Of a stretch of 64,000 nt of DNA, positions 1-64,000 are shown one piece after another; positions within the stretch are counted from its first letter, which is position 1, and each line of letters begins with the position of its first letter. This DNA comes from Aureliella helgolandensis. GTDB lineage: Bacteria > Planctomycetota > Planctomycetia > Pirellulales > Pirellulaceae. Under the pieces are notes generated by a model, which saw only the letters and a program-made list of their open reading frames with translations, ran no database searches and had not been told where the DNA came from. The stretch lies in NCBI RefSeq assembly GCF_007752135.1, contig NZ_CP036298.1, positions 1,426,001 through 1,490,000 of the forward strand. Direction: 5' to 3'. The translations under genes and the position numbers were made by a program.

Positions 1-77
1 CGTTTAGCGAATTGGAGAAGGCCAACACTCCAGCGAAGGTTAAGGCGAAGGCTAAAGAAATGCTAGGGAAACTGTAG
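1..77 (+). CDS. 3' end of an unidentified protein (partial)
   Basis: Only the last 24 codons of a plus-strand gene are present, in the frame that starts at base 3, ending in a TAG at 75-77. The visible tail reads FSELEKANTPAKVKAKAKEM and then four more residues. It is lysine- and alanine-rich and probably helical. The gene begins before the window, so no family can be assigned. An inverted repeat (119-126 with 159-166) follows about 40 bases downstream and could belong to its 3' end. Confidence 0.55.
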   Translation, partial: FSELEKANTPAKVKAKAKEMLGKL

Positions 78-445
78 AGAGCCGTCCGCTTCTCAGCTTT
101 CTCCAAAACTAGTCTGACCCAGTGCGCCGTCTTGAGCCTCTGAATTTCACTTGGCGAGCGCACTGGATGGTGGGGTGGTTAATGGGCGCAAGTTGGAGTG
201 TTCAATTCGTTAACGGATTGTCGAATCGAAAGCGTCCGAAGTAATAATGAAGTCCTGTTAGTGCTCCCTACTTGCCCCGTAGCTGCAACCACCTGCTCTT
301 CTCGCGGGCGGGTTACTATCGTCAGCAAGCCGTTGCGGGATGGGGCGATATGGACGAGCCTCTAACGCCGTCCGTTCATCCCGTAGATAAACTCGTGGTT
401 TGTCGGAGCGTTGAATACAATATGCCTTTTGACTCGACCGCTTGA
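78..445. other. Intergenic stretch with an inverted repeat
   Basis: No gene is supported here. The reverse-strand open frame across it has no family features. An 8-bp perfect inverted repeat, CCAGTGCG at 119-126 and CGCACTGG at 159-166, is separated by 32 bases and is not followed by a T-run. It is therefore a possible RNA hairpin but not a classic terminator. The rest probably holds the promoter of the TPR gene at 446, though no clear -35/-10 pair was seen. Confidence 0.4.
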
Positions 446-1855
446 ATGTCAGCAGCCCATCAGTCGCGACGTACGGCCAAGATGCGTTCCAAGCAGAATG
501 GGAGGCAGAACGCTGGTGATTCTTCAAACCGGCGGCGTGTGGTCTTAGCGACAATCTGCCTGTTGTTAGTTGCAGGCTTCTATTTTAGCGGCGGCTTGGC
601 GCGTCTGACGAACACCTTTGCAGAGCAAGCTGTTGCTCGTCGAGACTTTGAGCGCGCCAAGAGCTGGCTCGAGGTAACGCAACGCTTGCAGCCGCAGGAC
701 GCCAAGCAGTATTTTCTGGCCGCCCGCATGGCTCGGCACGAGGGGCAGAAAAGGCAAGCAGCCGAGTTTCTTAAATTGGCCCAGGCGCGTGGCTTCGACC
801 CCTCGTTGATCGAACTCGAGCAGCAACTCGAGTTGGCGCAAAGCGGGAATCTCTCTCAGGTGGAACCGGAGTTGACGCGAAGGCTAGCGGCCGGGGACCG
901 CGATGCTGCCGAGATCAGTGAGGCTCTTGCCAATGGTTTGGGGATGGCCTCTCGCTTTGAAGAGGCGCTCGCAATCTTGGAGGCCTGGGCAAAAGATGTT
1001 CCTTCCAATCCGACACCGCGTTATCGGATTGGACGGATTGAGGAATACGTGCAGCAGCTCGAATCCGCTAAGGAAAATTACCGTGTGGCAATAGCGCTGG
1101 ACGAGAACTACTTCCCAGCTTTGTTCAGCCTCGCGCGACTATCGTTGGATGAAAATCAAGCGGATCAGGCCGCCGAGCTTTTTAAACGCTGCCTGGAGAT
1201 GAAGCGGCCGGCTGCTGCGCAAGTGGGGTTGGCAATGTGCTTGGCGAAAATCGGCGATGCGAAAGGTGCAGAGGAATTGCTCTATGAAGTGCTCGATCTG
1301 GATTTAGCTGAGGTAGTTGCCTCCTATGCAGAGGTGGGGGAAACGACCGAACGCTTTGTCGCCGCAACGGAATTGGGGAAGTTGCTCGCCAATTCGGGCG
1401 AGTTCGAGGAGGCGGTTCGGCTGCTCAGTCAGTCGCTGGAAAAAAACCCGCGCGATATGGCTGCACGCTATTCAAGAGCAATCGCCTTGCGAGGTCTGAA
1501 GCGTGATGCGGAAGCAGCAGAGGACTTTGAGAAGGTTGCACAGACGAAGAATGCATTGCAACAAGTCAATTCGCTCCGCAATCAAATCAACCGCGATGAA
1601 ACGGACTGCGTTTCGCGAGTGAAGTTGGGCAAGTTGTTGGTGGAGTATGAATCCGAACGCAACGGGTTGTTCTGGCTACGCAGCGCATTGGTTCATGGCA
1701 GCGAAGATCCGGAAGTTCACGCTGCGCTGGCCGATTTCTACGAATCGCACCTGCTGGACGCGGAGGAGAATCGCGAGTTGGCAGAGTATCATCGGCGCCG
1801 CGCTGAAGAGTTGCAAGGTACAGTCGCGTCGCCCTCGTCCGGCAACGCGGACTAA
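446..1855 (+). CDS. Membrane-anchored TPR repeat protein
   Basis: A 469-residue protein with a short basic N-terminus (several Arg/Lys in the first 31 residues), one hydrophobic segment at about residues 32-50, and helical repeats over the rest. The TPR pattern shows as repeated blocks with small and aromatic residues, for example around 155-190 (ANGLGMASRFEEALAIL), 200-250 and 310-365 (ANSGEFEEAVRLLSQSLEKN). The layout suggests a single-pass inner-membrane protein with TPRs on the periplasmic side, probably a scaffold for protein contacts; the partner is unknown. The ATG at 446 is used; an in-frame ATG at 482 is an alternative. No operon partner is evident, since the next element is an insertion sequence on the other strand. 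Confidence 0.85.
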   Translation: MSAAHQSRRTAKMRSKQNGRQNAGDSSNRRRVVLATICLLLVAGFYFSGGLARLTNTFAEQAVARRDFERAKSWLEVTQRLQPQDAKQYFLAARMARHEGQKRQAAEFLKLAQARGFDPSLIELEQQLELAQSGNLSQVEPELTRRLAAGDRDAAEISEALANGLGMASRFEEALAILEAWAKDVPSNPTPRYRIGRIEEYVQQLESAKENYRVAIALDENYFPALFSLARLSLDENQADQAAELFKRCLEMKRPAAAQVGLAMCLAKIGDAKGAEELLYEVLDLDLAEVVASYAEVGETTERFVAATELGKLLANSGEFEEAVRLLSQSLEKNPRDMAARYSRAIALRGLKRDAEAAEDFEKVAQTKNALQQVNSLRNQINRDETDCVSRVKLGKLLVEYESERNGLFWLRSALVHGSEDPEVHAALADFYESHLLDAEENRELAEYHRRRAEELQGTVASPSSGNAD

Positions 1856-1875
1856 CGCGGCCAAGTGCAGTTGCC

Positions 1876-1917
1876 GTGTTGAATGCAGTGTTGTGAATGC
1901 AGTGTTGTGAATGGCAA
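1876..1917. repeat. Short tandem repeat after the TPR gene
   Basis: A 14-base unit, GTGTTGTGAATGCA, is repeated about three times with small variations just after the stop at 1855. The block is framed by TTGCC on the left and GGCAA on the right, so the transcript could also form a weak stem. There is no T-run, so termination is only a possibility. Confidence 0.6.
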
Positions 1918-2127
1918 TCCTAACTGCAGCCCACGATCGATCCTCCTAAGCCTTTCAGCACGCCCTGGTCATCAACAACCCCCCGTAGCATGGTCCCCTG
2001 GACCGTGTCCCCCGCAGCAGTATCCCCTATCCGGCTTGTTGATTTAATGGCAATTTGAATTTTAATGCGGAGGTAGCATCCTTAATTGACTTGTAGCGGA
2101 GGTTGTCTTTCCTTGCTCACGCGGCTA

Positions 2128-3653
2128 GGCTGTGAAGTTTTTTCACCAACGGACTCTTTTGGTATTCCAACCACGAAATTTTTTCGAATTGGCGGCTGAA
2201 AGTCTTACTTGGTCGGATTGTTGGCCAGCAAGTTAGCTCGTGTCCATCATGCTCATCTCTTCGAGTTGTGTTATTTCTCAACCAAGCGGTTGCCTTGCAA
2301 CTGCTTAGATTGCCAAGGCCCCCAGGTTTACCATGCGTGTGAAGTTAAAGGCCACGGCATGCCATAGCGCTACCGCTTTGACCTTCACCAGTCCTCGAAC
2401 TTTGAATTGCCGAAGGTTCCGATTGCGGCAGTCCGCATTGGGAAACTCGGCAACCGACGGGCGCGTCTTGTAAAGCTCTTTGTATTCCTCTTTGGCCATT
2501 CTCGCGCGAAACGCTGTGTATTCGTCGCTTTCGCCAGGTTGCTGCGCGTGAGGATCTTTGCCTTTGCTTTCCAATACCGATCCACGGGGGATCGTGGAGA
2601 CGACTTCGGTCCCTTTAGACTCCACGGTCTTAACATCGCCCTTGGTTGCGTAAGCGGAATCGACCAATTGCGTCTTTGGTGTCTTGTCGTAAGTTGAGCA
2701 CACTTTCTCGTGCATTGGTGCCATTTGGCCACTGTCAGTTCCCGAGTTGATAACATCGACAGCGACTATTACTCGCGAGTCAGCATCGGTTGCGAACTGG
2801 ACGTTGAAGGCCGGATCGAAGCCACCATTGGCCATCTTCATATTACGGGCGTCAGGGTCCGTAGTGCTCACGCGAGTCTTTTCGCCGTCACCTTTTCTCC
2901 GAGACTCGCGCTGCTTACTAAGCTCCTCAAACTGTCGCAAAGCCTCATCTAATCGCTCTTGACGCTCACGCGATGCTCGTTCGACTGCCGCTTGGCGACG
3001 TGCGTCTCCATCGGAACGATCGCATTCGTTCTCGGATTCTTTCTTCAATCTATCTACGTGAGCCTGAGCCTGCTGCTGCAATGACTCAAGCGTCGGCTTG
3101 CGGCGAAACGAACTACTGCCTGCACTAGCCCGAACGCGCATTCCGTCTTGGGCAATGGTCTCCAGGGGCACCAGACCTTGGGCGACCAACGAGGCAACCG
3201 TGTCAACGAGCGTCTTCTCCAAGAATGCTCCGTTCTCCACTCGAAAGTCGCTCAACGTGTGATAATTGACCGTGACATTTCCGAGCGTCCATAAATAGGC
3301 TATGTCCGTCTCGCATCGGCGACCAAGTTCTCGGGCTGTGCCGATGCCATCCAAGGTTGCCAGAAGCCACAGTGAAACCAGTATCTCCGGCGCAATACTA
3401 TTGCGGCCAACGGTGCTCTTGGTGACAACGATCTTTTCATACAGAGGTTCTAGGTCCAACGTTTTGACAAACGACCAGACAATGCGAGCACGATGGTCGC
3501 GCGGAAGCATATCTTCAAGTGAAAGCATGTGCATTTCCACTTGAATACGATGGGGGCGGGAAACACGAGCAAGCTGCGATGGTTTTTGAGTATTCATGCT
3601 ATAGTTGTAGCGCCCAAAATTAATTTGCAAACCACTTGGCTAAAAATTCACAG
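2128..3653 (-). mobile_element. IS1182-family insertion sequence, apparently complete
   Basis: The element is delimited by imperfect terminal inverted repeats. The left end at 2128 begins GCTGTGAAGTTTTTT and the right end, read on the reverse strand from 3653, begins GCTGTGAATTTTTAG. The palindromic tetranucleotide CTAG lies directly outside both ends (2124-2127 and 3654-3657). It is either a 4-base target duplication or part of longer repeats; including it, about 17 of 20 terminal positions match. The span is about 1.53 kb and encloses one intact transposase gene, a normal size for this family. The right flank runs straight into a REP-like repeat (3660-3681). Confidence 0.8.
2305..3597 (-). 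CDS. IS1182-family transposase
   Basis: A 430-residue DDE transposase. The N-terminal third carries the DUF772-like region (LPRDHRARIVWSFVKTLDL, then the APEILVSLWLLATLDGIGTA stretch). The catalytic core follows with candidate acidic residues in TIAQDGMRVRAS and LVDSAYATKGDV, and a C-terminal glutamate region around KTRPSVAEFPNADCRNRNL. A charged helical insert (QQQAQAHVDRLKKESE) sits between the first and second blocks, as in IS1182 relatives. The ATG at 3597 is preferred over an upstream in-frame TTG. No frameshift or internal stop is seen, so the enzyme may be active. It lies inside well-defined terminal repeats. Confidence 0.92.
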   Translation of the reverse strand: MNTQKPSQLARVSRPHRIQVEMHMLSLEDMLPRDHRARIVWSFVKTLDLEPLYEKIVVTKSTVGRNSIAPEILVSLWLLATLDGIGTARELGRRCETDIAYLWTLGNVTVNYHTLSDFRVENGAFLEKTLVDTVASLVAQGLVPLETIAQDGMRVRASAGSSSFRRKPTLESLQQQAQAHVDRLKKESENECDRSDGDARRQAAVERASRERQERLDEALRQFEELSKQRESRRKGDGEKTRVSTTDPDARNMKMANGGFDPAFNVQFATDADSRVIVAVDVINSGTDSGQMAPMHEKVCSTYDKTPKTQLVDSAYATKGDVKTVESKGTEVVSTIPRGSVLESKGKDPHAQQPGESDEYTAFRARMAKEEYKELYKTRPSVAEFPNADCRNRNLRQFKVRGLVKVKAVALWHAVAFNFTRMVNLGALAI

Positions 3654-4113
3654 CCTAGGCGGGTTGCTATTTCAACATCCCCTATCGCTTCGGGTTGCCT
3701 CCTCCCTCGGTCGTCTCTCCAACAACTGTTCCGGGGCCTCCGCCCCCGGTGCCTGCTCCCATAGTTGAAAATTGCCAAGCATGCCTTTCGCCCGTAAATT
3801 TCCCCGCAAGGTGAGAGTCGTTCCTTCCTTGTGCCAGCTTTGGTAGCCTGGTCGGAGGAGAACTCTTGCGAGGGGAACGCAAGCCATTGAGTTGAGAGCG
3901 TCGCTTGCCGGGAGTGGGAACCAGGCCAAAGATGGATCCAACGACAGCTATTTGTCTATCGATTCCACCCCAAAAACTCTAGGCTATCTGTGTTCGTAGC
4001 GTCGAAACTGGTGAATGTCGATGCGATTGCTGGACGCGGTATCGATAGCTCGCGGTACCGATATACTGAATGGTAGTCTACCGCAGAGCCCACTATCTTC
4101 TTGGTAACGTTTG
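3654..4113. other. Intergenic stretch with REP-like repeat
   Basis: No gene is supported. The left part holds one copy of the REP-like repeat found elsewhere in the window (CGGGTTGCTATTTCAACA at 3660-3677) and a second partial copy of its core (CGGGTTGC at about 3690). Open frames on the reverse strand here are short and have no recognisable domain. The right end should contain the promoter of the AsmA-like gene; none was identified with confidence. Confidence 0.45.
3660..3681 (-). repeat. REP-like intergenic repeat, copy 1
   Basis: Reads on the minus strand GGGATGTTGAAATAGCAACC followed by CG. It matches the copy at 21233-21260 over GTTGAAATAGCAACCCG without a mismatch. It begins three bases beyond the CTAG that marks the right end of the insertion sequence. 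Confidence 0.65.
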
Positions 4114-7100
4114 ATGAAAACTCTTCTTGAGGCACTGGTTTTGGGCTTGGGAGAGCCGCTCGCATGGCTGTGGCGGTATGCCTGCTCCGGTCGGACCCTG
4201 CTCTTGGCCGTTGGGATCGCATGCCTTTCCATGCCAACGCACGCCCAGTCTCCGCTGCCGGTCGATTCCTGGTCGACTGGTGTCCTGGAACGCAGTGCTC
4301 TGCCCGAAAGTCGAGCACTGGAGTATGAGTTTGAGGGGATCGCTGTCGAGGACGTGGCTGCGTGGCTGGAGTGGGCCAACATTGAAATTCCAGTAGAGGT
4401 CTCCGGTGTCGTTTCTGGCTGGGTGTGGGCTCAACGCGGTGCGAGCGGATGGTTCAGCTTTTCCGACTATCGCGTGGAGGGCGAGATTACTTCCTCCAAT
4501 CTGTTGATCGAAGAATGGAGTGTCTTAGACGCTCGCATCCGCTTCGGTTATCGCGAAGGTGTTTGGTACGTTGGGCAATTGCGGGGGGATATTGGTCACC
4601 AAGACGTATCGGGCGAAATTGGTCAAGCCGATTTGGCGGTGAAGCTTTCACTTGCTCCTCAGAAACAAATGGAAGCATCCGGGCGCATGCGGTCGATCGA
4701 TTTGGCTGCCTTGCTCCAGGCGTTTGATGTCGATGTGACAATCACAAACACGGGTGGGGATCTTGTTCTAGCGGGGAATGCTCCCTTGAGTGCAGCTACC
4801 GATCTCAGTGCCTGGAACGGTCAAGCCTCCCTGGACCTTAGGGACGTCCGCGTGTCACAGTTGCCAGCCGCCGATGCACTGGTTGTAGCCGACCTATCCA
4901 GCGGGGCATGGACGATCACCGATGGCCAAATCGATTGGCTTCAGCAGGAGGTGCGGGTAGAGGGAGCTGGGCGGATTGATGGGACTCAACCGTTTTCCGT
5001 CAATTTTTCGAGCCCACAGTTGCCAGTCGAGCAATTGCTAGCCGAGTTGGGACTCCCCCATCTAGTTGACGATACCTCCGGGGTGATTGCCTTTGTGGGG
5101 CATGCCGAAGGTGACGCAAGTCAGGGAGTGGTCCGCGCCAGTGCTGAGATTACGGCGCCTCAGATTGTTTATCGAACGCAGGCCATCACCAAGCTTAGCG
5201 TGCAAGCGTTGTTATCCTCCCAACAGTTAAGTCTCCACCTGAAATCAGCACACATATCGGGTGGGCGTGTCTCGGGGGAGGTTCATTGGGCCGATCTGAT
5301 GCAGTTGGCGTCAGTACCGCCGGAGTCGCTACGGCTGGATGTGGACGAGGTCGAAATCGGACCGCTAGCTTTGCACTGGTTGGATTTGCCTGTCTCGGGA
5401 GTCGCCACGGGGCAAGTCGCACTTTCCAGCGTTTTGTTCAAGGAGATCTACGGCTGGGGTTCAAAAGGTGAGTTGTCAATTGTTGACTTGCAAAGCGCCC
5501 AGGCACCCATTGGCGATGCGCGGTTGAGTTGGCAGAAGGCCGCAGATTCCGAGCAGTTGGTGGCTGATTTCAAGATTGACGAAAACTCGCTTGTCGGTCA
5601 GCTCACTGTCCATCTAGGCGATTCGCCCGATTGGAATTTTCGCTCGACACGCGTGGTGGACTACAGACTCGCAGGGCAGGTAAACGACCTGTCGAGAGAG
5701 TTGCGTTTGCAGGACCCTATGGCTGACCTTTCGTCCGTATCGATGAGCGGGAATGTCGTTGTAGAGGGGACGCTTGAGCAATGGTTGAGTCGTGGGACAG
5801 CCAGTCTGCCTCAAGCCCAGCTGCAACTCGGCGATCAAACAATTCAGGTCCGAGATGTCGAGCTGCAATTTTCGCCAGAAGAAATTCGGCTGTCGCAGTT
5901 TCGCTTGACCGATTCCCAGGGACGCATTGCCGGCTCAGCTGTATTGCGTCGCAGTGCTTCGGGGGAACATCAGGTGAACGTGCGCATGTCTGATTTTCAA
6001 ATCTCCCCCTATGTGAAACAGCTTCCGATCCCAGCATTGCACCCGCTGCAGGGCAGCCTTTCGCTGGAAACGCGTTTGACCAAGGATGCTGCGCGGCCGA
6101 AGCTCCTTGAGTCTTGGACGGGGGAGGCTCTGGGGCGTATCGATCAACTGCGTTACGAGGCTACAGACCTCGGGGAAATTGCATTCTCCAGCAAGGTTTC
6201 TCCTGAAATGTTGACTGCCAAACTCGACGGTCGAGTTCTGGGCAGCCAAGCTCAGGCGCAGTTCAGCGTGCCGGTAGCCGTGCTTAGTAAGCTGCAGGGG
6301 GCGAATCCGTCGACCGACCGTTCAGCCGCTCCGGCGAACTCCCATCCATCGGTACCGTATGACCCAGCTAGTCTCAACTTTGCGGGCAGTGTGGTTGGGC
6401 TGCAAATGCCGGAACTAGTCGCCGTCCTCAGGGGGAGGCGGCAAGCGAGTCTGTTCAACGGCACGCTCAATCTAGAGCTGGAGGGCCAGGGGACGAGTTG
6501 GGAGAATCTGGAATTTGAAACTACATTCAATGCTCCAGCACTTAGTTACGATCGCATGCAACTTGCCAAGGAGTTGTCCATTCGGACTTCGTATCATGAC
6601 AAAATACTCCATGTTTTGGAAATGAAAGGTGGTGTTGCTGGAGGTCGGGTCGAAGCTCGAGGCACCCTCGGATTGGACCTGGGGCAGGCGCAAAGGCAGC
6701 TCGATGGCAGTTTGCAGTTCAACGCGCAGAGGATTCAATTGGAGGGGTTGGTTGGCCTCTTGCTTCCCGACTACGCAGACTTTTTTTCTGGCGTTGCGAG
6801 CTGCCGAGGCAACCTTCGATTCGATCGGCAAATCTCGTTGTCGGGGGATGCCAAGGTCGTCGACGCTACGTGCTACGGGCTCGCGATTCAAAAGGCTTCC
6901 ACATCGTTACTGATGAAATTTGAACCCAATGGTGCTTTCGCTTCGCTGACAGCACGCGATATTCATGGAGCGGCTGTCGGCGGGTATCTTCAGGGGGAGG
7001 CGAGTCTGCGAGGTGGAGCTCGCTACGATTTGAAGGCACGTGCCACTCTGGCGGATGGAAAGTTGGAGCAACTCAGCCAAGCATTAGGCTTCGAGCGTAT

Positions 7101-7683
7101 TTTGGGCACCGGGCGGTTTGATGGCAACGTCGACATCGCCTCGCGCAATGTGTCCTCACTGAATGCGTTAACCGGTAAGGTGCAGGTAGAAATCGAAGGA
7201 GGGGACATCCAGAGTATTCCCATTCTTTCCGATCTTGGGCGATTTGTGCCAATCCTGCAACTCGCTTCCACTGACGTCCGCGATGGGGTAATGCAAGCGA
7301 CCATCGGGCAGGGGCAATTGCGGCTTCAAAGAGTGTTCATTGACAGCAATGCGTTTTGGCTGGTTGCTGACGGAAGTGCGAGCTTGGGTGGCGGGCGGCT
7401 GGATATCAATGCATTGCTACAGGCGGGGGGCGGTTTTCAGCAACAGGTAGCTCAGTCGGCCCTGCAGAAGCTGGCAGTCGGGGTGATTCCTCAAGCGGCC
7501 TTGCTGGTGCAGGTAAATGATTGGCTGACCAACCGTTCGCTCTATTTTCACATCGGAGGAACAACGCATCGGCCTTCCATTCAGGCTCGCGCCGCAGAGA
7601 CCATTGGCGTCGGCATTCTGCAGAACGTTAGGCAGCAATTGCTCGTCGCTCCAGCTGCAGTGTCCTCCTCCTCCTCGCGCTAG
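4114..7683 (+). CDS. AsmA/TamB-like large envelope protein
   Basis: A 1189-residue protein with an N-terminal hydrophobic segment at about residues 27-44 ending in an Ala-x-Ala-like site (THAQ), so it is exported or membrane-anchored. The rest is beta-rich, low in cysteine, and built of repeated blocks of the type seen in AsmA-like proteins (short strands alternating with Gly/Asp turns). The C-terminal third (about 870-1130) has the AsmA-like signature pattern, including GNVDIASRNVSSLNALTGKV and the IPILSDLGRFVPIL segment. AsmA-family proteins are thought to bridge inner and outer membranes and move lipids. That role is inferred here from family resemblance only. Start: the ATG at 4114 directly follows an in-frame TTG at 4111. 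Flanked by convergent purF. Confidence 0.75.
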   Translation: MKTLLEALVLGLGEPLAWLWRYACSGRTLLLAVGIACLSMPTHAQSPLPVDSWSTGVLERSALPESRALEYEFEGIAVEDVAAWLEWANIEIPVEVSGVVSGWVWAQRGASGWFSFSDYRVEGEITSSNLLIEEWSVLDARIRFGYREGVWYVGQLRGDIGHQDVSGEIGQADLAVKLSLAPQKQMEASGRMRSIDLAALLQAFDVDVTITNTGGDLVLAGNAPLSAATDLSAWNGQASLDLRDVRVSQLPAADALVVADLSSGAWTITDGQIDWLQQEVRVEGAGRIDGTQPFSVNFSSPQLPVEQLLAELGLPHLVDDTSGVIAFVGHAEGDASQGVVRASAEITAPQIVYRTQAITKLSVQALLSSQQLSLHLKSAHISGGRVSGEVHWADLMQLASVPPESLRLDVDEVEIGPLALHWLDLPVSGVATGQVALSSVLFKEIYGWGSKGELSIVDLQSAQAPIGDARLSWQKAADSEQLVADFKIDENSLVGQLTVHLGDSPDWNFRSTRVVDYRLAGQVNDLSRELRLQDPMADLSSVSMSGNVVVEGTLEQWLSRGTASLPQAQLQLGDQTIQVRDVELQFSPEEIRLSQFRLTDSQGRIAGSAVLRRSASGEHQVNVRMSDFQISPYVKQLPIPALHPLQGSLSLETRLTKDAARPKLLESWTGEALGRIDQLRYEATDLGEIAFSSKVSPEMLTAKLDGRVLGSQAQAQFSVPVAVLSKLQGANPSTDRSAAPANSHPSVPYDPASLNFAGSVVGLQMPELVAVLRGRRQASLFNGTLNLELEGQGTSWENLEFETTFNAPALSYDRMQLAKELSIRTSYHDKILHVLEMKGGVAGGRVEARGTLGLDLGQAQRQLDGSLQFNAQRIQLEGLVGLLLPDYADFFSGVASCRGNLRFDRQISLSGDAKVVDATCYGLAIQKASTSLLMKFEPNGAFASLTARDIHGAAVGGYLQGEASLRGGARYDLKARATLADGKLEQLSQALGFERILGTGRFDGNVDIASRNVSSLNALTGKVQVEIEGGDIQSIPILSDLGRFVPILQLASTDVRDGVMQATIGQGQLRLQRVFIDSNAFWLVADGSASLGGGRLDINALLQAGGGFQQQVAQSALQKLAVGVIPQAALLVQVNDWLTNRSLYFHIGGTTHRPSIQARAAETIGVGILQNVRQQLLVAPAAVSSSSSR

Positions 7684-7772
7684 CCGAGTCGTTGCGCCCC
7701 CGCAGTTCAGCGGCAGCCAATTCATTGGGCTACCGTGAGTCTCTGATGAAATTCAGCCTTGCTGAGCGTGGG

Positions 7773-9383
7773 CTAGGCTAAGTGAGAGGGATCCGGTGTG
7801 GTCTGCTCGTAAGTTCGACTGCCTTGAGCAGCGGACTGTCCCATATTCTGCAACGCGATGTTGTAGAGACGTTGGCCGTGTTCCGTGGGGTACTCGCCGG
7901 TGATGCAAGCTTGGCACAATTGGTCTTCGCCCAGGTCGATGGCGCGAGCAATACTGCTGACGGGCAAATAGCGGAGCGAGTCACAGCCGAGTGTCGCAGC
8001 CATGCGACGCTGTCCCTCTTCAGTCAGCAAGCCATCGTCCAAAAACTTGGGGGCAAACAATTCGTCAATCGTCGACATATCAATGCCGTAGAAGCAGGGA
8101 GCGACGATCGGGGGGCAGGCCACGCGGACGTGGATCTCCTTGGCGCCCCCCAAGTGACGAATGCGGTCCAGCAGTACCTTCATGGTAGTCGAGCGAACGA
8201 TGGAGTCTTCTACCAAGAAGACCCGTTTTCCCTCTAGCACTTCGCGCAGTGGAGTGTACTTGCTCGCAGCTTTAGCAACGCGAGCGCGACCTCCTTCGAT
8301 AAACGACCGTCCGCTGTAGCGATTGCGGATTAACCCTTCGCGACTGGGGATACCCAGTTCGTAGGCCATTGCATCGGCGGCCGCTTTACTGGTATCGGGC
8401 ACTGGGACTACGATCGTATCGCGATCGAGTGGAACTTTATTGTCGGCGATTTCCATTCTCGCCAGCTCTTCCCCGAGTCGAGTTCGCGATAGATAGACAC
8501 TACGCTCATCGAGGGTACTAGCCACATTGGCGAAATAGATCCATTCGAAGAAGCAGTGCGCGGTGCGAGTCGATGGCGCAAACTGCTTAATCTTGACGCC
8601 TTCAGGTCGCACAACAATTAGATGCCCCGGAAGCAATGAGCGAATGCTGTCGGGTTCGAAGCCGAGATTGAGCAGTGCTACGCTTTCGCTGGCTGCAGCG
8701 AACAGGGGGCCTTCTAAGGCGTAGCATAGAGGTTTGATGCCCAGTGGATCGCGGGCCAGCAGCAGCTCTCCGCGAGCGTTCAGGAACGCCAAGCTGTAGG
8801 CCCCGTCAAATTGGGACGCGACTTTGGCAAAGATGTCGCTTATGTCGCGGCCTGGCTCGCCTGTCGACAACTCGCGGCCAAGCTCATGCAAGATGATTTC
8901 GGTATCGGTATCACGGGCGAGGTGATGTTCGCCCTCGCGGAGTAGCTTTGCTCGCAGGCTGGAGTAGTTGGCCAATTGACCGTTGAAGCAGAAGCTAAAC
9001 CACTTGTGCTTATGGATGTGCTGGCGTTCGAAGGGTTGCGCGTAATTTCGATCTTCTCTGCCACAGGTGGCGTAGCGGACGTGACCGATAGCAGCTCTGC
9101 CAGCATATTCTTGCATCAAGGCTTCGCTCTTGCCGCGGTGCGAGAGTCTGAAGACTTCTGCGACGGTGCCCACATCCTTCATGGTATCTAGCAAGTTAGC
9201 GCGGTCGGGAGAGAATGAGGTCATTCCGGCGGCGAGCTGCCCGCGATTCTGAATGTCCTGCAGCATGCGCGGCAAGAGCCGAGATATTTCCTGTGGACCT
9301 TGTTCTGGGCACAGAGGACTTGGTTCCGAGCTCGGGAGGTGATAAATCGCCGCAACCCCACACTCGTGGTGCAATTCGCTCAT
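7773..9383 (-). CDS. purF: Amidophosphoribosyltransferase (purF), Fe-S type
   Basis: Catalyses the first step of purine synthesis: PRPP plus glutamine gives phosphoribosylamine. The ATG at 9383 gives MSELHHECG, a seven-residue propeptide ahead of the catalytic cysteine (Cys8), with GGAG upstream; the frame also opens further upstream at a TTG. The Ntn glutaminase domain (to about residue 240) shows GHVRYAT and CFNGQLANY. The phosphoribosyltransferase domain shows the PRPP loop [13 protein letters not shown]. Cysteines in [17 protein letters not shown] and DQLCQAC sit where the 4Fe-4S ligands of the Bacillus-type enzyme lie, so an iron-sulfur cluster and propeptide processing are likely. No other purine gene is adjacent; guaA is 51 kb away in the window. 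Glu-tRNA or glucosamine synthase alternatives are excluded by the PRPP motif. Confidence 0.93.
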
Positions 9384-9877
9384 GTTTCTAGTGGACTCCA
9401 GATCCAGGAAACGTCGTTTCACCAGCCACAGATGGGGCAGGTTTTTCGACAAGGGTGAACAAGCTTGTTGTCTTCGTTTCGGCCATTTCTAATCACGACT
9501 CGTCGAAACCTCCACTTCAATGAAGGCGGGGACTGGTTTAAATCGAGCGGCGAGTAAACGTACCTCTTTTGACCTGGCGGAAAACGAATGCCGAACCTGA
9601 GGAGATTAGGCAGGGCAGGCTCTCTTGCACTAGGTGTGCTCTAAGTTTAGCCTCCGTTGTCCATTGAGCAAACGACCGGCATTCACCAGCTTCCCACAAT
9701 TGTCCAGAAACTTATGCGGATTGCGTTAGCTTGTAACAGGTGTTTTCGAAGTTAGGCTGGTTACCAGCGAGTGGGGCCGCTATAGATTCCCCCCCTCCCG
9801 TTTGAACAGAATCCTTGGGATGATTCTAATTAACCTTCTTCAGTTCCCGACTCCAATTCAAAAAAGTAATCTCGCGC
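9384..9877. other. Divergent intergenic region between purF and proB
   Basis: About 490 bases between two divergently transcribed genes. It must hold both promoters. No strong hairpin-plus-T-run, known riboswitch core or clear operator was recognised. A homopolymer run of C near 9791-9797 is the only low-complexity feature. Confidence 0.4.
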
Positions 9878-11038
9878 ATGGAAGATAATTGCCGAAAATC
9901 GGTCCTACAAGCTGCAGACACTTGGGTGGTTAAAGTTGGATCTCGCGTACTTACCGGTCCAGATGGAATGTTGGACACCGAGCAGGTGGGCCGTTTGGCA
10001 GCGCAGCTCTCGGAGCTAGCCAATGCAGGAAACCGCGTCGTGCTCGTCAGTAGTGGTGCTGTCGCGGCCGGTGTGGGGAAGCTAGGGTTGGCGTCGCGTC
10101 CAACGGTGCTCTCGCAACTGCAAGCGGTAGCTGCGGTGGGGCAGGCCCATTTAATTCAAACCTACGAGCAGTATTTTAGTTCGCATGGTCGCCACGCGGC
10201 ACAGATCTTGTTAGTGGCGGACGATCTCGATGATCGCACTCGCTATCTCAACGTGCGGAACACGCTGGTTGCGCTATTGCGAATGGGGGTAATCCCCGTC
10301 GTCAACGAAAATGACTCCGTGGCCGTTGACGAGCTAATGACTACGTTTGGTGACAACGACCGCCTGGCAGCCATGGTCGCGGGCTTATTCGAATCGCCCG
10401 CCTTGGTGATTCTGAGCGATGTGGCCGGGGTTTACGATCGGGATCCCCGCTTGGAAGGCGCGCGGGTTGTTTCGACCATTGAGCAGGTCAATCAAGATGT
10501 GATGGACATGGCGGTCGATAAGGAGTCGCAGGTCAGCAAGGGGGGCATGTCTAGCAAGTTGCAAGCTGCCCAGTTCGTGACGCAAAGCGGTGCGCCCGTT
10601 GTTATTGCCGGTGGCCGAACCCCCAACGTCTTGCCACGTTTGTGGGCGGGGGAAGAGCTTGGAACCCTCTTTCTGCCGGAAGCGCGTGGGCTGTCACCTC
10701 GAAAGCGATGGATTGGCTTCAGCGCCCAGCCGATGGGGCAGCTATTGGTTGACGAGGGGGCATGTGAAGCCATCTTGTCGGGCGGTCCCAGCTTGCTGGC
10801 GATCGGAATCGTGTCCGTGCAGGAGGATTTTGGTATCGGGGATGTCGTTTCCATTTGTCGATTGGATGGGGAGGAAATTGCGCGGGGCTTGTCCAACTAC
10901 AGTTCCGTCGACTTGATGAAAATTCGAGGGCAGCGTTCACCGGAAATCGAAGAGATCCTGGGCCATTGTCCCTACGAGGCGGTGATCCATCGAGACAATA
11001 TGACCGTGATAGTGGCGGCCGACTTGCGTGGAGGCTGA
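9878..11038 (+). CDS. proB: Glutamate 5-kinase (proB)
   Basis: Phosphorylates glutamate at the gamma carboxyl as the first step of proline synthesis. The 386-residue length fits the two-domain form. The amino-acid-kinase domain covers about residues 15-260, with VVKVGSRVLTG at the start, the LVSSGAVAAG loop, NENDSVAVDE, and the substrate-binding KGGMSSKLQAA segment. A PUA domain follows at about 285-375. The adjacent step (proA) is not in the window. The ATG at 9878 lacks a strong Shine-Dalgarno sequence but agrees with the family N-terminus. The gene ends 40 bases before the convergent SET-domain gene. Confidence 0.95.
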   Translation: MEDNCRKSVLQAADTWVVKVGSRVLTGPDGMLDTEQVGRLAAQLSELANAGNRVVLVSSGAVAAGVGKLGLASRPTVLSQLQAVAAVGQAHLIQTYEQYFSSHGRHAAQILLVADDLDDRTRYLNVRNTLVALLRMGVIPVVNENDSVAVDELMTTFGDNDRLAAMVAGLFESPALVILSDVAGVYDRDPRLEGARVVSTIEQVNQDVMDMAVDKESQVSKGGMSSKLQAAQFVTQSGAPVVIAGGRTPNVLPRLWAGEELGTLFLPEARGLSPRKRWIGFSAQPMGQLLVDEGACEAILSGGPSLLAIGIVSVQEDFGIGDVVSICRLDGEEIARGLSNYSSVDLMKIRGQRSPEIEEILGHCPYEAVIHRDNMTVIVAADLRGG

Positions 11039-11077
11039 TCGCCCTCGTCGCGAGTGCGTGGGCGGAGAATTCCCAGC

Positions 11078-11707
11078 TTAGATTATCCCAAGGTCGGGGA
11101 TTGCCCTGACTTGCAGCAGTTGTTGGAGCTCGGCGAGGTGCTTTGAGTCGACGATCCATCCACGGCAATGGGCGCTGTGGCAGTTGCAGGGGATCGCAAA
11201 TCGCGCCGGCCAGCTGTAGTCGATCGTCAATTCCTCTCCCAGCCGAATATCGCAAATGGAGTAGAGCAGGATCTTGGGGGCTGCCGCTGCGGGGTGCGTG
11301 CTGAGTTCGACCGCTGGCGATGGGAGTGTCGCGTCTTCGGCGATTGTGGGAGAGGTCGGGCCGGGGAAGGAGAATGCTTCGAAAGCGCAGTTGGGGGAGC
11401 AGGAGTGGTTGACGAAGCGGAAGGGAGCCGTGGGCTCAAGCTGCGTTCCGTCGCCTAGGTCGAAGGCGTAGCGGCTGACGTAGTCCTGCTCGCTGATAAC
11501 TCGCCCTTCGATTTGACCAATGCAGGTGCCGTCTACGATTCGCTTGGTCGCGAAGACCCCTTTGCCAACGCTGGTGCGGCCGACGCGCAGGCCACGCTTT
11601 TCCAGTCTTTCAACTTTGGCTTGGCGATGTTTGCGTTGGGCCTGGTGTGGAGAGAGGGGGGGGCGTTCCCCGTGGGATCGCGATGGTTTGCCTTCATCGA
11701 AGTGCAT
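11078..11707 (-). CDS. SET-domain protein (putative protein-lysine methyltransferase)
   Basis: A 209-residue protein with a basic N-terminal tail and one SET domain. Visible motifs: KGVFATKRI at about 49-57, the NHSC motif at 100-103 (cofactor and knot-forming), GEELTIDYSW at 157-166 (catalytic tyrosine), and a post-SET cysteine set C174, C176 and C181 that with C106-type residues could bind zinc. SET enzymes transfer methyl from S-adenosylmethionine to lysine side chains. The substrate is unknown; the lysine-rich H1-like protein at 15360 and ribosomal proteins are speculative candidates. The ATG at 11707 has GGAAGA 8 bases upstream; a TTG at 11743 is less likely. A terminator separates it from the RRM gene upstream, so it is probably its own unit. 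Confidence 0.85.
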   Translation of the reverse strand: MHFDEGKPSRSHGERPPLSPHQAQRKHRQAKVERLEKRGLRVGRTSVGKGVFATKRIVDGTCIGQIEGRVISEQDYVSRYAFDLGDGTQLEPTAPFRFVNHSCSPNCAFEAFSFPGPTSPTIAEDATLPSPAVELSTHPAAAAPKILLYSICDIRLGEELTIDYSWPARFAIPCNCHSAHCRGWIVDSKHLAELQQLLQVRAIPDLGII

Positions 11708-11732
11708 GCAGGCATCTTCCAGGATAGAAACG

Positions 11733-11781
11733 AAAAAACACAAGCGTGGGAAAGAGATGGACTCTTACCCTGCGCTTGTGT
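11733..11781 (-). terminator. Rho-independent terminator of the RRM protein gene
   Basis: Read on the minus strand, ACACAAGCG (11781-11773) pairs perfectly with CGCTTGTGT (11746-11738), with further pairing inside (AAGAG with CTCTT). The stem is followed directly by TTTTTTCG. It lies between the stop of the RRM gene and the start of the SET gene. Confidence 0.85.
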
Positions 11782-11897
11782 CAGTATGTCATCGTTATCG
11801 TTTGTACTGGAAGAAACAGTTTTCGGCAGTCGTGCAGTCGGAACTGCAAGCATTCAAAGGCTATTGCAACCGGCAAAGCGATCGATAGCTTGGATGC

Positions 11898-12236
11898 CTA
11901 CCAGCGATCGCGGCCACCGCCGCCACCGCCGCCGCCACCACCGCGTCGTCCGCCACCGCCACCGCCGCCGTAACCACCAGATCGCTCTTCGCGTGGCTTG
12001 GCTTCGTTGACTTGTAGATTGCGGCCTTCATTATCTTGGCCGTTCAGCCCGTCGATTGCTGCGCTAGCTTCTTGCTCGGTCGACATTTCGACAAAGCCAA
12101 AGCCTTTGCTACGCCCGGTTTCGCGATCTTCAATTACTTGAGCGCTAACCACCGTGCCGAACTCCGCGAACAATTGCTCAAGCTGTGCTGAACGCACGTT
12201 GTAGCTGAGGTTGCCGCAATACAGTTTCTTACCCAT
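11898..12236 (-). CDS. Glycine-rich RRM RNA-binding protein
   Basis: A 112-residue protein with one RNA recognition motif (about 4-78) and a short Arg/Gly-rich tail (about 87-112). RNP2 is LYCGNL at 5-10 and RNP1 is KGFGFVEM at 44-51, both with the aromatic residues that stack on RNA bases. This is the architecture of the cold-inducible bacterial RRM proteins known in cyanobacteria and planctomycetes. A role as an RNA chaperone is inferred. The ATG at 12236 has GGAG 8 bases upstream; the in-frame TTG before it is rejected. It is monocistronic, with a strong terminator downstream. Confidence 0.93.
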   Translation of the reverse strand: MGKKLYCGNLSYNVRSAQLEQLFAEFGTVVSAQVIEDRETGRSKGFGFVEMSTEQEASAAIDGLNGQDNEGRNLQVNEAKPREERSGGYGGGGGGGRRGGGGGGGGGGRDRW

Positions 12237-13037
12237 GAACAAAACTCCAGAAACGTCCCGTCATTGCTTTTGGAATTAACAGCACACCGGGACCGAATCG
12301 TGCTGCCAATGCTTATTAAAGTGCACGCCAAAGCGGCGTTGCACTCAAATTTTGATAAATATTGGGTTGGATGGCATATTGCCTAAGGCGGAGGCGACCA
12401 GCAATCCCGAGCCTGGGAGCAATCCTGAATTGAAGGATCTGCACGCAGAGTGGCTAAGGGTGTGGTTCTCGATCGCAAGCAAGAAACCGGACGTAGGTTC
12501 GTATCGATCCATCAAACGTGCCTGGGGGATCATCACACTCGTACACGTTCGAACGATCCGGCGAAAGCAGATTTATATCGGTCTAGCGATATCTACATTG
12601 CTGGGATCATATCATCCTGGTCCTCAAAGGTCAAATAGAGTTTTGCGAATTGTTGAATTAATCCAGGTTTTCGCCTTGGGAACGCTGCCGCCGCGATTGC
12701 GTAAAGCTCGCGCCCGGCCCCAGGCTGTGTGGGCCCGCGCCGCGGTTGGACCTGGCGGCTGCGACCGGTTGCTTGCGGCTCCAGGGAGAGCTGTGGTTGA
12801 GCAAGCGTGGCGGGACTTGCAATTGGGATACAGCCCTGGAGTGGGATTGGTACAATTGCGGATTGTTGTGCAGTCGTCGCATGAGGTTCGTGAACCCAGT
12901 TTGGGGCATGAGCTTCGTGGGCATCGATGCACTCCAGTTGTACCCGCGGAGGGCCAGGTGTTTTGCACCGAGCGCTGGTATGCAGGGCATGGACCGGGGT
13001 GCGCGTTTTAACCACTGATTGTTTGGGATTAAGTCCG
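12237..13037. other. Long divergent intergenic region with no supported gene
   Basis: About 800 bases between the RRM gene and hemC. Open frames exist on both strands (12352-13011 forward and 12593-13213 reverse), but they overlap each other, contain no recognisable domain, and look like products of GC-rich sequence. The first 120 bases should hold the RRM leader and promoter. Nothing else was recognised. Confidence 0.5.
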
Positions 13038-13961
13038 TTGTCTACCATTCGTATCGGAACTCGTGGAAGCAAGCTGGCCGTATGGCAAGCCGAGTGGATT
13101 GCTGGCAGGCTAAAGCAGCGCGGATATGACGTTGAAATCGTGCTCATCTCCACCCGCGGGGATGTGTCGACCGAATCGCTACGCGTTGTTGGCGGGCAGG
13201 GATTGTTCACCAAGGAAATTCAGCGCGAGTTGCTTTCCGCTAGCGTCGATGTTGCGGTTCACAGTCTTAAAGACCTGCCGACAATTCCGGTGCCAGGGTT
13301 GAGCTTGGCGGCCGTACCGGAGCGGGAGACGACGGCCGATTGCCTGATCAGTCGTGGCAATGTTTCGTTTGAGGACTTGCCCGCTGGGGCTAGAGTCGGA
13401 ACGGGCAGCTCTCGACGCGGAGCCCAGCTCTTGGTCTGGCGTCCAGAGCTGGTCATCGCGGATATTCGAGGGAATGTCGACTCGCGCTTAAGGAAACTTG
13501 AGGAGGGGCAGTTCGATGCAATCGTTCTGGCTGCCGCTGGCCTAACGCGACTCAAGCTGACGCAGTGTATCACTGAACAGCTGCCCGAAGAGAGGATTTT
13601 GCCAGCCATCGGGCAGGGGGCACTCGGCCTGGAATGTCGCAGCGATGATGCGGAAACGCAAGCAGCTCTGGTGCAACTGAACGATCCGAAAAGCCAGGCG
13701 GAAGTTCTCGCCGAGCGCGCGTTCCTAGCATCCTTGCTGGCTGGTTGCCTCGCTCCCGTGGCTGCTATTGGACGCGTGAATCCAGATGGGCAGCTCAGTC
13801 TGCGTGGGCGAGTCTTATCGATAGATGGTAAGAGAGTTGTGGAAGGACGCGTGGTTGGCAATCCCAAGAGTGCGGAGATGCTCGGTAAGCAATTGGCGGA
13901 CGAGTTGATCGGCCAGGGGGCTGCTGAGCTAATCGCCATTGCCAAAGAGAACTCGCCGTGA
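13038..13961 (+). CDS. hemC: Hydroxymethylbilane synthase / porphobilinogen deaminase (hemC)
   Basis: Joins four porphobilinogen units into hydroxymethylbilane in haem synthesis. The 307-residue protein has the full family pattern: IRIGTRGSKLA at the N-terminus, VHSLKDLPT with the catalytic aspartate (Asp79), the arginine-rich GTGSSRRGAQL and ADIRGNVDSRL segments, and LLAGCLAPVAAIG with the dipyrromethane-anchoring cysteine (Cys237). The TTG at 13038 is chosen because it gives the usual MSTIRIGTRGSK start; the open frame extends further upstream without matching the family. No other haem gene is adjacent. The cofactor cysteine is present, so it should be functional. Confidence 0.94.
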   Translation: MSTIRIGTRGSKLAVWQAEWIAGRLKQRGYDVEIVLISTRGDVSTESLRVVGGQGLFTKEIQRELLSASVDVAVHSLKDLPTIPVPGLSLAAVPERETTADCLISRGNVSFEDLPAGARVGTGSSRRGAQLLVWRPELVIADIRGNVDSRLRKLEEGQFDAIVLAAAGLTRLKLTQCITEQLPEERILPAIGQGALGLECRSDDAETQAALVQLNDPKSQAEVLAERAFLASLLAGCLAPVAAIGRVNPDGQLSLRGRVLSIDGKRVVEGRVVGNPKSAEMLGKQLADELIGQGAAELIAIAKENSP

Positions 13962-13962
13962 C

Positions 13963-14048
13963 TCTGGGAAATTCTATGCAGCTTCCATTTTCATTTTCCC
14001 AGATTTCATTGCACTAAATATCATTTCCCCAGAATCAATTTCCCCAGA
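13963..14048. repeat. TTTCCCCAGA repeat cluster and hairpin after hemC
   Basis: TCTGGGAAA at 13963-13971 is complementary to TTTCCCAGA at 13995-14003, giving a 9-bp stem with a loop of about 23 bases. Two more copies of TTTCCCCAGA follow (about 14024-14033 and 14039-14048). It begins right after the hemC stop and may act as the 3' end of the transcript, but there is no T-run. Confidence 0.55.
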
Positions 14049-14186
14049 GAGCTAATGCCCTCGAAAAGCCTATCGCAACGGCGGATGGTCGAACGGCCAC
14101 GGGGTGCGGGAGGTGTGAGGGTTCGCTGGGTGTTCGGGGGCGGTGTTTTTTCCCGCTGGATCACGTTTTAGATAAGTGCACTATCC

Positions 14187-14978
14187 ATGCTCAAAGAGCC
14201 AGGTCGCAGTCAGTACGATTGGCAGTTCAACTTTCTTGGTTTTCCAGTGCGGGTTGCGTGGGGATTTTGGGTTGTCGCGGCCATCCTAGGATGGAGTTGG
14301 AGCGTGTCGGTAGATGCCAGCTTCCCCAATTCTCCCGGGGGAGCTCCCGCGGTCTTGCTGATGTGGATTGCAGCGCTCCTGCTGTCGATCCTGGTCCATG
14401 AAGTTGGGCACACTTTGGCGATGAAGTATTACGGGCTGCAAAGCCGGATTGTCCTCTACCACTTTGGCGGCTTGGCAATTCCCGATTCGTTTGGGAGTTG
14501 GAATGGAGCGCGGCAGCGCCGCATAGGGCCGCGTGAGCAAATCGTCATTTCAGCTGCGGGGCCGGGAATTCAATTGGCTTTGGCTGCATTGGTGTGGGCT
14601 ATCGGGATGGCAACCGGGACATACATGGAGCTCACGGGGCAGTTGAATTGGTTGTTCGGAACGAGTCTACCGATAGGCGAAATTCCGCAAACGGCAATTC
14701 GTTACGCGGCGTTCAACGCAATTATCTATCCCAGTACCATCTGGGCAATTCTCAATTTGGCGCCCATCTTGCCGTTGGATGGTGGGCACATCATGCGTTC
14801 GATGCTGCAGTTGTGGAACGTCGATCAACCGACGCATGTGGCCTACATGGTATCGATTGGCACCGGTGCACTGCTGGGAATTTATTGCTTGCAGACGGGG
14901 CAGCCTGGCGGCATTATGTTCCTGCTGTTTGCCGCCAGTAATTGGCAAGCCATGCAGCAGGGGCACGGCGGATTCTAG
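14187..14978 (+). CDS. M50-family membrane metalloprotease (site-2 protease-like)
   Basis: A 263-residue polytopic protein with about six hydrophobic segments. The zinc-binding HEVGH motif is at 71-75 inside a membrane segment, and the second ligand motif NLAPILPLDGG is at 190-200 (Asp198). This is the M50 layout without PDZ or CBS domains, similar to the short SpoIVFB-like and archaeal S2P forms. Such enzymes cut substrates inside the membrane, often anti-sigma factors; the substrate here is unknown. The conserved GPGIQLALA segment fits the third motif. No anti-sigma or sigma gene is adjacent. The N-terminal KEPGRSQYDW stretch is typical of planctomycete members. Confidence 0.9.
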   Translation: MLKEPGRSQYDWQFNFLGFPVRVAWGFWVVAAILGWSWSVSVDASFPNSPGGAPAVLLMWIAALLLSILVHEVGHTLAMKYYGLQSRIVLYHFGGLAIPDSFGSWNGARQRRIGPREQIVISAAGPGIQLALAALVWAIGMATGTYMELTGQLNWLFGTSLPIGEIPQTAIRYAAFNAIIYPSTIWAILNLAPILPLDGGHIMRSMLQLWNVDQPTHVAYMVSIGTGALLGIYCLQTGQPGGIMFLLFAASNWQAMQQGHGGF

Positions 14979-15359
14979 GCGTGGGCTCGATGTGAAAATA
15001 TTCACATTCGTGGGCGTCGAGACGCGCTGACTGACGGCGCGAGACGCTCGCTCGTAAATCGCGAATTGCAGGCGAAATGTACCCAACTTTGGATTCGAAG
15101 GAAGCATTGTGGGTAAATTGTCAGAAATATGTGTAAAAAATGTCAAAAACATATTGCAATAGCTGGGTTGTTTCGTACAAATACGCTCCAAGGACGTAGG
15201 TAATTGCCAGCATTGTGAATCTCTACGCGGCGGCCACCGCTGATTCTAGGACGTGTTGGTGATTTTCTTGATTTCGGAGGCGGGACTTGACGAGAGCATG
15301 TGGCTGTTGTCGTTGTAGTGGTCTCACCTCCACATTTCCGTTTTAGCGGAGGAGAAAAC
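14979..15359. other. Intergenic region with palindrome, upstream of the H1-like gene
   Basis: Holds a palindrome (14990-15007) right after the protease stop, then an AT-rich patch near 15115-15165 that is a plausible promoter zone for the H1-like gene, then a leader of about 190 bases ending in a strong ribosome-binding site (GGAGGAG at about 15348-15354). No gene is supported. Confidence 0.45.
14990..15007. promoter_or_regulatory. Palindrome ATGTGAA-AATA-TTCACAT
   Basis: Perfect 7-bp arms around a 4-base spacer, shortly after the stop of the M50 protease gene. It is flanked by two copies of GTGGGC. There is no T-run, so an operator or a stable transcript end are both possible. Confidence 0.5.
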
Positions 15360-15584
15360 GTGGCTAAAAAGAAGGCTGCTACTAAGAAGAAGGCTGCACC
15401 CAAGAAGGCTGCACCTAAGAAAAAGGCTGCTGCTCCTAAGAAGAAGGCTGCACCTAAGAAAAAGGCTGCTCCTAAGAAGGCTGCAACCAAGAAGAAGGCT
15501 GCTGCTCCTAAGAAAAAGGCAGCAACTAAGAAAACTGCAACTAAGAAAACTGCGGCTAAGAAGAAGACCGCCAAGAAGAAGTAG
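15360..15584 (+). CDS. Lysine/alanine-rich histone H1-like DNA-binding protein
   Basis: A 74-residue, extremely basic protein made almost entirely of Ala, Lys, Pro and Thr in repeats of the KKAAPKK and KKAATKK type, like the C-terminal tail of eukaryotic histone H1 and of bacterial H1-like (Hc-type) proteins. It should bind DNA electrostatically and condense the chromosome, which fits the compact nucleoid of planctomycetes; this role is inferred. The GTG at 15360 is chosen because GGAGGAG lies 5-6 bases upstream; the longer open frame has no such site. Repeats at the DNA level (AAGAAGGCTGC) make it prone to length change. A terminator follows. The reverse-strand open frame is a shadow. Confidence 0.85.
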   Translation: MAKKKAATKKKAAPKKAAPKKKAAAPKKKAAPKKKAAPKKAATKKKAAAPKKKAATKKTATKKTAAKKKTAKKK

Positions 15585-15631
15585 TATTGCTTCCTCTCGA
15601 AATCAAGAACGCTTTCAGTTGAAGGCACACC

Positions 15632-15668
15632 GAACCGCTGTTGGTTTTTGTACTGACGGCGGTTTTTT
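15632..15668 (+). terminator. Rho-independent terminator of the H1-like gene
   Basis: AACCGCTG pairs with GGCGGTT across a loop of about 17 bases, followed by a TTTTTT run. It lies about 50 bases after the H1-like stop, between that gene and the convergent 15700-18480 gene. Confidence 0.75.
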
Positions 15669-15699
15669 CGTGGGCGTTTGCGAGCGTTTTGCAACACGC

Positions 15700-18480
15700 C
15701 TATTCAACCAGCTCGACCCCCGCTACTAGGCACGAAATTGCACTGAACTCGATATCGATGCGCAGTTTAATGTCGCCCGTCACTCCGCTGACCGTACAGC
15801 GGAATTGGAAGGTGTTGTCCTGTTCGGCATCTTGCGCGTCTTCAAGCACGCACTCGATGTAGCCTCCGGCCACATTGTGGATTCGGTCCCGCATGGACTC
15901 TAGTTTCTGCTCGACCTCGGTGGTTCGTAGCTCCCAGACCATCGACGCTTGAGGCGAGGGGGTGACGTCGGTAGCGTCCAGCCAGGTGGACATGAAGTCT
16001 TGGATGCGCTGTTGGCTACGTTGCAGGGCTTGCTCGGTAGTCAGGAAGTGCGCGAGCTCTGCGGTGTAAAAGTCGAAGGCAGTAAGTTGGCCGTTGTGGG
16101 TTGAAAGTGAAAACGGGATATTCGCCCCATGGGTGTTTTCCGCAGCGGCGTTTTCGATGGAGCTGTTTTGCGTGGGGCTGTTTTGCGTCGGGACGATAGT
16201 ACCCTGCAGGCGTTCGGTTCGAATCCCGTCTCGGTAGGAGTGTATCCAGCTCGCGGTTGCGGGGAGCTGGCCAGGCTCGCCAATCAAGCTCTGGAGTTTC
16301 TGCAAGAAGAGTGTGAGGACCTCGGAATCGATGCTGCTGTTGTCCGAGGAGCCGAGCAGCGCTTCAACTCCCTTGGTGTTCGCGTCGAAGAAGGGGGTTA
16401 GCAGCCGTTGGGTCTCAAGGGCACCGTCTTCAGGGAAACTAATCTCAAGGTCGGATGTGAAATGCAAGAGTTCCGGGGAGTTGGGGCCCGCCAAGCGGAA
16501 TTCGCAGGCCAATGGCAAGGGCGGCTCGTTGGGGTATTGGGCGACGCAGTAGACGGTAAGCATCACGGGAGCTCCCCGTTCCAGGCGATCTGAGATGCGC
16601 ACGGTGGTAGCTTGAACGTCCAGTGTGTCGGGGGCGGCGTTCTCGCCTGCTTGCAAAACGACTCCTCGAAACTGTTCCAACGTCAGCTGCTGTTGGAAGG
16701 TAGGTGCCAAGCGGTCGTACGCGGCGGCTGTTTCATGGCGCAGCAAGGCTCGCCAGAACTCGCAGGCAAGCTCTGGTAGGTCCGTGGGAGCGTTCAGGCT
16801 GTTCAGGGTAGACATTGCATAGTCGCGCGAGAAGAGCGAGACACCGATCAGCTCATCATTCACAAAATCGAGCTTCCCTTCAATCTCACCCTTAGAGGTT
16901 GAAAAGGTGCCAGATGCCTGCGTAAAGTTCTGCAAGTTCTTGACCTCCCACAGGGCGAAGTCAGGGGCCACGGTAAGGCTGCCAAAAGCTTGTCGGCAGT
17001 GCTCGACTTGAGTCGCTAGAGTGCTTGTGTCGAGCAATTGGGCGGCATCGGGATTTAGGAGCTGCTGAAGGTTGGGCGCACGCTGCTGCGATTCGGGCTG
17101 CTCTGCTGAGGGCTCGGAGTCTTCAGGGGGGCTGACGCTCAGAATTCGTTGGAGTGCTTGGGTGGCCAGGCGGGTCTGAGTCGGTGCCTGGGATGGCCAT
17201 GTTTCTCGCACATCGATACTGACCAGTTCGCCCCGCCCAATAAGGTCCGCATCGCAAGTGAACGCGAATAGGACGTTGCTGACGCAGCGTTTCCCCGACG
17301 CTAGTTGAACGAAGTGTCGGACCGACCAGCCGTAGCTATTGGATGCAGGATCCAGACCGTTGAATAGGCAGTCCTGATGATCGAGGCTTGCGATCTCGGT
17401 CCCGAAGTCATCGCGAAGCGTTGAGCACAGCGTGGCCAATTCCGCTTCGGTGATTTCATCTCCGTAGCTTCGCGAGAAAAGCAGGCTTGCGGCAGTCACG
17501 TTTCCCTCGAACAACATGCGAAGCAGAAGCTCGGACTTCTCGACGTACGCTTCACTAGAGATTGGTCCGGTAAACCAATCCGCCGGCATGAGTGGTGACT
17601 CGACTTCAATGTCGACCAGTTTGTCGTCGAGGATCATCAGTTTGAAATGACAATTTCCCCGTTCGAAGGGGACGTTGCCGGACAACACTCTGGAGCCCAG
17701 CTCTCCGTCCCAGCCAATCCATCCGTCCAGCATGGAAACCGCTGGGCTGGAACGCTGGAGAGGCCCCAGGTGGTCCTTGAGGGCAAGCCAGTAACTGTCC
17801 AGCGTTTGCCAGTCGATGTTGGCGATTGGCAGAGGGGAGACGATGTTCCGCGATTGAGCTTGGCTGGATGCGTTGAAGACAGCTTGGACGAAGGTTGTTT
17901 CAGCCTCGTTGAGGGAGCTGCGCGGAGGTGCCTCTACCTGTCCTTCAGGCACGTCACCAAGTTGCATGCGCAGCACCGTCTTCTCTTGGGAGCTCTGGCG
18001 GTCGACGACCTGCTGGCCGTAAAGCAATTCGGCATGGACTGCATTGGTCGTTGGGATGGTGATCAACAGGCGTACGCCCGTGAAACCGAGTTCCACGGGG
18101 ACGAGCGTACCCTGGGGGGATAGGCGAGCATGCTGGGTGACGCTGCGCACAAACACGCCACCGCGAAAGTAGTTCGCGACCACGATTGCATCTTGCCCCT
18201 CGGTACCAGTGAGGATGAGTTGTACGGGTGGTTCTTCCGGTAGCTCTACGGGGCGTACCAACGGCGGAACCGTCGGTGACGCCGTCTGTGCGTAGGTAAC
18301 CGTCTGGCTGCCACTCAACCCAATCCCAAGCACAATCCCCAGCAAACCGACAAGCCAACTCACGGTTGGTCGAACGCAGTTCCGGGGGACGCGCTGACCG
18401 GAAGAATGCTGGCTTGCGGGATGCTTGGCTTGGCATGTCATGGAGAGCAGCTTCATGGGGGAGATCGCGGCTAGTCGCAT
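15700..18480 (-). CDS. Secreted or anchored protein with repeated modules, unknown function
   Basis: About 926 residues. A basic N-terminus and one hydrophobic segment (about 41-65 of the longest frame, ending TYAQ) indicate export. After that, two kinds of block recur. A helical block with Leu-rich and Ala-rich faces appears at about 312-362, 562-612 and 690-738. A strand-rich block of the pattern G-F-...-G-...-D-x-L-x-x-V-x-L-x-S appears at about 270-298, 526-556 and 760-806. The helical blocks recall DUF3887/DUF4019-type domains, but this is inference. No catalytic motif is visible. The upstream FG-GAP gene ends at 18487, so the two are probably co-transcribed and translationally coupled. 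Start is uncertain: TTG 18486, ATG 18480 or ATG 18456. Confidence 0.7.
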   Translation of the reverse strand: MRLAAISPMKLLSMTCQAKHPASQHSSGQRVPRNCVRPTVSWLVGLLGIVLGIGLSGSQTVTYAQTASPTVPPLVRPVELPEEPPVQLILTGTEGQDAIVVANYFRGGVFVRSVTQHARLSPQGTLVPVELGFTGVRLLITIPTTNAVHAELLYGQQVVDRQSSQEKTVLRMQLGDVPEGQVEAPPRSSLNEAETTFVQAVFNASSQAQSRNIVSPLPIANIDWQTLDSYWLALKDHLGPLQRSSPAVSMLDGWIGWDGELGSRVLSGNVPFERGNCHFKLMILDDKLVDIEVESPLMPADWFTGPISSEAYVEKSELLLRMLFEGNVTAASLLFSRSYGDEITEAELATLCSTLRDDFGTEIASLDHQDCLFNGLDPASNSYGWSVRHFVQLASGKRCVSNVLFAFTCDADLIGRGELVSIDVRETWPSQAPTQTRLATQALQRILSVSPPEDSEPSAEQPESQQRAPNLQQLLNPDAAQLLDTSTLATQVEHCRQAFGSLTVAPDFALWEVKNLQNFTQASGTFSTSKGEIEGKLDFVNDELIGVSLFSRDYAMSTLNSLNAPTDLPELACEFWRALLRHETAAAYDRLAPTFQQQLTLEQFRGVVLQAGENAAPDTLDVQATTVRISDRLERGAPVMLTVYCVAQYPNEPPLPLACEFRLAGPNSPELLHFTSDLEISFPEDGALETQRLLTPFFDANTKGVEALLGSSDNSSIDSEVLTLFLQKLQSLIGEPGQLPATASWIHSYRDGIRTERLQGTIVPTQNSPTQNSSIENAAAENTHGANIPFSLSTHNGQLTAFDFYTAELAHFLTTEQALQRSQQRIQDFMSTWLDATDVTPSPQASMVWELRTTEVEQKLESMRDRIHNVAGGYIECVLEDAQDAEQDNTFQFRCTVSGVTGDIKLRIDIEFSAISCLVAGVELVE

Positions 18481-18486
18481 TCGCAA

Positions 18487-20277
18487 CTAGGGGTGAATTC
18501 GAAACTCATCAAAACCGATGGAGGCTTGTTCGGAATGGTCGACCACGCGGATGCGGACCAGTTCGCCTTTCCACTGAGCGACATCGAACGAGATGGAAGC
18601 CCACTGGTCTGCTTCGCCACCTCCGGAACTGCAAAGGATTTGACCAGAACCTTCAGAGATCAACTCGAAGCGTGCTTCGGGATCTTTGGGGCCACGAATC
18701 CAGCAGCTAACACGCTCACCGTCGAGGAGGAAGGGGCGACTGATGACTTCACCAATCCCGCGCGGGGCATCGGTACTGGTGTCGAGGGAGTACTTGCCAC
18801 GCTCTGCAGCGTCAGGGCTGGAGGCGGCGTTTTCTTGGATGGCAGCGGAAGCAATGGGACCACGGGCTTCCCAGTCTTGTAGGTCTCCCGATTCGAACCC
18901 GAAGTTGAGGGGACGGTCACCTTGGGCGGGAGCTAGCGCATCGCCAACCTTCACTACCTGCCAAGCGGGGTGACTGCCGAACGCGTCGAGCTCGGCTTGT
19001 TCTGGCACTAGAAATTGATGGGCGTCTAGATCGGCGGGGCGCTGGAGGAATAGATACGCACCTCGTTTGATTCCCGAGACAATGTCTTCCAAACCGTCCC
19101 CGTTCACATCGCCGACCGTGATTTGGGTGCCCACGCCGCTACTATTGTCGACCACATGGGGGACGAAGTGTACGCGCTCCCCCTGCCGTACGGTTTCCAG
19201 CCACAGCAACGTGGCGGGTTGCGAGCTGCCTGGATCACCATTGGCGTGGGCCCACCAGCGTTTTCCGGTAATGATATCTACGATGCCATCCCCGTTCATG
19301 TCGGCCAGTGCCATTGCGTGCAATTGGCTAACGGCCAGCCCCACGGGACTGGTGGCTGCTTGATCGGTCATAATGTCGACCTTTTCAAATTCGGTTGCTT
19401 CGTCGTTCGTCGATTTGAAATACGCCAAGCCAAAGCCGTGTGCGGCAGTGCCCGTCAGAACTTCATTCTTGCCATCTCCGTCGAGATCAACTGCGAACAT
19501 TTGTGCACCGCCATCCGAAAAAGCGAAGGGGTGGAATGTCCAGTGGTCGCCGGCTGGAGCGGCGTTCCCTGGATTTTGCCACCAACCATCCTTTTCCAGT
19601 GCATCTTGGTGTCCATCATTATTCACATCGCCGATTCCAATTCCGTGAGTGAAGCGTTGGTAGCCTCGTTCGGGCGAGATCTCGGTCATTTTCCAGAGAG
19701 CGGTCGGAGTCTGCCCCGCGTGGGATCCATACACCATCTTGCCACCCGAGTTGCAAATTAGGTCGTCGATGCCGTCACCATCGATATCTGCAATCAGCGG
19801 AGATTCGTTGTCGACCGATTCGAGCATGGTGTGTCGTTGCCACAAAACGCTCGCTTCTTGCAGTTTCTCCTTACCAGGATTTTCAAACCACCAGCTCTCT
19901 TTGCCGGGGAATCCAATGACGAGAATATCAAGCTGTTGATCCTCATTGACGTCACCGGAGTACATCAAGAAGTTTTCGGAATAACCAATCGGATCGATTG
20001 CCTCTCCCTCGTAGAAGCGGGATTTGGACGTGAAGGTCGGTCCCCAGTAGATCCAGGGGCCAACAGCGACATCTCCGTTGCCGTCGCCGTTGTAGTCACC
20101 CAGCGTGCCTCCTTCGCTATAAAACTGGTCGCTGAGCTGAATGCGTTCAAAGGTAACGTCTTGAGCAATGCTCTCTTGGACCAACCCTAGGGAGGACAGG
20201 GCCTGAAGGGAGATTGTGGCAGCCAGCAGCAGATGGAGGCGACGCGCGTGGAGCGGGAAGGGATTTAAAAAATGCAT
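18487..20277 (-). CDS. Secreted FG-GAP/VCBS repeat protein
   Basis: A 596-residue exported protein with a signal peptide (about 1-38, ending ESIAQ). At least seven calcium-binding loops of the DxNxDGxxD type mark FG-GAP blades, including DYNGDGNGDVAVG, DIDGDGIDDLICN, DLDGDGKNEVLTG, DMNGDGIVDIITG and DVNGDGLEDIVSG. They cover about 40-410 and should form a beta-propeller. The C-terminal part (about 440-596) is a separate beta-rich, jelly-roll-like region that may bind carbohydrate. Similar planctomycete proteins often accompany sugar-degrading enzymes, but none is adjacent here. It lies immediately upstream of the 926-residue protein, with the stop and the next start only 7 bases apart, so a two-gene operon is likely. 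Confidence 0.88.
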   Translation of the reverse strand: MHFLNPFPLHARRLHLLLAATISLQALSSLGLVQESIAQDVTFERIQLSDQFYSEGGTLGDYNGDGNGDVAVGPWIYWGPTFTSKSRFYEGEAIDPIGYSENFLMYSGDVNEDQQLDILVIGFPGKESWWFENPGKEKLQEASVLWQRHTMLESVDNESPLIADIDGDGIDDLICNSGGKMVYGSHAGQTPTALWKMTEISPERGYQRFTHGIGIGDVNNDGHQDALEKDGWWQNPGNAAPAGDHWTFHPFAFSDGGAQMFAVDLDGDGKNEVLTGTAAHGFGLAYFKSTNDEATEFEKVDIMTDQAATSPVGLAVSQLHAMALADMNGDGIVDIITGKRWWAHANGDPGSSQPATLLWLETVRQGERVHFVPHVVDNSSGVGTQITVGDVNGDGLEDIVSGIKRGAYLFLQRPADLDAHQFLVPEQAELDAFGSHPAWQVVKVGDALAPAQGDRPLNFGFESGDLQDWEARGPIASAAIQENAASSPDAAERGKYSLDTSTDAPRGIGEVISRPFLLDGERVSCWIRGPKDPEARFELISEGSGQILCSSGGGEADQWASISFDVAQWKGELVRIRVVDHSEQASIGFDEFRIHP

Positions 20278-20419
20278 TGGGCAGGACCTAAAGCGGAGGA
20301 GTGATGGAAGGTGGGGATTGGGGCTAAAAAATCGGTCTGGGACAACTGTTCCCTAACGCGGTACAATTGCGGTGCTTGGGAACGGATGCAACCAGATTCT
20401 ATACACAAGGCAGCTAGCG

Positions 20420-20716
20420 ATGAGTCGATTGACTACTTTTTTGATAGGAATGGTCGCTGGAGCGGCGGTGTTGTTCGTATCTGAGAATTATTACATAGTG
20501 CGCGGCTCCGAGGGGATGCATCTCGTCCCAAAAATTGCGGCCAAAATTGAGTTTCCCTACCGCGACATTCGTGCCTACACCGTCGAGGATTGGCAGAAAA
20601 ATGTGTCGCTCGGCGCCGCGATCGTACGTGCTCAGAAGCCCGAATTGATGGTAGATTCTCTATCGAGCATTCGAGGCAATTTTGACAGCTTGATTCAATC
20701 CATCGGTGGGGGCTAA
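20420..20716 (+). CDS. Small single-pass membrane protein, unknown
   Basis: A 98-residue protein with one hydrophobic segment at about residues 5-23 (TTFLIGMVAGAAVLFVSENYY) and a soluble C-terminal part with no known motif. The ATG at 20420 is preferred over the longer frame because the hydrophobic segment then sits at the N-terminus; AAGG lies about 10 bases upstream. The downstream HIT gene starts 3 bases after this stop, so both are likely one transcript. A link to nucleotide hydrolysis is only suggested by that neighbour. Confidence 0.7.
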   Translation: MSRLTTFLIGMVAGAAVLFVSENYYIVRGSEGMHLVPKIAAKIEFPYRDIRAYTVEDWQKNVSLGAAIVRAQKPELMVDSLSSIRGNFDSLIQSIGGG

Positions 20717-20719
20717 GCC

Positions 20720-21061
20720 ATGACAACGATTTTCACAAAGATTATTAATCGCGAGATTCCTGCCAAGATTGTCTATGAAGACGATTTATGCCTAGCGTTT
20801 CACGATGTGTCACCTCAGGCTCCCGTGCATGTCCTGCTCATTCCCAAGAAGCCGGTTGAATCGATTGAGGCATTGGAACCAGAAGATGAGAGTCTGCTAG
20901 GACACCTCTGGATGGTGATTCAGCGGGTCGCTCGGGAATTGGAGTTGGCCGAAGGAGGGTATCGAGTGGTTGTCAATTGTGGCAAGGATGGTGGGCAATC
21001 GGTCGATCACCTCCATTTTCACTTGCTAGGCGGTCGCCCACTGGCTTGGCCTCCAGGCTGA
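20720..21061 (+). CDS. HIT-family (histidine triad) nucleotide hydrolase
   Basis: A 113-residue protein of HinT/PKCI type. The histidine triad HLHFHLL near the C-terminus (about 98-104) holds the catalytic His. The N-terminus [20 protein letters not shown] is the classic family start. HinT-type proteins hydrolyse AMP-lysine and other adenosine phosphoramidates; the physiological substrate is not settled. GGGGG lies about 8 bases before the ATG. It is the second gene after the small membrane protein. Confidence 0.94.
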
Positions 21062-21232
21062 GAGCGCTGGACTGGGGTAGCATGCGGCAGCACGCCGGGA
21101 GGGCACGGACGCGGCGACTAAATCCTTCGACCGCCGAGTTCGCAGCTTGTTGATCAAAGAGCATCTTCCGTCCTGATGTGAAGCTGGCACTCTTTATACA
21201 CTCTCGCTGCGACCACTCAACCATGCTCACCG

Positions 21233-21260
21233 GGCTGTTGAAATAGCAACCCGTTGCGGG
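21233..21260 (+). repeat. REP-like intergenic repeat, copy 2
   Basis: GGCTGTTGAAATAGCAACCC then GTTGCGGG. It matches copy 1 at 3660 in inverse orientation over GTTGAAATAGCAACCCG. It lies in the gap between two convergent genes. Confidence 0.65.
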
Positions 21261-21347
21261 AGCAGGGAAAGGTGATTGCCGCTGCAGGTCAATTAGAGGA
21301 ATTACCTATTCAGCAACATTGAAATCGCGACTAAATCAACAAGCCGT

Positions 21348-21394
21348 CACGTAGCGGGACGCTATTTCAACAAGTCCGCACGTAGCGGGTTGCT
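21348..21394 (-). repeat. REP-like intergenic repeat, copies 3 and 4
   Basis: Two copies of CACGTAGCGGG followed by (A/T)(C/T)GCT, at 21348-21363 and 21379-21394. The first continues into GCTATTTCAACAAG, the reverse complement of the core in copy 2. So this block faces copy 2 across about 90 bases and the two could pair. Confidence 0.6.
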
Positions 21395-21573
21395 GGTCGA
21401 AGCAATCCGGAAACCCAACAATCCGGAAAGTGGCAGGGCCTCTTCGGTAGGCTGCCGGGAATGGCCCAGGCGAGCCTCTAGCCACCGAATCGTGCGGTGA
21501 CGCCGAACTTTTTGGGGGTGGGGCGACCCTTTGAGCAGGTGCGCTTCACGCGCGGCGTGTAGGGAATCGCTGG

Positions 21574-22812
21574 TTATTGGCGAGTCTGCGTGGTTTTGTT
21601 GGAGGCGGTACGAACGCGATTGGCGCCGCCCGGTTCCCCAGTTGTGGTGGAGGAGTCGAGGCGGGGTTGGACGTAGGCGGTCTTGGCTTCATAGAGACTG
21701 AGTCGTTGTTGGACTTCGCTGCGTTCTGCATCCGAACTAACGGCTAGAGCCCGACGTTGGAATTGGATCGCTTCAGTGAATTTCCCATTGGCTGCGTTGG
21801 CAGCGGCTAGTGTTTCGAGCACGCGTGGCGAATTCGCATCTCCCAGTTCCAGCGCTTTCTTGGCGGCACTCAATGCTAGATCCCCGTTGCGAAATTTTCG
21901 GTCGGGGCATGTGGCCATGAGCCAAGACGCATTTTGGTACGCTCTCGCATATTTGTTGTTGATGGCCACAGCGGATCGGTAGGCTTGGGCTGCTTCCTCC
22001 CACTTCCCCAAGAACTGGTAGGCATCGGCTAAATCGCTTTGGTAAACCGCGCTATCGGTTCCGAGTTCGGCGGCGCGCTGATAGTCGGCAATGGCGACGT
22101 CGTAGTCCTCCAACATGAATTGGCTGTGCGCCCGACTGTTGTAGTACTGCGGATCGGTCGCATCGCGTTCAATGGCCAAGCTGTAGTCTTTCGATGCTTG
22201 TTCGAACCGTCCGAGTTCAAAGTAGAGTTCACCGCGATTGAAGTACGCATTGGCATAATCGGGTTTAAGCTCCAGGGCGCGCGTCACCGAGTTGATGGCT
22301 CGCGCGTAGTCCCCTTTCATTGCCAGACTGATCGCAAAGTTGTGATGGATGCGCCAATTCGTGGGGCCGTACTGGATGGCCGTTTCAAAATCATCGGCCG
22401 CTTGATGGTCGAGCTTATCGGCCTCTTCCAGGGCACCGCGTTGGACCATGGCTGCTGCTGCTTCGTTGCGCATTTCGCCACGACGGTTGAGTGCCCAGGC
22501 AAGCAGGCTGCCCGCATAATCTCGGTCGGCAGTCGAGCTCTTCTGGCTAGATACCACATTGGCGCAGGCACGCGCGATGGCGGTCACGTCCGCTTCACTG
22601 CGGACCGCTTGAGTGCGTTGGTAGAGCGCTCTTAGGTTGGGCGAAATGGCCGTGGCAGCTGAGTTGCCGGAGGCGGCTGAATGGTTTGAGGCCGAGATGC
22701 TCGAAGTCGCGGGAGCGGTGGCTTGGAGGCGAATCTCAGCACGTTGAGCGATCGCGGGGGATTCGAGGGCAGAGACGGCAAGCAGGACAAATGCAGAGCT
22801 ACGCAAAACCAC
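21574..22812 (-). CDS. Secreted TPR repeat protein
   Basis: A 412-residue protein. The GTG at 22812 is chosen because AAGGAAG lies 6-7 bases upstream and it yields a tidy signal peptide (VLRSSAFVLLAVSALESPAIAQ, cleaved near residue 23). Alternatives are an ATG at 22881 or a TTG at 22998 with no signal near the start. TPR motifs run over about 130-370, for example AMKGDYARAINSVTRALELK, FNRGELYFELGRFEQASKDY and ADAYQFLGKWEEAAQAYRSA. The C-terminal 45 residues are low-complexity and basic. It is probably a periplasmic scaffold; the partner is unknown. It is separate from neighbours, with tRNA-His beyond the start. Confidence 0.82.
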   Translation of the reverse strand: MVLRSSAFVLLAVSALESPAIAQRAEIRLQATAPATSSISASNHSAASGNSAATAISPNLRALYQRTQAVRSEADVTAIARACANVVSSQKSSTADRDYAGSLLAWALNRRGEMRNEAAAAMVQRGALEEADKLDHQAADDFETAIQYGPTNWRIHHNFAISLAMKGDYARAINSVTRALELKPDYANAYFNRGELYFELGRFEQASKDYSLAIERDATDPQYYNSRAHSQFMLEDYDVAIADYQRAAELGTDSAVYQSDLADAYQFLGKWEEAAQAYRSAVAINNKYARAYQNASWLMATCPDRKFRNGDLALSAAKKALELGDANSPRVLETLAAANAANGKFTEAIQFQRRALAVSSDAERSEVQQRLSLYEAKTAYVQPRLDSSTTTGEPGGANRVRTASNKTTQTRQ

Positions 22813-23066
22813 GGGCGACTTCCTTAACAGCAGGTCAATCCATTCCAGGGGAACGCATCGATGGGTGTCTGTCCCCAGCATGGAATGCGAATTGGGGAAT
22901 GAGACGATGCTTCCTAAGCTGTGTATAGCGATTTCAACCCGCCCAAGAAAAGCCCGAATTAAGGATGTTCCGGGGCTAGTCGTGGCATCCAGCCACAAAA
23001 AAGAGCTTTCGGGGACAAAATCGTGAGCGTCGGATCATAAGTTCGACTTTAAAGGGAAACATCGGA

Positions 23067-23095
23067 TTGACGACAACCCGCTTCAGATCTAAAAT
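23067..23095 (+). promoter_or_regulatory. Promoter of tRNA-His
   Basis: TTGACG at 23067-23072 and TAAAAT at 23090-23095 with a 17-base spacer, a near-consensus housekeeping promoter. It ends 12 bases before the tRNA, placing the transcript start close to the mature 5' end. Confidence 0.7.
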
Positions 23096-23107
23096 CGGCC
23101 TCAACAC

Positions 23108-23181
23108 GGTGGGCGTAGCTCAGTTGGTAGAGCACTGGATTGTGGTTCCAGTGGTCACGGGTTCGAGCCCCGTCGTCCACC
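23108..23181 (+). tRNA. tRNA-His, anticodon GTG
   Basis: The cloverleaf is complete. The acceptor stem GTGGGCG (23109-23115) pairs with CGTCCAC (23174-23180). The anticodon stem CTGGA/TCCAG encloses the loop TTGTGGT with anticodon GTG at 23142-23144. The T-loop is GTTCGAG. The extra 5' G typical of tRNA-His (G-1, 23108) faces the discriminator C at 23181. The 3' CCA is not encoded as a run beyond that point. Confidence 0.97.
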
Positions 23182-23574
23182 CTCCTGTTTCACTAAGCGA
23201 ATCGTTGGTTCAACGACTTCTGGCCCCCGTTTAGTGCCGATTTTTGGGGCTGATAGAATGCCCCTCAGCGATGCCCGAGGGGGTGGCTGTTCTAGGCCCA
23301 GGCTGTTGTGGAGAGTTTCTCCCTCCTCTCCCTGTTTTCTGCCTCCTGTTGGCGATTGCTCCTCCCCTCCCCCAGCGTCGCGATTCGCAATTTAGGCGAA
23401 ATCCCGTATTGTCTTAGGGCGTTTTTCATTGGCGCCCTATAAAATACCGGACCCAGATGATTTCCCGGATCTCGTCTTTGAGCTGTTTTGCTGCCAACCA
23501 GGCCGCGCTGAGCACCGAGCTTGGACGCCACGGTAAATGCTTGCCCCGGAAACTCCGACTGAAAGGCTCCTATA
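23182..23574. other. Intergenic stretch after tRNA-His
   Basis: About 390 bases without a supported gene. A short stem, TCGTTG-GTT-CAACGA, sits about 20 bases after the tRNA and may end its transcript. GGGGC and GCCCC near 23246-23264 are a second possible stem. The rest holds the promoter of the DUF1593 gene; none was identified. Confidence 0.4.
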
Positions 23575-25566
23575 GTGATTCCATGGATCAACGCGTTTGC
23601 CTTGGCATTGAGCTTGTTCCTCATCCATGCGGTGGCCTTCGCCGCCGATTCCAAGCTCCCCAAAGTTTGGATCTACACCGATATGAGCGACCCCACACTG
23701 CCCGGGACCAATCATCGAGGCACGATCAATGATCCCGACGATGTCTCGGCCATGGCAGGCTATCTGTTGATGGCAAATCGCTTTGAGACGCTTGGCATCG
23801 TGGTGGCTAGCACGCATCGGCAGGAGCATGCCGCTTCGCCGGACCAAGCGGACTGGGCCAATCGCCTCTTCGGTACGGCCTATCGCACCGACTTAAAAAA
23901 TCTTCAGCAGTTGGGAGGCTTTCCCGAGGAGATCCGTTTTACCCAATCGTGCATCAAATCGACGGGCGAGCTGTTTGCTGAAGATGAAAAATATGAATCG
24001 CTCGAAGGCTACCGCAGCGTCAAGGCACTCTTGGACGCGGCCCAACATCTCGCCGATGGCGAAGTTCTCAATGTATTGTGTTGGGGCTCGGTAACTGAGC
24101 CAGCAATCCTAGTGGCCCACTGCCTAACCCACGATAAAAGGGAGTTGCTAGGAAAACTGCGCTTCATTGCTCACTGGACGAGTTCTTCGTTCCATCAAGG
24201 AACCGCCGAACACCCCGAAGACGTCTCCAATTGCCGCGAAGATGCAGCCGCCTGCCGGTATATGAAGTCGATAGCCGCTTCCGGAAGAATCTCTTACTTC
24301 GAATGTGGAGCCATTGGCCAGCATGGCATTGTGAGTGGTAGTCCGAAAGGGAAGCAGTATTACGATCAGTTCCGCACTAGTCAGCTCGGCACGCAGTTCG
24401 TTGAAGGGAAGTTCGTTAGGGACTGCGTCGATCATTCGGATTCCGCGACGTACTGGACGTTGTTGGGAGAGTACGGTGTGAGCTTGACGGATATCGCCGC
24501 TGATGGATCGAACACAGCGAGCGTTGAAAAACGCAACGAGGGGAAACTTGCTGCTGCCTCACAACGCCTCCATGACGAACTGCTGCGTCGCTCGGTGATT
24601 GCGGGTGGGGGAGAGTCTACCGTGTTGAGCTCTCCGCGGATGTCTGCGGATCGTTGGGAAATGCTCGATACGCTAGGAACGCCAACCGCGCGACATGAGG
24701 CGGCGATGGTTGGTTTTGAAGGTAAGTGCTATTTGTTGGGAGGACGCAGGATCAATCCCGTGAATGTCTTCGATCCTTGGACGGGTACGTGGACGGCGAA
24801 ATCTGTGACGCCGCTCGAGTTGCATCACTTTCAGGGAGTGGTTGTGGGGGACCGGATCTATCTCATGGGGGCGATGACAGGTGGCTATCCCACGGAAACT
24901 CCGCTCGAAAAAATAGTGGTGTATTCCCCCAACAAGGATCAGTTTGAGTTCGTGCATTCCATTCCGGAAGCACGGCGGCGTGGCGGAGCAGGGGCCGTCT
25001 ATCACGATGGTAAAATCTATCTTGTGGGAGGCATTACCCATGGTCACATGGACGGATATCAGAGTTGGTTCGACGCCTATGATCCACAAACCGGCGACTG
25101 GGAGATTCTGCCTGATGCGCCCCACGCACGCGACCATTTTCAGGCGGTGGTAATTGAAAATCGACTCTACGCAGCGGGAGGTCGGCAGACATCCAAGGTT
25201 ACGCAGGAAGTTTTTAGTAGGACGGTGGCGGCTGTCGACGTTTTCGATTTTGAAACTGGCCAATGGCTACCTTCCACAGACACGCCCGTACTACCGACGC
25301 CGCGGGCAGGCAATAGTTGTGCTGTCCTCGACGGCAAACTTGTGGTCGCAGGCGGGGAGAGTGGTGGAAGATCATCGGCTCATGCCGAAGTGGAAGTCTA
25401 TTCCCCTGAGTCGGCCGCTTGGTCCACGCTGCCCAGCTTGCAGCGTGGACGGCATGGGACTGGAGTGGTGCGTATCGGCGACTATTTCTACACCGCATCG
25501 GGCAGTGGTGGCCGGGGTGGGAGCCCGGAATTGAACTCGACCGAACGCCTGCAGTTGCGCCCCTAA
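23575..25566 (+). CDS. Secreted DUF1593 (nucleoside-hydrolase-like) plus Kelch-repeat protein
   Basis: A 663-residue exported protein. A signal peptide covers about 1-23 (FALALSLFLIHAVAFAA). The DUF1593 domain (about 29-330) begins KVWIYTDMSDP and includes INDPDDVSAMAGYLLM, the Asp-rich segment that in nucleoside-hydrolase-like folds binds a metal. It is the type found in plant-polysaccharide-active Sde182-like proteins. The C-terminal half (about 365-655) holds Kelch-type repeats, with DG-K-YLVGG and RLYAAGGRQT blades, likely forming a propeller. A role in binding or cleaving carbohydrate is inferred. The GTG at 23575 has AAAGG about 9 bases upstream and starts at the signal peptide. It is alone on its strand. 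Confidence 0.85.
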   Translation: MIPWINAFALALSLFLIHAVAFAADSKLPKVWIYTDMSDPTLPGTNHRGTINDPDDVSAMAGYLLMANRFETLGIVVASTHRQEHAASPDQADWANRLFGTAYRTDLKNLQQLGGFPEEIRFTQSCIKSTGELFAEDEKYESLEGYRSVKALLDAAQHLADGEVLNVLCWGSVTEPAILVAHCLTHDKRELLGKLRFIAHWTSSSFHQGTAEHPEDVSNCREDAAACRYMKSIAASGRISYFECGAIGQHGIVSGSPKGKQYYDQFRTSQLGTQFVEGKFVRDCVDHSDSATYWTLLGEYGVSLTDIAADGSNTASVEKRNEGKLAAASQRLHDELLRRSVIAGGGESTVLSSPRMSADRWEMLDTLGTPTARHEAAMVGFEGKCYLLGGRRINPVNVFDPWTGTWTAKSVTPLELHHFQGVVVGDRIYLMGAMTGGYPTETPLEKIVVYSPNKDQFEFVHSIPEARRRGGAGAVYHDGKIYLVGGITHGHMDGYQSWFDAYDPQTGDWEILPDAPHARDHFQAVVIENRLYAAGGRQTSKVTQEVFSRTVAAVDVFDFETGQWLPSTDTPVLPTPRAGNSCAVLDGKLVVAGGESGGRSSAHAEVEVYSPESAAWSTLPSLQRGRHGTGVVRIGDYFYTASGSGGRGGSPELNSTERLQLRP

Positions 25567-25635
25567 TCCGGTGGTTCTCTCTTCCTTTTGCTGTCGCCCT
25601 TCTGTCCTCCCCAATTCGCGTGCTGCTGCACCTGG

Positions 25636-27036
25636 TTAGGAGGAACGCGGCTTGCGCGATAGTCGATGGGGTTGTTCGGCGCGCGTCAAAAACCCCCAGT
25701 CTAAGGCCACATCTTGCTCGTATTGTTTGGAGAGCGTGTTGGCGGTCAGCGCTTTGGCCATTTCAAAACCCAAGTAAAACGCATGCGCGGGATCGATGGT
25801 TGCACCGACCGCGCTATCCAATAACTGCTGTGCCACTTCGAATGGATCGGTCGCATGGACGTGGACGCCTGCGGATACGGCATGGATTTCGCTTTGCCGC
25901 GTGAAAATGCGAATGTTGCGGTCACGAATGGTCCGCGCTAAGGAATCTAATATCTCGTTATCGAACTCGGTTACACGCGTATCGCGTAAAGTCACCAGTT
26001 GCGGCTCCAAATGTTTGGGCGGTATGCGATGTTCGACCGCATAATGCATCATGCGTCGCGCTAAATCGCATTCCCGAACGCTTGAGCGAGCCCAGTTGAT
26101 GACTTGGGTGGTTAGCACGGACTGAATATTCAACTCTTGGCAGATGCCCAGTAGCAAGACATTGATGGGGGCGGAGTCTGCGTCTGTCAGTTCGGTGACA
26201 TTGCCAATTCCCATCATCATCGGTAGTTGTGGATAGCTCCGACGGCAAGCGGTATAGCGTTCTAGACTCGACGCAAACCCGCAGCCCAACGGTTCAAGGA
26301 TTGGATCGAGTCGTACTGAAATGTCACGCTCTGTCAAAAAAAATATCGTTTCTTCGAAACTTTTTTTATCGTCAGGTGTATCGGGAATCACGACGACTTC
26401 GGCTCCCCAGTCAACGGCTTGTGCGCGATTGGAACTGTTGACCGACAGTACGAGTTGCGCGCCTGCCGCGCAGGCTTGCGCGACTTCCCAGGAGTCGAAG
26501 GAGTCGATCGAAACACGTATGTCCAGATCGCGCAATTGCTTGATTGCGTCGGACACCTTGGTCCATCGATGACCGGGCGTGCATCCCACGTCGATAACGT
26601 CTGCTCCCTGCTGTTTCAGGAACAATGCCTGTTCGAGGAGAGCTTGCGAACTCAGTTTTGGCGCGTGGTTGATCTCGGCAATGATCTCAATGGAGTACTT
26701 TCCATAGTCGGTGGCAATTGGTCGTTTATTCCCAAAAAATAACGGTAAATCACGAATGTCGCGTGGTCCACAGACGACTGGGGTTTCAATCGAGTGAGCG
26801 ATGTCCTCGAGATTGTGGGATAGACAGCCTGGCAACATCACCTGTGTTGCATGGGGAGGAACAACTAGATGCCTCAGTATCCATTTGGGTGTCATCAACG
26901 CGGCGACAGTGATCGGGAGCACACCGATGGTGTACTGGAATTTGAGTTCTTCAGCTACTCTCGCAACCGTCGTGCGCACCGCCTGTTCGGCCAATCGACC
27001 AGTTACAAAATAAAAGTGTTCGTTGGTGAAGCTCAT
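25636..27036 (-). CDS. Dihydropteroate-synthase-like protein (DUF6513 type)
   Basis: A 466-residue protein. The C-terminal two-thirds has a pterin-binding TIM-barrel pattern: IEIIAEINHAP, QGADVIDVGCTPGHRW, and VSIDSFDSWEVAQACAAGA are recognisable counterparts of dihydropteroate synthase (INVTPDSF is replaced by EINHAP). The N-terminal region (FYFVTGRLAEQAVRTTVARV) is not found in ordinary FolP. This combination is known from methanogens and methylotrophs, where it is tied to tetrahydromethanopterin synthesis; planctomycetes carry those C1 genes. Its substrate would be a pterin plus an aniline-type acceptor, but this is inference. The ATG at 27036 is taken as the start. It is divergent from the structured RNA and the pseudouridine synthase at 27312. 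Confidence 0.8.
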   Translation of the reverse strand: MSFTNEHFYFVTGRLAEQAVRTTVARVAEELKFQYTIGVLPITVAALMTPKWILRHLVVPPHATQVMLPGCLSHNLEDIAHSIETPVVCGPRDIRDLPLFFGNKRPIATDYGKYSIEIIAEINHAPKLSSQALLEQALFLKQQGADVIDVGCTPGHRWTKVSDAIKQLRDLDIRVSIDSFDSWEVAQACAAGAQLVLSVNSSNRAQAVDWGAEVVVIPDTPDDKKSFEETIFFLTERDISVRLDPILEPLGCGFASSLERYTACRRSYPQLPMMMGIGNVTELTDADSAPINVLLLGICQELNIQSVLTTQVINWARSSVRECDLARRMMHYAVEHRIPPKHLEPQLVTLRDTRVTEFDNEILDSLARTIRDRNIRIFTRQSEIHAVSAGVHVHATDPFEVAQQLLDSAVGATIDPAHAFYLGFEMAKALTANTLSKQYEQDVALDWGFLTRAEQPHRLSRKPRSS

Positions 27037-27145
27037 GATTTTATTTTGTCGAAGAGAGTAGAAATGAAGTGATGGATTGAACGTTGCAAACCGCCTCAAG
27101 ATAACTTGTATCGGACAACCGCAAAAAGTTTTTCGTTAAAACGAC

Positions 27146-27173
27146 TTGACCTGTGTACAACGTTCACTACAAA
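27146..27173 (+). promoter_or_regulatory. Candidate promoter of the 27.2 kb small RNA
   Basis: TTGACC at 27146-27151 and TACAAA at 27168-27173 with a 16-base spacer. Transcription would begin at about 27180, directly before the hairpin unit. Confidence 0.5.
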
Positions 27174-27181
27174 GAGACTTA

Positions 27182-27248
27182 ACGAGGAGCTCAAAAAGAA
27201 CAGCCGTCGTCCTTGATTGTTCTTGTGGCCGGGGCTCCTCGTTTTTTT
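27182..27248 (+). ncRNA. Candidate small structured RNA or leader terminator
   Basis: A nested hairpin. The outer stem is ACGAGGAGC (27182-27190) with GCTCCTCGT (27234-27242). The inner stem is AAGAACA (27196-27202) with TGTTCTT (27218-27224). A run of seven T follows (27242-27248). A promoter-like pair lies just upstream. The unit sits in the gap between divergent genes, where no upstream gene needs a terminator on the plus strand. It could be an independent RNA of about 70 bases or an attenuator in the leader of the pseudouridine-synthase gene, which begins 64 bases after it. No protein of more than a few residues is encoded inside. Not matched to a known RNA family. Confidence 0.5.
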
Positions 27249-27311
27249 CTGCGCTGTTGGTAACGCGATTGCTCACTCTGCTCCTGCACTCTGTAGCATT
27301 CATTTCTAATC

Positions 27312-28154
27312 ATGAATGAACCGATCCAAATTCTGCATGAAGAATCGCATTTCATGCTCATCAACAAGCCGGCAGGTTTGTTTAGCCAAGCGGCCCCTGG
27401 TGTACCTAGTCTTGAAACATGTCTAACGTCACAGATCAAGCAACGCGACGAACATCATGGGCAGCCCTTTATTGGTTTACCACATCGACTGGATCGAGCA
27501 ACATCGGGCATCATGTTAATTGCTCGTAATCAACGCTCGCTGGCTCGCTTTGGCCAACAATTTCAGAGCCGAAAGGTGGGCAAGTACTACTTAGCGGTCG
27601 TGCAGGGCATGTTGCCGGTTGGGGTGTACGAGTGGGAGGACTATCTCCGCAAGATTCCCAACGAGCCGCAAGCAGAGGTTGCTCTTGCGACGGCCAGTGG
27701 CGCACGCCAAGCCAAGTTGACGGCTCAGGTGATCGCGACAACTGCCACGCAAAGCTTACTGTTGATCCATTTGTCGACCGGACGCATGCATCAGATTCGT
27801 GTACAAGCTGCCTCGCGTGGTTTTCCCGTGCTAGGCGATGCGCTTTACAGCAATTCAGCGACTGGCGAAGTGCTGGCAACCGACACGAGTGGCCGTGTAA
27901 CGCAACTCTCGCAAAGCACTCCGGCGGAGGAACCGAGTTCAACGGTAACGTACCCGTCAGCGGTACCCATTGGTCTGCATGCGTTGAGAATTGAATTCCG
28001 GCATCCTAAAACAGCTTTGCAGTGCTGCGCGACGGCCGAGCTACCCGAGAGGTGGCAAGCCTGGGCGGCTAATTTTGCCGAACCTCTGAGGGAGGTTTGC
28101 CAGCGAAGTCGGCGCGATGAGAGACAGGCTTGGAAGTTTCCCCTCGAGCTCTAA
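27312..28154 (+). CDS. RluA-family pseudouridine synthase
   Basis: A 280-residue protein that isomerises uridine to pseudouridine in RNA. The catalytic motif HRLDRATSG at about 58-66 carries Asp61. Other family marks are VLHE...LINKPAGL at the start, RKVGKYYLAVVQG, and LSTGRMHQIRVQ with the conserved RxHQIR-like segment. It lacks an N-terminal S4 domain, as in the RluA, TruC and YqcB groups. The exact target (rRNA or tRNA) cannot be told from sequence. Upstream is a promoter-hairpin unit that might attenuate it. It is not clearly in an operon. Confidence 0.92.
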   Translation: MNEPIQILHEESHFMLINKPAGLFSQAAPGVPSLETCLTSQIKQRDEHHGQPFIGLPHRLDRATSGIMLIARNQRSLARFGQQFQSRKVGKYYLAVVQGMLPVGVYEWEDYLRKIPNEPQAEVALATASGARQAKLTAQVIATTATQSLLLIHLSTGRMHQIRVQAASRGFPVLGDALYSNSATGEVLATDTSGRVTQLSQSTPAEEPSSTVTYPSAVPIGLHALRIEFRHPKTALQCCATAELPERWQAWAANFAEPLREVCQRSRRDERQAWKFPLEL

Positions 28155-28545
28155 AGCGGTCGTCAGGCTTGCCTCGCTTCCCCGCTCGTCGACGAAATAC
28201 GACTTCAGGCCGTATGCAAGAAATCCTACATCCGAAGTGCGCTGTCGCGGCGATGACTCGCGTGCTGCAGGACCACTGGCGCTCTAAGAACGGTGGAAGT
28301 CCACCAGGGCTGGATGCACTCGAAAATCCTGCTGTCGCGGCAACCACGCCTGCCTTGCACAGCAAGTTGTCGATGCAACGACTGCCCGGTCGCGCGCGAG
28401 TGCCGGTTTCATGTGCGCGGCGTCGAGCGACCGCTTACCGATTGGGCCAGTTCAGAGCGCTGTGTTGCGTGTTGGGCAGCCCCCACCTACGCACGTGCTC
28501 TCAGCTGGCCTGGATCGCATACCTAACGCGTCGAGGGCAAACGCT
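28155..28545. other. Intergenic region with a structured, partly repeated segment
   Basis: No gene is supported between the pseudouridine synthase and the convergent cstA. GCTGTCGCGGC occurs twice exactly 90 bases apart (28241 and 28331), and GGTGGA-AG-TCCACC forms a short hairpin at 28292-28305 between them. Open frames exist on both strands but contain no domain. It may be a dispersed intergenic element. Confidence 0.4.
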
Positions 28546-30390
28546 CTAGTTGGTTCCCGGAACCGACGGCAGGGGGGCTAGCTGAGGCTCCAGGACTCCA
28601 CGAGCCTTTTTCCAGACGATCAATGCTTCGAAGAAGACCCACACCTGAAGCACGAGAATGCTGACGCCAAAGGCCACGAGTTGATACTTGCCCTGAGGAA
28701 TCCAGTTGTACCACAGGTCGTAGGTCATCGCCCAACCGGGGACGAGCATCATCAAGAGGGTGGGGATTGCAAGGAAAGCGATCGTCTTGCTGCGGCGCCA
28801 AAGATAGAACGTGGCGACGAGAAGTGCCAAGCCGGCCAGGAGTTGATTGGTGGCACCGAATAGGGGCCAGAGCATGAGCCCCCCTTTGCCTGGAGCGTCC
28901 CCTGCAAAAATGGCGATGGCACCTCCCACGGTTACCGCGAGCGTGGTTGCTACGTATTTATTTTGCGCTGCGGGGAGGCGCAGCGTGCCCCCCAGTTCTT
29001 GTAGGACATAACGCTGCAAACGCGTTGCCGTATCGAGGGTCGTTGCCGCAAAGCTAGCGACGAGTACAGCGACAATTCCGATGCCAAGCCGCACGGGAAT
29101 TCCGATGGCAGTCAGGAAGTTGGCTCCGCCTTCGATAAATGCGGCGAGTTTTTTCGCCAGCGTCTGCTTGCTCCAGCCACCATCGTCGCCTGTTCGGTAG
29201 TAGGTTCTCCAGGCATCGCGAGCGACGAGTTTCTCTCCGCTGGCAGACGTTTGATAGCTGTATTCGCTGGAGTTGGTTTGTTTCTGCAAGGCGCCCATCC
29301 CCACACCAGCGGTGCAAGCTAGGATGACGACTACGGCCAGAGCCGATTCGAGCAGCATGGCCCCATAGCCAACCGCTTGGGCATCGCGCTCACACTCCAC
29401 TTGTTTGCTGCTCGTCCCCGAGCTCACCAAGCAGTGAAAACCACTGCAAGCCCCACAGGCAATGGTGATGAACAGGAAGGGGAAGATGGGAGGGGCATCG
29501 GCTGGAATGGTCGTGGACACCGCCTCGGTGGAAGCCATCAGATCGGCTGACCCCGTTAGGCTGGCTACGATCAACCCCAGGACGAGCAGACTCAGCGCAA
29601 CAAACAATTGTTGGCTGTTCACCAAGTCGCGTGGCTGAAGGAGGAGCCACACCGGGAGAACGGAGGCTGCAAAGCAGTAGATCAGGAGCAGGACGGTCCA
29701 GACCACGATCGGGTTGAGGTAGGAGCCGGGGCCCGAGTCGGGTAACCACAGAGCTAAGTCCAAGGGAAGGTAGTAGACGCCTACGTAGACCGCTGCATAG
29801 AGTATGATCAGCGAAAGAATCGATGGGATCGTGATCGACTTTCCTCTGCGATGTACCCAGAATCCAATGCCAATTGCAATGGGCATGGCCATCCACACCG
29901 AGAGGACGCTTTCCGGATAAAGGGCAAAAATATTGGCGATGACCAAGCCGAAAATTGCCAACACGATCCACAGTGCGAGAGCCAAGATCGACAGAAAGAG
30001 GATGCGTGCACGCGGTGAAATCATCCGCCCGGCAACCTCGCCCAGCGTCTGACCTCGATTGCGGATGGAGATGACCAGTGCAGCCATGTCGTGCACACCG
30101 CCAATGAGGATAGCGCCGAAGACGACCCACAGCAAGGCGGGAAGCCAGCCCCAGAACACGGCGATGGCGGGACCTACAATGGGCCCCGTTCCAGCGATAC
30201 TGGTAAAATGGTGTCCAAACACAATACTGCGTTTGGTGGGCACGAAATCCTGATCGTCGCGTAGAGCTTTGCTTGGAACCGCACTGTCGGCAGACAGTTC
30301 AAACAATTTGTTGCTGAGCCATTTTCCATAGGTGAAGTAGGCGATTAAGAGAAGAGCTAGAGCTCCTAAACAGACAAAAAGAGTACTCAT
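28546..30390 (-). CDS. cstA: CstA-family carbon starvation / pyruvate transporter
   Basis: A 614-residue membrane protein with roughly 14-16 hydrophobic segments. It shows the CstA landmark KRSIVFGHHFTSIAGTGPIV (about 53-72) and the GGVHDMAALV and NRGQTLGEVAGR segments, and PPIFPFLFITIACGACSGFH in the second half. CstA proteins import pyruvate or peptides on carbon starvation; E. coli BtsT and CstA transport pyruvate. The specificity here is not known. An extended soluble loop at about 375-430 contains SSEYSYQTSASGEKLVARDA. The ATG at 30390 is used. Its regulator is not adjacent. Confidence 0.92.
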   Translation of the reverse strand: MSTLFVCLGALALLLIAYFTYGKWLSNKLFELSADSAVPSKALRDDQDFVPTKRSIVFGHHFTSIAGTGPIVGPAIAVFWGWLPALLWVVFGAILIGGVHDMAALVISIRNRGQTLGEVAGRMISPRARILFLSILALALWIVLAIFGLVIANIFALYPESVLSVWMAMPIAIGIGFWVHRRGKSITIPSILSLIILYAAVYVGVYYLPLDLALWLPDSGPGSYLNPIVVWTVLLLIYCFAASVLPVWLLLQPRDLVNSQQLFVALSLLVLGLIVASLTGSADLMASTEAVSTTIPADAPPIFPFLFITIACGACSGFHCLVSSGTSSKQVECERDAQAVGYGAMLLESALAVVVILACTAGVGMGALQKQTNSSEYSYQTSASGEKLVARDAWRTYYRTGDDGGWSKQTLAKKLAAFIEGGANFLTAIGIPVRLGIGIVAVLVASFAATTLDTATRLQRYVLQELGGTLRLPAAQNKYVATTLAVTVGGAIAIFAGDAPGKGGLMLWPLFGATNQLLAGLALLVATFYLWRRSKTIAFLAIPTLLMMLVPGWAMTYDLWYNWIPQGKYQLVAFGVSILVLQVWVFFEALIVWKKARGVLEPQLAPLPSVPGTN

Positions 30391-30845
30391 CGAACGGTCG
30401 CCAGAATGGTAGGGAAGTGTGGGGTGTGGATCGAACCCCATGAGGCTTGTTGGTATAGTAACCGGCCGCGTAACGGCTGGTTGATTTAAGAGCGCGTTGA
30501 GTTTTACCGTGTGGTTGCACGCTCAATTGCCCGCTAGCTGCATCCACCCTTCCTGGCTCACGGGACGGGGGCTAGCCGGTAAGCAAAGCTGGACTCGTGG
30601 CTGCAGCAATTTTATTCGACGTGCGATTCAAGCATTGAGATTGAAAATACAACGAAATCAACATGCTGTTGAGCGATGAGGCTGTTGAAAATGGTAGGCC
30701 GCACGTGCTACAGGACTCAAGAGCAGCAGTAGGGACTAAAATAACCTCCCGGTGTGCTCCACACAACTTGCAGTGCGATGCCCCGTTAATAAGTCTCGGT
30801 GATGGCACCCAATAGGGGCCTAAAAGTTTGCTTCAGGGGATAAAT
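30391..30845. other. Divergent intergenic region between cstA and the symporter
   Basis: About 455 bases. It contains one diverged REP-like repeat (30680-30710) near its centre and two copies of GCTGTTGA (30664 and 30681). No gene is supported. Promoters for both divergent genes must lie here but were not recognised with confidence. Confidence 0.45.
30680..30710 (+). repeat. REP-like intergenic repeat, diverged copy 5
   Basis: GGCTGTTGAAAATGGTAGGC then CGCACGTGCTA. The first part matches copy 2 (GGCTGTTGAAA-AT-G) and the end resembles the CACGTAGC part of copies 3 and 4. Relationship to the other copies is less certain. Confidence 0.45.
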
Positions 30846-32315
30846 GTGAAGTTGGAACTGCATTGGAAGATCTTAATTGGAATGGTTCTTGGAGCCGTAT
30901 TGGGGATTGCGGTCAATTGGCAGTGGAGCACGCGCGTCACCGAGCTCCAGAGTGGGCTCCCCGCTGGTGTGCAGCAGGCTACCATCCGTGATTCAAGCGA
31001 TACGATCCAAGTGTCGTGGATCGACGAGTTGGGGGAGGAGCATGAGCGGATCGTGGATCCGACGGGGAACACACCTGGAGGTGTGATGACGGTAGACGAT
31101 CTTGCGAAAACGTCGCCCTTGGCAGCCGAGTTGTATGAGCGAGCACCCAGTAGGGCGAAGCAAATTGGCAAATGGTGCAAGCGGATTGGTGGGCTGTTTC
31201 TGCGGATGTTGCAAATGGTTTCCGTGCCACTGATCATCGCTTCGCTGTCGACCGGCATTCTGGGAATGAGTGGTGCGAGTCGCTTCAAAAAGATGTTTTC
31301 CGCAACCCTCGCCTACTACGTAGCCACCAGCGGCTTGGCCATTCTGACCGGTTTGGCGGTTACCAACATCATCAACCCGGGCTTGAATACGTCGCTCAAA
31401 CTGGATGTGGCCCAAGCACAAGTCCATCCCGCGACGTTGACCGAGACGCTGATGCAGCAGGTCGAAACCATGATCCCGACCAATCCCTTTGCGGCGATCG
31501 CGAATTCTGCGTTCCTATCGGTCATCTCCTTCACGCTGCTGTTCAGCATTTTCACCTTGAAGGTCGGTGGAGAGGCGTTGGTTCGGATGCGGCAGTTGGC
31601 GGACGATAGCTTTCAGGTCATGATGTTGCTGACCGCTGCCATCATCGGGCTGGCCCCCTACGGCGTGTTCCTTTTAATGATTTATGTCACGGCCACCCAG
31701 GGGATTGCCGTCTTTTCGGCGTTGGCTTGGTACATGTTGGCTGTCGCCAGCGGGTTGTTGTTTCATGCTCTGGTGACGCTCCCCATCATCGTATGGGTGC
31801 TGGCACGCAGGAGTCCCTGGGCATTGATGAAGGCGATGTCGCCAGCCCTACTCACTGCCTTCAGCAGTGCGAGTAGCAACGCCACGCTGCCGCTAACGAT
31901 CAACAATATTGAGAAGCGAGCGGGGGTGTCCAATCGCACTAGCTCCTTCGTGCTCCCGCTCGGCTCGACCATCAATATGGACGGTACGGCGCTCTACGAA
32001 GCTGTGGCGGTGTTATTCATTGGGCAATTGGCATTTGGTGCCAACATGGATCTGACGCAGCAGATTGCCATCGCCCTGACTGCGTTGTTGGCGAGTATCG
32101 GCGCAGCCGGGATCCCGCATGCTGGCTTAGTGATGATGGCGATCGTCTTACAAGCGGCCAATCTGCCAATTGAATATCAGGGAATTATCCTAGCGGTAGA
32201 CCGTGTTTTGGACATGTTTCGCACGAGTGTCAACGTTTGGAGTGACTGCTGTGGCACGACGGTGATCGACCGATTGGTGCCTCCTGCCACGGCAAGTCTG
32301 GATGGAGGCCCATGA
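30846..32315 (+). CDS. Dicarboxylate/amino acid:cation symporter (DAACS family)
   Basis: A 489-residue membrane protein of the glutamate/C4-dicarboxylate transporter (GltP/DctA) type. The serine-rich re-entrant loop SSASSNATLP (about 337-346) and the NMDGTALYEAVAVLFIGQ motif of transmembrane 7 are present, with GIPHAGLVMM in the second loop. It uses sodium or proton gradients. A soluble insert of about 90 residues lies between the first and second membrane segments (residues about 26-118), much longer than in E. coli GltP, and may be extracytoplasmic. The GTG at 30846 has AGGGG about 7 bases upstream and is preferred over the TTG at 30828. It is followed by nhaD but with a 269-base gap. Confidence 0.92.
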   Translation: MKLELHWKILIGMVLGAVLGIAVNWQWSTRVTELQSGLPAGVQQATIRDSSDTIQVSWIDELGEEHERIVDPTGNTPGGVMTVDDLAKTSPLAAELYERAPSRAKQIGKWCKRIGGLFLRMLQMVSVPLIIASLSTGILGMSGASRFKKMFSATLAYYVATSGLAILTGLAVTNIINPGLNTSLKLDVAQAQVHPATLTETLMQQVETMIPTNPFAAIANSAFLSVISFTLLFSIFTLKVGGEALVRMRQLADDSFQVMMLLTAAIIGLAPYGVFLLMIYVTATQGIAVFSALAWYMLAVASGLLFHALVTLPIIVWVLARRSPWALMKAMSPALLTAFSSASSNATLPLTINNIEKRAGVSNRTSSFVLPLGSTINMDGTALYEAVAVLFIGQLAFGANMDLTQQIAIALTALLASIGAAGIPHAGLVMMAIVLQAANLPIEYQGIILAVDRVLDMFRTSVNVWSDCCGTTVIDRLVPPATASLDGGP

Positions 32316-32584
32316 GGGGGTGTAATGGCCGCATATTTGACATAACTAAACTAGACTACGCAGATCGGATAAAAACCGTAAATTGTGTACAAACTAAGCT
32401 CACATGAGCGGAACGCATCCTAGCGGCGTGCTATTCCTTACCGGCACTTTTATCCAGATACGCTAAATGTCCTCCAAAAGGTTGGAGGTAGGCTGGAAGG
32501 TGCCGTTAGGCTGTTCGAGGTTGGCCCGAACTTCGATGCTGCTGATTTCTCAAAGATCCGAAAGCGGAGTTAGGTTACCGAGAC

Positions 32585-34042
32585 ATGTTATTAGCAGGCA
32601 TCATTCTATTGTTTGTTGTGGGCTATCTGGTGATTGCCCTGGAGCACCCGCTGCACATTGATAAAGCGGCTACCGCGCTGTTTATCGGGGCCAGTTGCTG
32701 GGCGCTGTACATCATCGGCATCGATTCGTTTCTGCCAATGGAGCGAATCCCCGAAGCTTTTCAAGCCGAGGTGGCCGCCGCCGGCGGACATGTTTCGGCC
32801 CATGAGTTGGCCATCCATTATGCGATCGAAGGGCAGTTCCTGCCGCTGATTGGTGAAATCGCCTATATCCTGTTCTTCCTCATGGGGGCCATGACCATTG
32901 TCGAATTGGTCGATGCCTACGAGGGATTCAAAGTCATCACCGACCGTATCAAGACGCTCAATAAAGTACGACTGCTGTGGACGGTTTGTTTCTTAACCTT
33001 CTTTCTGTCGGCAGTGCTCGATAATTTAACGACGACCATTGTGATGGTGTCGCTAATGAAAAAATTGGTACGGGAACGCGAGACGCGGCTGTTCTTCTGC
33101 GGCATGATTGTCGTGTCCGCCAATGCGGGCGGAGCCTGGACAGTGATCGGTGACGTGACGACAACCATGTTGTGGATTGGCGACAAAATCTCCACCTTCA
33201 CGGTCATGAGTGCCTTGATCATCCCAAGTTTGATTTGCATGATCGTGCCGTTGATCATCGCCTCCTTGATGTTAAAAGGGGACGTCGAACGGCCGGAACG
33301 TAGCGGAGATCACGAAGATAAGACACTCAAGCCCTGGCACTCGACCCTGTTCCTCTCGCTCGGGTTTGCTGGTTTGATCTTTGTTCCGATCTTCAAATCT
33401 GTAACGCACTTGCCGCCGTTCATGGGAATGATGTTTAGCTTGAGTGTTATTTGGATTGTGTCCGAGTTCGTCAAGCACGATCTTGATGAGGCGACCCGCT
33501 CGAGCACCAATGTCGTGGGGGTTCTCAAGAAAATCGATACCGCCAGCATCCTGTTCTTCCTGGGGATTCTTTTGGCTGTAGGAACACTGCAGTCGACAGG
33601 TGTCCTGCGGTCCTTGGCTGGGTGGCTCACCGATGTCGTGCCTAACATGCAAGTGGTCGCTTTGGTGATCGGCTTACTGTCAGCGATCGTCGACAACGTG
33701 CCGCTGGTTGCCGCTGGAATCGGCATGTACGACTTCCCCAAGGACGATACCTTTTGGTTGTTCCTTGCCTACTGTGCTGGAACTGGGGGGAGCTGTTTGA
33801 TCATTGGCTCCGCTGCAGGGGTGGCTGCTATGGGCCTCGAGAAAATTGACTTTATCTGGTACATCAAGCGCGTTTCGCTATGGGCTCTCGTTGGCTACTT
33901 AAGCGGTGCCGGTGCCTATGTTGTCCAAGAGAAGCTAATGCCACGGGCATCTGCTGCAGCAGTTGAAGATCATGCCGAGCTGCCAGCTTCCGAGTCCCAT
34001 GTGGAACTTGCGGCCGAAGTGCATACCCACCCTGGTGTATAA
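32585..34042 (+). CDS. nhaD: NhaD-type sodium/proton antiporter
   Basis: A 485-residue protein with about 13 membrane segments, of the ion-transporter superfamily. Characteristic segments include the amphipathic FFLSAVLDNLTTTIVMVSLM with the Asp-Asn pair and NAGGAWTVIGDVTTTMLWI, and a second half containing IGLLSAIVDNVPLVAAG. These Asp residues in the two halves bind Na+ and H+. It should extrude sodium, useful in marine or saline habitats, as is common in planctomycetes. The gene is followed by a strong terminator at 34068. A link with the symporter upstream is likely only by position. Confidence 0.9.
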   Translation: MLLAGIILLFVVGYLVIALEHPLHIDKAATALFIGASCWALYIIGIDSFLPMERIPEAFQAEVAAAGGHVSAHELAIHYAIEGQFLPLIGEIAYILFFLMGAMTIVELVDAYEGFKVITDRIKTLNKVRLLWTVCFLTFFLSAVLDNLTTTIVMVSLMKKLVRERETRLFFCGMIVVSANAGGAWTVIGDVTTTMLWIGDKISTFTVMSALIIPSLICMIVPLIIASLMLKGDVERPERSGDHEDKTLKPWHSTLFLSLGFAGLIFVPIFKSVTHLPPFMGMMFSLSVIWIVSEFVKHDLDEATRSSTNVVGVLKKIDTASILFFLGILLAVGTLQSTGVLRSLAGWLTDVVPNMQVVALVIGLLSAIVDNVPLVAAGIGMYDFPKDDTFWLFLAYCAGTGGSCLIIGSAAGVAAMGLEKIDFIWYIKRVSLWALVGYLSGAGAYVVQEKLMPRASAAAVEDHAELPASESHVELAAEVHTHPGV

Positions 34043-34067
34043 CAATTTTCGGAACCGCTGAGCTCAA

Positions 34068-34108
34068 AAAAAACGCCAGTGTCGGGCTGTCCCGACACTG
34101 GCGTTTTG
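34068..34108. terminator. Bidirectional terminator between nhaD and cpaE
   Basis: A perfect long stem: AAAACGCCAGTGTCGGG pairs with CCCGACACTGGCGTTTT around a CTGT loop. A-run and T-run flank it on each strand, so it can end nhaD (plus) and the pilus genes (minus). Its presence right after cpaE indicates that the pilus operon stops there. Confidence 0.9.
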
Positions 34109-34174
34109 CATTGCATTGGATCGCCTCGTGCGCCCGCCAGTTTTGACGAAGCACCCGGGGGGGCCGCTGAGCGG

Positions 34175-35422
34175 CTAGCGATTGTTTTTCTGCTTGCCCT
34201 TGTTAGGCCAGAAATTCAACCAGGAGCTGGAGCCGCTGGCTGAGGCACCGGCTGCTTCCGCATCATCGCCATCTTCGGCGTTTTCAGCACCGCTGCCATT
34301 GATCGCATTGGCCAAATTTTGCATCGCCACCGTGATCGGCGCCTTGGGCGCCTGCTCCAGCAGCGGGATACCGTTATTGCGCACTTCGATCATCGTGCGA
34401 TAGTCGTTCGGGATCTGTCCGAAGATTTCTCGTCCGATCGTTTCTTTCGCCTTCTTGAGCTTAATCTGGCCGCTCTCCAGTCCAACGCGATTGACGATGA
34501 TCTTGAGCTTTTCACGCAGCCCTTCAATTTCGTCAAAGGACATTTGCAACCGCACGAGATTGCGCAAGCACGGAAGGTCGAGCTGGACCACCATTAAGAC
34601 ATCGTTCGCGAACTCAAAGGCCGCCAAGTCGATCTCGGTGAATCCCTTGGAAACGTCAATCACAATGTGTGAGAAGGTCGCTTTGAGCAACCCAAATACT
34701 CGCCGGAGTGATTCCGGGGTGATGTAGGCAACGTCTTGCAGTTGCACCGGACGGGGGAGCAGGTAGAGGCCGGAACTGTGTTTGGTCAATGACCGTTTGA
34801 GCAATTGGAAGTCGAGCCGCGAGACGTTCTGTGTCACGTCGAGGAGGCTGTAGTCTGGGATGGTGTCGAGGAATACATCGGCATCACCGATCGCCAGATC
34901 GAGATCCACCAAGGCAACCGAATTCTCGGGATTGGACGCGAGTACGCAGCCGAGGTTTACCGCGACGCTGGTGCAGCCGACGCCACCGGAAGCTCCAGCG
35001 ACCGCAATGATTTTTGCGTTGCGGTTTCCGCCGCTCTTCCCCTTGTTCTTGGAATCGGAAATGCGCGTCAACGCAGCCATGAGATCATCAAGGCTCAACG
35101 GCAGTGTTAAAAATTCCTTGGCGCCAGCCCGCATGGCTCGCAAAATCAACTGCCCATCCCCACTGGAACTCACCGCTAGGATGGCGCAGTCGGGAGCCGT
35201 GGCATGCATCTTCTCAAGCAGCGCCAAAGCGGAATCTGGATTTCCATCGAGACTGACGACTCCAACATCGGGAGTAGATTGAGTGACGACGTCCGGAAAG
35301 AACTCATAGCGCGAGCACTCTGCCTCGAGCCAGACGATATCCATCCCGAGGAGCATTTTCTTGAGGGTTTCGCGCGAGTCATCTTGCGGATCGACCAAAG
35401 CGAGGCGGAGTACATTACTCAT
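34175..35422 (-). CDS. cpaE: CpaE/TadZ-type pilus assembly ATPase (ParA/MinD family)
   Basis: A 415-residue protein. The first 125 residues form a receiver-like domain (LALVDPQDDSRETLKKML, then VSLDG and a conserved K in AGAKEFLTLPLS). The second part is a MinD-type ATPase with GASGGVGCTSVAVNLG at 143-158, LVDLDLAIGDADVFLD (Walker A' aspartates) and VIDVSKGF. The P-loop lacks the usual signature lysine, having Ser where many have Lys; TadZ proteins often deviate. In Tad/Flp systems CpaE places the machine at the pole. A low-complexity acidic C-tail (about 375-400) is present. It ends the pilus gene set and is followed by a terminator. Confidence 0.9.
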   Translation of the reverse strand: MSNVLRLALVDPQDDSRETLKKMLLGMDIVWLEAECSRYEFFPDVVTQSTPDVGVVSLDGNPDSALALLEKMHATAPDCAILAVSSSGDGQLILRAMRAGAKEFLTLPLSLDDLMAALTRISDSKNKGKSGGNRNAKIIAVAGASGGVGCTSVAVNLGCVLASNPENSVALVDLDLAIGDADVFLDTIPDYSLLDVTQNVSRLDFQLLKRSLTKHSSGLYLLPRPVQLQDVAYITPESLRRVFGLLKATFSHIVIDVSKGFTEIDLAAFEFANDVLMVVQLDLPCLRNLVRLQMSFDEIEGLREKLKIIVNRVGLESGQIKLKKAKETIGREIFGQIPNDYRTMIEVRNNGIPLLEQAPKAPITVAMQNLANAINGSGAENAEDGDDAEAAGASASGSSSWLNFWPNKGKQKNNR

Positions 35423-35490
35423 TGAACATTGGCCTTCAAACGACTTACGATAAGAACAGCTGGCTACTACGGAAACGGTGGTTCAAGTGC

Positions 35491-37203
35491 TTATCGCACC
35501 ACACCACCAGTTGGGTAGCTCTCTAAGTATTGTTGGTTTTGCGATTGGCCTCCCGCTTGCGGGGCTTGGGCTGGCGGAAGATTCGTGGTCACCGGTTGAC
35601 GTGCGAGTTTGGGAGTACTGGTACTGTTGTTCATTGCAGCCGCGTTGGGAGTCACCGTGGGCAGCGGAGCGGAAGGGGTGTTGTAGCCTCCGTCGGTCGG
35701 AGCGTTCATGTATTGCGGAGGTGTTGCCTCTTGGTAATAGCCCGGTTGGGGATCGATATAGTTCTGGTTCGGGACAAAATTGCCTGCCTCAGGTGGACAC
35801 TGCGCGTTTCCGCCTACAGGGGTTTCGACATAGCCCTTCCAATACAGTTCCTTGTCCGTTGGAGGCTGCGAGAACATACCTGGAGCCATGCTTGGAACTT
35901 CATGGGGATCCATCGGACCAGCAAAGTTCGGAGTCACTGTGATCAACAACTCGATCTCATTCTGTTCCTCACGCGTGGTGCGGAAAAGAGCGCCGACGTA
36001 GGGGATGTCTGATAGAACCGGCAGACCGAGGTTCACCGTTTCGCTCTTGACCTGCAACAGTCCCGCCAGAGCGAGCGTTTGGCCCGCACCCATTTCGACG
36101 CCTGTCTCGAGGAAGCGGCTGCGGAGACCAGGCACGCTCGTACCGTTGATGACTACGCTTCGACTTGGATCGATTTCGCTGACATAGGGACGGACTTCCA
36201 ACCAAATGCGACCGTTGCCGCGTACCTTGGCAACGTAATCCAATCGCGTTCCGAACTCGCGGAATTGAACGGCGACCTGTCCTAAACCAGCGGGGATCAG
36301 GATCGGGATTTCTCCCCCTGCATTGAAGCTAGCCGGGCGACCATCGACAGCGGTCAAGGTCGGACTGGCCAACACCTTCACCAGATTGTTTTTACGCAGT
36401 GCACGGACGGCGGTGAAGAAGGTGCTACTGTTCTCAATCACACCCAGTTGAAAGGTTTCAATACCTGTTGTGGAGATCGCGCCGCTCGCGTTACTCACAA
36501 TTCCGCCGACCGATTGCTTGATGAAGTCGTCGCCGTTGGCAAATGCCCAGTCGATGCCGAGTTCGCGAAGCTTCGTCCGCGAAATCTCCATGATTTGAGT
36601 TTCCAACTGGATCGTGTAAACGCCGGTTACGTTCACCTTGTTGATCACCGTTGGGAAATAGAGTTCAGCGATCTCCATGACCTCTTCGACGTGGTCGTCG
36701 CTGGTGACAAATCCGCTGACGATACAGCCCTGTTGGACTGGCACAACTTGGAGATTTGCGTCGGGGAACAAGCCACGCAGAATTGCCTCCAATTCGCGGA
36801 CATCCCCTAGCACCATGACTTCGATGGAGTGGACCGATTCGTCAGCTCCGAGTAGATCCACCTGGGTGATACCAGTGGTCAGGGCGGAGAGTTGAAGGCG
36901 ATTGCCACCCTCCAGCGGCAGAACAGACAGAATATCCGGATTCTGAATGCGGATACTCTTGAAGGGTTGGTTCGCGGTGATTTCACGGCTGGTGCTGACC
37001 ACCATCCGCATAGCTTGGCGTTCTTCTGAATTTGAAACGTCAACGCTAGTATTGACGATCTGCCATTGGTGCAGTGGCTGCTCTTGGGCTGAGACCGACT
37101 GGCTGCCGCAGACGCTGACGGTAGCCAGAACCCCGCAGATAGCACGTGCGAAAAGGCGTCGTAGCAACCACTTGTTGCGGGGGCAGCGTTTCAAGACAGC
37201 CAT
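35491..37203 (-). CDS. cpaC: CpaC/RcpA-type Flp pilus secretin
   Basis: A 570-residue outer-membrane secretin. The ATG at 37203 has AAGGATG upstream and a signal peptide follows (FARAICGVLATVSVCGSQSVSAQE). The N-terminal region has a pilus/BON-like domain (about 75-205). The C-terminal secretin domain (about 225-450) shows GVIENSSTFFTAVRALRKNN, VKVLASPTLTAVDGRPASFNAGGEIPIL and LETGVEMGAGQTLALAGLLQ. The tail (about 480-570) is rich in Pro, Gln, Ala and Tyr and is probably disordered. Secretins form the pore for the pilus. It follows cpaB on the same strand with 165 bases between, and is followed by cpaE 68 bases later. Confidence 0.92.
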   Translation of the reverse strand: MAVLKRCPRNKWLLRRLFARAICGVLATVSVCGSQSVSAQEQPLHQWQIVNTSVDVSNSEERQAMRMVVSTSREITANQPFKSIRIQNPDILSVLPLEGGNRLQLSALTTGITQVDLLGADESVHSIEVMVLGDVRELEAILRGLFPDANLQVVPVQQGCIVSGFVTSDDHVEEVMEIAELYFPTVINKVNVTGVYTIQLETQIMEISRTKLRELGIDWAFANGDDFIKQSVGGIVSNASGAISTTGIETFQLGVIENSSTFFTAVRALRKNNLVKVLASPTLTAVDGRPASFNAGGEIPILIPAGLGQVAVQFREFGTRLDYVAKVRGNGRIWLEVRPYVSEIDPSRSVVINGTSVPGLRSRFLETGVEMGAGQTLALAGLLQVKSETVNLGLPVLSDIPYVGALFRTTREEQNEIELLITVTPNFAGPMDPHEVPSMAPGMFSQPPTDKELYWKGYVETPVGGNAQCPPEAGNFVPNQNYIDPQPGYYQEATPPQYMNAPTDGGYNTPSAPLPTVTPNAAAMNNSTSTPKLARQPVTTNLPPAQAPQAGGQSQNQQYLESYPTGGVVR

Positions 37204-37368
37204 GCAATCACATCCTTGTATTGACTTATCATTGAGCCACGTCATCCTTGACGTTTTCGATACTGCTCGCAGAACGGTCGACGAGAGTTCGGGCTAGTGC
37301 ATTCCCCGTACTGCCAGCAATGGCTTGCTAGGCTGTACTTGGAAGCATTGTTTGGGTAGGTAGCGTTA

Positions 37369-38433
37369 CTAGTCGACTTTGGGCGAAGGAGCAGCGGCGG
37401 CTGGCTCGGCTCCCGCTGCGGGCTGCGACAGTGATGTACCTGTAGGATATGTCGGCGAATATCCACCGTAACCTGAATAAACATTCTCAGATGCTACATC
37501 CCACGGATTTGCTGGCATTGAATTGTTTGCGTCACCTGCGCCTCTTGCCCCATTTTCACTGACCGGTTGGGGGATGTCTTTCTCCCCACTCCACTCGTAG
37601 CGGGTGACTCCATTGGGGGTGATGATGCTCAGCGAGTTCTTGGGTTCTGGAGCTGGTGCCTCGACTTTGGTGTTCGTGAACATCGATTCCATACCACGGG
37701 TGGCTGCGAAATCTTCGTCCTCGCTGGCTGCGGGTTCTTGCGAACGCATCCAGCTCATGAACGTCTCGCCATTGTCCGTCCCGGTGTCTTCATTATCTTC
37801 GCCGAACGGGCGAAGGCTAAGCCGCAGATCTCCAACGCTATTGGCTAGCGTGAGTGCTTCGAGCTGGCTTTCCTTGACGAGGAGTTGGAAGTCGTAGGAC
37901 TTCGCAGCCGTTTTCTCTTCGTTGTCGCGAGTGGTGATACCGTTGATGCCATGCACGGTCACATTGCGCATGACGGTTGAACTTTCCTTCTTACCATTGC
38001 GTCCGCTGCCGATGGTAAACGTTCCGACGATATCAACGTGATCGCCTGGCTTGATATAGCTAGCCGATTCGGTAATGCTGAAAATTCGGTAGCCCTCGGG
38101 GATGCCCGTCGAAAAGCTATCCCGCGTGTCGGTCAACTTACGCTCTAGCAGGGGTTCACCCGGGAAAATCTTTTGGTTGGTGAATTTGCCTTCGATTTGG
38201 TCCAAGTTGGTAATAGCACCAGTCGGCAGCCGTTTGGACGGCCACTTTTCTAGTTTGACATTCTCCGCAGAGATTTTCTGGAGGTGTGGCAGTTCCTTTA
38301 CTGCGATGAAGATCTCGGTCATCGCCTCGGAAGAATCTCCGCCATCTTGCATCACAGCTTTGCTTGCTGCGACGGCGGCGATCATTCCGCAACCAAGTGC
38401 CACGATAAGAAGTACAAGTGATTTTGCTCGCAT
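37369..38433 (-). CDS. cpaB: CpaB/RcpC-type Flp pilus assembly protein
   Basis: A 354-residue protein with an N-terminal membrane segment (about 5-25, SLVLLIVALGCGMIAAVAAS). A SAF-like region follows (about 45-105: AVKELPHLQKISAENVKLEK), then the RcpC/CpaB domain (IKPGDHVDIVGTFTIG, VTVHGINGITT). The C-terminus (about 240-354) is low-complexity, with a conserved VTRYEW segment. CpaB acts in the periplasm with the secretin. The unusually long acidic/proline-rich tail is not part of the core domain. It starts the cpaB-cpaC-cpaE run. Confidence 0.9.
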   Translation of the reverse strand: MRAKSLVLLIVALGCGMIAAVAASKAVMQDGGDSSEAMTEIFIAVKELPHLQKISAENVKLEKWPSKRLPTGAITNLDQIEGKFTNQKIFPGEPLLERKLTDTRDSFSTGIPEGYRIFSITESASYIKPGDHVDIVGTFTIGSGRNGKKESSTVMRNVTVHGINGITTRDNEEKTAAKSYDFQLLVKESQLEALTLANSVGDLRLSLRPFGEDNEDTGTDNGETFMSWMRSQEPAASEDEDFAATRGMESMFTNTKVEAPAPEPKNSLSIITPNGVTRYEWSGEKDIPQPVSENGARGAGDANNSMPANPWDVASENVYSGYGGYSPTYPTGTSLSQPAAGAEPAAAAPSPKVD

Positions 38434-39002
38434 AGCCGGTTTGCCTTAGACGCCTAACAATTCAGTACGCGCGGCGGGCCGCATCCTGCGTACCTTATTC
38501 GTCGCTTACTCTCAAGAAAACGCCGTTGATTCCGGTTCGCGGGCTGATGTAGACGCTGGGAGGTTTTCTCGGCGTCCATGCTGGATATCATTGGCATTGG
38601 CCAAACCCATGCTTCAACCTCGTTGAGGTTGACCGATCATCTCACCTCAGAAGAGGAGTTCCCCTGTTCGTTAAAAACGCACCCTATCGGACCGGCAAAC
38701 TGGAGGACGGTGTTCTCGCTGTTTGGCATCGTCCAATTGCTAGGGGACGGTTTGAATAAACCAAGGATTTGTCCAACAATCCCAGTGTTTTCTCTCGCGG
38801 GCGACTCGGAATTCTTCGCCTTCGGCGGCTTGCAGACTGAATCTTCCCTGCCAGGCTGCCACGCCGAGATGCGGTTATGGGACCAGCCAAGCTCCCGCTC
38901 GAGAGCTCAGCTGGATTCCTAATTTCGCACGAATTTCTACGGCACCGACTAACGCATAGTCCGTTTGGGCAAGCCTTCACTACTGGCGGTGTCGTGCTCT
39001 AC
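38434..39002. other. Intergenic region between prepilin peptidase and cpaB
   Basis: About 570 bases. Both neighbours are on the minus strand. Open frames on either strand here show no domain or Shine-Dalgarno support. It probably holds a separate promoter for cpaB, cpaC and cpaE. Nothing else recognised. Confidence 0.45.
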
Positions 39003-39557
39003 TTAGATCAATCCCGCGAAGGCGAAATATCCAATGGCAGCCACCGTCATGGGGATGCCGTAGGGAAGCAGACGCATGCGAGGCTTGCGTTCCTGCGAGA
39101 TCTCGTAGAGCTTATCCGCATTGCGGACGGTGACAATTTCGTGAAGTAAAGCTTGGGCTTGAGTCCAGTGCTTCACCCAGTCTCCGCTGATCGCGATCTG
39201 TGCGATGGCCATGATGGCACCGACGATGGTGGTGGCAACGAAGATGTACCAAGTGTGCTCAATGTGCACAAAGGCAGCGATACCGGCGAGCAGTTTGACG
39301 TCCCCGGCTCCCATACCACCGATGAGGTGCAAACCGAAGAGCAATGCCAAGCCGAAAAAGGTCGCTGCTAGACTCCAGCCCAGTCCTGCCCAGCCGCCGA
39401 CGGCCGTGCTGTAGATCCAACCAGCCAAAATCAGCGGGTAGGTGATCTTGTTTGGCACTTTGAGATAGAGCCCGTCGATAACTGCTGCGATGACCAGAGT
39501 AACGGAGACGGCCCACATGGCCCCGTTTTCCGACAATTGACTAATGATTGATTCCAT
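39003..39557 (-). CDS. cpaA: CpaA/TadV-type prepilin peptidase
   Basis: A 184-residue integral membrane aspartic protease of the A24 family, without the N-terminal methylase domain. The catalytic Asp are in VIAAVIDGLYLKVPNKITYP (Asp28 region) and GGMGAGDVKLLAGIA (GxGD motif near residue 85). It should cleave the Flp pilin leader at the Gly before Pro-Thr-Ala in the adjacent pilin. The membrane segments number about six. The ATG at 39557 has no strong ribosome-binding site. It lies 400 bases downstream of flp and 570 upstream of cpaB. Confidence 0.9.
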   Translation of the reverse strand: MESIISQLSENGAMWAVSVTLVIAAVIDGLYLKVPNKITYPLILAGWIYSTAVGGWAGLGWSLAATFFGLALLFGLHLIGGMGAGDVKLLAGIAAFVHIEHTWYIFVATTIVGAIMAIAQIAISGDWVKHWTQAQALLHEIVTVRNADKLYEISQERKPRMRLLPYGIPMTVAAIGYFAFAGLI

Positions 39558-39959
39558 GGTTGCGACCCAATTCCGAGTGTTGGCGGTTGAACCCGTCTGG
39601 TCTGGGCAACCTAAATCCAGTGATTTGTGTTTGCAGTCGTTGTCTTACCGCAGGCTGAGCATCCACACAAACATAGTGGTGAGGATCGTGCCTGCGAAAC
39701 AAGCGAGTTCCCACAGGCCGGAGATCGATTCGACTGGCATAAGGCAAGGTGACATGCTTGGCTCCGGCGATTTCTGATAAGGGACTTGAGGGAGGATTCG
39801 ATGAGTTGTCACAACCACGGAAGTGTGTGATTGTGAGCGATGTCAGCCAAGCGGTCTTCGTCCAGGGATGGATGCGAAGACCGCGATTGGCCGACTATTT
39901 CTCTTTGCGGCTCGTACGCCGAATAGGTACAACCGACGTAAGAGTGGACGCAATTCAAC
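39558..39959. other. Intergenic region between flp and cpaA
   Basis: About 400 bases on the flp-cpaA transcript path. No second pilin or other gene is supported in any frame. Short overlapping open frames have no conserved features. A terminator or promoter could lie here, but no hairpin with a T-run was seen. Confidence 0.45.
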
Positions 39960-40130
39960 CTACAGTTGGTTTGCAACTTCGGTGAAGGTTGCCGAAGCAC
40001 TAGTACCGATCGAGGTAATAGCACCCAAGCACACAACTACGATCAGAGCGAGCATTACTGCGTACTCAACCGCGGTCGGTCCATCTTCAGACTTTAGGAA
40101 ACGTTGGATCTTCGAGGCGAAATTCTTCAT
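39960..40130 (-). CDS. flp: Flp-type pilin
   Basis: A 56-residue pilin, translated directly from the minus strand. The leader is MKNFASKIQRFLKSEDG and the mature part starts at Pro-Thr-Ala-Val-Glu-Tyr, the classic Flp cleavage context G|xTAVEY. A hydrophobic helix (VMLALIVVVCLGAITSIGTS) follows. The acidic Glu five residues after the cleavage site is present. GGAGAG lies about 8 bases before the ATG. It forms the pilus subunit exported by the Tad apparatus and processed by cpaA just downstream. Because it is tiny it is easily missed by gene callers. Confidence 0.93.
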   Translation of the reverse strand: MKNFASKIQRFLKSEDGPTAVEYAVMLALIVVVCLGAITSIGTSASATFTEVANQL

Positions 40131-40497
40131 GGCATCTCTCCAGGTTTAGAGAACGCCCGTACGGGCGTATCTAGAAAAAAACGTGTGCTGTTTAACCTCG
40201 GCTTCGCCACCGCCGTCCGAAAAACAAGCTCCACGACAACGCACCTTGAGTCACAGCGAACGGTGGTCCGCTCTCTCATGGGTGCACTAGAAACTTAGGA
40301 CAGATTTGATGACTGTCAAATTTTGTCGCCTGGGAAATTTGTAGGATTGAGGGCTTTTTTGTTGATGACGGAGTAATTGCCTATTCATAGGCACTTTTCC
40401 GACGCGATAATCGTTAGGATCTGCGAGTTGCGGCTCTCCCAAATATCGGAGAGCTCTCCGATTGTGTTACCGGTTGTTTTATCGAGGGGTGAGTCTC
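40131..40497. other. Divergent control region between flp and the hybrid kinase
   Basis: About 370 bases between flp (minus) and the hybrid kinase (plus). It includes a perfect 16-bp palindrome in the flp leader (40153-40168) and an inverted repeat ATTTGA-TGACTG-TCAAAT at about 40307-40324. Both promoters must lie here. No sigma-54 site was recognised. Confidence 0.5.
40153..40168. promoter_or_regulatory. Perfect palindrome ACGCCCGTACGGGCGT in the flp leader
   Basis: A 16-bp exact palindrome starting 23 bases upstream of the flp start codon. In the mRNA it would form a very GC-rich hairpin ahead of the ribosome-binding site; on DNA it could be an operator. It is not a terminator for either strand as no T-run follows. 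Confidence 0.55.
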
Positions 40498-43400
40498 ATG
40501 CCATCGCGAATTCTTCGCCTGATTCCCCGTCGTCAGAGGGTTTGGGGTGGTTTGGGCTTGATTGGCGTCGCCCACCTACCGCTAGCCGCCTTCGGCAGCC
40601 AAAACCCCATCGCCTATATTCTGCCAATTGTGGTGACCTCCCTGTGCACGATGGCTTCGCACAAGCATGTGAAAATGATCGTGTTGTGGGCGATTACCCT
40701 TTCTGTGCTGAGCATGTGGAATGCGCCCGACGGAAATTCGACGGAGCATCGCCTACAATTGTTGGGACTCGCCTGTTCCCATCTCATTATTGGAGCGGCT
40801 CATGTGCTGATTCTACGCAGCCCCTGGGGGCCAGCACGTACCGAACTCCGGCTGGCCAATCGCCTCAAACGTCAATCACGGCACTTGCAGGAAGTCCTGC
40901 AGAATCAAGAGACGACCAAGCGCGACGTGGAACAACGCGCCGTCCTGCAGTTCGAATCCGATCGACGAACCTTGCTAGAGCATCTACCCGTGCACGTCGT
41001 GCAGAAGGATTGCGAGGGGCGGTTCACTTTTGTTTCGCAATCTTTTTGTCGATTGGTGGGTCGTGAGTATGCAGACGTCGTGGGGAAGGATGATTTTGAC
41101 CTGTTCCCCTCCGCGGGGGCGTCCAAGTACGTGGCTGATGATCAAATTGTCATGGACTCGGGCGAGGTCTTTAACGGAGTCGAGGAAACACAGCTGCCCG
41201 ACGGCTCTCACTCCTACATGCAAGTCCGCAAAGCCGCCATGCGAGACGACGACGGGAAGGTGATTGGCGTCCAGGGGGTATTTTGGGATATCACCGAGGA
41301 ATACATCAGTCGCAAGGAGTTGCAACGCATTGAATCGCGAGCCCACGCGCTGATCAATGCGACCCTCGATGCGGTACTCATTGTGGACAGTGAAGGTCGC
41401 GCATTGGATGCGAATCCCGCTTCGGAAACGATCCTCGGTTTCGCGCGTGGCGATGTGGCTACGCGACCCACCATCGGGTCGATCATGCATTTCAACGTGA
41501 TGGAGAACGGACAACGGGCGTCCGACGCCGAGAATCGGAATTCGAAGTTCGAACGCAAGGCATCGATCGATACCATTCTGAAATCGGCTACCGGCCGCCG
41601 CATTGAAGCTCGGCTGAGACGAAGCGACGGAACTTGGTTTGATGCCGAGATCTCAGCACACCCTCTTACGGTCGACGATTCGCAAGGCTGGGCTATTTTT
41701 ATTCGCGATATTACGCGTCGCAAAAAGGCGGAGCAGGAACTTCGATCTGCCAAGGAAGCTGCAGAAGAGGCCAACGCCACCAAGAGTGAATTTGTTGCCA
41801 ATGTCAGTCATGAACTACGCACTCCGTTGACCGGAATTGTAGGCCTGCATGAGCTGCTGGCGCGAAGCCCCCTCAACGAGCGCCAACACAACTATCTGCG
41901 GTTGGCGAAAGTCTCGGCCAGCAACCTGCTGACACTTATCGATGACCTTCTCGATTTCTCCAAAATCGAAGCTGGGCATATCGAAATCGTGTCCGCCCCA
42001 TTCTGCCTAGCCACCACGCTCGAGGAGGCAACACACTCCCTCGCTGCCAGAGCCCAGCTCAAAGGCTTGGAGCTGATGATTGACTTGGACGGTGAGGTGC
42101 CGCCGGTACTGCTAGGCGACGCGCACCGTATTAAGCAGGTGCTTATCAACCTCGTCGGCAATGCAATCAAATTTACGGAACGTGGCGATGTGCGTGTGCG
42201 GCTCACCCCTGCGCGTGGACCTTCTTCAGAACAGCGAACCCCCTCAGCCTCTCGAGCGTCTGGCTCCAGCGGGGAACGCAAGCGGGCTCCGCAGCCAGCC
42301 GTTGCAGCAGGAATTCCAGCAGAGGAATGCATCCACCTAAGGATTGAAGTTCTCGATAGTGGAATTGGTGTCGATGCCGAGCAACGCCAGTCGATTTTTG
42401 AAGCCTTTCATCAAGCGGATAGTAGTACCACACGAAGGTATGGAGGCACAGGACTCGGTTTGGCGATCTGCAAAGACCTTGTGCTGAAGATGCAGGGGAC
42501 TATCGGAGTTACCAATGCTTATGACATGGAGGGAAACCCCGCCTCTGGGAGTTGTTTTTTCTTCGAATTACCGTTTGTTGTTGGTGCAGAGCAGGAATTG
42601 CCGAACGTGAAGGCCGTCGCTCCCAAGTCTCACAAGGAAAAAATTGTGATGGCGATGGACAGCGGGCCCTGGCAAATACTGCTGCGACGGGAGATTGAAA
42701 GATTGGGGTACGATACCGTTCAGATACCGGTCGCCCGATTGGGAGATCGCAAACAGTCTGAATTTTTTGCAGCTGGAAATAACTCCATTGTTATCGTCGA
42801 TTTTCGAGAGTTGGAACGCCTCCGACTCGATAGTGCTCCGGTAGTCGAACGCTGGATTTTGCTCAATTTGCTGGCGCATGAACAACCGCAACATCTGCCC
42901 ACTTGGCTCAAACATGCCGATGTGGTTTGGTTGTGTCGGCCCGTCCGGCGGTCCGAGTTGCTCAGCGCGCTGACCAGCCATTCACCGAACAAGCCCAGCC
43001 CCAGTCCCCCAGTGCCAGTCAGCGAGAGTTTGCCCACGCGTGGTGCCCACGTGCTGCTGGTCGAAGACAGCACGATCAACCAAGTGATCCTCAAGGATAT
43101 GCTGGTAGGCTTGGGGCACCTTGTGACCACTGCCAGCAACGGCCGCGAAGCGGTGACGCTATGCAACCAGCAGGCCTTCGAATTGGTTTTGATGGATATC
43201 CAAATGCCAGATATTGATGGTATGGAAGCCACGCGCCAAATACGGCAAACCGAGTTGGCAACAGGAAAACACCAACTCATCTGTGCCCTGACGGCTCATG
43301 CAACGCGACAAGATCGTGAGTTGTGTACCGCCGCGGGAATGGATCTGTTTCTGGTCAAACCGATCTCGTTGGATTGCTTGAAAGTCGTCGTCGAGCAGGT

Positions 43401-43866
43401 ACAGGGAGGGCCTCACGCTGCGGAAGCACTCCAGTTTCAGCTCGGATCGCCGCTGGAAGAAAATGCAACTCCATTGGAAAATACGCCCGATAGGCTCGAT
43501 TCTCCGACACCGGAACAAGCCCTGCAAGATGCTCCGGATAGGGCCGCACTGCTCGTCATGCTGCATGACAACGAGGGTCTAATGAACGATGTCTTGCGTC
43601 TCCTTGGCAGGGAGTTGCCCAAGCTGGCGCGAAGCTTTCAAGCGGCACTTAAGGCCGAGGACTCCAAGCAAGCTCGACGGGCTGTTCATACGTTCAAGAG
43701 CAATGTACGCCAAGTAGGCCTTAAGAAACTGGGCGCGTACGCTGAGCAACTCGAATGCATGGCTCGCGATTCCAGTCTGGAGGAGCTGTCACCCCACGCC
43801 CCTGCCCTGCAGGATTTAGCGGGTGCTGTGGCAGATTGGGCCGATGGACTGCTAGACCCCTCCTAG
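40498..43866 (+). CDS. Hybrid histidine kinase with PAS, receiver and Hpt domains
   Basis: A 1122-residue kinase. Its first about 120 residues hold four hydrophobic segments. Then come two PAS domains (about 160-285, [20 protein letters not shown]; about 290-425, [20 protein letters not shown]), HisKA with the phosphorylated His in [17 protein letters not shown] (about 445), a HATPase with N, G1 and G2 boxes ([26 protein letters not shown]), a degenerate receiver-like stretch (about 720-840), a true receiver (about 855-975, [13 protein letters not shown] and [10 protein letters not shown]), and an Hpt-like domain (about 1030-1105) with [13 protein letters not shown]. The phosphorelay could pass from kinase to receiver to Hpt. 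The start ATG at 40498 has AGGGG upstream. It is divergent from flp, so pilus control is possible. Confidence 0.93.
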
Positions 43867-43880
43867 CTCTCAAGCGTTTA

Positions 43881-46169
43881 TCACTGTGGGGCTTTGTAGG
43901 CTTGGTTGAACAAGTCCAGTTGTTGTTGGGCTTCGACTGCCGCCTGCTCGGCCGCCTCCAGTTCCGCTTGCAACTGGCTTGTCATGGTCTGCTGATCGGT
44001 CAAGGCCGACTGCGCGGCGCTCTGTTCCTCGGCAGCCTGCTTGGCCTGCGCTTGAAGACTCGCCAATTGCTGATTGAGAGCTTCTAAGCGGACAGCCATC
44101 TCTTGCATCTTTGCACTTCGTTGATCTTGCTCCTCCACGGCGGCGGCCAATTGCTCGGTCAATTTCCCTGCAGCAGCGGCAGCGGTTTGCGCTGCAGTAT
44201 TCAGTTCAGCTGCTTTCTGCTCCAACGCCAGTTTTTCTGCAGCGGCCTTTTCCAAGGCTGCACGAGCAAGCTCCATTTGTGCCTGCTTTTGAGCCAGGCT
44301 CTGGGCGGCAGTCTGGGACGCTGCTAGCAGGGTTGCCTGAGTTGCTTCCTTGGCGGCAACTTCGGTCATCTGCTGCTTGACCAAGGCATCCAATTCTGCG
44401 ACTTGGGATCGCTTGAGCTTGGTGGCTTCGTTTACCTTCAGCAACGCCTCCTTGGCGGCGGCGAGAGCTGCCTCTAATTCCGCCACTTGGGCTTGTCGCG
44501 TTGTGCTCTGGGCGGTCAATTCCGTCAGTTCGGATTGTGCACCGGCTAAGCTCTTCTGACTATTGGATGCCGTCGCTTGCAACGCGGCCAATGCCTGCTG
44601 GGCTTCGGTGGTGGCTAGCTGGGATTTCTCTGCCACTTGGTGGAGTGTGGTCACCTCCGTTTCGATCGCTAGGAAGCTTTGTTTGGCAGCTTCCAAACGA
44701 CTTTCAATCGAAGGTGGATTGGCCGCGATCAACTGGACTTGCTCCGGATCGGCGGTTTGCCAAATCTGCACTTTGCCATTCCAGTCGCCACCCGCTATCT
44801 GTGCTGCATCACCGGTTAACGCGACTTCCAACGCCGTTTCACTGAGGCCAGAGAACTCTTTTTGCAACTCACCGGCGGCGTTCCACCACTTTATCTTGGA
44901 GTCGCGACCTGCGGATGCCAGGGATCCATCATGGGCATAGGCGACGGCGGTGGCACCACCACCATGCGCGTTCCATGACTTGATCTCCTTGCTTTCAGGC
45001 ATGTCCCACAGTTTGATCGTTCCGTCCAAACTGGCGGAGGCGAGGACGTTGGAATCGGCACGAAAGTCAATCGCTCGAATCTCGCCTTTGTGACCAGCTA
45101 GTTCGGCATACAGCAGACCACTATCGGCTTCCCAAACGATCAACCCGTTGCTGCGATCACTGGACGCCAACAAGACGCCGTCGGGGCTAAAACGCAACGC
45201 AAAAATCCAGTCGGTGTGCTTCTTCAGCTCCTGGACCTGCTCGCCAGAGAGCGAGTCGAAAATGCGAATGATCTTTTGAGGACCGGCAATGGCAATTCGC
45301 TTCTTGTCGGGAGAAATATCCGCTGCCAATACGGTATCCAATTCGTCACCCACCTTGGTGATACGCTCGCCGGTGGCGATATCGACCAAGACCGCGCACC
45401 CGCTGTGGCTGTGTTTACCACCTGCGATGAGTAGTTGTTTACCGTCGCGCGTAAAGGTAAGCGATTGCGGCTCGCCTTCAGGAAAGGGCAGGACTCCCAG
45501 CAGTTCACCGGATTGAGCATGGTACAGGACGACCTGCTCTTGACCACCGACGGCAATCAGGGGCGCCCATGGGCTGGCCGCCATCGCGGCGATTGCGGCA
45601 CTCCGTTCGGTTTCCACGACCGGCTGTGCGAGCAGACTCTCGGGCATGGGAGGCGGGCCATCGGGCTTGCCGAGTGAAACCGTCCCCAGCATGGCTGTGG
45701 CAGCACTGCTGGCCCGCTTGATCTTACTGCCTGAATTCTCAGGCATCCCCTGTTCAATCCATAGCTTGAGGAGGTCTTGCTTCTCCTTGGCAATCGCGTC
45801 TTCATCGGGTGGCATGAAGGGGCGTTCCGAATGATTGACCAACGCGTACAATCGCGATCCGCCAGGATTGCCTGAAGCGATCACATCACCACTGGAACCG
45901 CCGGCCATCACGCCCGTGTAAGTGTCGAGAGCCAAATCACTCGCCTTGTCCCCTTCGGCGTGGCAGGCAGTGCAGTGCTCGCGAAAGATCGGTTTGATGT
46001 GATCGTCAAACGTAATTTTCTTTTCGGCAGGTTCGTCGGCCATGCTCCGCAACGGATTGGCGGAAACGCCGCACAGTAGACCGAATGCCAATGGAGTCGC
46101 AGAGCCAATCCAACGCAGTGCGCGAACGCCAAGTGATGGCGGAGAGCTGGTTTTCGTGGGGTGAATCAT
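43881..46169 (-). CDS. Cytochrome c/WD40 repeat protein with C-terminal coiled coil
   Basis: A 762-residue exported protein. The N-terminus has a hydrophobic stretch at about 22-45 and then a planctomycete-type cytochrome c domain (about 50-150) with CTACH at 66-70 for covalent haem and PFMPPDEDA as the distal Met-containing loop. WD40-type repeats fill about 185-475, for example FALRFSPDGVLLASSDRSNG and LWDMPESKEIKSWNAHGG, likely one seven-bladed propeller. The last 280 residues are a long Ala/Gln/Glu-rich coiled coil (QVAELEAALAAAKEALLKV and similar). Coiled coils this long suggest oligomerisation or surface anchoring. It ends the DUF1501/PPC/DUF1549 gene run on the minus strand. Function unknown. 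Confidence 0.9.
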   Translation of the reverse strand: MIHPTKTSSPPSLGVRALRWIGSATPLAFGLLCGVSANPLRSMADEPAEKKITFDDHIKPIFREHCTACHAEGDKASDLALDTYTGVMAGGSSGDVIASGNPGGSRLYALVNHSERPFMPPDEDAIAKEKQDLLKLWIEQGMPENSGSKIKRASSAATAMLGTVSLGKPDGPPPMPESLLAQPVVETERSAAIAAMAASPWAPLIAVGGQEQVVLYHAQSGELLGVLPFPEGEPQSLTFTRDGKQLLIAGGKHSHSGCAVLVDIATGERITKVGDELDTVLAADISPDKKRIAIAGPQKIIRIFDSLSGEQVQELKKHTDWIFALRFSPDGVLLASSDRSNGLIVWEADSGLLYAELAGHKGEIRAIDFRADSNVLASASLDGTIKLWDMPESKEIKSWNAHGGGATAVAYAHDGSLASAGRDSKIKWWNAAGELQKEFSGLSETALEVALTGDAAQIAGGDWNGKVQIWQTADPEQVQLIAANPPSIESRLEAAKQSFLAIETEVTTLHQVAEKSQLATTEAQQALAALQATASNSQKSLAGAQSELTELTAQSTTRQAQVAELEAALAAAKEALLKVNEATKLKRSQVAELDALVKQQMTEVAAKEATQATLLAASQTAAQSLAQKQAQMELARAALEKAAAEKLALEQKAAELNTAAQTAAAAAGKLTEQLAAAVEEQDQRSAKMQEMAVRLEALNQQLASLQAQAKQAAEEQSAAQSALTDQQTMTSQLQAELEAAEQAAVEAQQQLDLFNQAYKAPQ

Positions 46170-46420
46170 ATTGTTGGACTTCTTCCTAGTGCTTCGTTAC
46201 AGCATGATTATTGAGATGCTCCAGACGAAGGTGGTTCGCACCCAAAGCCGGAACGGCCCTGTGGGGGCTTTGTTTCTGCGCGTTGGACCGCTTCTCCCGA
46301 CGCGCGACTAACCCCAATTCCTGGTATGGGCCAGCACCAACGTGCTTGGAGCCCCATTGAACCTCTCGCTTCGCCTGCCGCTTGTGCCTGTATTGGGGCA
46401 ATGGGCAGGCGTCGCCTGCG

Positions 46421-48853
46421 TTAATGGTTGAACATAAACTCTCGGCTGTTCAGGACAGCCCAAAAGGCATCCTCGAGACCGACCGTCTCATTGCCAGCGT
46501 CTGCAACCATCTTAGTCAGTGTTCCCAGTTCCAGCTCCGTCGGTTTTCGAGAAAGGCATCGCATGTAGATGCGTTCCAGAATCTGCTGAGTGCTCAAGCC
46601 CTGCTCCTGCCAGGAAGGAATCAGCTTGCCTTGAGCAATCTTGCCCTGCGTTGAGCTGCCATTGAGCAGGTGCAGAGCTTGCGACAGTGATGGATCGGTG
46701 CTGGCTTCGCAATCACAGACCGTTGTCCGAGGTGACCTTCCGAAGGTCGTTAGGAAATAGGTGCTGGTGCTCCCATCTGCGATGTGGACAGCGCGAGCGC
46801 CTTGGGGCAAACCGCGGAACTTGTCCTTGGTCGCGGTTGCTTGCGAGATGCAATCCAAAAGCATTTCTGCAGGGACGCGTCGGACCTGCGCGAAGGCATA
46901 GTTCCGAGTATCCGAGCGATTGGACTCATTCGGCTGGGTGCTGCGTTGGTATGTCTGTGAATTACAAATGTCACGCACCAATTGTTTGAGATCGAATTCG
47001 TACTCGATTAACTTTTCCCCCAGTGCATCAAACAAGGCTGGATTGCTGGCTGGATTGCTAACGCGAATGTCATCCACGGGCTGCACGATGCCAACCCCCA
47101 TGAATTGAGCCCAAACGCGATTGGCAATGCTGGTCGCGAAGAAGGGATTTTCGGGACTTGTGATCCAGTCCGCTAGGACTTGGCGGCGATCCTCCCCTTT
47201 AATCTCGGGCTGTGGTCCGCCGAGAAATGTGGGAGGAACTGGTTTGCCAGAAAGTGGGTGGTTGATCTCTCCGCTGCCGCGGTTGAAGACGATGACTTCG
47301 CGGTAGTCTTCGCCCGTCTTACGCCCGATTTGCGAAAAGAAGGAGGTGAATCCGTAGTAGTCGTTCATCGTCCAGCGATCGAACGGGTGATTGTGGCACT
47401 GCGCACATTGAGTGCGAATCCCCATGAACACCTGAGCCACGTTTTCGGCCGTCTTGATCGTGTCGCGTTCCACCTGATAGAAATTGGTGGCTGGTTGCTC
47501 GAAGACTCCTCCACTGGAAGCCAGCATCTCGCGCACAATCTGGTCGATGGGTGTGTCGGCAGCCAGTTTGTTGGTGATCCAGCTTGAGTACTGGAACGCC
47601 GCTTTGTAGCTCACTTGGTTGTCGCTCTTGACGAGTAACAGTTGTGCCCAACGCATGGCCCAGATCTCGCTGAATTCCTTCCGCTGAAGAAGGCGATCGA
47701 CGAGCTTGGCACGTCGGTCTGGAGAGGTGTCGGCCATGAACTCCGCCAGCTCTTCTTCGGTTGGAAGAAGCCCCACGATGTCGATCGTTACCCGTCTGAT
47801 AAATTCTTCGTCAGTGCAGGTGCCGCTCGGCAGAATTCGCAATTTCTGCAGTTTGGCGGCCACCAGCTCGTCGATGTAGTTGCCGGTGACTTCAGGTGGC
47901 GTGTAATCCAAGCCCGAGGGCAAGGCTAGGATTTGGGAACCGACCGTATGGGTGTCGAACCGCGCCATTACAAAGGCTTCACCACGAACTCCGGCGGTAA
48001 CGGCACCTTGGTCGTTGACGGCGGCCGTCAGTTCATTGTTGGTCGTAAAGGCGGCCAGTGAGGTCACGTCGCGGGTCGTGCCGTCACTGAAATGAGCGAC
48101 TGCAACCATTCGCTGGGCGGCTCCCTCTCCCTCCATCACCGCTTCTGGCGGAAATAACTCGACCTGGGTGCACGTGGGAGGTGCTTGGGCGTCGGCTGGC
48201 GCATCGTCCTGCAACCAGCTCAGCAAGGTCTTGGCATACTCACTGTCGGGTTCCATCCGCTTTCCGCCGGAGTGAGGTACAGCCCCGACGGCTTTGAGGT
48301 AAATCAAACTCTGCTCGGGAACCGCTAGGTTGATACGGCGAATCCCCAGCTCTCGCGTAATGCGCTGGTAGTCGCCCGCCGGATCGAAGCCGAACAGCGA
48401 AAGGCGAAAGCCATCTTTCCCACGCGCGGCACCATGGCAGGAACCTGTATTGCAACCCGTCCGCGTTAGAACGGGCATTACATCCAAGTGGAAACTGATG
48501 GGCTTGGTCACATCCGAGTTGGCGATCGCGACTTGGCTTTCGGCCGCCAGCTCACTCCAGCTGGCTGTCAATTTCGTTTCGCCGGCACCCATGGGGAGTA
48601 GACGGAAATCTCGCAACGTCGCCAGCTCTCCATTGGCGAGAGACCAAGCTGCTTGCTCGGTTACATCCAGGGTCACTCCGTCGCTGCGGGTGGCGACGGC
48701 GATCACATTCTGAAAATCGGCGCTGCCGTCGAGCCGGATGTCTGTGGGATAGACTGCTAGTTGAGTCCACTTCGGCTCTTCAGCTGTAGCGGATGGAGCT
48801 ACGAGAATTGACGTGGCGAACAATGCCGCAATAAGAGTCAACGTTTTAAGCAT
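46421..48853 (-). CDS. DUF1549/DUF1553 (PSD1) protein with CxxCH motifs
   Basis: An 810-residue secreted protein typical of planctomycetes. A signal peptide covers about 1-24 (LTLIAALFATSILVAPSATA). A Big_2-like Ig domain is at about 33-110, and a second at about 230-310. A cytochrome-like region (about 118-222) has CNTGSCH (Cys134, Cys139, His140). DUF1549 covers about 325-530 with CAQCHNHPFDRW at 483-494, a haem c CxxCH site. DUF1553 covers about 555-790 (RVWAQFMGVGIVQPVDDIR and LLNGSS). DUF1549/1553 proteins are believed to work with DUF1501 proteins in the periplasm, perhaps in degrading complex polymers, but the reaction is unknown. The ATG at 48853 is used. It is third in the minus-strand run DUF1501, PPC, this gene, WD40. 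Confidence 0.92.
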   Translation of the reverse strand: MLKTLTLIAALFATSILVAPSATAEEPKWTQLAVYPTDIRLDGSADFQNVIAVATRSDGVTLDVTEQAAWSLANGELATLRDFRLLPMGAGETKLTASWSELAAESQVAIANSDVTKPISFHLDVMPVLTRTGCNTGSCHGAARGKDGFRLSLFGFDPAGDYQRITRELGIRRINLAVPEQSLIYLKAVGAVPHSGGKRMEPDSEYAKTLLSWLQDDAPADAQAPPTCTQVELFPPEAVMEGEGAAQRMVAVAHFSDGTTRDVTSLAAFTTNNELTAAVNDQGAVTAGVRGEAFVMARFDTHTVGSQILALPSGLDYTPPEVTGNYIDELVAAKLQKLRILPSGTCTDEEFIRRVTIDIVGLLPTEEELAEFMADTSPDRRAKLVDRLLQRKEFSEIWAMRWAQLLLVKSDNQVSYKAAFQYSSWITNKLAADTPIDQIVREMLASSGGVFEQPATNFYQVERDTIKTAENVAQVFMGIRTQCAQCHNHPFDRWTMNDYYGFTSFFSQIGRKTGEDYREVIVFNRGSGEINHPLSGKPVPPTFLGGPQPEIKGEDRRQVLADWITSPENPFFATSIANRVWAQFMGVGIVQPVDDIRVSNPASNPALFDALGEKLIEYEFDLKQLVRDICNSQTYQRSTQPNESNRSDTRNYAFAQVRRVPAEMLLDCISQATATKDKFRGLPQGARAVHIADGSTSTYFLTTFGRSPRTTVCDCEASTDPSLSQALHLLNGSSTQGKIAQGKLIPSWQEQGLSTQQILERIYMRCLSRKPTELELGTLTKMVADAGNETVGLEDAFWAVLNSREFMFNH

Positions 48854-48995
48854 GATCGAATCCAATCGAACGGTAGGCTGAAATGCGAGTTTGAGTGCGA
48901 GGGGTGTAGCGGACCGTGGGGGAGAGCTCGCTGTGCTGGCGGGAAACCGTTACCGGCGCGTCCAGTAGGCCTTTCAGCACAACTGGGATCGGGAA

Positions 48996-51431
48996 CTACG
49001 GCTGAGCATCGTTGGGTTGAGTTCCGTCCAACAACGCTTTGGCTTGCCGGAGCTGCTCAAGCCGACTAAGTGGTTTCTCGGAAGGAGCGGCCGGTGCAGC
49101 GGGAGCCGCAGCTTTGGCCGGAGCCGCCGCTGTTTTGACCGGTGGGGCGATCAACTGAATTTCCCCGAGGCCTTCGGTTTGTACGATCTGACCACCACTC
49201 CGCGTAATCGTCGATTTTACGTAGAGCGTTTTGAATTGTCCGACCCTCGCGTCGGCAGCTACTTGCAATGGGAAAGAAATCTGCTGCATCCCGTCGGTGT
49301 ATTTGACGGTAGGTTGCGTGCTCGTTACGCCCGCCGGCAGGCCGACGAGTTCGAATTCCACTTCGCCTTCGGGCGGACGCTTGACTTCCAAGCCAACCGT
49401 GAAGGGAGCCGAAGCACCCGCTTCGGCAACGGTCTTGGCGAAGGTAAACGCAAAGTACCCGTCCTCAACATTGAGGGTGATGAATTCACTAGCCACCCAG
49501 ACATTGGAGTTGGTCGCTTTGGCACGCGCTAGAATCGTGATGGGATAACTGCCCAGGGCCGATTTTGCGTTGGCTGTCACCGGAATTCGAGCTTCCAATT
49601 GATCGCCTTCGATTTTCACCGAACCGCTCGCCGAGAGTCCCGAAGGATTGTAGAGAGAGCGCAGGTAGATGGGCTCCTTGAATCCCTCTTGCCGCGTCGC
49701 TTGTACCACGTATTCGGTATTTCCATTGCGAACGATGGGGACCTCGGGTTGGACTACCTTGATGGAAAAGGGGAGTGCTCGCGTTACCGCCAAGGCTAGG
49801 CGGTCGGAATCGTGCCCCCACATATCGCGATTGTTTTGCCCGCGGACCAACATCGTGCGTTGGTTCAACGTGCCCCGGACGCTAGCCCCTTCGGCCAATG
49901 GCTCGGCGATCAACGCTGCCAAGCAGGCCTTCACCGGAGCATCGGCTGAAGCCTTGATGAGCATGGGGATGTAGCTTTGGTTGGCGGCAATGGTCGGGGT
50001 GGTCAATTCAATGCCAGGTATTGCGTCTTCGATGTGCAGCCCCAGGTCCCCACTGAAGTTCTTGCGAGAGGCTCGCAGTAAAACCGCCATTTGCGCACCC
50101 TGCGGAATCTCCACCGTTTGTGACTGGTAGCGTTGGAGTTCGTCAATGGCCAGTTCTACGGCGACGGCTGCCGGAGCCACTTCGATGCGGTAAGCGTGCG
50201 TGGGGCTCCCTTCTTCCAACTGGTCTCGGATGGCTACCAAATACTCGCCGTCCTCAGGGATTTTGAACGCTTGAACGCTATCGGGGCCACCAGCGTCGTC
50301 ATTGGCAGCCAGTCGACCACCGGCAGCCTTGTGAATTTCGAGCCAGCTGTCGATGGGGGAGCGTAAGACGCGACGACCGTAGACCGTAAACTCAAGCTGT
50401 TGATCTTTTTTGCCCTTGAATTTGAACCAGTCCACATCCCCGTTTTCTTGAAGCACTCCATTGAACGCAACGGGAACATCGACTGCTGTTAGCGTCGCGC
50501 GATCGTCGTCGGGTTCACTCTCAGAGACGTTGGGAAGTTCGACGACGCGTAGTTTGTTCGGAGAGGGAGCGAGTTTGCCATCGCGGCTCGCAACGTAATT
50601 AAACTCTCCGAGAGTATCGGGCAGTTGGATTTCCTCTTGCCAGGTCTCTCCGGAAGCATCGACCAGCGTCGCATTGATCTTTTCACCCGGTTGGCCGCCC
50701 GCAGGGATGATGGCCAGGGGCCGTGGGAAATCACCCACGTGCAAACGGTATTGCGAACGATCGCTACCGCCAAAACTACTTTCGCGGACTTCGATAGTGT
50801 ACTTACCCGCTTGCGGAGCAACAAAGGCACACACGCAATCCTGCTGAAGCAATGGGGCGTCATCGCACCGGGCCACTTCGAAGCGATTTTCATCCAGTAT
50901 GGCAACGAACGGATCAAAGAACTCCGTCCCCAGACGCAGACCTTCGAGTTCTACCGTGAGCTTCTGCCCCTCAGCCAACTCGACCAAGTAGTAATCCACA
51001 TCCTCGTTCTTGACGATGCCATTGACTGTAGAATTCAGTGCCAACAATTGAGGGGTCGCAAAATCGCTATTCGGTTCCACTTCGTCTACTTGCGGCAAGC
51101 TCGTCACACCGAAGTAGCGGAGGTTGCTAATCCCACTGCTCGTCGCTAATCGGACCGCATGCAGTCCCGGTTCGCACGTCTCTGCGATCTTTAGCTTGGC
51201 ATGGACCTTCCCCTCGCCCTCCGGCTTGAGTTCGAGGACTTCAACTCCGGAATCGTAGAAGAGCAATTCCGTGACATCGCCCAGCCTCGCGCCGGTAATC
51301 AGCACGTCAGTCTCTGTACCACGTTGGAATCCAGCTGGAGTCAGCATGGTAACAGCCGGAGAATCTGCGTAGGCAGTGCCCATTCCTAGAGCTACGGCGA
51401 CAAACAATAGTACGCAACGATCAAACTTCAT
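48996..51431 (-). CDS. Secreted PPC-domain / Ig-like protein
   Basis: An 811-residue exported protein. The signal peptide is at about 1-22 (CVLLFVAVALGMGTAYADSP). PPC (pre-peptidase C-terminal) domains sit at about 130-240 (VDYYLVELAEGQKLTVEL) and about 325-425 (DVDWFKFKGKKDQQLEFTVY). An IPT/TIG-like start (PAVTMLTPAGFQRGTETDVL) and Ig-like blocks lie outside these. A low-complexity Ala/Pro stretch precedes the C-terminal helix (about 765-811). No catalytic residues are visible; a binding or structural role is inferred. It is 43 bases downstream of the DUF1501 gene and so almost certainly co-transcribed. Confidence 0.9.
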   Translation of the reverse strand: MKFDRCVLLFVAVALGMGTAYADSPAVTMLTPAGFQRGTETDVLITGARLGDVTELLFYDSGVEVLELKPEGEGKVHAKLKIAETCEPGLHAVRLATSSGISNLRYFGVTSLPQVDEVEPNSDFATPQLLALNSTVNGIVKNEDVDYYLVELAEGQKLTVELEGLRLGTEFFDPFVAILDENRFEVARCDDAPLLQQDCVCAFVAPQAGKYTIEVRESSFGGSDRSQYRLHVGDFPRPLAIIPAGGQPGEKINATLVDASGETWQEEIQLPDTLGEFNYVASRDGKLAPSPNKLRVVELPNVSESEPDDDRATLTAVDVPVAFNGVLQENGDVDWFKFKGKKDQQLEFTVYGRRVLRSPIDSWLEIHKAAGGRLAANDDAGGPDSVQAFKIPEDGEYLVAIRDQLEEGSPTHAYRIEVAPAAVAVELAIDELQRYQSQTVEIPQGAQMAVLLRASRKNFSGDLGLHIEDAIPGIELTTPTIAANQSYIPMLIKASADAPVKACLAALIAEPLAEGASVRGTLNQRTMLVRGQNNRDMWGHDSDRLALAVTRALPFSIKVVQPEVPIVRNGNTEYVVQATRQEGFKEPIYLRSLYNPSGLSASGSVKIEGDQLEARIPVTANAKSALGSYPITILARAKATNSNVWVASEFITLNVEDGYFAFTFAKTVAEAGASAPFTVGLEVKRPPEGEVEFELVGLPAGVTSTQPTVKYTDGMQQISFPLQVAADARVGQFKTLYVKSTITRSGGQIVQTEGLGEIQLIAPPVKTAAAPAKAAAPAAPAAPSEKPLSRLEQLRQAKALLDGTQPNDAQP

Positions 51432-51474
51432 GTCGGAGTCCTATGGAGCCTTAACCTAAGTAGTGCCGTCTTCG

Positions 51475-52773
51475 CTAAGCTAACAATTGCTTGATGACCT
51501 TGCCGCCGTCCACGATTTCGATAGGCCGGTCACCGGGACTCATCAATTCCTTGTCCGCCACAATGCCCAGCAAGTGATAGATCGTGGTGGCCAAATCCTC
51601 TGGCGAAACAGGATCTAAATCCGGTTCTGCTGCGGTCGGATCGGAGGCACCGTGCACGTAGCCACGCTTAATTCCACCTCCGGCCAACATTAGGCTGAAG
51701 ACCTTGGGCCAGTGATCGCGGCCCGCGTCGGAGTTGATCTTGGGAGTGCGCCCAAACTCTGTGGAGACCATGACCAGGGTTGTGTCGAGCAAGCCTCGCG
51801 AATCGAGGTCGTTCAACAGCACCGCCAGTCCCTGGTCGAGAGCGGGCATGCTGTTTCTGATTCCATTGGTAATGTTGGTGTGCATATCCCAGCCACCGTA
51901 GGTCATCGTTACCAGTCGTGCACCTGCTTCCACCAGGCGACGCGACAATAGCAAGCGTTGGCCTGCTTGATTGCGGCCATAGCGATCTCGCATGGCCGCA
52001 TCTTCCTTTTCAATGTCGAACGCGTCGCGAGCTTTTTCGGAGCTAATTAGGCTGTAGGCTCGCTCATAGAAACTATCCATGGCAGTTACCGAGTCTGCAT
52101 TGTGCCGCGAGCTGAAGTATTGGTTGACTGTGCTCAGTGCGTCTTGACGTCGAGCAAACCGCTCGGCATCGACGCCGCCGGCCAAATTTAGGTCTTGAAC
52201 CTTGAAGCCCGCCTTGGCTGGATCGGCCCCCAGACTAAACGGACCATACGAACTGCTCAGATAACCACTTCCCGCAAACTCGTTCGGTTGGTTGGGAATG
52301 CAGATGTAAGGGGGAAGATTGTTGCGCGGCCCATATTCGTGGCTGACCACACTACCGAAACTAGGGTAGATCAAGGCTGGACTCGGTTTGTAACCGGTGA
52401 ACATGTTATGGGTACCACGCTCGTGGGCCGCTTCTCCATGGCTCATCGAACGAATGATCGTGAACTTGTCTGCGCACTTTGCCAGTTGGGGTAGGGTCTG
52501 GCTAATGATTTCGCCAGTATTGGTCTTGATTGACCCCATTTCGCCCCGATACTCCAGCGGGCTGAAGGGCTTGGGGTCAAAAGACTCTTGCTGGGCCAGG
52601 CCACCCGGCAAGAAAATGTGAATGATGCTTTCCGCTTTGGCAGGGATGAAGTCGTAGTTCTTCTGATCACCTAAGACACTGCGCATCCGCAGCACATCGG
52701 ACAGGCACAACCCACCAAACGCACCGACCGTCATAAAATTGCGACGCGAAAGGCCATTACCAAGACACTTCAT
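51475..52773 (-). CDS. DUF1501 protein with Tat signal
   Basis: A 432-residue exported protein. The ATG at 52773 has GGAG 8-9 bases upstream and opens MKCLGNGLSRRNFMTVGAFG, a twin-arginine signal (SRRNFM). The DUF1501 family falls in the alkaline-phosphatase-like superfamily; visible segments include IIHIFLPGGLAQQESFDPKP near 60-80, MSHGEAAHERGTHNMFTGY (about 150), the STEFGRTPKINSDAGRDHW segment and MLAGGGIKRG. It usually pairs with DUF1549/1553 proteins, as here. The activity is unproven. It is the first gene of the run DUF1501, PPC, DUF1549/1553, WD40-cytochrome. Confidence 0.92.
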   Translation of the reverse strand: MKCLGNGLSRRNFMTVGAFGGLCLSDVLRMRSVLGDQKNYDFIPAKAESIIHIFLPGGLAQQESFDPKPFSPLEYRGEMGSIKTNTGEIISQTLPQLAKCADKFTIIRSMSHGEAAHERGTHNMFTGYKPSPALIYPSFGSVVSHEYGPRNNLPPYICIPNQPNEFAGSGYLSSSYGPFSLGADPAKAGFKVQDLNLAGGVDAERFARRQDALSTVNQYFSSRHNADSVTAMDSFYERAYSLISSEKARDAFDIEKEDAAMRDRYGRNQAGQRLLLSRRLVEAGARLVTMTYGGWDMHTNITNGIRNSMPALDQGLAVLLNDLDSRGLLDTTLVMVSTEFGRTPKINSDAGRDHWPKVFSLMLAGGGIKRGYVHGASDPTAAEPDLDPVSPEDLATTIYHLLGIVADKELMSPGDRPIEIVDGGKVIKQLLA

Positions 52774-53305
52774 CAGAGCACTCCGTTTATGGAAACAAAA
52801 TTTGGGGCATCTAGGCGCAGATGCGAAAGGCTGTTGCCTTCGCAACTCTTGCGAAATCCCGTACGCAGGTACTGGGATCTGTTGGGGGAGGGGCGTCGCG
52901 ATCACCAAGGACGTAGCTTGGAATCATCGGCGTTGGAGGGGGTAGGAGGTAGGGGCGGGAGCTTCACCTGCAGTTCACATAGCGAAGGATTCCGTTCATG
53001 GTAAGCACTGTGCGCAGCGATGTCAAAGTTCCACCAGCCATTACCAACGAAAATACCCTCAAAACCAGCCCTTGCGGGTGGGGACTGGCGGTTGCTTGAT
53101 CGGTTCAGACTCCGCCAAATCCGCACTGCGGGCTGGCGGACTGGGGTGCTACCGGCTAACCGATCCATGGTAGGAGCCGAGCAATTCCCGTGAAGTGTCT
53201 GCGAGTCCCAGCCTGCGCCGGAACTTTAGCATTGATGCCCGTGGAGGAGATCCCGCATTCTTGGTAGACGCCGCGCTGGGCTGAATTCATCGAAGTGGCC
53301 AAGTA
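52774..53305. other. Intergenic region upstream of the DUF1501 gene
   Basis: About 530 bases between the DUF1501 gene and the sulfatase, both on the minus strand. The promoter of the four-gene run should be here. No gene or clear hairpin with T-run was seen; the open frames show no family features. Confidence 0.45.
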
Positions 53306-54886
53306 CTACGGCAGCAACGGAGGATCCAACGGTGCGGGTTCGAAATCACTGGGGTGAACCCAGCCCGCTTTGACCTTCTCTCCAGCCATGTACCTTTCGT
53401 AAAAGTGGTCTGTGTCCTGACCTGAGTACGGGTAAGCATCAAAGATTCCTCCTTGGCCTGACATCCGTGGGTCTCCCTGGGCCGTCAGTTCGGTCACCAT
53501 CTGTTGCTCCAGCTCCACAGCGGTCGCAGAGTACTCGGAATCGCTGGCCAAATTGCGAATGCAATCCGGATCGGTAGCCACGTTGTACAGCTCGGTGTCG
53601 GGATGTTTGCCAAAGCAATATTCCCAAAATTGGAGTTCCGTACCGCTGCGGCGAAGATTCAAGACCAATGACTTGGTCGGGCTTCCATCGCAATTAAGGT
53701 AGCCCGTTTCTGGGTTGCCGCCTGGCCACCGAGTCGGCTCGTAGTTTTTGAGAAGTAGCCAGTCGCCGTGGCGAATCCCACGAATCGGATAGCCCACTCC
53801 ATTGGGGCGCCCGATATCATGGCGTTCTTTGCCAACCAAAACGTAATTGCGATATTCGGGGACCTCTTCTGGTGAGGTGGATGCCTCAAAGATGTCAAAG
53901 AGGCTGTGACCAGAAAGCGGTTGCATGCTAGGCCCAGGCTGCGAAACGCCAGCGGTTTGCAGGATTGTGGGAGCCAGATCCGTAAAGTTTACAAACTCCG
54001 TAACGCGTCGTCCGGCGGTCTCAATTCCTGCTGGCCAACGGATGGCCAACGGTATGTGATTGGAAGCCTCGTAGGCTTGTCCCTTGACGCGTGGGAAAGG
54101 CATTCCATGGTCACTGGTGGCGATGATTAGCGTGTTGTCGAGCTGCCCCGAAGCTTCGAGAGCTTGCAGGATTTTGCCTAGGTGCGAGTCGTAGTGCTCT
54201 ACTTCGATCGCGTAATCGAGCATGTCATGGCGCACCGTTTCTGTGTCTGGCCAGTAAGCGGGAACGCGATCGATATCTTCGAGTTGCTTGCCGAGCCGGA
54301 CCCCAGACTTATACTCGTAGCCGCGGTGTGGTTCGGTTGTACCGTACCAAAAGACCCATGGAGTATTCTCGGGAGTCTCCTGCAGGAAGTCTTGGAAGTT
54401 GGCCGCATAGTCGTTGTTGGAAATTCCTTGGGCGATCGGTTTGGCGTGCCGTTTGGAATAGTTCTTGCCGGTGATGGCACGCGGCTTGCCGTCAGTGTCT
54501 TCGGCAATGCCAGGCCCCCAGCCCTTGCCGGTATAGCCGGCGGTGTAACCGTCCATGGCCAAGCGTTCCATGAAGCCACCAAATTTAGACGGGAAGATGC
54601 ACATGTGGTTGCCCGCTTCCTCGAGCTGCCACGAGTAGCGTCCCGTCAAAAGAGTCGCTCGCGAGGGGGCGCATTTCGCATTGGGCGTATAGGCGTTCTG
54701 GAACAATAAGCCCTCGCGAGCGATGCGATCAAAATTGGGAGTTTGGACCCAATCGCATCCGTAGGCTCCGGCATGGCCAAACGACCAATCGTCTGCAATG
54801 GCGATCAGAATGTTCGGACGCTCAGCGGCCCAAGACGGGGAAGTCAGTCGAATTCCCCCGACGACTCCCAGTAGAAGCAGCACCAT
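53306..54886 (-). CDS. Secreted sulfatase (arylsulfatase/heparan-sulfatase type)
   Basis: About 526 residues from the ATG at 54886. The sulfatase active-site signature CAPSRATLLTGR is at 72-83; Cys72 would become formylglycine. Metal-binding Asp are in IAIADDWSFG (Asp32, Asp33) and ATSDHGMPFP supplies the second Asp-His set. A signal peptide (VLLLLGVVGGIRLTSPSWA) precedes the catalytic domain. The frame is also open upstream to a TTG at 54988, giving a longer N-terminus. Such sulfatases remove sulfate from algal or animal polysaccharides. No formylglycine-generating enzyme is in the window. The adjacent DUF1501 cluster has the same orientation. Confidence 0.9.
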   Translation of the reverse strand: MVLLLLGVVGGIRLTSPSWAAERPNILIAIADDWSFGHAGAYGCDWVQTPNFDRIAREGLLFQNAYTPNAKCAPSRATLLTGRYSWQLEEAGNHMCIFPSKFGGFMERLAMDGYTAGYTGKGWGPGIAEDTDGKPRAITGKNYSKRHAKPIAQGISNNDYAANFQDFLQETPENTPWVFWYGTTEPHRGYEYKSGVRLGKQLEDIDRVPAYWPDTETVRHDMLDYAIEVEHYDSHLGKILQALEASGQLDNTLIIATSDHGMPFPRVKGQAYEASNHIPLAIRWPAGIETAGRRVTEFVNFTDLAPTILQTAGVSQPGPSMQPLSGHSLFDIFEASTSPEEVPEYRNYVLVGKERHDIGRPNGVGYPIRGIRHGDWLLLKNYEPTRWPGGNPETGYLNCDGSPTKSLVLNLRRSGTELQFWEYCFGKHPDTELYNVATDPDCIRNLASDSEYSATAVELEQQMVTELTAQGDPRMSGQGGIFDAYPYSGQDTDHFYERYMAGEKVKAGWVHPSDFEPAPLDPPLLP

Positions 54887-55050
54887 CCATTGCGCCGTGG
54901 TGGACCATTGCGCAACGCTAGAGACTGGCGATTTCGCCCTGAAGTGGGGCCGGGAGGAGGAGGGCCATGGTAATGGTAACCGATGCAATGCAATGTCTTT
55001 CTAAAGGTGTTCCTGCGGGGGTTGCGCGAGAGGTGGCAACCGCTTCATCG

Positions 55051-56523
55051 TCAATCGAGTTTAATGGTCACCGTCTTGGTTTCCGTATAAGGACGCAAGC
55101 CGTCTTCACCCAGCTCACGACCATGGCCGGACATCTTGAAGCCACCAAACGGGGCGGCTGCATCGAATACGTCGTAACAATTGACCCAAACCGTACCCGC
55201 CCGTACCCGTCGCGCGTATTCATGCGCCTGAGTAATGTCTCGCGTCCAGATGGCGGCGGCCAGTCCGAAGCAGGTGGCGTTGGCGCGCTGGATCATCTCG
55301 TCCCAATCCTTGTATTTGAGCACGCTCATGACCGGTCCAAAAATTTCGTCTTGGGCAATCGCCATCGAGTCGGTGACACCTTCGAAAATAGTCGGCTCGA
55401 CGAAATAGCCAATGTCGCCAAACCGCTTGCCGCCCACGATGCAGTTGGCGCCTTCACGATTTCCTTGATCGATGTAGGACATGATCTTGTTGAACTGCGC
55501 CTCGTCGACTTGCGGTCCCTGTTCGGTGTCGTGGGCGAGCGGGCTACCCAGCTTGCGATTGGCAGCTAACTCCTTAAGTTTGCCCACAAATTCGTCATGC
55601 ACTCGCTCGTCGACAAACACGCGGCTGCCAGCACAGCAGCACTGCCCTTGATTGAAAAATAGTCCGAAGTGAGTACCTGCCGCGGCGGCATCCAAGTCGG
55701 CATCGGCGGCGACCACATTGGGGCTTTTTCCTCCCAGCTCAAAGGTCAATCGCTTCAGGGACTGGGAGGCGTTCTGCATGATTAGTTGGGCAGTGCGGTG
55801 TTCTCCCGTGAAAGCCACCTTGTCGATTCCAGGATGCTTCACAATTGCGCCTCCGGCGGTGGGGCCATACCCGGGGACAACGTTGATGACCCCATCAGGA
55901 ATCCCCGCGTCCTGGGCCAACTGTGCCATCCGCAGGCAGGTCAACGGCGTCTGCTCGGCGGGTTTCATGATCAGAGTACAACCAGCGGCCAACGCCGGTC
56001 CCCACTTCCATGCGGTCATCAACATGGGAAAGTTCCAGGGGATAATTTGCCCTACGACCCCCACCGGCTCCTTGCGAGTGTAGGTGAAGTAATTGCCTCG
56101 GATAGGAATGGTCGAACCGTGGATCTTGTCTGCAAATCCAGCGTAGTAACGCAAGCAATCGACGGCCAAAGGAATGTCTGCCGTCCGAGCATCGTTATAC
56201 GGCTTGCCATTGTCCAAACTCTCCAAGGCCGCTAGCTCGTCAATTTCTCCTTCGATCAGGTCGGCCAACCGGTACATGAGCCGTCCCCGGTCGCGCGCGT
56301 CCATGCGTCCCCAGGGACCGTTCTCAAATGCTTCACGCGCCGCCTCGACCGCCAGGTCAATGTCGGCCGCATCTCCTTCAGCCACGTCTGCTAGAGTCTC
56401 CTCCGTGGCCGGATTGATGGTGGGGAAGGTCTTGCCGCTCGCCGCAGCAAGCCATTTGCCACCGATGAAACATTCGGTGTGACGAATCTTGGGCAAAGCG
56501 GCAGTCGCAGAGGCAGTGGCCAT
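55051..56523 (-). CDS. NAD(P)-dependent aldehyde dehydrogenase
   Basis: A 490-residue enzyme of the classical ALDH superfamily. The catalytic Cys lies in [10 protein letters not shown] (about 297-306), the general base Glu in [11 protein letters not shown] (about 265), and the cofactor-binding [20 protein letters not shown] segment is intact. The triple-Cys motif matches class 1/2 ALDHs. It oxidises aldehydes to acids; the substrate cannot be told. The ATG at 56523 starts the frame. No operon partner is evident; the sulfatase ends of the neighbour lie downstream in the same direction. Confidence 0.94.
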
Positions 56524-57052
56524 GATGGGGCTCCAGTGCAGCAGGGGAGTGATGAGGCAGGGCGAAGGTGCGGTCTGTCGCCGCTATTGTACGACTGCGG
56601 GGCAATGCTCGGCAACCAGCAGGGATTCTAGCGGTTGGTCCAAATTCAAATTTCGGGTCGGCCTAGCACTGGGCTGGGCTCGTGCCTCCACCTCATGCAA
56701 TCCGAATGCCCAATTCTGGAGGGAGCGCTAGCATTGCAACTCCAGCTAGTTGCCAGAATCGCCCCCGGAATAGGACTGTCGGCAGCAGCTCTTCGGGGGT
56801 TGCTGCTAGTGCCGTCGCGGCACGCTTTCAACCTTGCTAGCTGGCTCAGTGGTTGCTTTTGGGGGCAGCTGCCCAATTCGTAACATCTCGCGGGACCGGT
56901 CCTCATTTGCAGCCAGCCTGCCGTTATTATGCCATGCGCTTATTGCCTCAGATCATTCCCATGGCCAAACTAGGGTGTCATCCACAGACTAATTGTCGAG
57001 TCCAATCGCTGATTACTCTTGAATGGACCGTCGGAACCCTGGGGAATGGGCA
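56524..57052. other. Divergent intergenic region between ALDH and the sulfotransferase-like gene
   Basis: About 530 bases. Contains the promoters of both divergent genes; none clearly recognised. No hairpin-terminator, repeat or supported gene was found. Confidence 0.4.
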
Positions 57053-57808
57053 ATGAGAACCTACAACAAGATTTTTGTGATCGCTCTACCTCGTTGCGCT
57101 ACGGTTTCCATGTCTGATGCCCTAGGGGTACTGGGCATCAAAACGGCTCACCTGGGACGAATCTATGGAGAATCCTCCCTGGAGCACAATAACCCGCGGC
57201 GATTGCGACGGATGCATGAACAGCTCTCTGCCGGGGACGATCGGTTGGATATCCTCGACGAATGCGATGGGTTGGTCGATTATCCAATCTGCTGCATGGA
57301 CGTCCTGCAGCGGCTTGATCATGAGTATCCGGGCAGCCTGTTCATCAATGTTCGGCGGGATCAAGAGATCCAACGCTGGTTGCAGTCGGTGGAGCGGCAA
57401 TTCATTGGGCTGCAACTCCTCAAGCAGGCTCACACGGCCTCGCGCGAAGAGCGTCAGTTCATCCAGGACATGCTCAGCTTCCGAGGATGGACGTTTGGAC
57501 AGCGAGATTTTGCAGCCGGTGCGTACCAAGCTGCCTACTGGCGCTATCAGGAGAATGTAGCCAACTATTTTTCCGGGCGTCCAAATTGCCTGCTCAATAT
57601 CGAGAATCTTGATCAGCTGGAGACGCGGGGATTTGAGCAGTTGGCGGACTTCTTGCAGTGCACCGACCGAATCGAGCCTCATCTCTGCTTTCCGAATTGC
57701 AATGCGCACAGCCGCCGCCCCAGGGCCGCGTTCATGGAAGCGCTCGAGCGAGGAGAAGTAATTTCGCAGACGGGGATCCTGCCCAGGAATCACTCGGGCA
57801 GTTGCTAG
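57053..57808 (+). CDS. Sulfotransferase-like protein (P-loop, family-17-like)
   Basis: A 251-residue soluble protein. The N-terminus KIFVIALPRCATVSMSDAL gives a P-loop of the sulfotransferase type, with Arg14-Cys15 in place of the usual RTGT of bacterial family members. A second landmark is FINVRRDQEIQRWLQS, the PAPS 3'-phosphate region with Arg-Asp. The central part (about 115-180) has WRYQENVANYFSGR, where the family carries an acceptor-side helix. It would transfer sulfate from PAPS, but the altered P-loop weakens the prediction. The ATG at 57053 has GGGG 7-9 bases upstream. It is a single gene. Confidence 0.7.
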   Translation: MRTYNKIFVIALPRCATVSMSDALGVLGIKTAHLGRIYGESSLEHNNPRRLRRMHEQLSAGDDRLDILDECDGLVDYPICCMDVLQRLDHEYPGSLFINVRRDQEIQRWLQSVERQFIGLQLLKQAHTASREERQFIQDMLSFRGWTFGQRDFAAGAYQAAYWRYQENVANYFSGRPNCLLNIENLDQLETRGFEQLADFLQCTDRIEPHLCFPNCNAHSRRPRAAFMEALERGEVISQTGILPRNHSGSC

Positions 57809-57913
57809 TGCCTCGCCTCCTAGTCTGAGTTCATGGGACGACGGTGCGTAGGAACTTGGTGTTGGAAGTCCCGCACGGCAGGCCGCGCCGGAAGGTCGCA
57901 CGGAAGGGGCCCG

Positions 57914-58165
57914 CTAGGCGGCAACCATGGGGACTGGCATCACGTAATCGGCGGCTTTCTTCAGCTCCAGTTTGGTGCAGCGGTCGAACTGGAACTGACG
58001 CGGTTCGCAGCGACAAAGGCAGAGTCCCAGGAAAGCTCCCGACTTCGTGAATCGAATGGGGCTGACCACGCGTACCGTCTTATTCCCCTTGGAATCGGTG
58101 TATTCCAAGCTCACTACCAAATCGTCTGAATTTTGCATCGCAGTTCGAATGAGTCGTTCGATCAT
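57914..58165 (-). CDS. WYL-domain-only mini-protein
   Basis: An 83-residue protein. Its sequence IRFTKSGAFLGLCLCRCEPR then QFQFDRC follows the WYL-domain pattern (P-x(5-8)-G-x-[WF]-L-x-[AG]-x-C-x(4)-R-x-F-x(2)-DR), which binds nucleotides or nucleic acid ends in bacterial regulators. Unlike usual WYL regulators there is no helix-turn-helix. The ATG at 58165 has AAGGA 8-10 bases upstream, and a longer open frame upstream is rejected. Possible roles are a ligand sensor or a subunit; both are inference. It stands alone between two small envelope-protein genes on the same strand and the sulfotransferase-like gene. Confidence 0.75.
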   Translation of the reverse strand: MIERLIRTAMQNSDDLVVSLEYTDSKGNKTVRVVSPIRFTKSGAFLGLCLCRCEPRQFQFDRCTKLELKKAADYVMPVPMVAA

Positions 58166-58424
58166 CGTAAAAGTCCTTTTTCCAAGCAAGCGTCGATCGC
58201 GTAAGCACTAGATCCAAGTATCGCGAGGGGCGGGACACGTTTGGTCACTCCACGAAAAGAAAGCCAGAAACTTTTTTTAGAGTAGCCTGCGCAGGCGGCT
58301 TGCCGAAACCCGCTTCCACTCCGCTGGCCAGCCTGCGCGACCCCCCGAGCGTTGAGTCGAGCGTTGAGTCGAGCGACCCTTGCAATCGTTGCGGTGGGGG
58401 AATGCCGGAATTCCCGCAATGGGC

Positions 58425-58835
58425 TCAGTGGCTGTCGCGCGTGATGTGATTGAGCAGCAGGAAATTGCGGTCTCGGTAGACCGTGATCGTTCCATCTACC
58501 AGCCAGCGGTTGTCGCTATCGTCCTGTAGTAGGAATTGCATGATGCGCTGGGCCGCTAGGTTTTCGAGCGCGAGTAGTGTTCGTTCCGGATCTTCAAAAC
58601 GCAATTGCAGCCGCTCACCGACAATGCTGCAGAGAGCTTTTCTTTTGACCACCAGACTTCCCTCGCGCAGGAGGGGAGTATCCTCGGCGGCGGTCGATTG
58701 GGACGCCGGTCTCGGGTCGGCTGCCAAAATTAGGGAGGGGCGCATTCCCGTATTGAAGGTGGGGAAACTGCAAAGAGTTATTCCTGCAAGGATAGCGGCA
58801 GGACGCATCCAGTGGGCGAGGCTTCGAGGGGGCAT
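58425..58835 (-). CDS. Small exported protein, unknown
   Basis: A 136-residue protein with an N-terminal signal-like segment (about 11-40, RPAAILAGITLCSFPTFNTG then a later hydrophobic patch ending ILAADP). The mature part contains a compact basic/aliphatic block (about 60-130): LVVKRKALCSIVGERLQLRF, LLALENLAAQRIMQFLL and WLVDGTITVYRDRNFLLLNH. The last piece resembles a beta-strand-rich fold seen in several planctomycete small proteins, but I cannot name it. The ATG at 58835 follows no strong ribosome-binding site. It may be co-transcribed with the gene upstream at 59265. Confidence 0.65.
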   Translation of the reverse strand: MPPRSLAHWMRPAAILAGITLCSFPTFNTGMRPSLILAADPRPASQSTAAEDTPLLREGSLVVKRKALCSIVGERLQLRFEDPERTLLALENLAAQRIMQFLLQDDSDNRWLVDGTITVYRDRNFLLLNHITRDSH

Positions 58836-58971
58836 GGGGCGTCAACGGATCGGGCAGCGATGGTGACATGCCTCTTAACGCAGGTAGGAAATACCCACGT
58901 ATTGGAAGGCGGGTGAGGGGCTAAACTCGCATCTGTCATCCAACAATGGGGCGTGAGTGAAGGGTTCCGGA

Positions 58972-59265
58972 TCAAGAATTCTGTTTCGGCAGTGCCAGGG
59001 CATGAAGGCTGATCACACCGCCAGCGGTCAGCAAGGCCCAACCAAACCAATGCGGTGGTTCCACCGATTTCTTAGGCGAGGGATGAGCGGCCAAGTAGAT
59101 GTTGGTTCCCAAATCCTGAGCAGCGATCTGCGTGTCCTGCGCAAATTTCGCGAGGGCTCGAGTGCTGGTCTCGTTGAGGACAAAGGATTCCACCATTCGG
59201 AACTGAATGCCCAGCATGAACAACAGCATTCCAATCATGAAGTAGCGGTTACGATCAAACTCCAC
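58972..59265 (-). CDS. Small two-pass membrane protein, unknown
   Basis: A 97-residue protein with two hydrophobic segments (about 9-25, MIGMLLFMLGIQFRMVESF; about 77-92, GWALLTAGGVISLHAL) and a soluble loop between them. The GTG at 59265 is chosen because AAGGAGAG lies about 6 bases upstream. No domain or motif was recognised. The bracketing of short hydrophobic ends suggests an inner-membrane protein. It precedes the small exported protein at 58835 in the same direction. Confidence 0.65.
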   Translation of the reverse strand: MEFDRNRYFMIGMLLFMLGIQFRMVESFVLNETSTRALAKFAQDTQIAAQDLGTNIYLAAHPSPKKSVEPPHWFGWALLTAGGVISLHALALPKQNS

Positions 59266-59578
59266 GGTGTCTCTCCTTCGTCGAAATGCGCTGAAATAGC
59301 AGGGATCGGGTTCAGGGACTGGCACATGCCAATAGACGGAAGCGGTGCAACTTCCACGTTCGCCAGTGGCGTGCAGCACGGTGCCAGCAGAGACTGGACC
59401 GCTGGCGACCGATCGTGCAGTCCCATTAGGACTATCGACAACCGCTTGCAGCAGTCACAACAGAATTTGAAAACGGGGGCTTTGTGCCTGCTAGGCCGGT
59501 TGTAGGACTGCGGAAAAAGGTGCCGTCGCGTTGTTTGCCCGTCCTCCGCTCTGAGGCCGGAAAATCCGCCAGCTCTGG
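59266..59578. other. Intergenic region after the M24 peptidase
   Basis: About 310 bases between the M24 peptidase and the small membrane-protein gene, both on the minus strand. No gene, hairpin with T-run or repeat was recognised. Confidence 0.4.
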
Positions 59579-60733
59579 CTACGCCCAGTTGAGCCCCATC
59601 GGCAGTTGATTGAAGTTCAGAGGGGGGCCGCCAGCCTGAGTGACGATCATGTCCTCGACGCGCATGCCACCCAGTCGGCGACTATACAAGCCCGGTTCGA
59701 TCGTGAGCACTTCGTTTTCCAACAGCGTACCACCGTTGTCATCCAGCAGAATAGGCTCGTGAATCTCTAGTCCAATGCCGTGGCCGGTACCGTGAGGCAT
59801 AACTGGATCGTCGCTGATCTCTCCTCGCGCGAATCGAAAGCCGTGTTGAGCGAGGGTCTCTTTGGTCGCACTGTGAACTGCATCGGCGGTTGCCCCAACG
59901 GTGGCTGCCGCAATCGCGGCTGTCTTGGCCTCTACCACGGCGGCATTCATGGCCAGCAAGCCATCTGCAGGAGTTCCGTGAACCACCGTCCGCGTACAAT
60001 CACCGCAATAGTGGGTCGTGTTGCTCTGCGGAAAAATATCGACAATGACCGATTGGCCCGTTTTCAGAACACCGCTACCGCGGGCGTGGCAGTCAGCGGA
60101 ATCTGGGAGGCTGGCGACAATGGAGCCGTGCGGAGTTGAGTAACCTCGGTTCAGTAGGTCTGCACTGATCATGCTTCGCAGACGTTCGCTGGTCAGTGGC
60201 TCTCCGGCGTGCTGGAGGTGGCCATCGGCCTTGGCAGTGGCCCTCGCTACGGTCTGCAGAGCCATCAGCATGGTCGCTTCGGTCGCTTGCTGGGCAGCCG
60301 CCAGCCATTCCAGCTCTTGAGCGTCCTTGGTTCGCCGCTCCGTGACCCCTAATTCCGGGGCGTACTCGACAGTAATTCCAGCTTGTTGAATATGCCACGC
60401 GTAGATGTAGGGAAGTGTGCGGTCGGTTGTGACGACCGAAACTTGCCGCTGCCGCAAAAACTCTGCGACTGCCTGGGCTGTTGCTGTAGCGCGGTCTCCG
60501 GATAAACCCGACGCGGGCGCAAAATCTGCCGGGCTGCCTACATGGTCCACTTGCACCGATTCACGAGCCCGCGCCGCTTCGATGTCGCGGACGATAAACC
60601 AAGAGCTCTGCTGGCCCTCAATGTTGAGCGCTAGCCAAGCCGCTGGGTCACCAACGGAGAACCGCACGCGATGAAAAAGGCTGGGATTCTCGGCTGGGAT
60701 TCCGGCCAGTAGTGTGGCGGTTCGTGGAGTCAT
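59579..60733 (-). CDS. M24-family metallopeptidase (Xaa-Pro aminopeptidase-like)
   Basis: A 384-residue creatinase/peptidase fold. The dinuclear metal ligands appear in order: Asp in VIVDIFPQ, Asp in CGDCTRT, His in MPHGTGHGIGLEIHEP, Glu in LTIEPGLY and Glu in RVEDMIV. The N-terminal part (about 1-125) is the non-catalytic creatinase-N-like domain. It cleaves an N-terminal residue next to proline or a similar dipeptide; the exact substrate is not fixed. The ATG at 60733 is 4 bases after guaA, so the two are co-transcribed. The pairing with guaA has no obvious metabolic link. Confidence 0.9.
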   Translation of the reverse strand: MTPRTATLLAGIPAENPSLFHRVRFSVGDPAAWLALNIEGQQSSWFIVRDIEAARARESVQVDHVGSPADFAPASGLSGDRATATAQAVAEFLRQRQVSVVTTDRTLPYIYAWHIQQAGITVEYAPELGVTERRTKDAQELEWLAAAQQATEATMLMALQTVARATAKADGHLQHAGEPLTSERLRSMISADLLNRGYSTPHGSIVASLPDSADCHARGSGVLKTGQSVIVDIFPQSNTTHYCGDCTRTVVHGTPADGLLAMNAAVVEAKTAAIAAATVGATADAVHSATKETLAQHGFRFARGEISDDPVMPHGTGHGIGLEIHEPILLDDNGGTLLENEVLTIEPGLYSRRLGGMRVEDMIVTQAGGPPLNFNQLPMGLNWA

Positions 60734-60737
60734 GGTC

Positions 60738-62336
60738 TTATTCCCATTCAATGGTGGCTGGCGGCTTGCTGCTGATGTCATAGCAGACGCGGTTCACGCC
60801 TCGGACTTCGTTGATGATGCGATTGCTCATTCTCGCCAACAGATCGTAGGGCAAGTGGCTCCAATCAGCGGTCATGAAATCGTCGGTATTCACCGATCGA
60901 ATGGCCACTGCGTTTTCGTAAGTGCGGGCATCACCCATCACGCCGACGCTCTGGACCGGAAGCAATACCACAAAGGCTTGAGACGTTTGGCGGTAGAGCC
61001 CAGCGGCTTTGATTTCGCTGACGACGATATGATCGGCTTCCCGTAGGACTTCCAGCTTGTCGCGGGTCACCTCTCCTAGGCAACGGACGGCTAGTCCAGG
61101 GCCAGGAAAGGGGTGTCGCCAAACCAGTTGTTCTGGCAAGCCCAGTTCGATACCGAGTTTGCGTACCTCGTCTTTGAAGAGATCGCGGAGTGGTTCGACC
61201 AATTCAAATCCCAGTTGTTCGGGGAGCCCGCCCACATTGTGGTGCAGTTTGATGGTGGCCGCCGGTCCGTCGGGCGCCGCTCCGCTTTCAATCACATCGG
61301 GATAAAGTGTGCCTTGTGCCAAATACTTGGCGCCCGAAATCTTGGTGGCTTCCTCCTTGAAGCAGTCGATGAAGAGATAGCCGATCCGCTTGCGTTTCTC
61401 CTGAGGTTCGGTAATTCCAGCCAGTGTCTCTAGGAAGCGATCCTCTGCATCGACAATATGCAAATCGGCTTTGAAGTGGTTGGTGAACTCGGACAGAACT
61501 GCCGCCTGTTCATCCTTCCGCAGCAACCCATTGTCGACGAGAATGCAACTGAGCTGGGAACCGATGGCCTTGTACAGAAGGGCCGCTGTGACAGCGCTGT
61601 CGACACCACCGGAGAGGCCGCAGATCACGCGATGGTCGCCGATCTCTTCCCGCAGTCGCTCAATGGTCAATTTGGCAAAATCGGCCAGGTGCCAGCGTCC
61701 CTCGCATCCACAGACCGTGTACAGGAAGTTGTGGAGGATCGTAGCCCCCAGAGGCGTATGCGTGACCTCGGGGTGAAATTGGAGGCCAAACACCGGCAAG
61801 GTCTGGTGCTGGACGGCCGCAAAGGGACAAGTGCCAGTCGCCGCCAGGGACACGAAGTCCTCTGAGACTTGGTTGACTTGATCGCCGTGGCTCATCCACA
61901 CGTCCATCTCTGCAGGCAAGCCTGCCAGCAGGCCCGTTGGCTGCGAGATCTTCAAGGCTGCCCTGCCGTACTCGCGTGCCTCGCAATGTCCTACTTGGCT
62001 GCCCAAGGAATTGCAGGCCAATTGCATGCCATAGCAAATGCCGAGGACTGGAATCCCCAGCTTGAACAAGGCGGGATCGCATTTGGGAGCTCCCTCAGCG
62101 TAGACGCTCGAGGGACCTCCGGAGAGGATGATTCCAGCTGGTTTTTTTCTGGCAATGGCGTCGGCGTCGAGATCGTGCCGAATGATTTCGCAAAACACGT
62201 TTTGTTCGCGCACTCGGCGGGCGATTAGCTGCGCATACTGGGAGCCGAAGTCGAGAACCAGGATTCTCTCCTCGGAGAGACTCGCGCTATCGTCACTGGA
62301 AACGTCGTTTTGCACTGCCTTGGAAGCGTCTGCCAC
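60738..62336 (-). CDS. guaA: GMP synthase, glutamine-hydrolysing (guaA)
   Basis: Converts XMP to GMP with ATP and glutamine. The 532-residue protein has the class I glutamine amidotransferase domain (about 22-210) with catalytic Cys in [11 protein letters not shown], and His and Glu in [10 protein letters not shown]. The ATP pyrophosphatase domain has [16 protein letters not shown] (P-loop), followed by a dimerisation domain ending IEWE. The start is GTG at 62336 with GAGGA about 8 bases upstream. It leads the pair with the M24 peptidase. Confidence 0.96.
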
Positions 62337-62442
62337 TGTTTGGTTCCTCGCTGATCCGCCCAGAGTGTGAGCCCAAAATCAAACCGCGAAGTATACGTCC
62401 ACTCCGTAGAATCGAACAGTAGGAGCCCCGCGAGTGCGATTT

Positions 62443-64000
62443 CTAAGCTGCAAATTTCTTGGCTTTAGGAATCGATAGATTGAAGAGCCCGAAGATCTCC
62501 TGTTGGCTGAGGCCCGTTTGCCTGGGGGCGTCGGTATCCGCAAACAACGCGTTAAACAGGGCCCGTTTCTCTTCTAAAACGTCATGGATCCGCATTTCGA
62601 TGGTGTCTGCCGCCATCATGCGGGTTACCGTGACCGGGCCAGCAGCACCAATGCGGTGCGCCCGGTTGATCGCTTGATCCTCAATCGCCGGATTCCACCA
62701 GCGATCAAAGAGGAAGACATATTCGCAGAATTGGAGATTTAGACCGACACTCCCCGCACCGTAGCTCATCAAAATGACGTGTTTGGAGGGGTCCTCTTTG
62801 AACTGCTGAATGACCGATTCGCGCTGGCGATGCGGCACCCGACCGTGGTACTGCATCGGGCCAAACCGTTCCAGCGGGCCTGCAATCCGATCGAGAGTCT
62901 CCACCCACTGGCTAAAGACGATGGCCTTACGACCGCTGGCGGCAATCTCTTCCATATCCGCCTCCAAACGCTCCAGTTTCGCGCTGGAGCCAGTGGCTGG
63001 ATCGAAATTGCAAATTTGTTTCAGTCGCAGTACGAGTTCAAAGACGTGCTGGATCGTCAGCGTCTCTCCCATGTCCGAGAGCTGGACGACGCCGTCGTCC
63101 TCCGCGGTGCGATAGCTATCGAGCTGCGCCGGCGTCAAATCGAGCTGGCCATCACGAAACATTTTGGGAGGCATGTCCGTCAGGACTTTGTCTTTGGTGC
63201 GACGGAGAATGTAATCACGCGTCGCCTTGCTGATGCTCTTCAGGTGCATGTCGTCGCGCAGGTAGCCTGGCGAGAGGAATTCAAAAATGTTGATCAAATC
63301 GTCCACCGAATTCTCAATCGGAGTCCCGGTCAATGCCCAGGAACGCGTCCTGGGGAGGGCGCGGACGATTTGAGCCGTCGTGCTGTTCTTGTTCTTGATC
63401 CGTTGCGCCTCATCCAGCATGACGAGATCGAACTGAGTGTCCGGATCATCCAGGATATGCTGGTCACGCATCAGTAGTTCGTAATTGGCAATTCGAACGG
63501 GTGCATTGTGTTGTTTCCAAATCCAATTCCGTTTGTTGGAATCCCCTTCGATCACCGTGACTGGAATCTCCGGTGCCCAGGTGCTGAATTCACGAACCCA
63601 ATTGGAGACGAGGGGCTTCGGGCAGATCAGCAGGACATTGCGCAGTTGACGCGCCAGCAACAGCATGCGAATCGCCGTGATGGCCTGCATGGTCTTTCCC
63701 AGCCCCATTTCGTCAGCCAAGATGGCTAACTCGCGAGGAAATAGAAAGGCTACGCCATCCATCTGGTAGGGGAACGGTGGAAACGGGAACTCAAGCTTCG
63801 ACGAGGCGACCAGCGTCTCCAGGGGGGGCTGCAGGACAAAGTAGAGTCGATCCTCGAGCTTCACGAGATCGGCTGGAGGTTTGATCCGCGTCTGCTTTTT
63901 CTTGGGTGGTTTCGCCCCGACGGACTCCGCATTGGCCGACTCCGCATCGGTCGACTCCTCGTCGGTCGGTGGCGTTGCCTTCTTGGCAGCCGGTGGTTCC
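62443..64000 (-). CDS. SNF2-family DNA-dependent ATPase/helicase (5' incomplete)
   Basis: The frame is open from the stop at 62443 to the window edge at 64000, so the N-terminus is missing; about 519 residues are seen. A low-complexity linker (Lys/Pro/Glu/Ala, about 63865-63999) precedes the conserved core. Helicase motifs: ADEMGLGKTMQAI (motif I), LDEAQRIKN (motif II), ALTGTPIENSVDDLI (motif III), KAIVFSQWVETLD (motif IV), YGAGSVGLNLQ (motif V) and INRAHRIGAAGPV (motif VI). These are the full Swi2/Snf2 set, including the Lys in motif I. It should use ATP to move along DNA and remodel bound proteins. A GTG at 63864 is a false internal start. Any N-terminal zinc or SWIM domain would lie outside the window. 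Confidence 0.93.
   Translation of the reverse strand, partial: EPPAAKKATPPTDEESTDAESANAESVGAKPPKKKQTRIKPPADLVKLEDRLYFVLQPPLETLVASSKLEFPFPPFPYQMDGVAFLFPRELAILADEMGLGKTMQAITAIRMLLLARQLRNVLLICPKPLVSNWVREFSTWAPEIPVTVIEGDSNKRNWIWKQHNAPVRIANYELLMRDQHILDDPDTQFDLVMLDEAQRIKNKNSTTAQIVRALPRTRSWALTGTPIENSVDDLINIFEFLSPGYLRDDMHLKSISKATRDYILRRTKDKVLTDMPPKMFRDGQLDLTPAQLDSYRTAEDDGVVQLSDMGETLTIQHVFELVLRLKQICNFDPATGSSAKLERLEADMEEIAASGRKAIVFSQWVETLDRIAGPLERFGPMQYHGRVPHRQRESVIQQFKEDPSKHVILMSYGAGSVGLNLQFCEYVFLFDRWWNPAIEDQAINRAHRIGAAGPVTVTRMMAADTIEMRIHDVLEEKRALFNALFADTDAPRQTGLSQQEIFGLFNLSIPKAKKFAA

Follow-up and report, generated by a model that had tools for sequence, protein, structure and literature searches.

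A conserved DUF1501, PPC, DUF1549-DUF1553 and cytochrome gene set in Planctomycetota and Verrucomicrobiota, possibly encoding an exported metallohydrolase with haem c partners

Genomic clusters around DUF1501 genes are a conserved module of PVC bacteria; they were reported in 2012 (Kamneva et al.), as known here from passages of papers citing that report (PMC4452313, PMC4960237, PMC5122149). PSCyt2 genes adjoin a family of unknown function, and Big_2 and WD40 were noted as domains fused to them (He et al. 2017, PMC5615132, in the part available to us). In our literature search we found no paper treating DUF1501, DUF1549 and DUF1553 together, and none pairing DUF1800 with DUF1549, DUF1553 or DUF1592. 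The essential-gene paper on P. limnophila names no such gene in the part consulted, and the word 'cytochrome' is absent from its main text.

The window, a stretch of 64,000 nucleotides of the Aureliella helgolandensis genome, contains four genes of this kind, here called A to D. A preliminary description placed them in a single minus-strand run, and our open reading frame calls agree in coordinates and spacing: the gaps are 43 bases (A-B), 142 bases (B-C) and 251 bases (C-D). An alternative in-frame TTG start of C at 48865 would lengthen its product to 814 aa and reduce the B-C gap to 130 bases. In the window, neither promoter-like nor terminator-like sites were above shuffled sequence.

51475..52773, minus strand: gene A, 432 aa; DUF1501 (PF07394, 383.7 bits, cut-off 27); exported, with a Tat signal and a predicted alkaline phosphatase/phosphodiesterase fold
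48996..51431, minus strand: gene B, 811 aa; exported; Ig-like N-terminal domain and PPC (PF04151, 54.4 bits, cut-off 25.9, two stretches)
46421..48853, minus strand: gene C, 810 aa from ATG; exported; Ig-like, Cx4CH (cytochrome-like), Ig-like (Big_2), DUF1549 and DUF1553 in this order (Pfam)
43881..46169, minus strand: gene D, 762 aa; exported; PSCyt1 cytochrome c (PF07635, 45.0 bits, cut-off 22), WD40 propeller (PF00400, 94.5 bits, cut-off 27) and coiled-coil tail

Sequence comparison shows well that A, B, C and D make up a conserved operon-like unit in two phyla. Loci with the collinear order A-B-C-D number 32 of 40, 18 of 26 and 44 of 80, in Planctomycetota and Verrucomicrobiota, and many of the remaining loci are truncated at contig ends. 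Two further loci of Planctomycetota, L161 (Pan216) and L166, keep all four genes in a different order, so proximity counts above order. B is fused to C at L058 and in a diverged copy in the A. helgolandensis genome itself (L070), and D is fused to C at another locus of this genome (L074): these fusions tie both B and D to C. In 10 of 50 loci B and C overlap by 4 bases. Blastopirellula marina DSM 3645 also carries the core operon (L092). The view of the four genes as one unit, put forward in the preliminary description, is thus borne out by gene order, the set being conserved together in other planctomycetes, and by the fusions. The long C frames of L066, L200 and L201, open over more than 1400 aa, were rejected as B-C fusions: B and C occupy different reading frames there, and so long an open frame looks fortuitous.

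These comparisons used BLAST without composition correction, since the correction had hidden D of L016, a locus where D has only a paralogous C nearby. L058 and L059 were left out of the B profile; the fusion at L058 had caused false B matches on C. D lacks an adjacent C in 9 of 80 named loci whose upstream DNA extends for 1.6 kb or more (L125, L131, L144, L149, L150, L152, L153, L156 and L158), seven of them in Verrucomicrobiota, and is absent from 3 of the 26 C-centred loci with room for it.

The A. helgolandensis genome holds 61 DUF1549 and 65 DUF1501 matches. A same-strand DUF1549 gene lies within 6 kb of 56 of the 65 DUF1501 genes, against a mean of 3.0 and a maximum of 8 in 300 random placings, so the pairing is not due to chance. 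Of the 41 positive genomes in the order, 39 have a single match to the core operon. Cytochrome oxidase (COX1) is present in 52 of the 53 genomes that have a C match and in 173 of the 241 that lack one (hand count; Fisher p 4e-6, ignoring kinship), an association that could stem from kinship.

The sites and domains on which the rest of the analysis depends are the following.

52741..52746, minus strand: twin-arginine pair, A residues 10-11, invariant in an alignment of 51 sequences
50784..51002, minus strand: best-scoring PPC stretch in B (Pfam), residues 144-216
48434..48454, minus strand: haem-type site CNTGSCH (Cx4CH), C residues 134-140; its two Cys and its His invariant in 55/55, motif in 38/38
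47912..48178, minus strand: Ig-like Big_2 domain, residues 226-314 of the C model; superposed by VIA-align on LigA 8gyr_B with Z 15.6 and rmsd 1.0 (88 residues)
47327..47875, minus strand: DUF1549 (PSCyt2) of C; PF07583, 176.7 bits (cut-off 29.8)
47393..47407, minus strand: haem-type site CAQCH inside DUF1549, C residues 483-487; C483, C486, H487, N488, H489 and D492 invariant in 55/55
46508..47188, minus strand: DUF1553 (PSD1) of C; PF07587, 144.6 bits (cut-off 28.5); local HMM-HMM match to DUF1800
45801..45974, minus strand: PSCyt1 of D, holding CTACH (C66, C69, H70) and Met 119, the four residues invariant in 25/25
43884..44699, minus strand: coiled-coil tail of D, residues 491-762, from composition and length

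The Tat signal and the PPC domains of the preliminary description were both recovered, the former in A, whose twin-arginine start reads MKCLGNGLSRRNFMTVGAFGGL, the latter in B at the PF04151 score given above. An RR-type motif occurs in the first 40 residues of 47 of the 48 A proteins longer than 400 aa; the N-termini of B, C and D, judged by eye, look like Sec-type leaders. A sequence search for solved relatives of A returned none at E 1. Its AlphaFold2 model (pLDDT 82.4, pTM 0.81) has a fold of the alkaline phosphatase/phosphodiesterase type: VIA-align superposes it on nucleotide pyrophosphatase/phosphodiesterases (NPPs) and PafA with Z 19-20 and rmsd 3.0-4.4 over 243-278 aligned residues. 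Foldseek gave TM-scores of only 0.26-0.48, and its list includes LtaS, LtaP and YejM, envelope proteins of the same fold. Residues D66, H117, D296, H298, E339, R342, D353 and H354 are invariant in 51/51 sequences and form a candidate metal ligand set. No catalytic nucleophile could be assigned in A, and it carries Ala-Gln-Gln-Glu where other DUF1501 proteins have Ser-His-x-Asp. Formylglycine sulfatases bear the motif C/S-x-P-x-R, which inspection of the A sequence by eye did not find, the closest stretch being CIPNQ.

In B, residues 25-96 match PF09099 at 22.2 bits, just at the cut-off of 22. No Cys of B is strictly conserved (best column 35/49), and a Sox-like role as covalent carrier was rejected on this ground.

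The preliminary description had listed CxxCH sites in two proteins. Both exist, CTACH in D and CAQCH in C, but the list omitted CNTGSCH, and with this invariant Cx4CH of C there are three predicted haem sites in all. A haem c role is plausible for both proteins, because the haem-binding residues are invariant in 25/25 D and 55/55 C sequences; CxxCH may alternatively bind zinc or nothing. D combines CxxCH with a distal Met, as class I cytochromes c do, and Met 119 is its probable haem ligand. Behind the Cx4CH of C, His 194 is invariant; no Met is, and no Pfam cytochrome matches there. The propeller and coiled coil described in D are both present, but the coiled coil is no constant feature: what follows the WD40 propeller spans 0-851 aa among 59 aligned D proteins, some of which end at contig ends. 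An NCBIfam search gave no useful name, its SMC matches reflecting the coiled coil.

DUF1549 and DUF1553 both score above their cut-offs within the single protein C. The AlphaFold2 model of C has pLDDT 86.1 and pTM 0.83, with weak haem-site loops (block means 58-69 pLDDT). Among solved structures, a sequence search found only Ig-like domains at E below 0.1, Big_2 matching LigA at E 5e-8; the fold-search lists were likewise filled by the Ig-like domain only, so that they barely probe the DUF1549-DUF1553 fold. A distant relative emerged from profile comparison: hhalign matched C to a 31-sequence DUF1800 profile at 96.7% and local E 4e-10, spanning DUF1553 only, whereas seven control pairs gave E 0.038-0.65. 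Single DUF1800 sequences gave no match to C (probability 1-2%), Pfam reported no DUF1800 (PF08811) row in C at E 0.01, and the DUF1549 half with its CAQCH aligns to DUF1800 only under forced global alignment. On these profile matches, the DUF1553 half of C is distantly homologous to DUF1800. None of the 31 DUF1800 proteins contains CxxCH or Cx4CH: haem thus looks like an add-on, not necessarily the catalytic core of the module, and redox chemistry may perhaps not be the core reaction.

We tentatively propose that the locus encodes an exported complex of a metallohydrolase with haem c proteins, which would act on a phospho- or sulfo-ester and pass electrons to respiration. The four products would form one complex, probably periplasmic or on the outer surface. 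A would fold and load its metals before Tat export, then remove or transfer a phosphoryl or sulfuryl group while the Ig and PPC modules of B and C hold the substrate. The haem-bearing DUF1549-DUF1553 module of C would oxidise the substrate or an adjacent product, and electrons would run from the Cx4CH domain of C to D, whose Met-ligated class I cytochrome would hand them to the respiratory chain. Within D, the propeller could serve as docking platform and the tail, which varies in length, as a stalk. Among substrate classes a glycan is the most likely: leads are the dozens of DUF1549 and DUF1501 matches in the genome and the carbohydrate-binding modules fused to PSCyt genes in passages of He et al. 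(PMC5615132). The core operon offers one place to test the function of the whole DUF1501/DUF1549 group.

Its origin can be pictured more speculatively still. An ancient haem-free DUF1501-DUF1800 hydrolase pair might have been rebuilt, in the Planctomycetota-Verrucomicrobiota line, as an electron-yielding machine by putting c-type haems into the helical partner. The four-gene core would then be the version retained most widely, and the dozens of paralogues would be substrate-specific copies. If this scenario is true, these bacteria break down and oxidise derivatives of glycans beyond the cytoplasm and feed the electrons into respiration, a use of polymers outside the scope of glycoside hydrolases, lyases and known oxidases; we consider it unlikely as it stands.

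It is possible, if rather improbable, that the chemistry is biosynthetic and not catabolic, A acting as a transferase or esterase on the cell's own envelope glycan, where it would add or trim phospho or sulfo groups while C and D gate or power it. Haem-free DUF1800-DUF1501 genes occur in operons with a bacterial chitin synthase and a sugar epimerase, according to a passage of PMC5122149; the envelope proteins LtaS, LtaP and YejM on the Foldseek list point the same way, and the single core match per genome would fit housekeeping. Yet the superfamily fold matches include both hydrolases and transferases, no gene family, whatever its kind, recurs in over 9 of 140 flanks, and the paralogue expansion fits varied outside substrates better.

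We regard as unlikely that the Ig, PPC, propeller and coiled-coil parts build a structural envelope scaffold of PVC bacteria in which haem and hydrolase parts are vestigial or regulatory. The Big_2 domain does have S-layer type relatives, the tail of D varies in length, and DUF1501 clusters were proposed, in a passage of PMC4452313, to accompany intracellular membranes; the haem and candidate metal residues are nonetheless invariant across two phyla, which argues for selected chemistry.

A sulfated-polysaccharide locus that includes the upstream sulfatase is very improbable. In the window, a sulfatase gene (53306-54988) lies on the same strand as A-D, an aldehyde dehydrogenase is encoded at 55051-56523, and in freshwater Verrucomicrobia sulfatase genes are frequent in the vicinity of PSCyt genes (PMC5615132, in part). 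Among the 25 commonest flank families listed, however, two are sulfatases, one present at 7 of the 140 loci and the other at 3, and tblastn with the window sulfatase gave two matches above 80 bits (100 and 87 bits) in 60 loci. The link to polysaccharide use that the preliminary description drew from this gene fails, since no flank family recurs beyond the 9 of 140 loci given above. As partners, the sulfatase, the aldehyde dehydrogenase and a histidine kinase were all rejected, none being conserved beside the core. That the four genes stand together through descent alone, forming no functional unit, is scarcely credible: a single ancestral locus is possible for all loci, the phyla are clustered in the tree of C and D lacks neighbours in some Verrucomicrobiota, but flanking genes are not conserved, the set stays intact in the reshuffled L161 and L166, and fusions arose in differing combinations.

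Returning to the proposed exported complex, its parts can be set against known systems. Sox thiosulfate oxidation brings together, in the periplasm, haem proteins of c type with a dimetal hydrolase and an Ig-like partner; its likeness to A-D lies in this combination of parts and is an analogy only. B has no strictly conserved Cys that could hold a covalent carrier. In quinohemoprotein amine dehydrogenase, the Ig-like domain of the alpha subunit weakly matches B residues 23-102 (17.7 bits, cut-off 274; 22.2 bits by Pfam, as given above for PF09099) and the Ig domain of C reaches Z 9.3-9.6, a likeness limited to that domain. NPPs, the alkaline phosphatase PafA and sulfatases share the predicted fold of A (Z 17-20), but at 11-16% identity, and A has neither a formylglycine motif nor an assignable nucleophile.

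Among the closest described systems is the PVC DUF1501 module, in which, as in A-D, a DUF1501 gene is clustered with exported proteins according to the citing papers; the present locus is itself a conserved cluster around DUF1501 in PVC bacteria. The 'undescribed' multi-protein system of the preliminary description therefore stands as one unit but not as wholly undescribed, DUF1501 clusters having been published in 2012 and PSCyt2 neighbours in 2017, as far as the cited passages go. He et al. (PMC5615132) place DUF1549-DUF1553 genes beside a partner gene, as for C, and the part of their text consulted describes pairs and domain combinations rather than a four-gene unit. The DUF1800-DUF1501 pair likewise sets a Tat-signal DUF1501 protein beside a helical partner whose homology to C covers at least the DUF1553 half; unlike C, this partner is free of both haem-type motifs, and two pair loci of the A. 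helgolandensis genome (4.1-4.3 kb) hold no PPC or WD40-cytochrome gene among their open reading frames of at least 300 aa. Our analysis names the predicted haem and metal residues and links the family of the four-gene core to these DUF1800-DUF1501 pairs, which are also found outside both phyla.

The 8.44 Mb genome forms a single contig, and the window (1426001-1490000) holds four minus-strand genes:

52773-51475, minus strand: A, a DUF1501 protein with a Tat signal.
51431-48996, minus strand: B, a PPC protein.
48853-46421, minus strand: C, a DUF1549 (PSCyt2)-DUF1553 (PSD1) protein.
46169-43881, minus strand: D, a PSCyt1-WD40-coiled-coil protein.

These genes and their domains agree with the preliminary description, whose list of haem-type sites omitted CNTGSCH of C, a Cx4CH site placed between two Ig-like domains, additional to CAQCH. 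Both Cx4CH and CxxCH occur in 38/38 C proteins; an alignment of C (55/55 sequences) shows no variation at the Cys and His of either site, nor at His 194, a candidate for the sixth ligand. In D, C66, C69, H70 and M119 are invariant in 25/25 aligned proteins; of 40 D proteins, 39 have the haem motif, and the exception (locus L047) is truncated by a contig end. The tree rows closest to the window C protein are Pirellula MAGs, with L089 at 65% identity, and the source organism therefore probably belongs to the Pirellulaceae. A short palindrome, GCAGGCGACGCCTGC, lies directly past the C stop codon, at about 46405-46419.

The proposal that the four genes travel together is borne out by gene order. 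Collinear A-B-C-D sets are present in 32 of 40 D-centred loci (drawn from 39 further genomes of the order), in 18 of 26 C-centred loci and in 44 of 80 loci of a named D-centred set, the best 80 of at least 569. The calls rest on profile thresholds that we set, and the profiles derive from the 40- and 26-locus sets, so that the independent test is the 80-locus set only. In six non-collinear loci of the first set a contig end truncates the unit, and in two (L016, L032) part of it is missing despite room; in the second set, five are truncated and three (L064, L201, L204) keep A-B-C but lack D. In the 80-locus set, 19 loci are truncated by a contig end, three further ones (L114, L151, L168) have B divided over two frames, and L109 has a wide gap. 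All four genes are present in L161 (Planctomycetes bacterium Pan216) and L166, in the order D-A-B-C, and their C proteins form a separate clade; D is followed by A in L146 and L163. In nine of the 80, D has no C beside it although its upstream DNA extends for 1.6 kb or more (L125, L131, L144, L149, L150, L152, L153, L156, L158).

By record label, sometimes doubtful (e.g. MAGs called Akkermansia muciniphila or Kuenenia), collinear loci of this set number 34/54 in Planctomycetota, 9/23 in Verrucomicrobiota (L105, L110, L129, L133, L140, L141, L145, L147, L148) and 1/3 unlabelled. The set is less strictly kept in Verrucomicrobiota, since seven of the nine C-less D genes belong there. A quick tree built from 84 C proteins has one branch (91% SH-aLRT) between the core set and 19 window-genome paralogues, whose positions are unsure because many of their branches are long. 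Verrucomicrobiota C proteins fall into two adjoining groups and may have a single origin.

D relatives (E 1e-80 or better) occur in 41 of 57 genomes of the order, with a single match in 39 of the 41. C relatives (E 1e-150) occur in 53 of 294 genomes of the phylum; the best match reaches at least 43% identity in 48 of them, and the remaining five (G133, G148, G188, G250, G254; 35-40%) look like paralogues. None of the 20 genomes listed, out of 241 with no C match, is of the same class.

The borders of the unit coincide with the outer borders of the four genes: among 1736 flank ORFs of 140 loci, no family recurs in more than nine loci. The upstream sulfatase, previously taken as a hint of polysaccharide use, thus loses its value as a pointer. 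A hybrid histidine kinase (PAS, HisKA, response regulator, Hpt; 40462-43866, plus strand) faces the end of the unit in the window and is not conserved there. With starts taken at the nearest Met, median spacings are 118 bases (A-B), 31 (B-C) and 62 (C-D), and B and C overlap by 4 bases in 10/50 loci. B and C form a single ORF in L058, and an extra D-like N-terminal cytochrome domain (58-80 bits) stands on C of L105, L129, L141 and L148, all Verrucomicrobiota. Two further fusions are found in the window genome itself:

L070 (4398500-4415000 of the genome), 6183-13868: second, diverged A-(B-C fused)-D set; the 1581-aa fusion is flanked by its own A and D.
L074 (4183000-4198000 of the genome), 5576-10900: 1775-aa protein with PSCyt1, WD40, a Cx4CH site and DUF1549-DUF1553, i.e. 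PSCyt1-WD40 joined to C; it adjoins a DUF1501 gene.

The predicted structure of A (pLDDT 82.4) matches NPP-family phosphodiesterases, PafA and sulfatases (Z 17-20, 11-16% identity, among 50 matches listed); Foldseek gave E 4e-7 with low TM-scores. No formylglycine motif of sulfatases was seen in A. Eight residues (D66, H117, D296, H298, E339, R342, D353, H354) are invariant in 51/51 sequences and, by eye, the DxH, SEFGR and DH elements are also present in two DUF1501 proteins adjoining DUF1800; a metal site in A is therefore likely.

Statements on reaction, substrate and haem binding are inferences. The unit combines an exported protein of metallohydrolase fold with Ig/PPC modules and three predicted haems of c type; this points to a reaction on a substrate outside the cell or in its envelope, with electrons that would be passed on to respiration. 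COX1 is present in 52/53 genomes with a C match vs 173/241 without, a count that ignores kinship and would fit an electron sink; the sole exception, G173, is a draft with COX1 in its two congeners. As substrate we prefer a glycan, in view of paralogue expansion and the carbohydrate-binding fusions reported in PMC5615132.

For C (predicted structure, pLDDT 86.1), solved relatives were found for the Ig-like domains only. Its DUF1553 half matches the DUF1800 profile (hhalign 96.7%, E 4e-10, 195 columns); control profile pairs (two reversed, five unrelated) gave E 0.038-0.65. A forced global alignment (98.6%) also pairs DUF1549 with the N-terminal half of DUF1800, a less sure homology, with CAQCHNHPFD of C opposite the LGxGxYTE stretch. 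In the window genome both DUF1800 genes adjoin a DUF1501 gene, and a DUF1549 gene adjoins 56 of 65 DUF1501 genes vs 3.0 expected. Given the profile match and the shared neighbour, DUF1549-DUF1553 appears to be a DUF1800 variant equipped with haem and retained with the same partner; the haem motif occurs in 0/31 DUF1800 proteins. DUF1800 together with DUF1549, DUF1553 or DUF1592 was not found in the literature searched, which includes few subscription journals, and we make no claim of priority.

The system had been presented as the best candidate for an undescribed one, which is only partly right. According to passages of earlier papers, a 2012 study described clusters containing DUF1501 as a module found preferentially in compartmentalised PVC bacteria (PMC4452313, PMC4960237, PMC5122149), with Akkermansia muciniphila given as lacking it (PMC4960237). 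Other papers report that PSCyt2 and PSCyt3 genes usually adjoin two unknown families and that their functions are wholly unknown (PMC5615132), that neighbours of planctomycete WD40 genes include DUF1501 (PMC5587647), and that Rhodopirellula baltica RB10051 (PSD1 and PSC2 domains) is supposedly regulated by the ECF factor RB10049, itself raised in all three stresses (PMC2754498). In light of these reports, A-B-C-D is not wholly undescribed but a well-bounded core, of new anatomy, within an already known cluster type.
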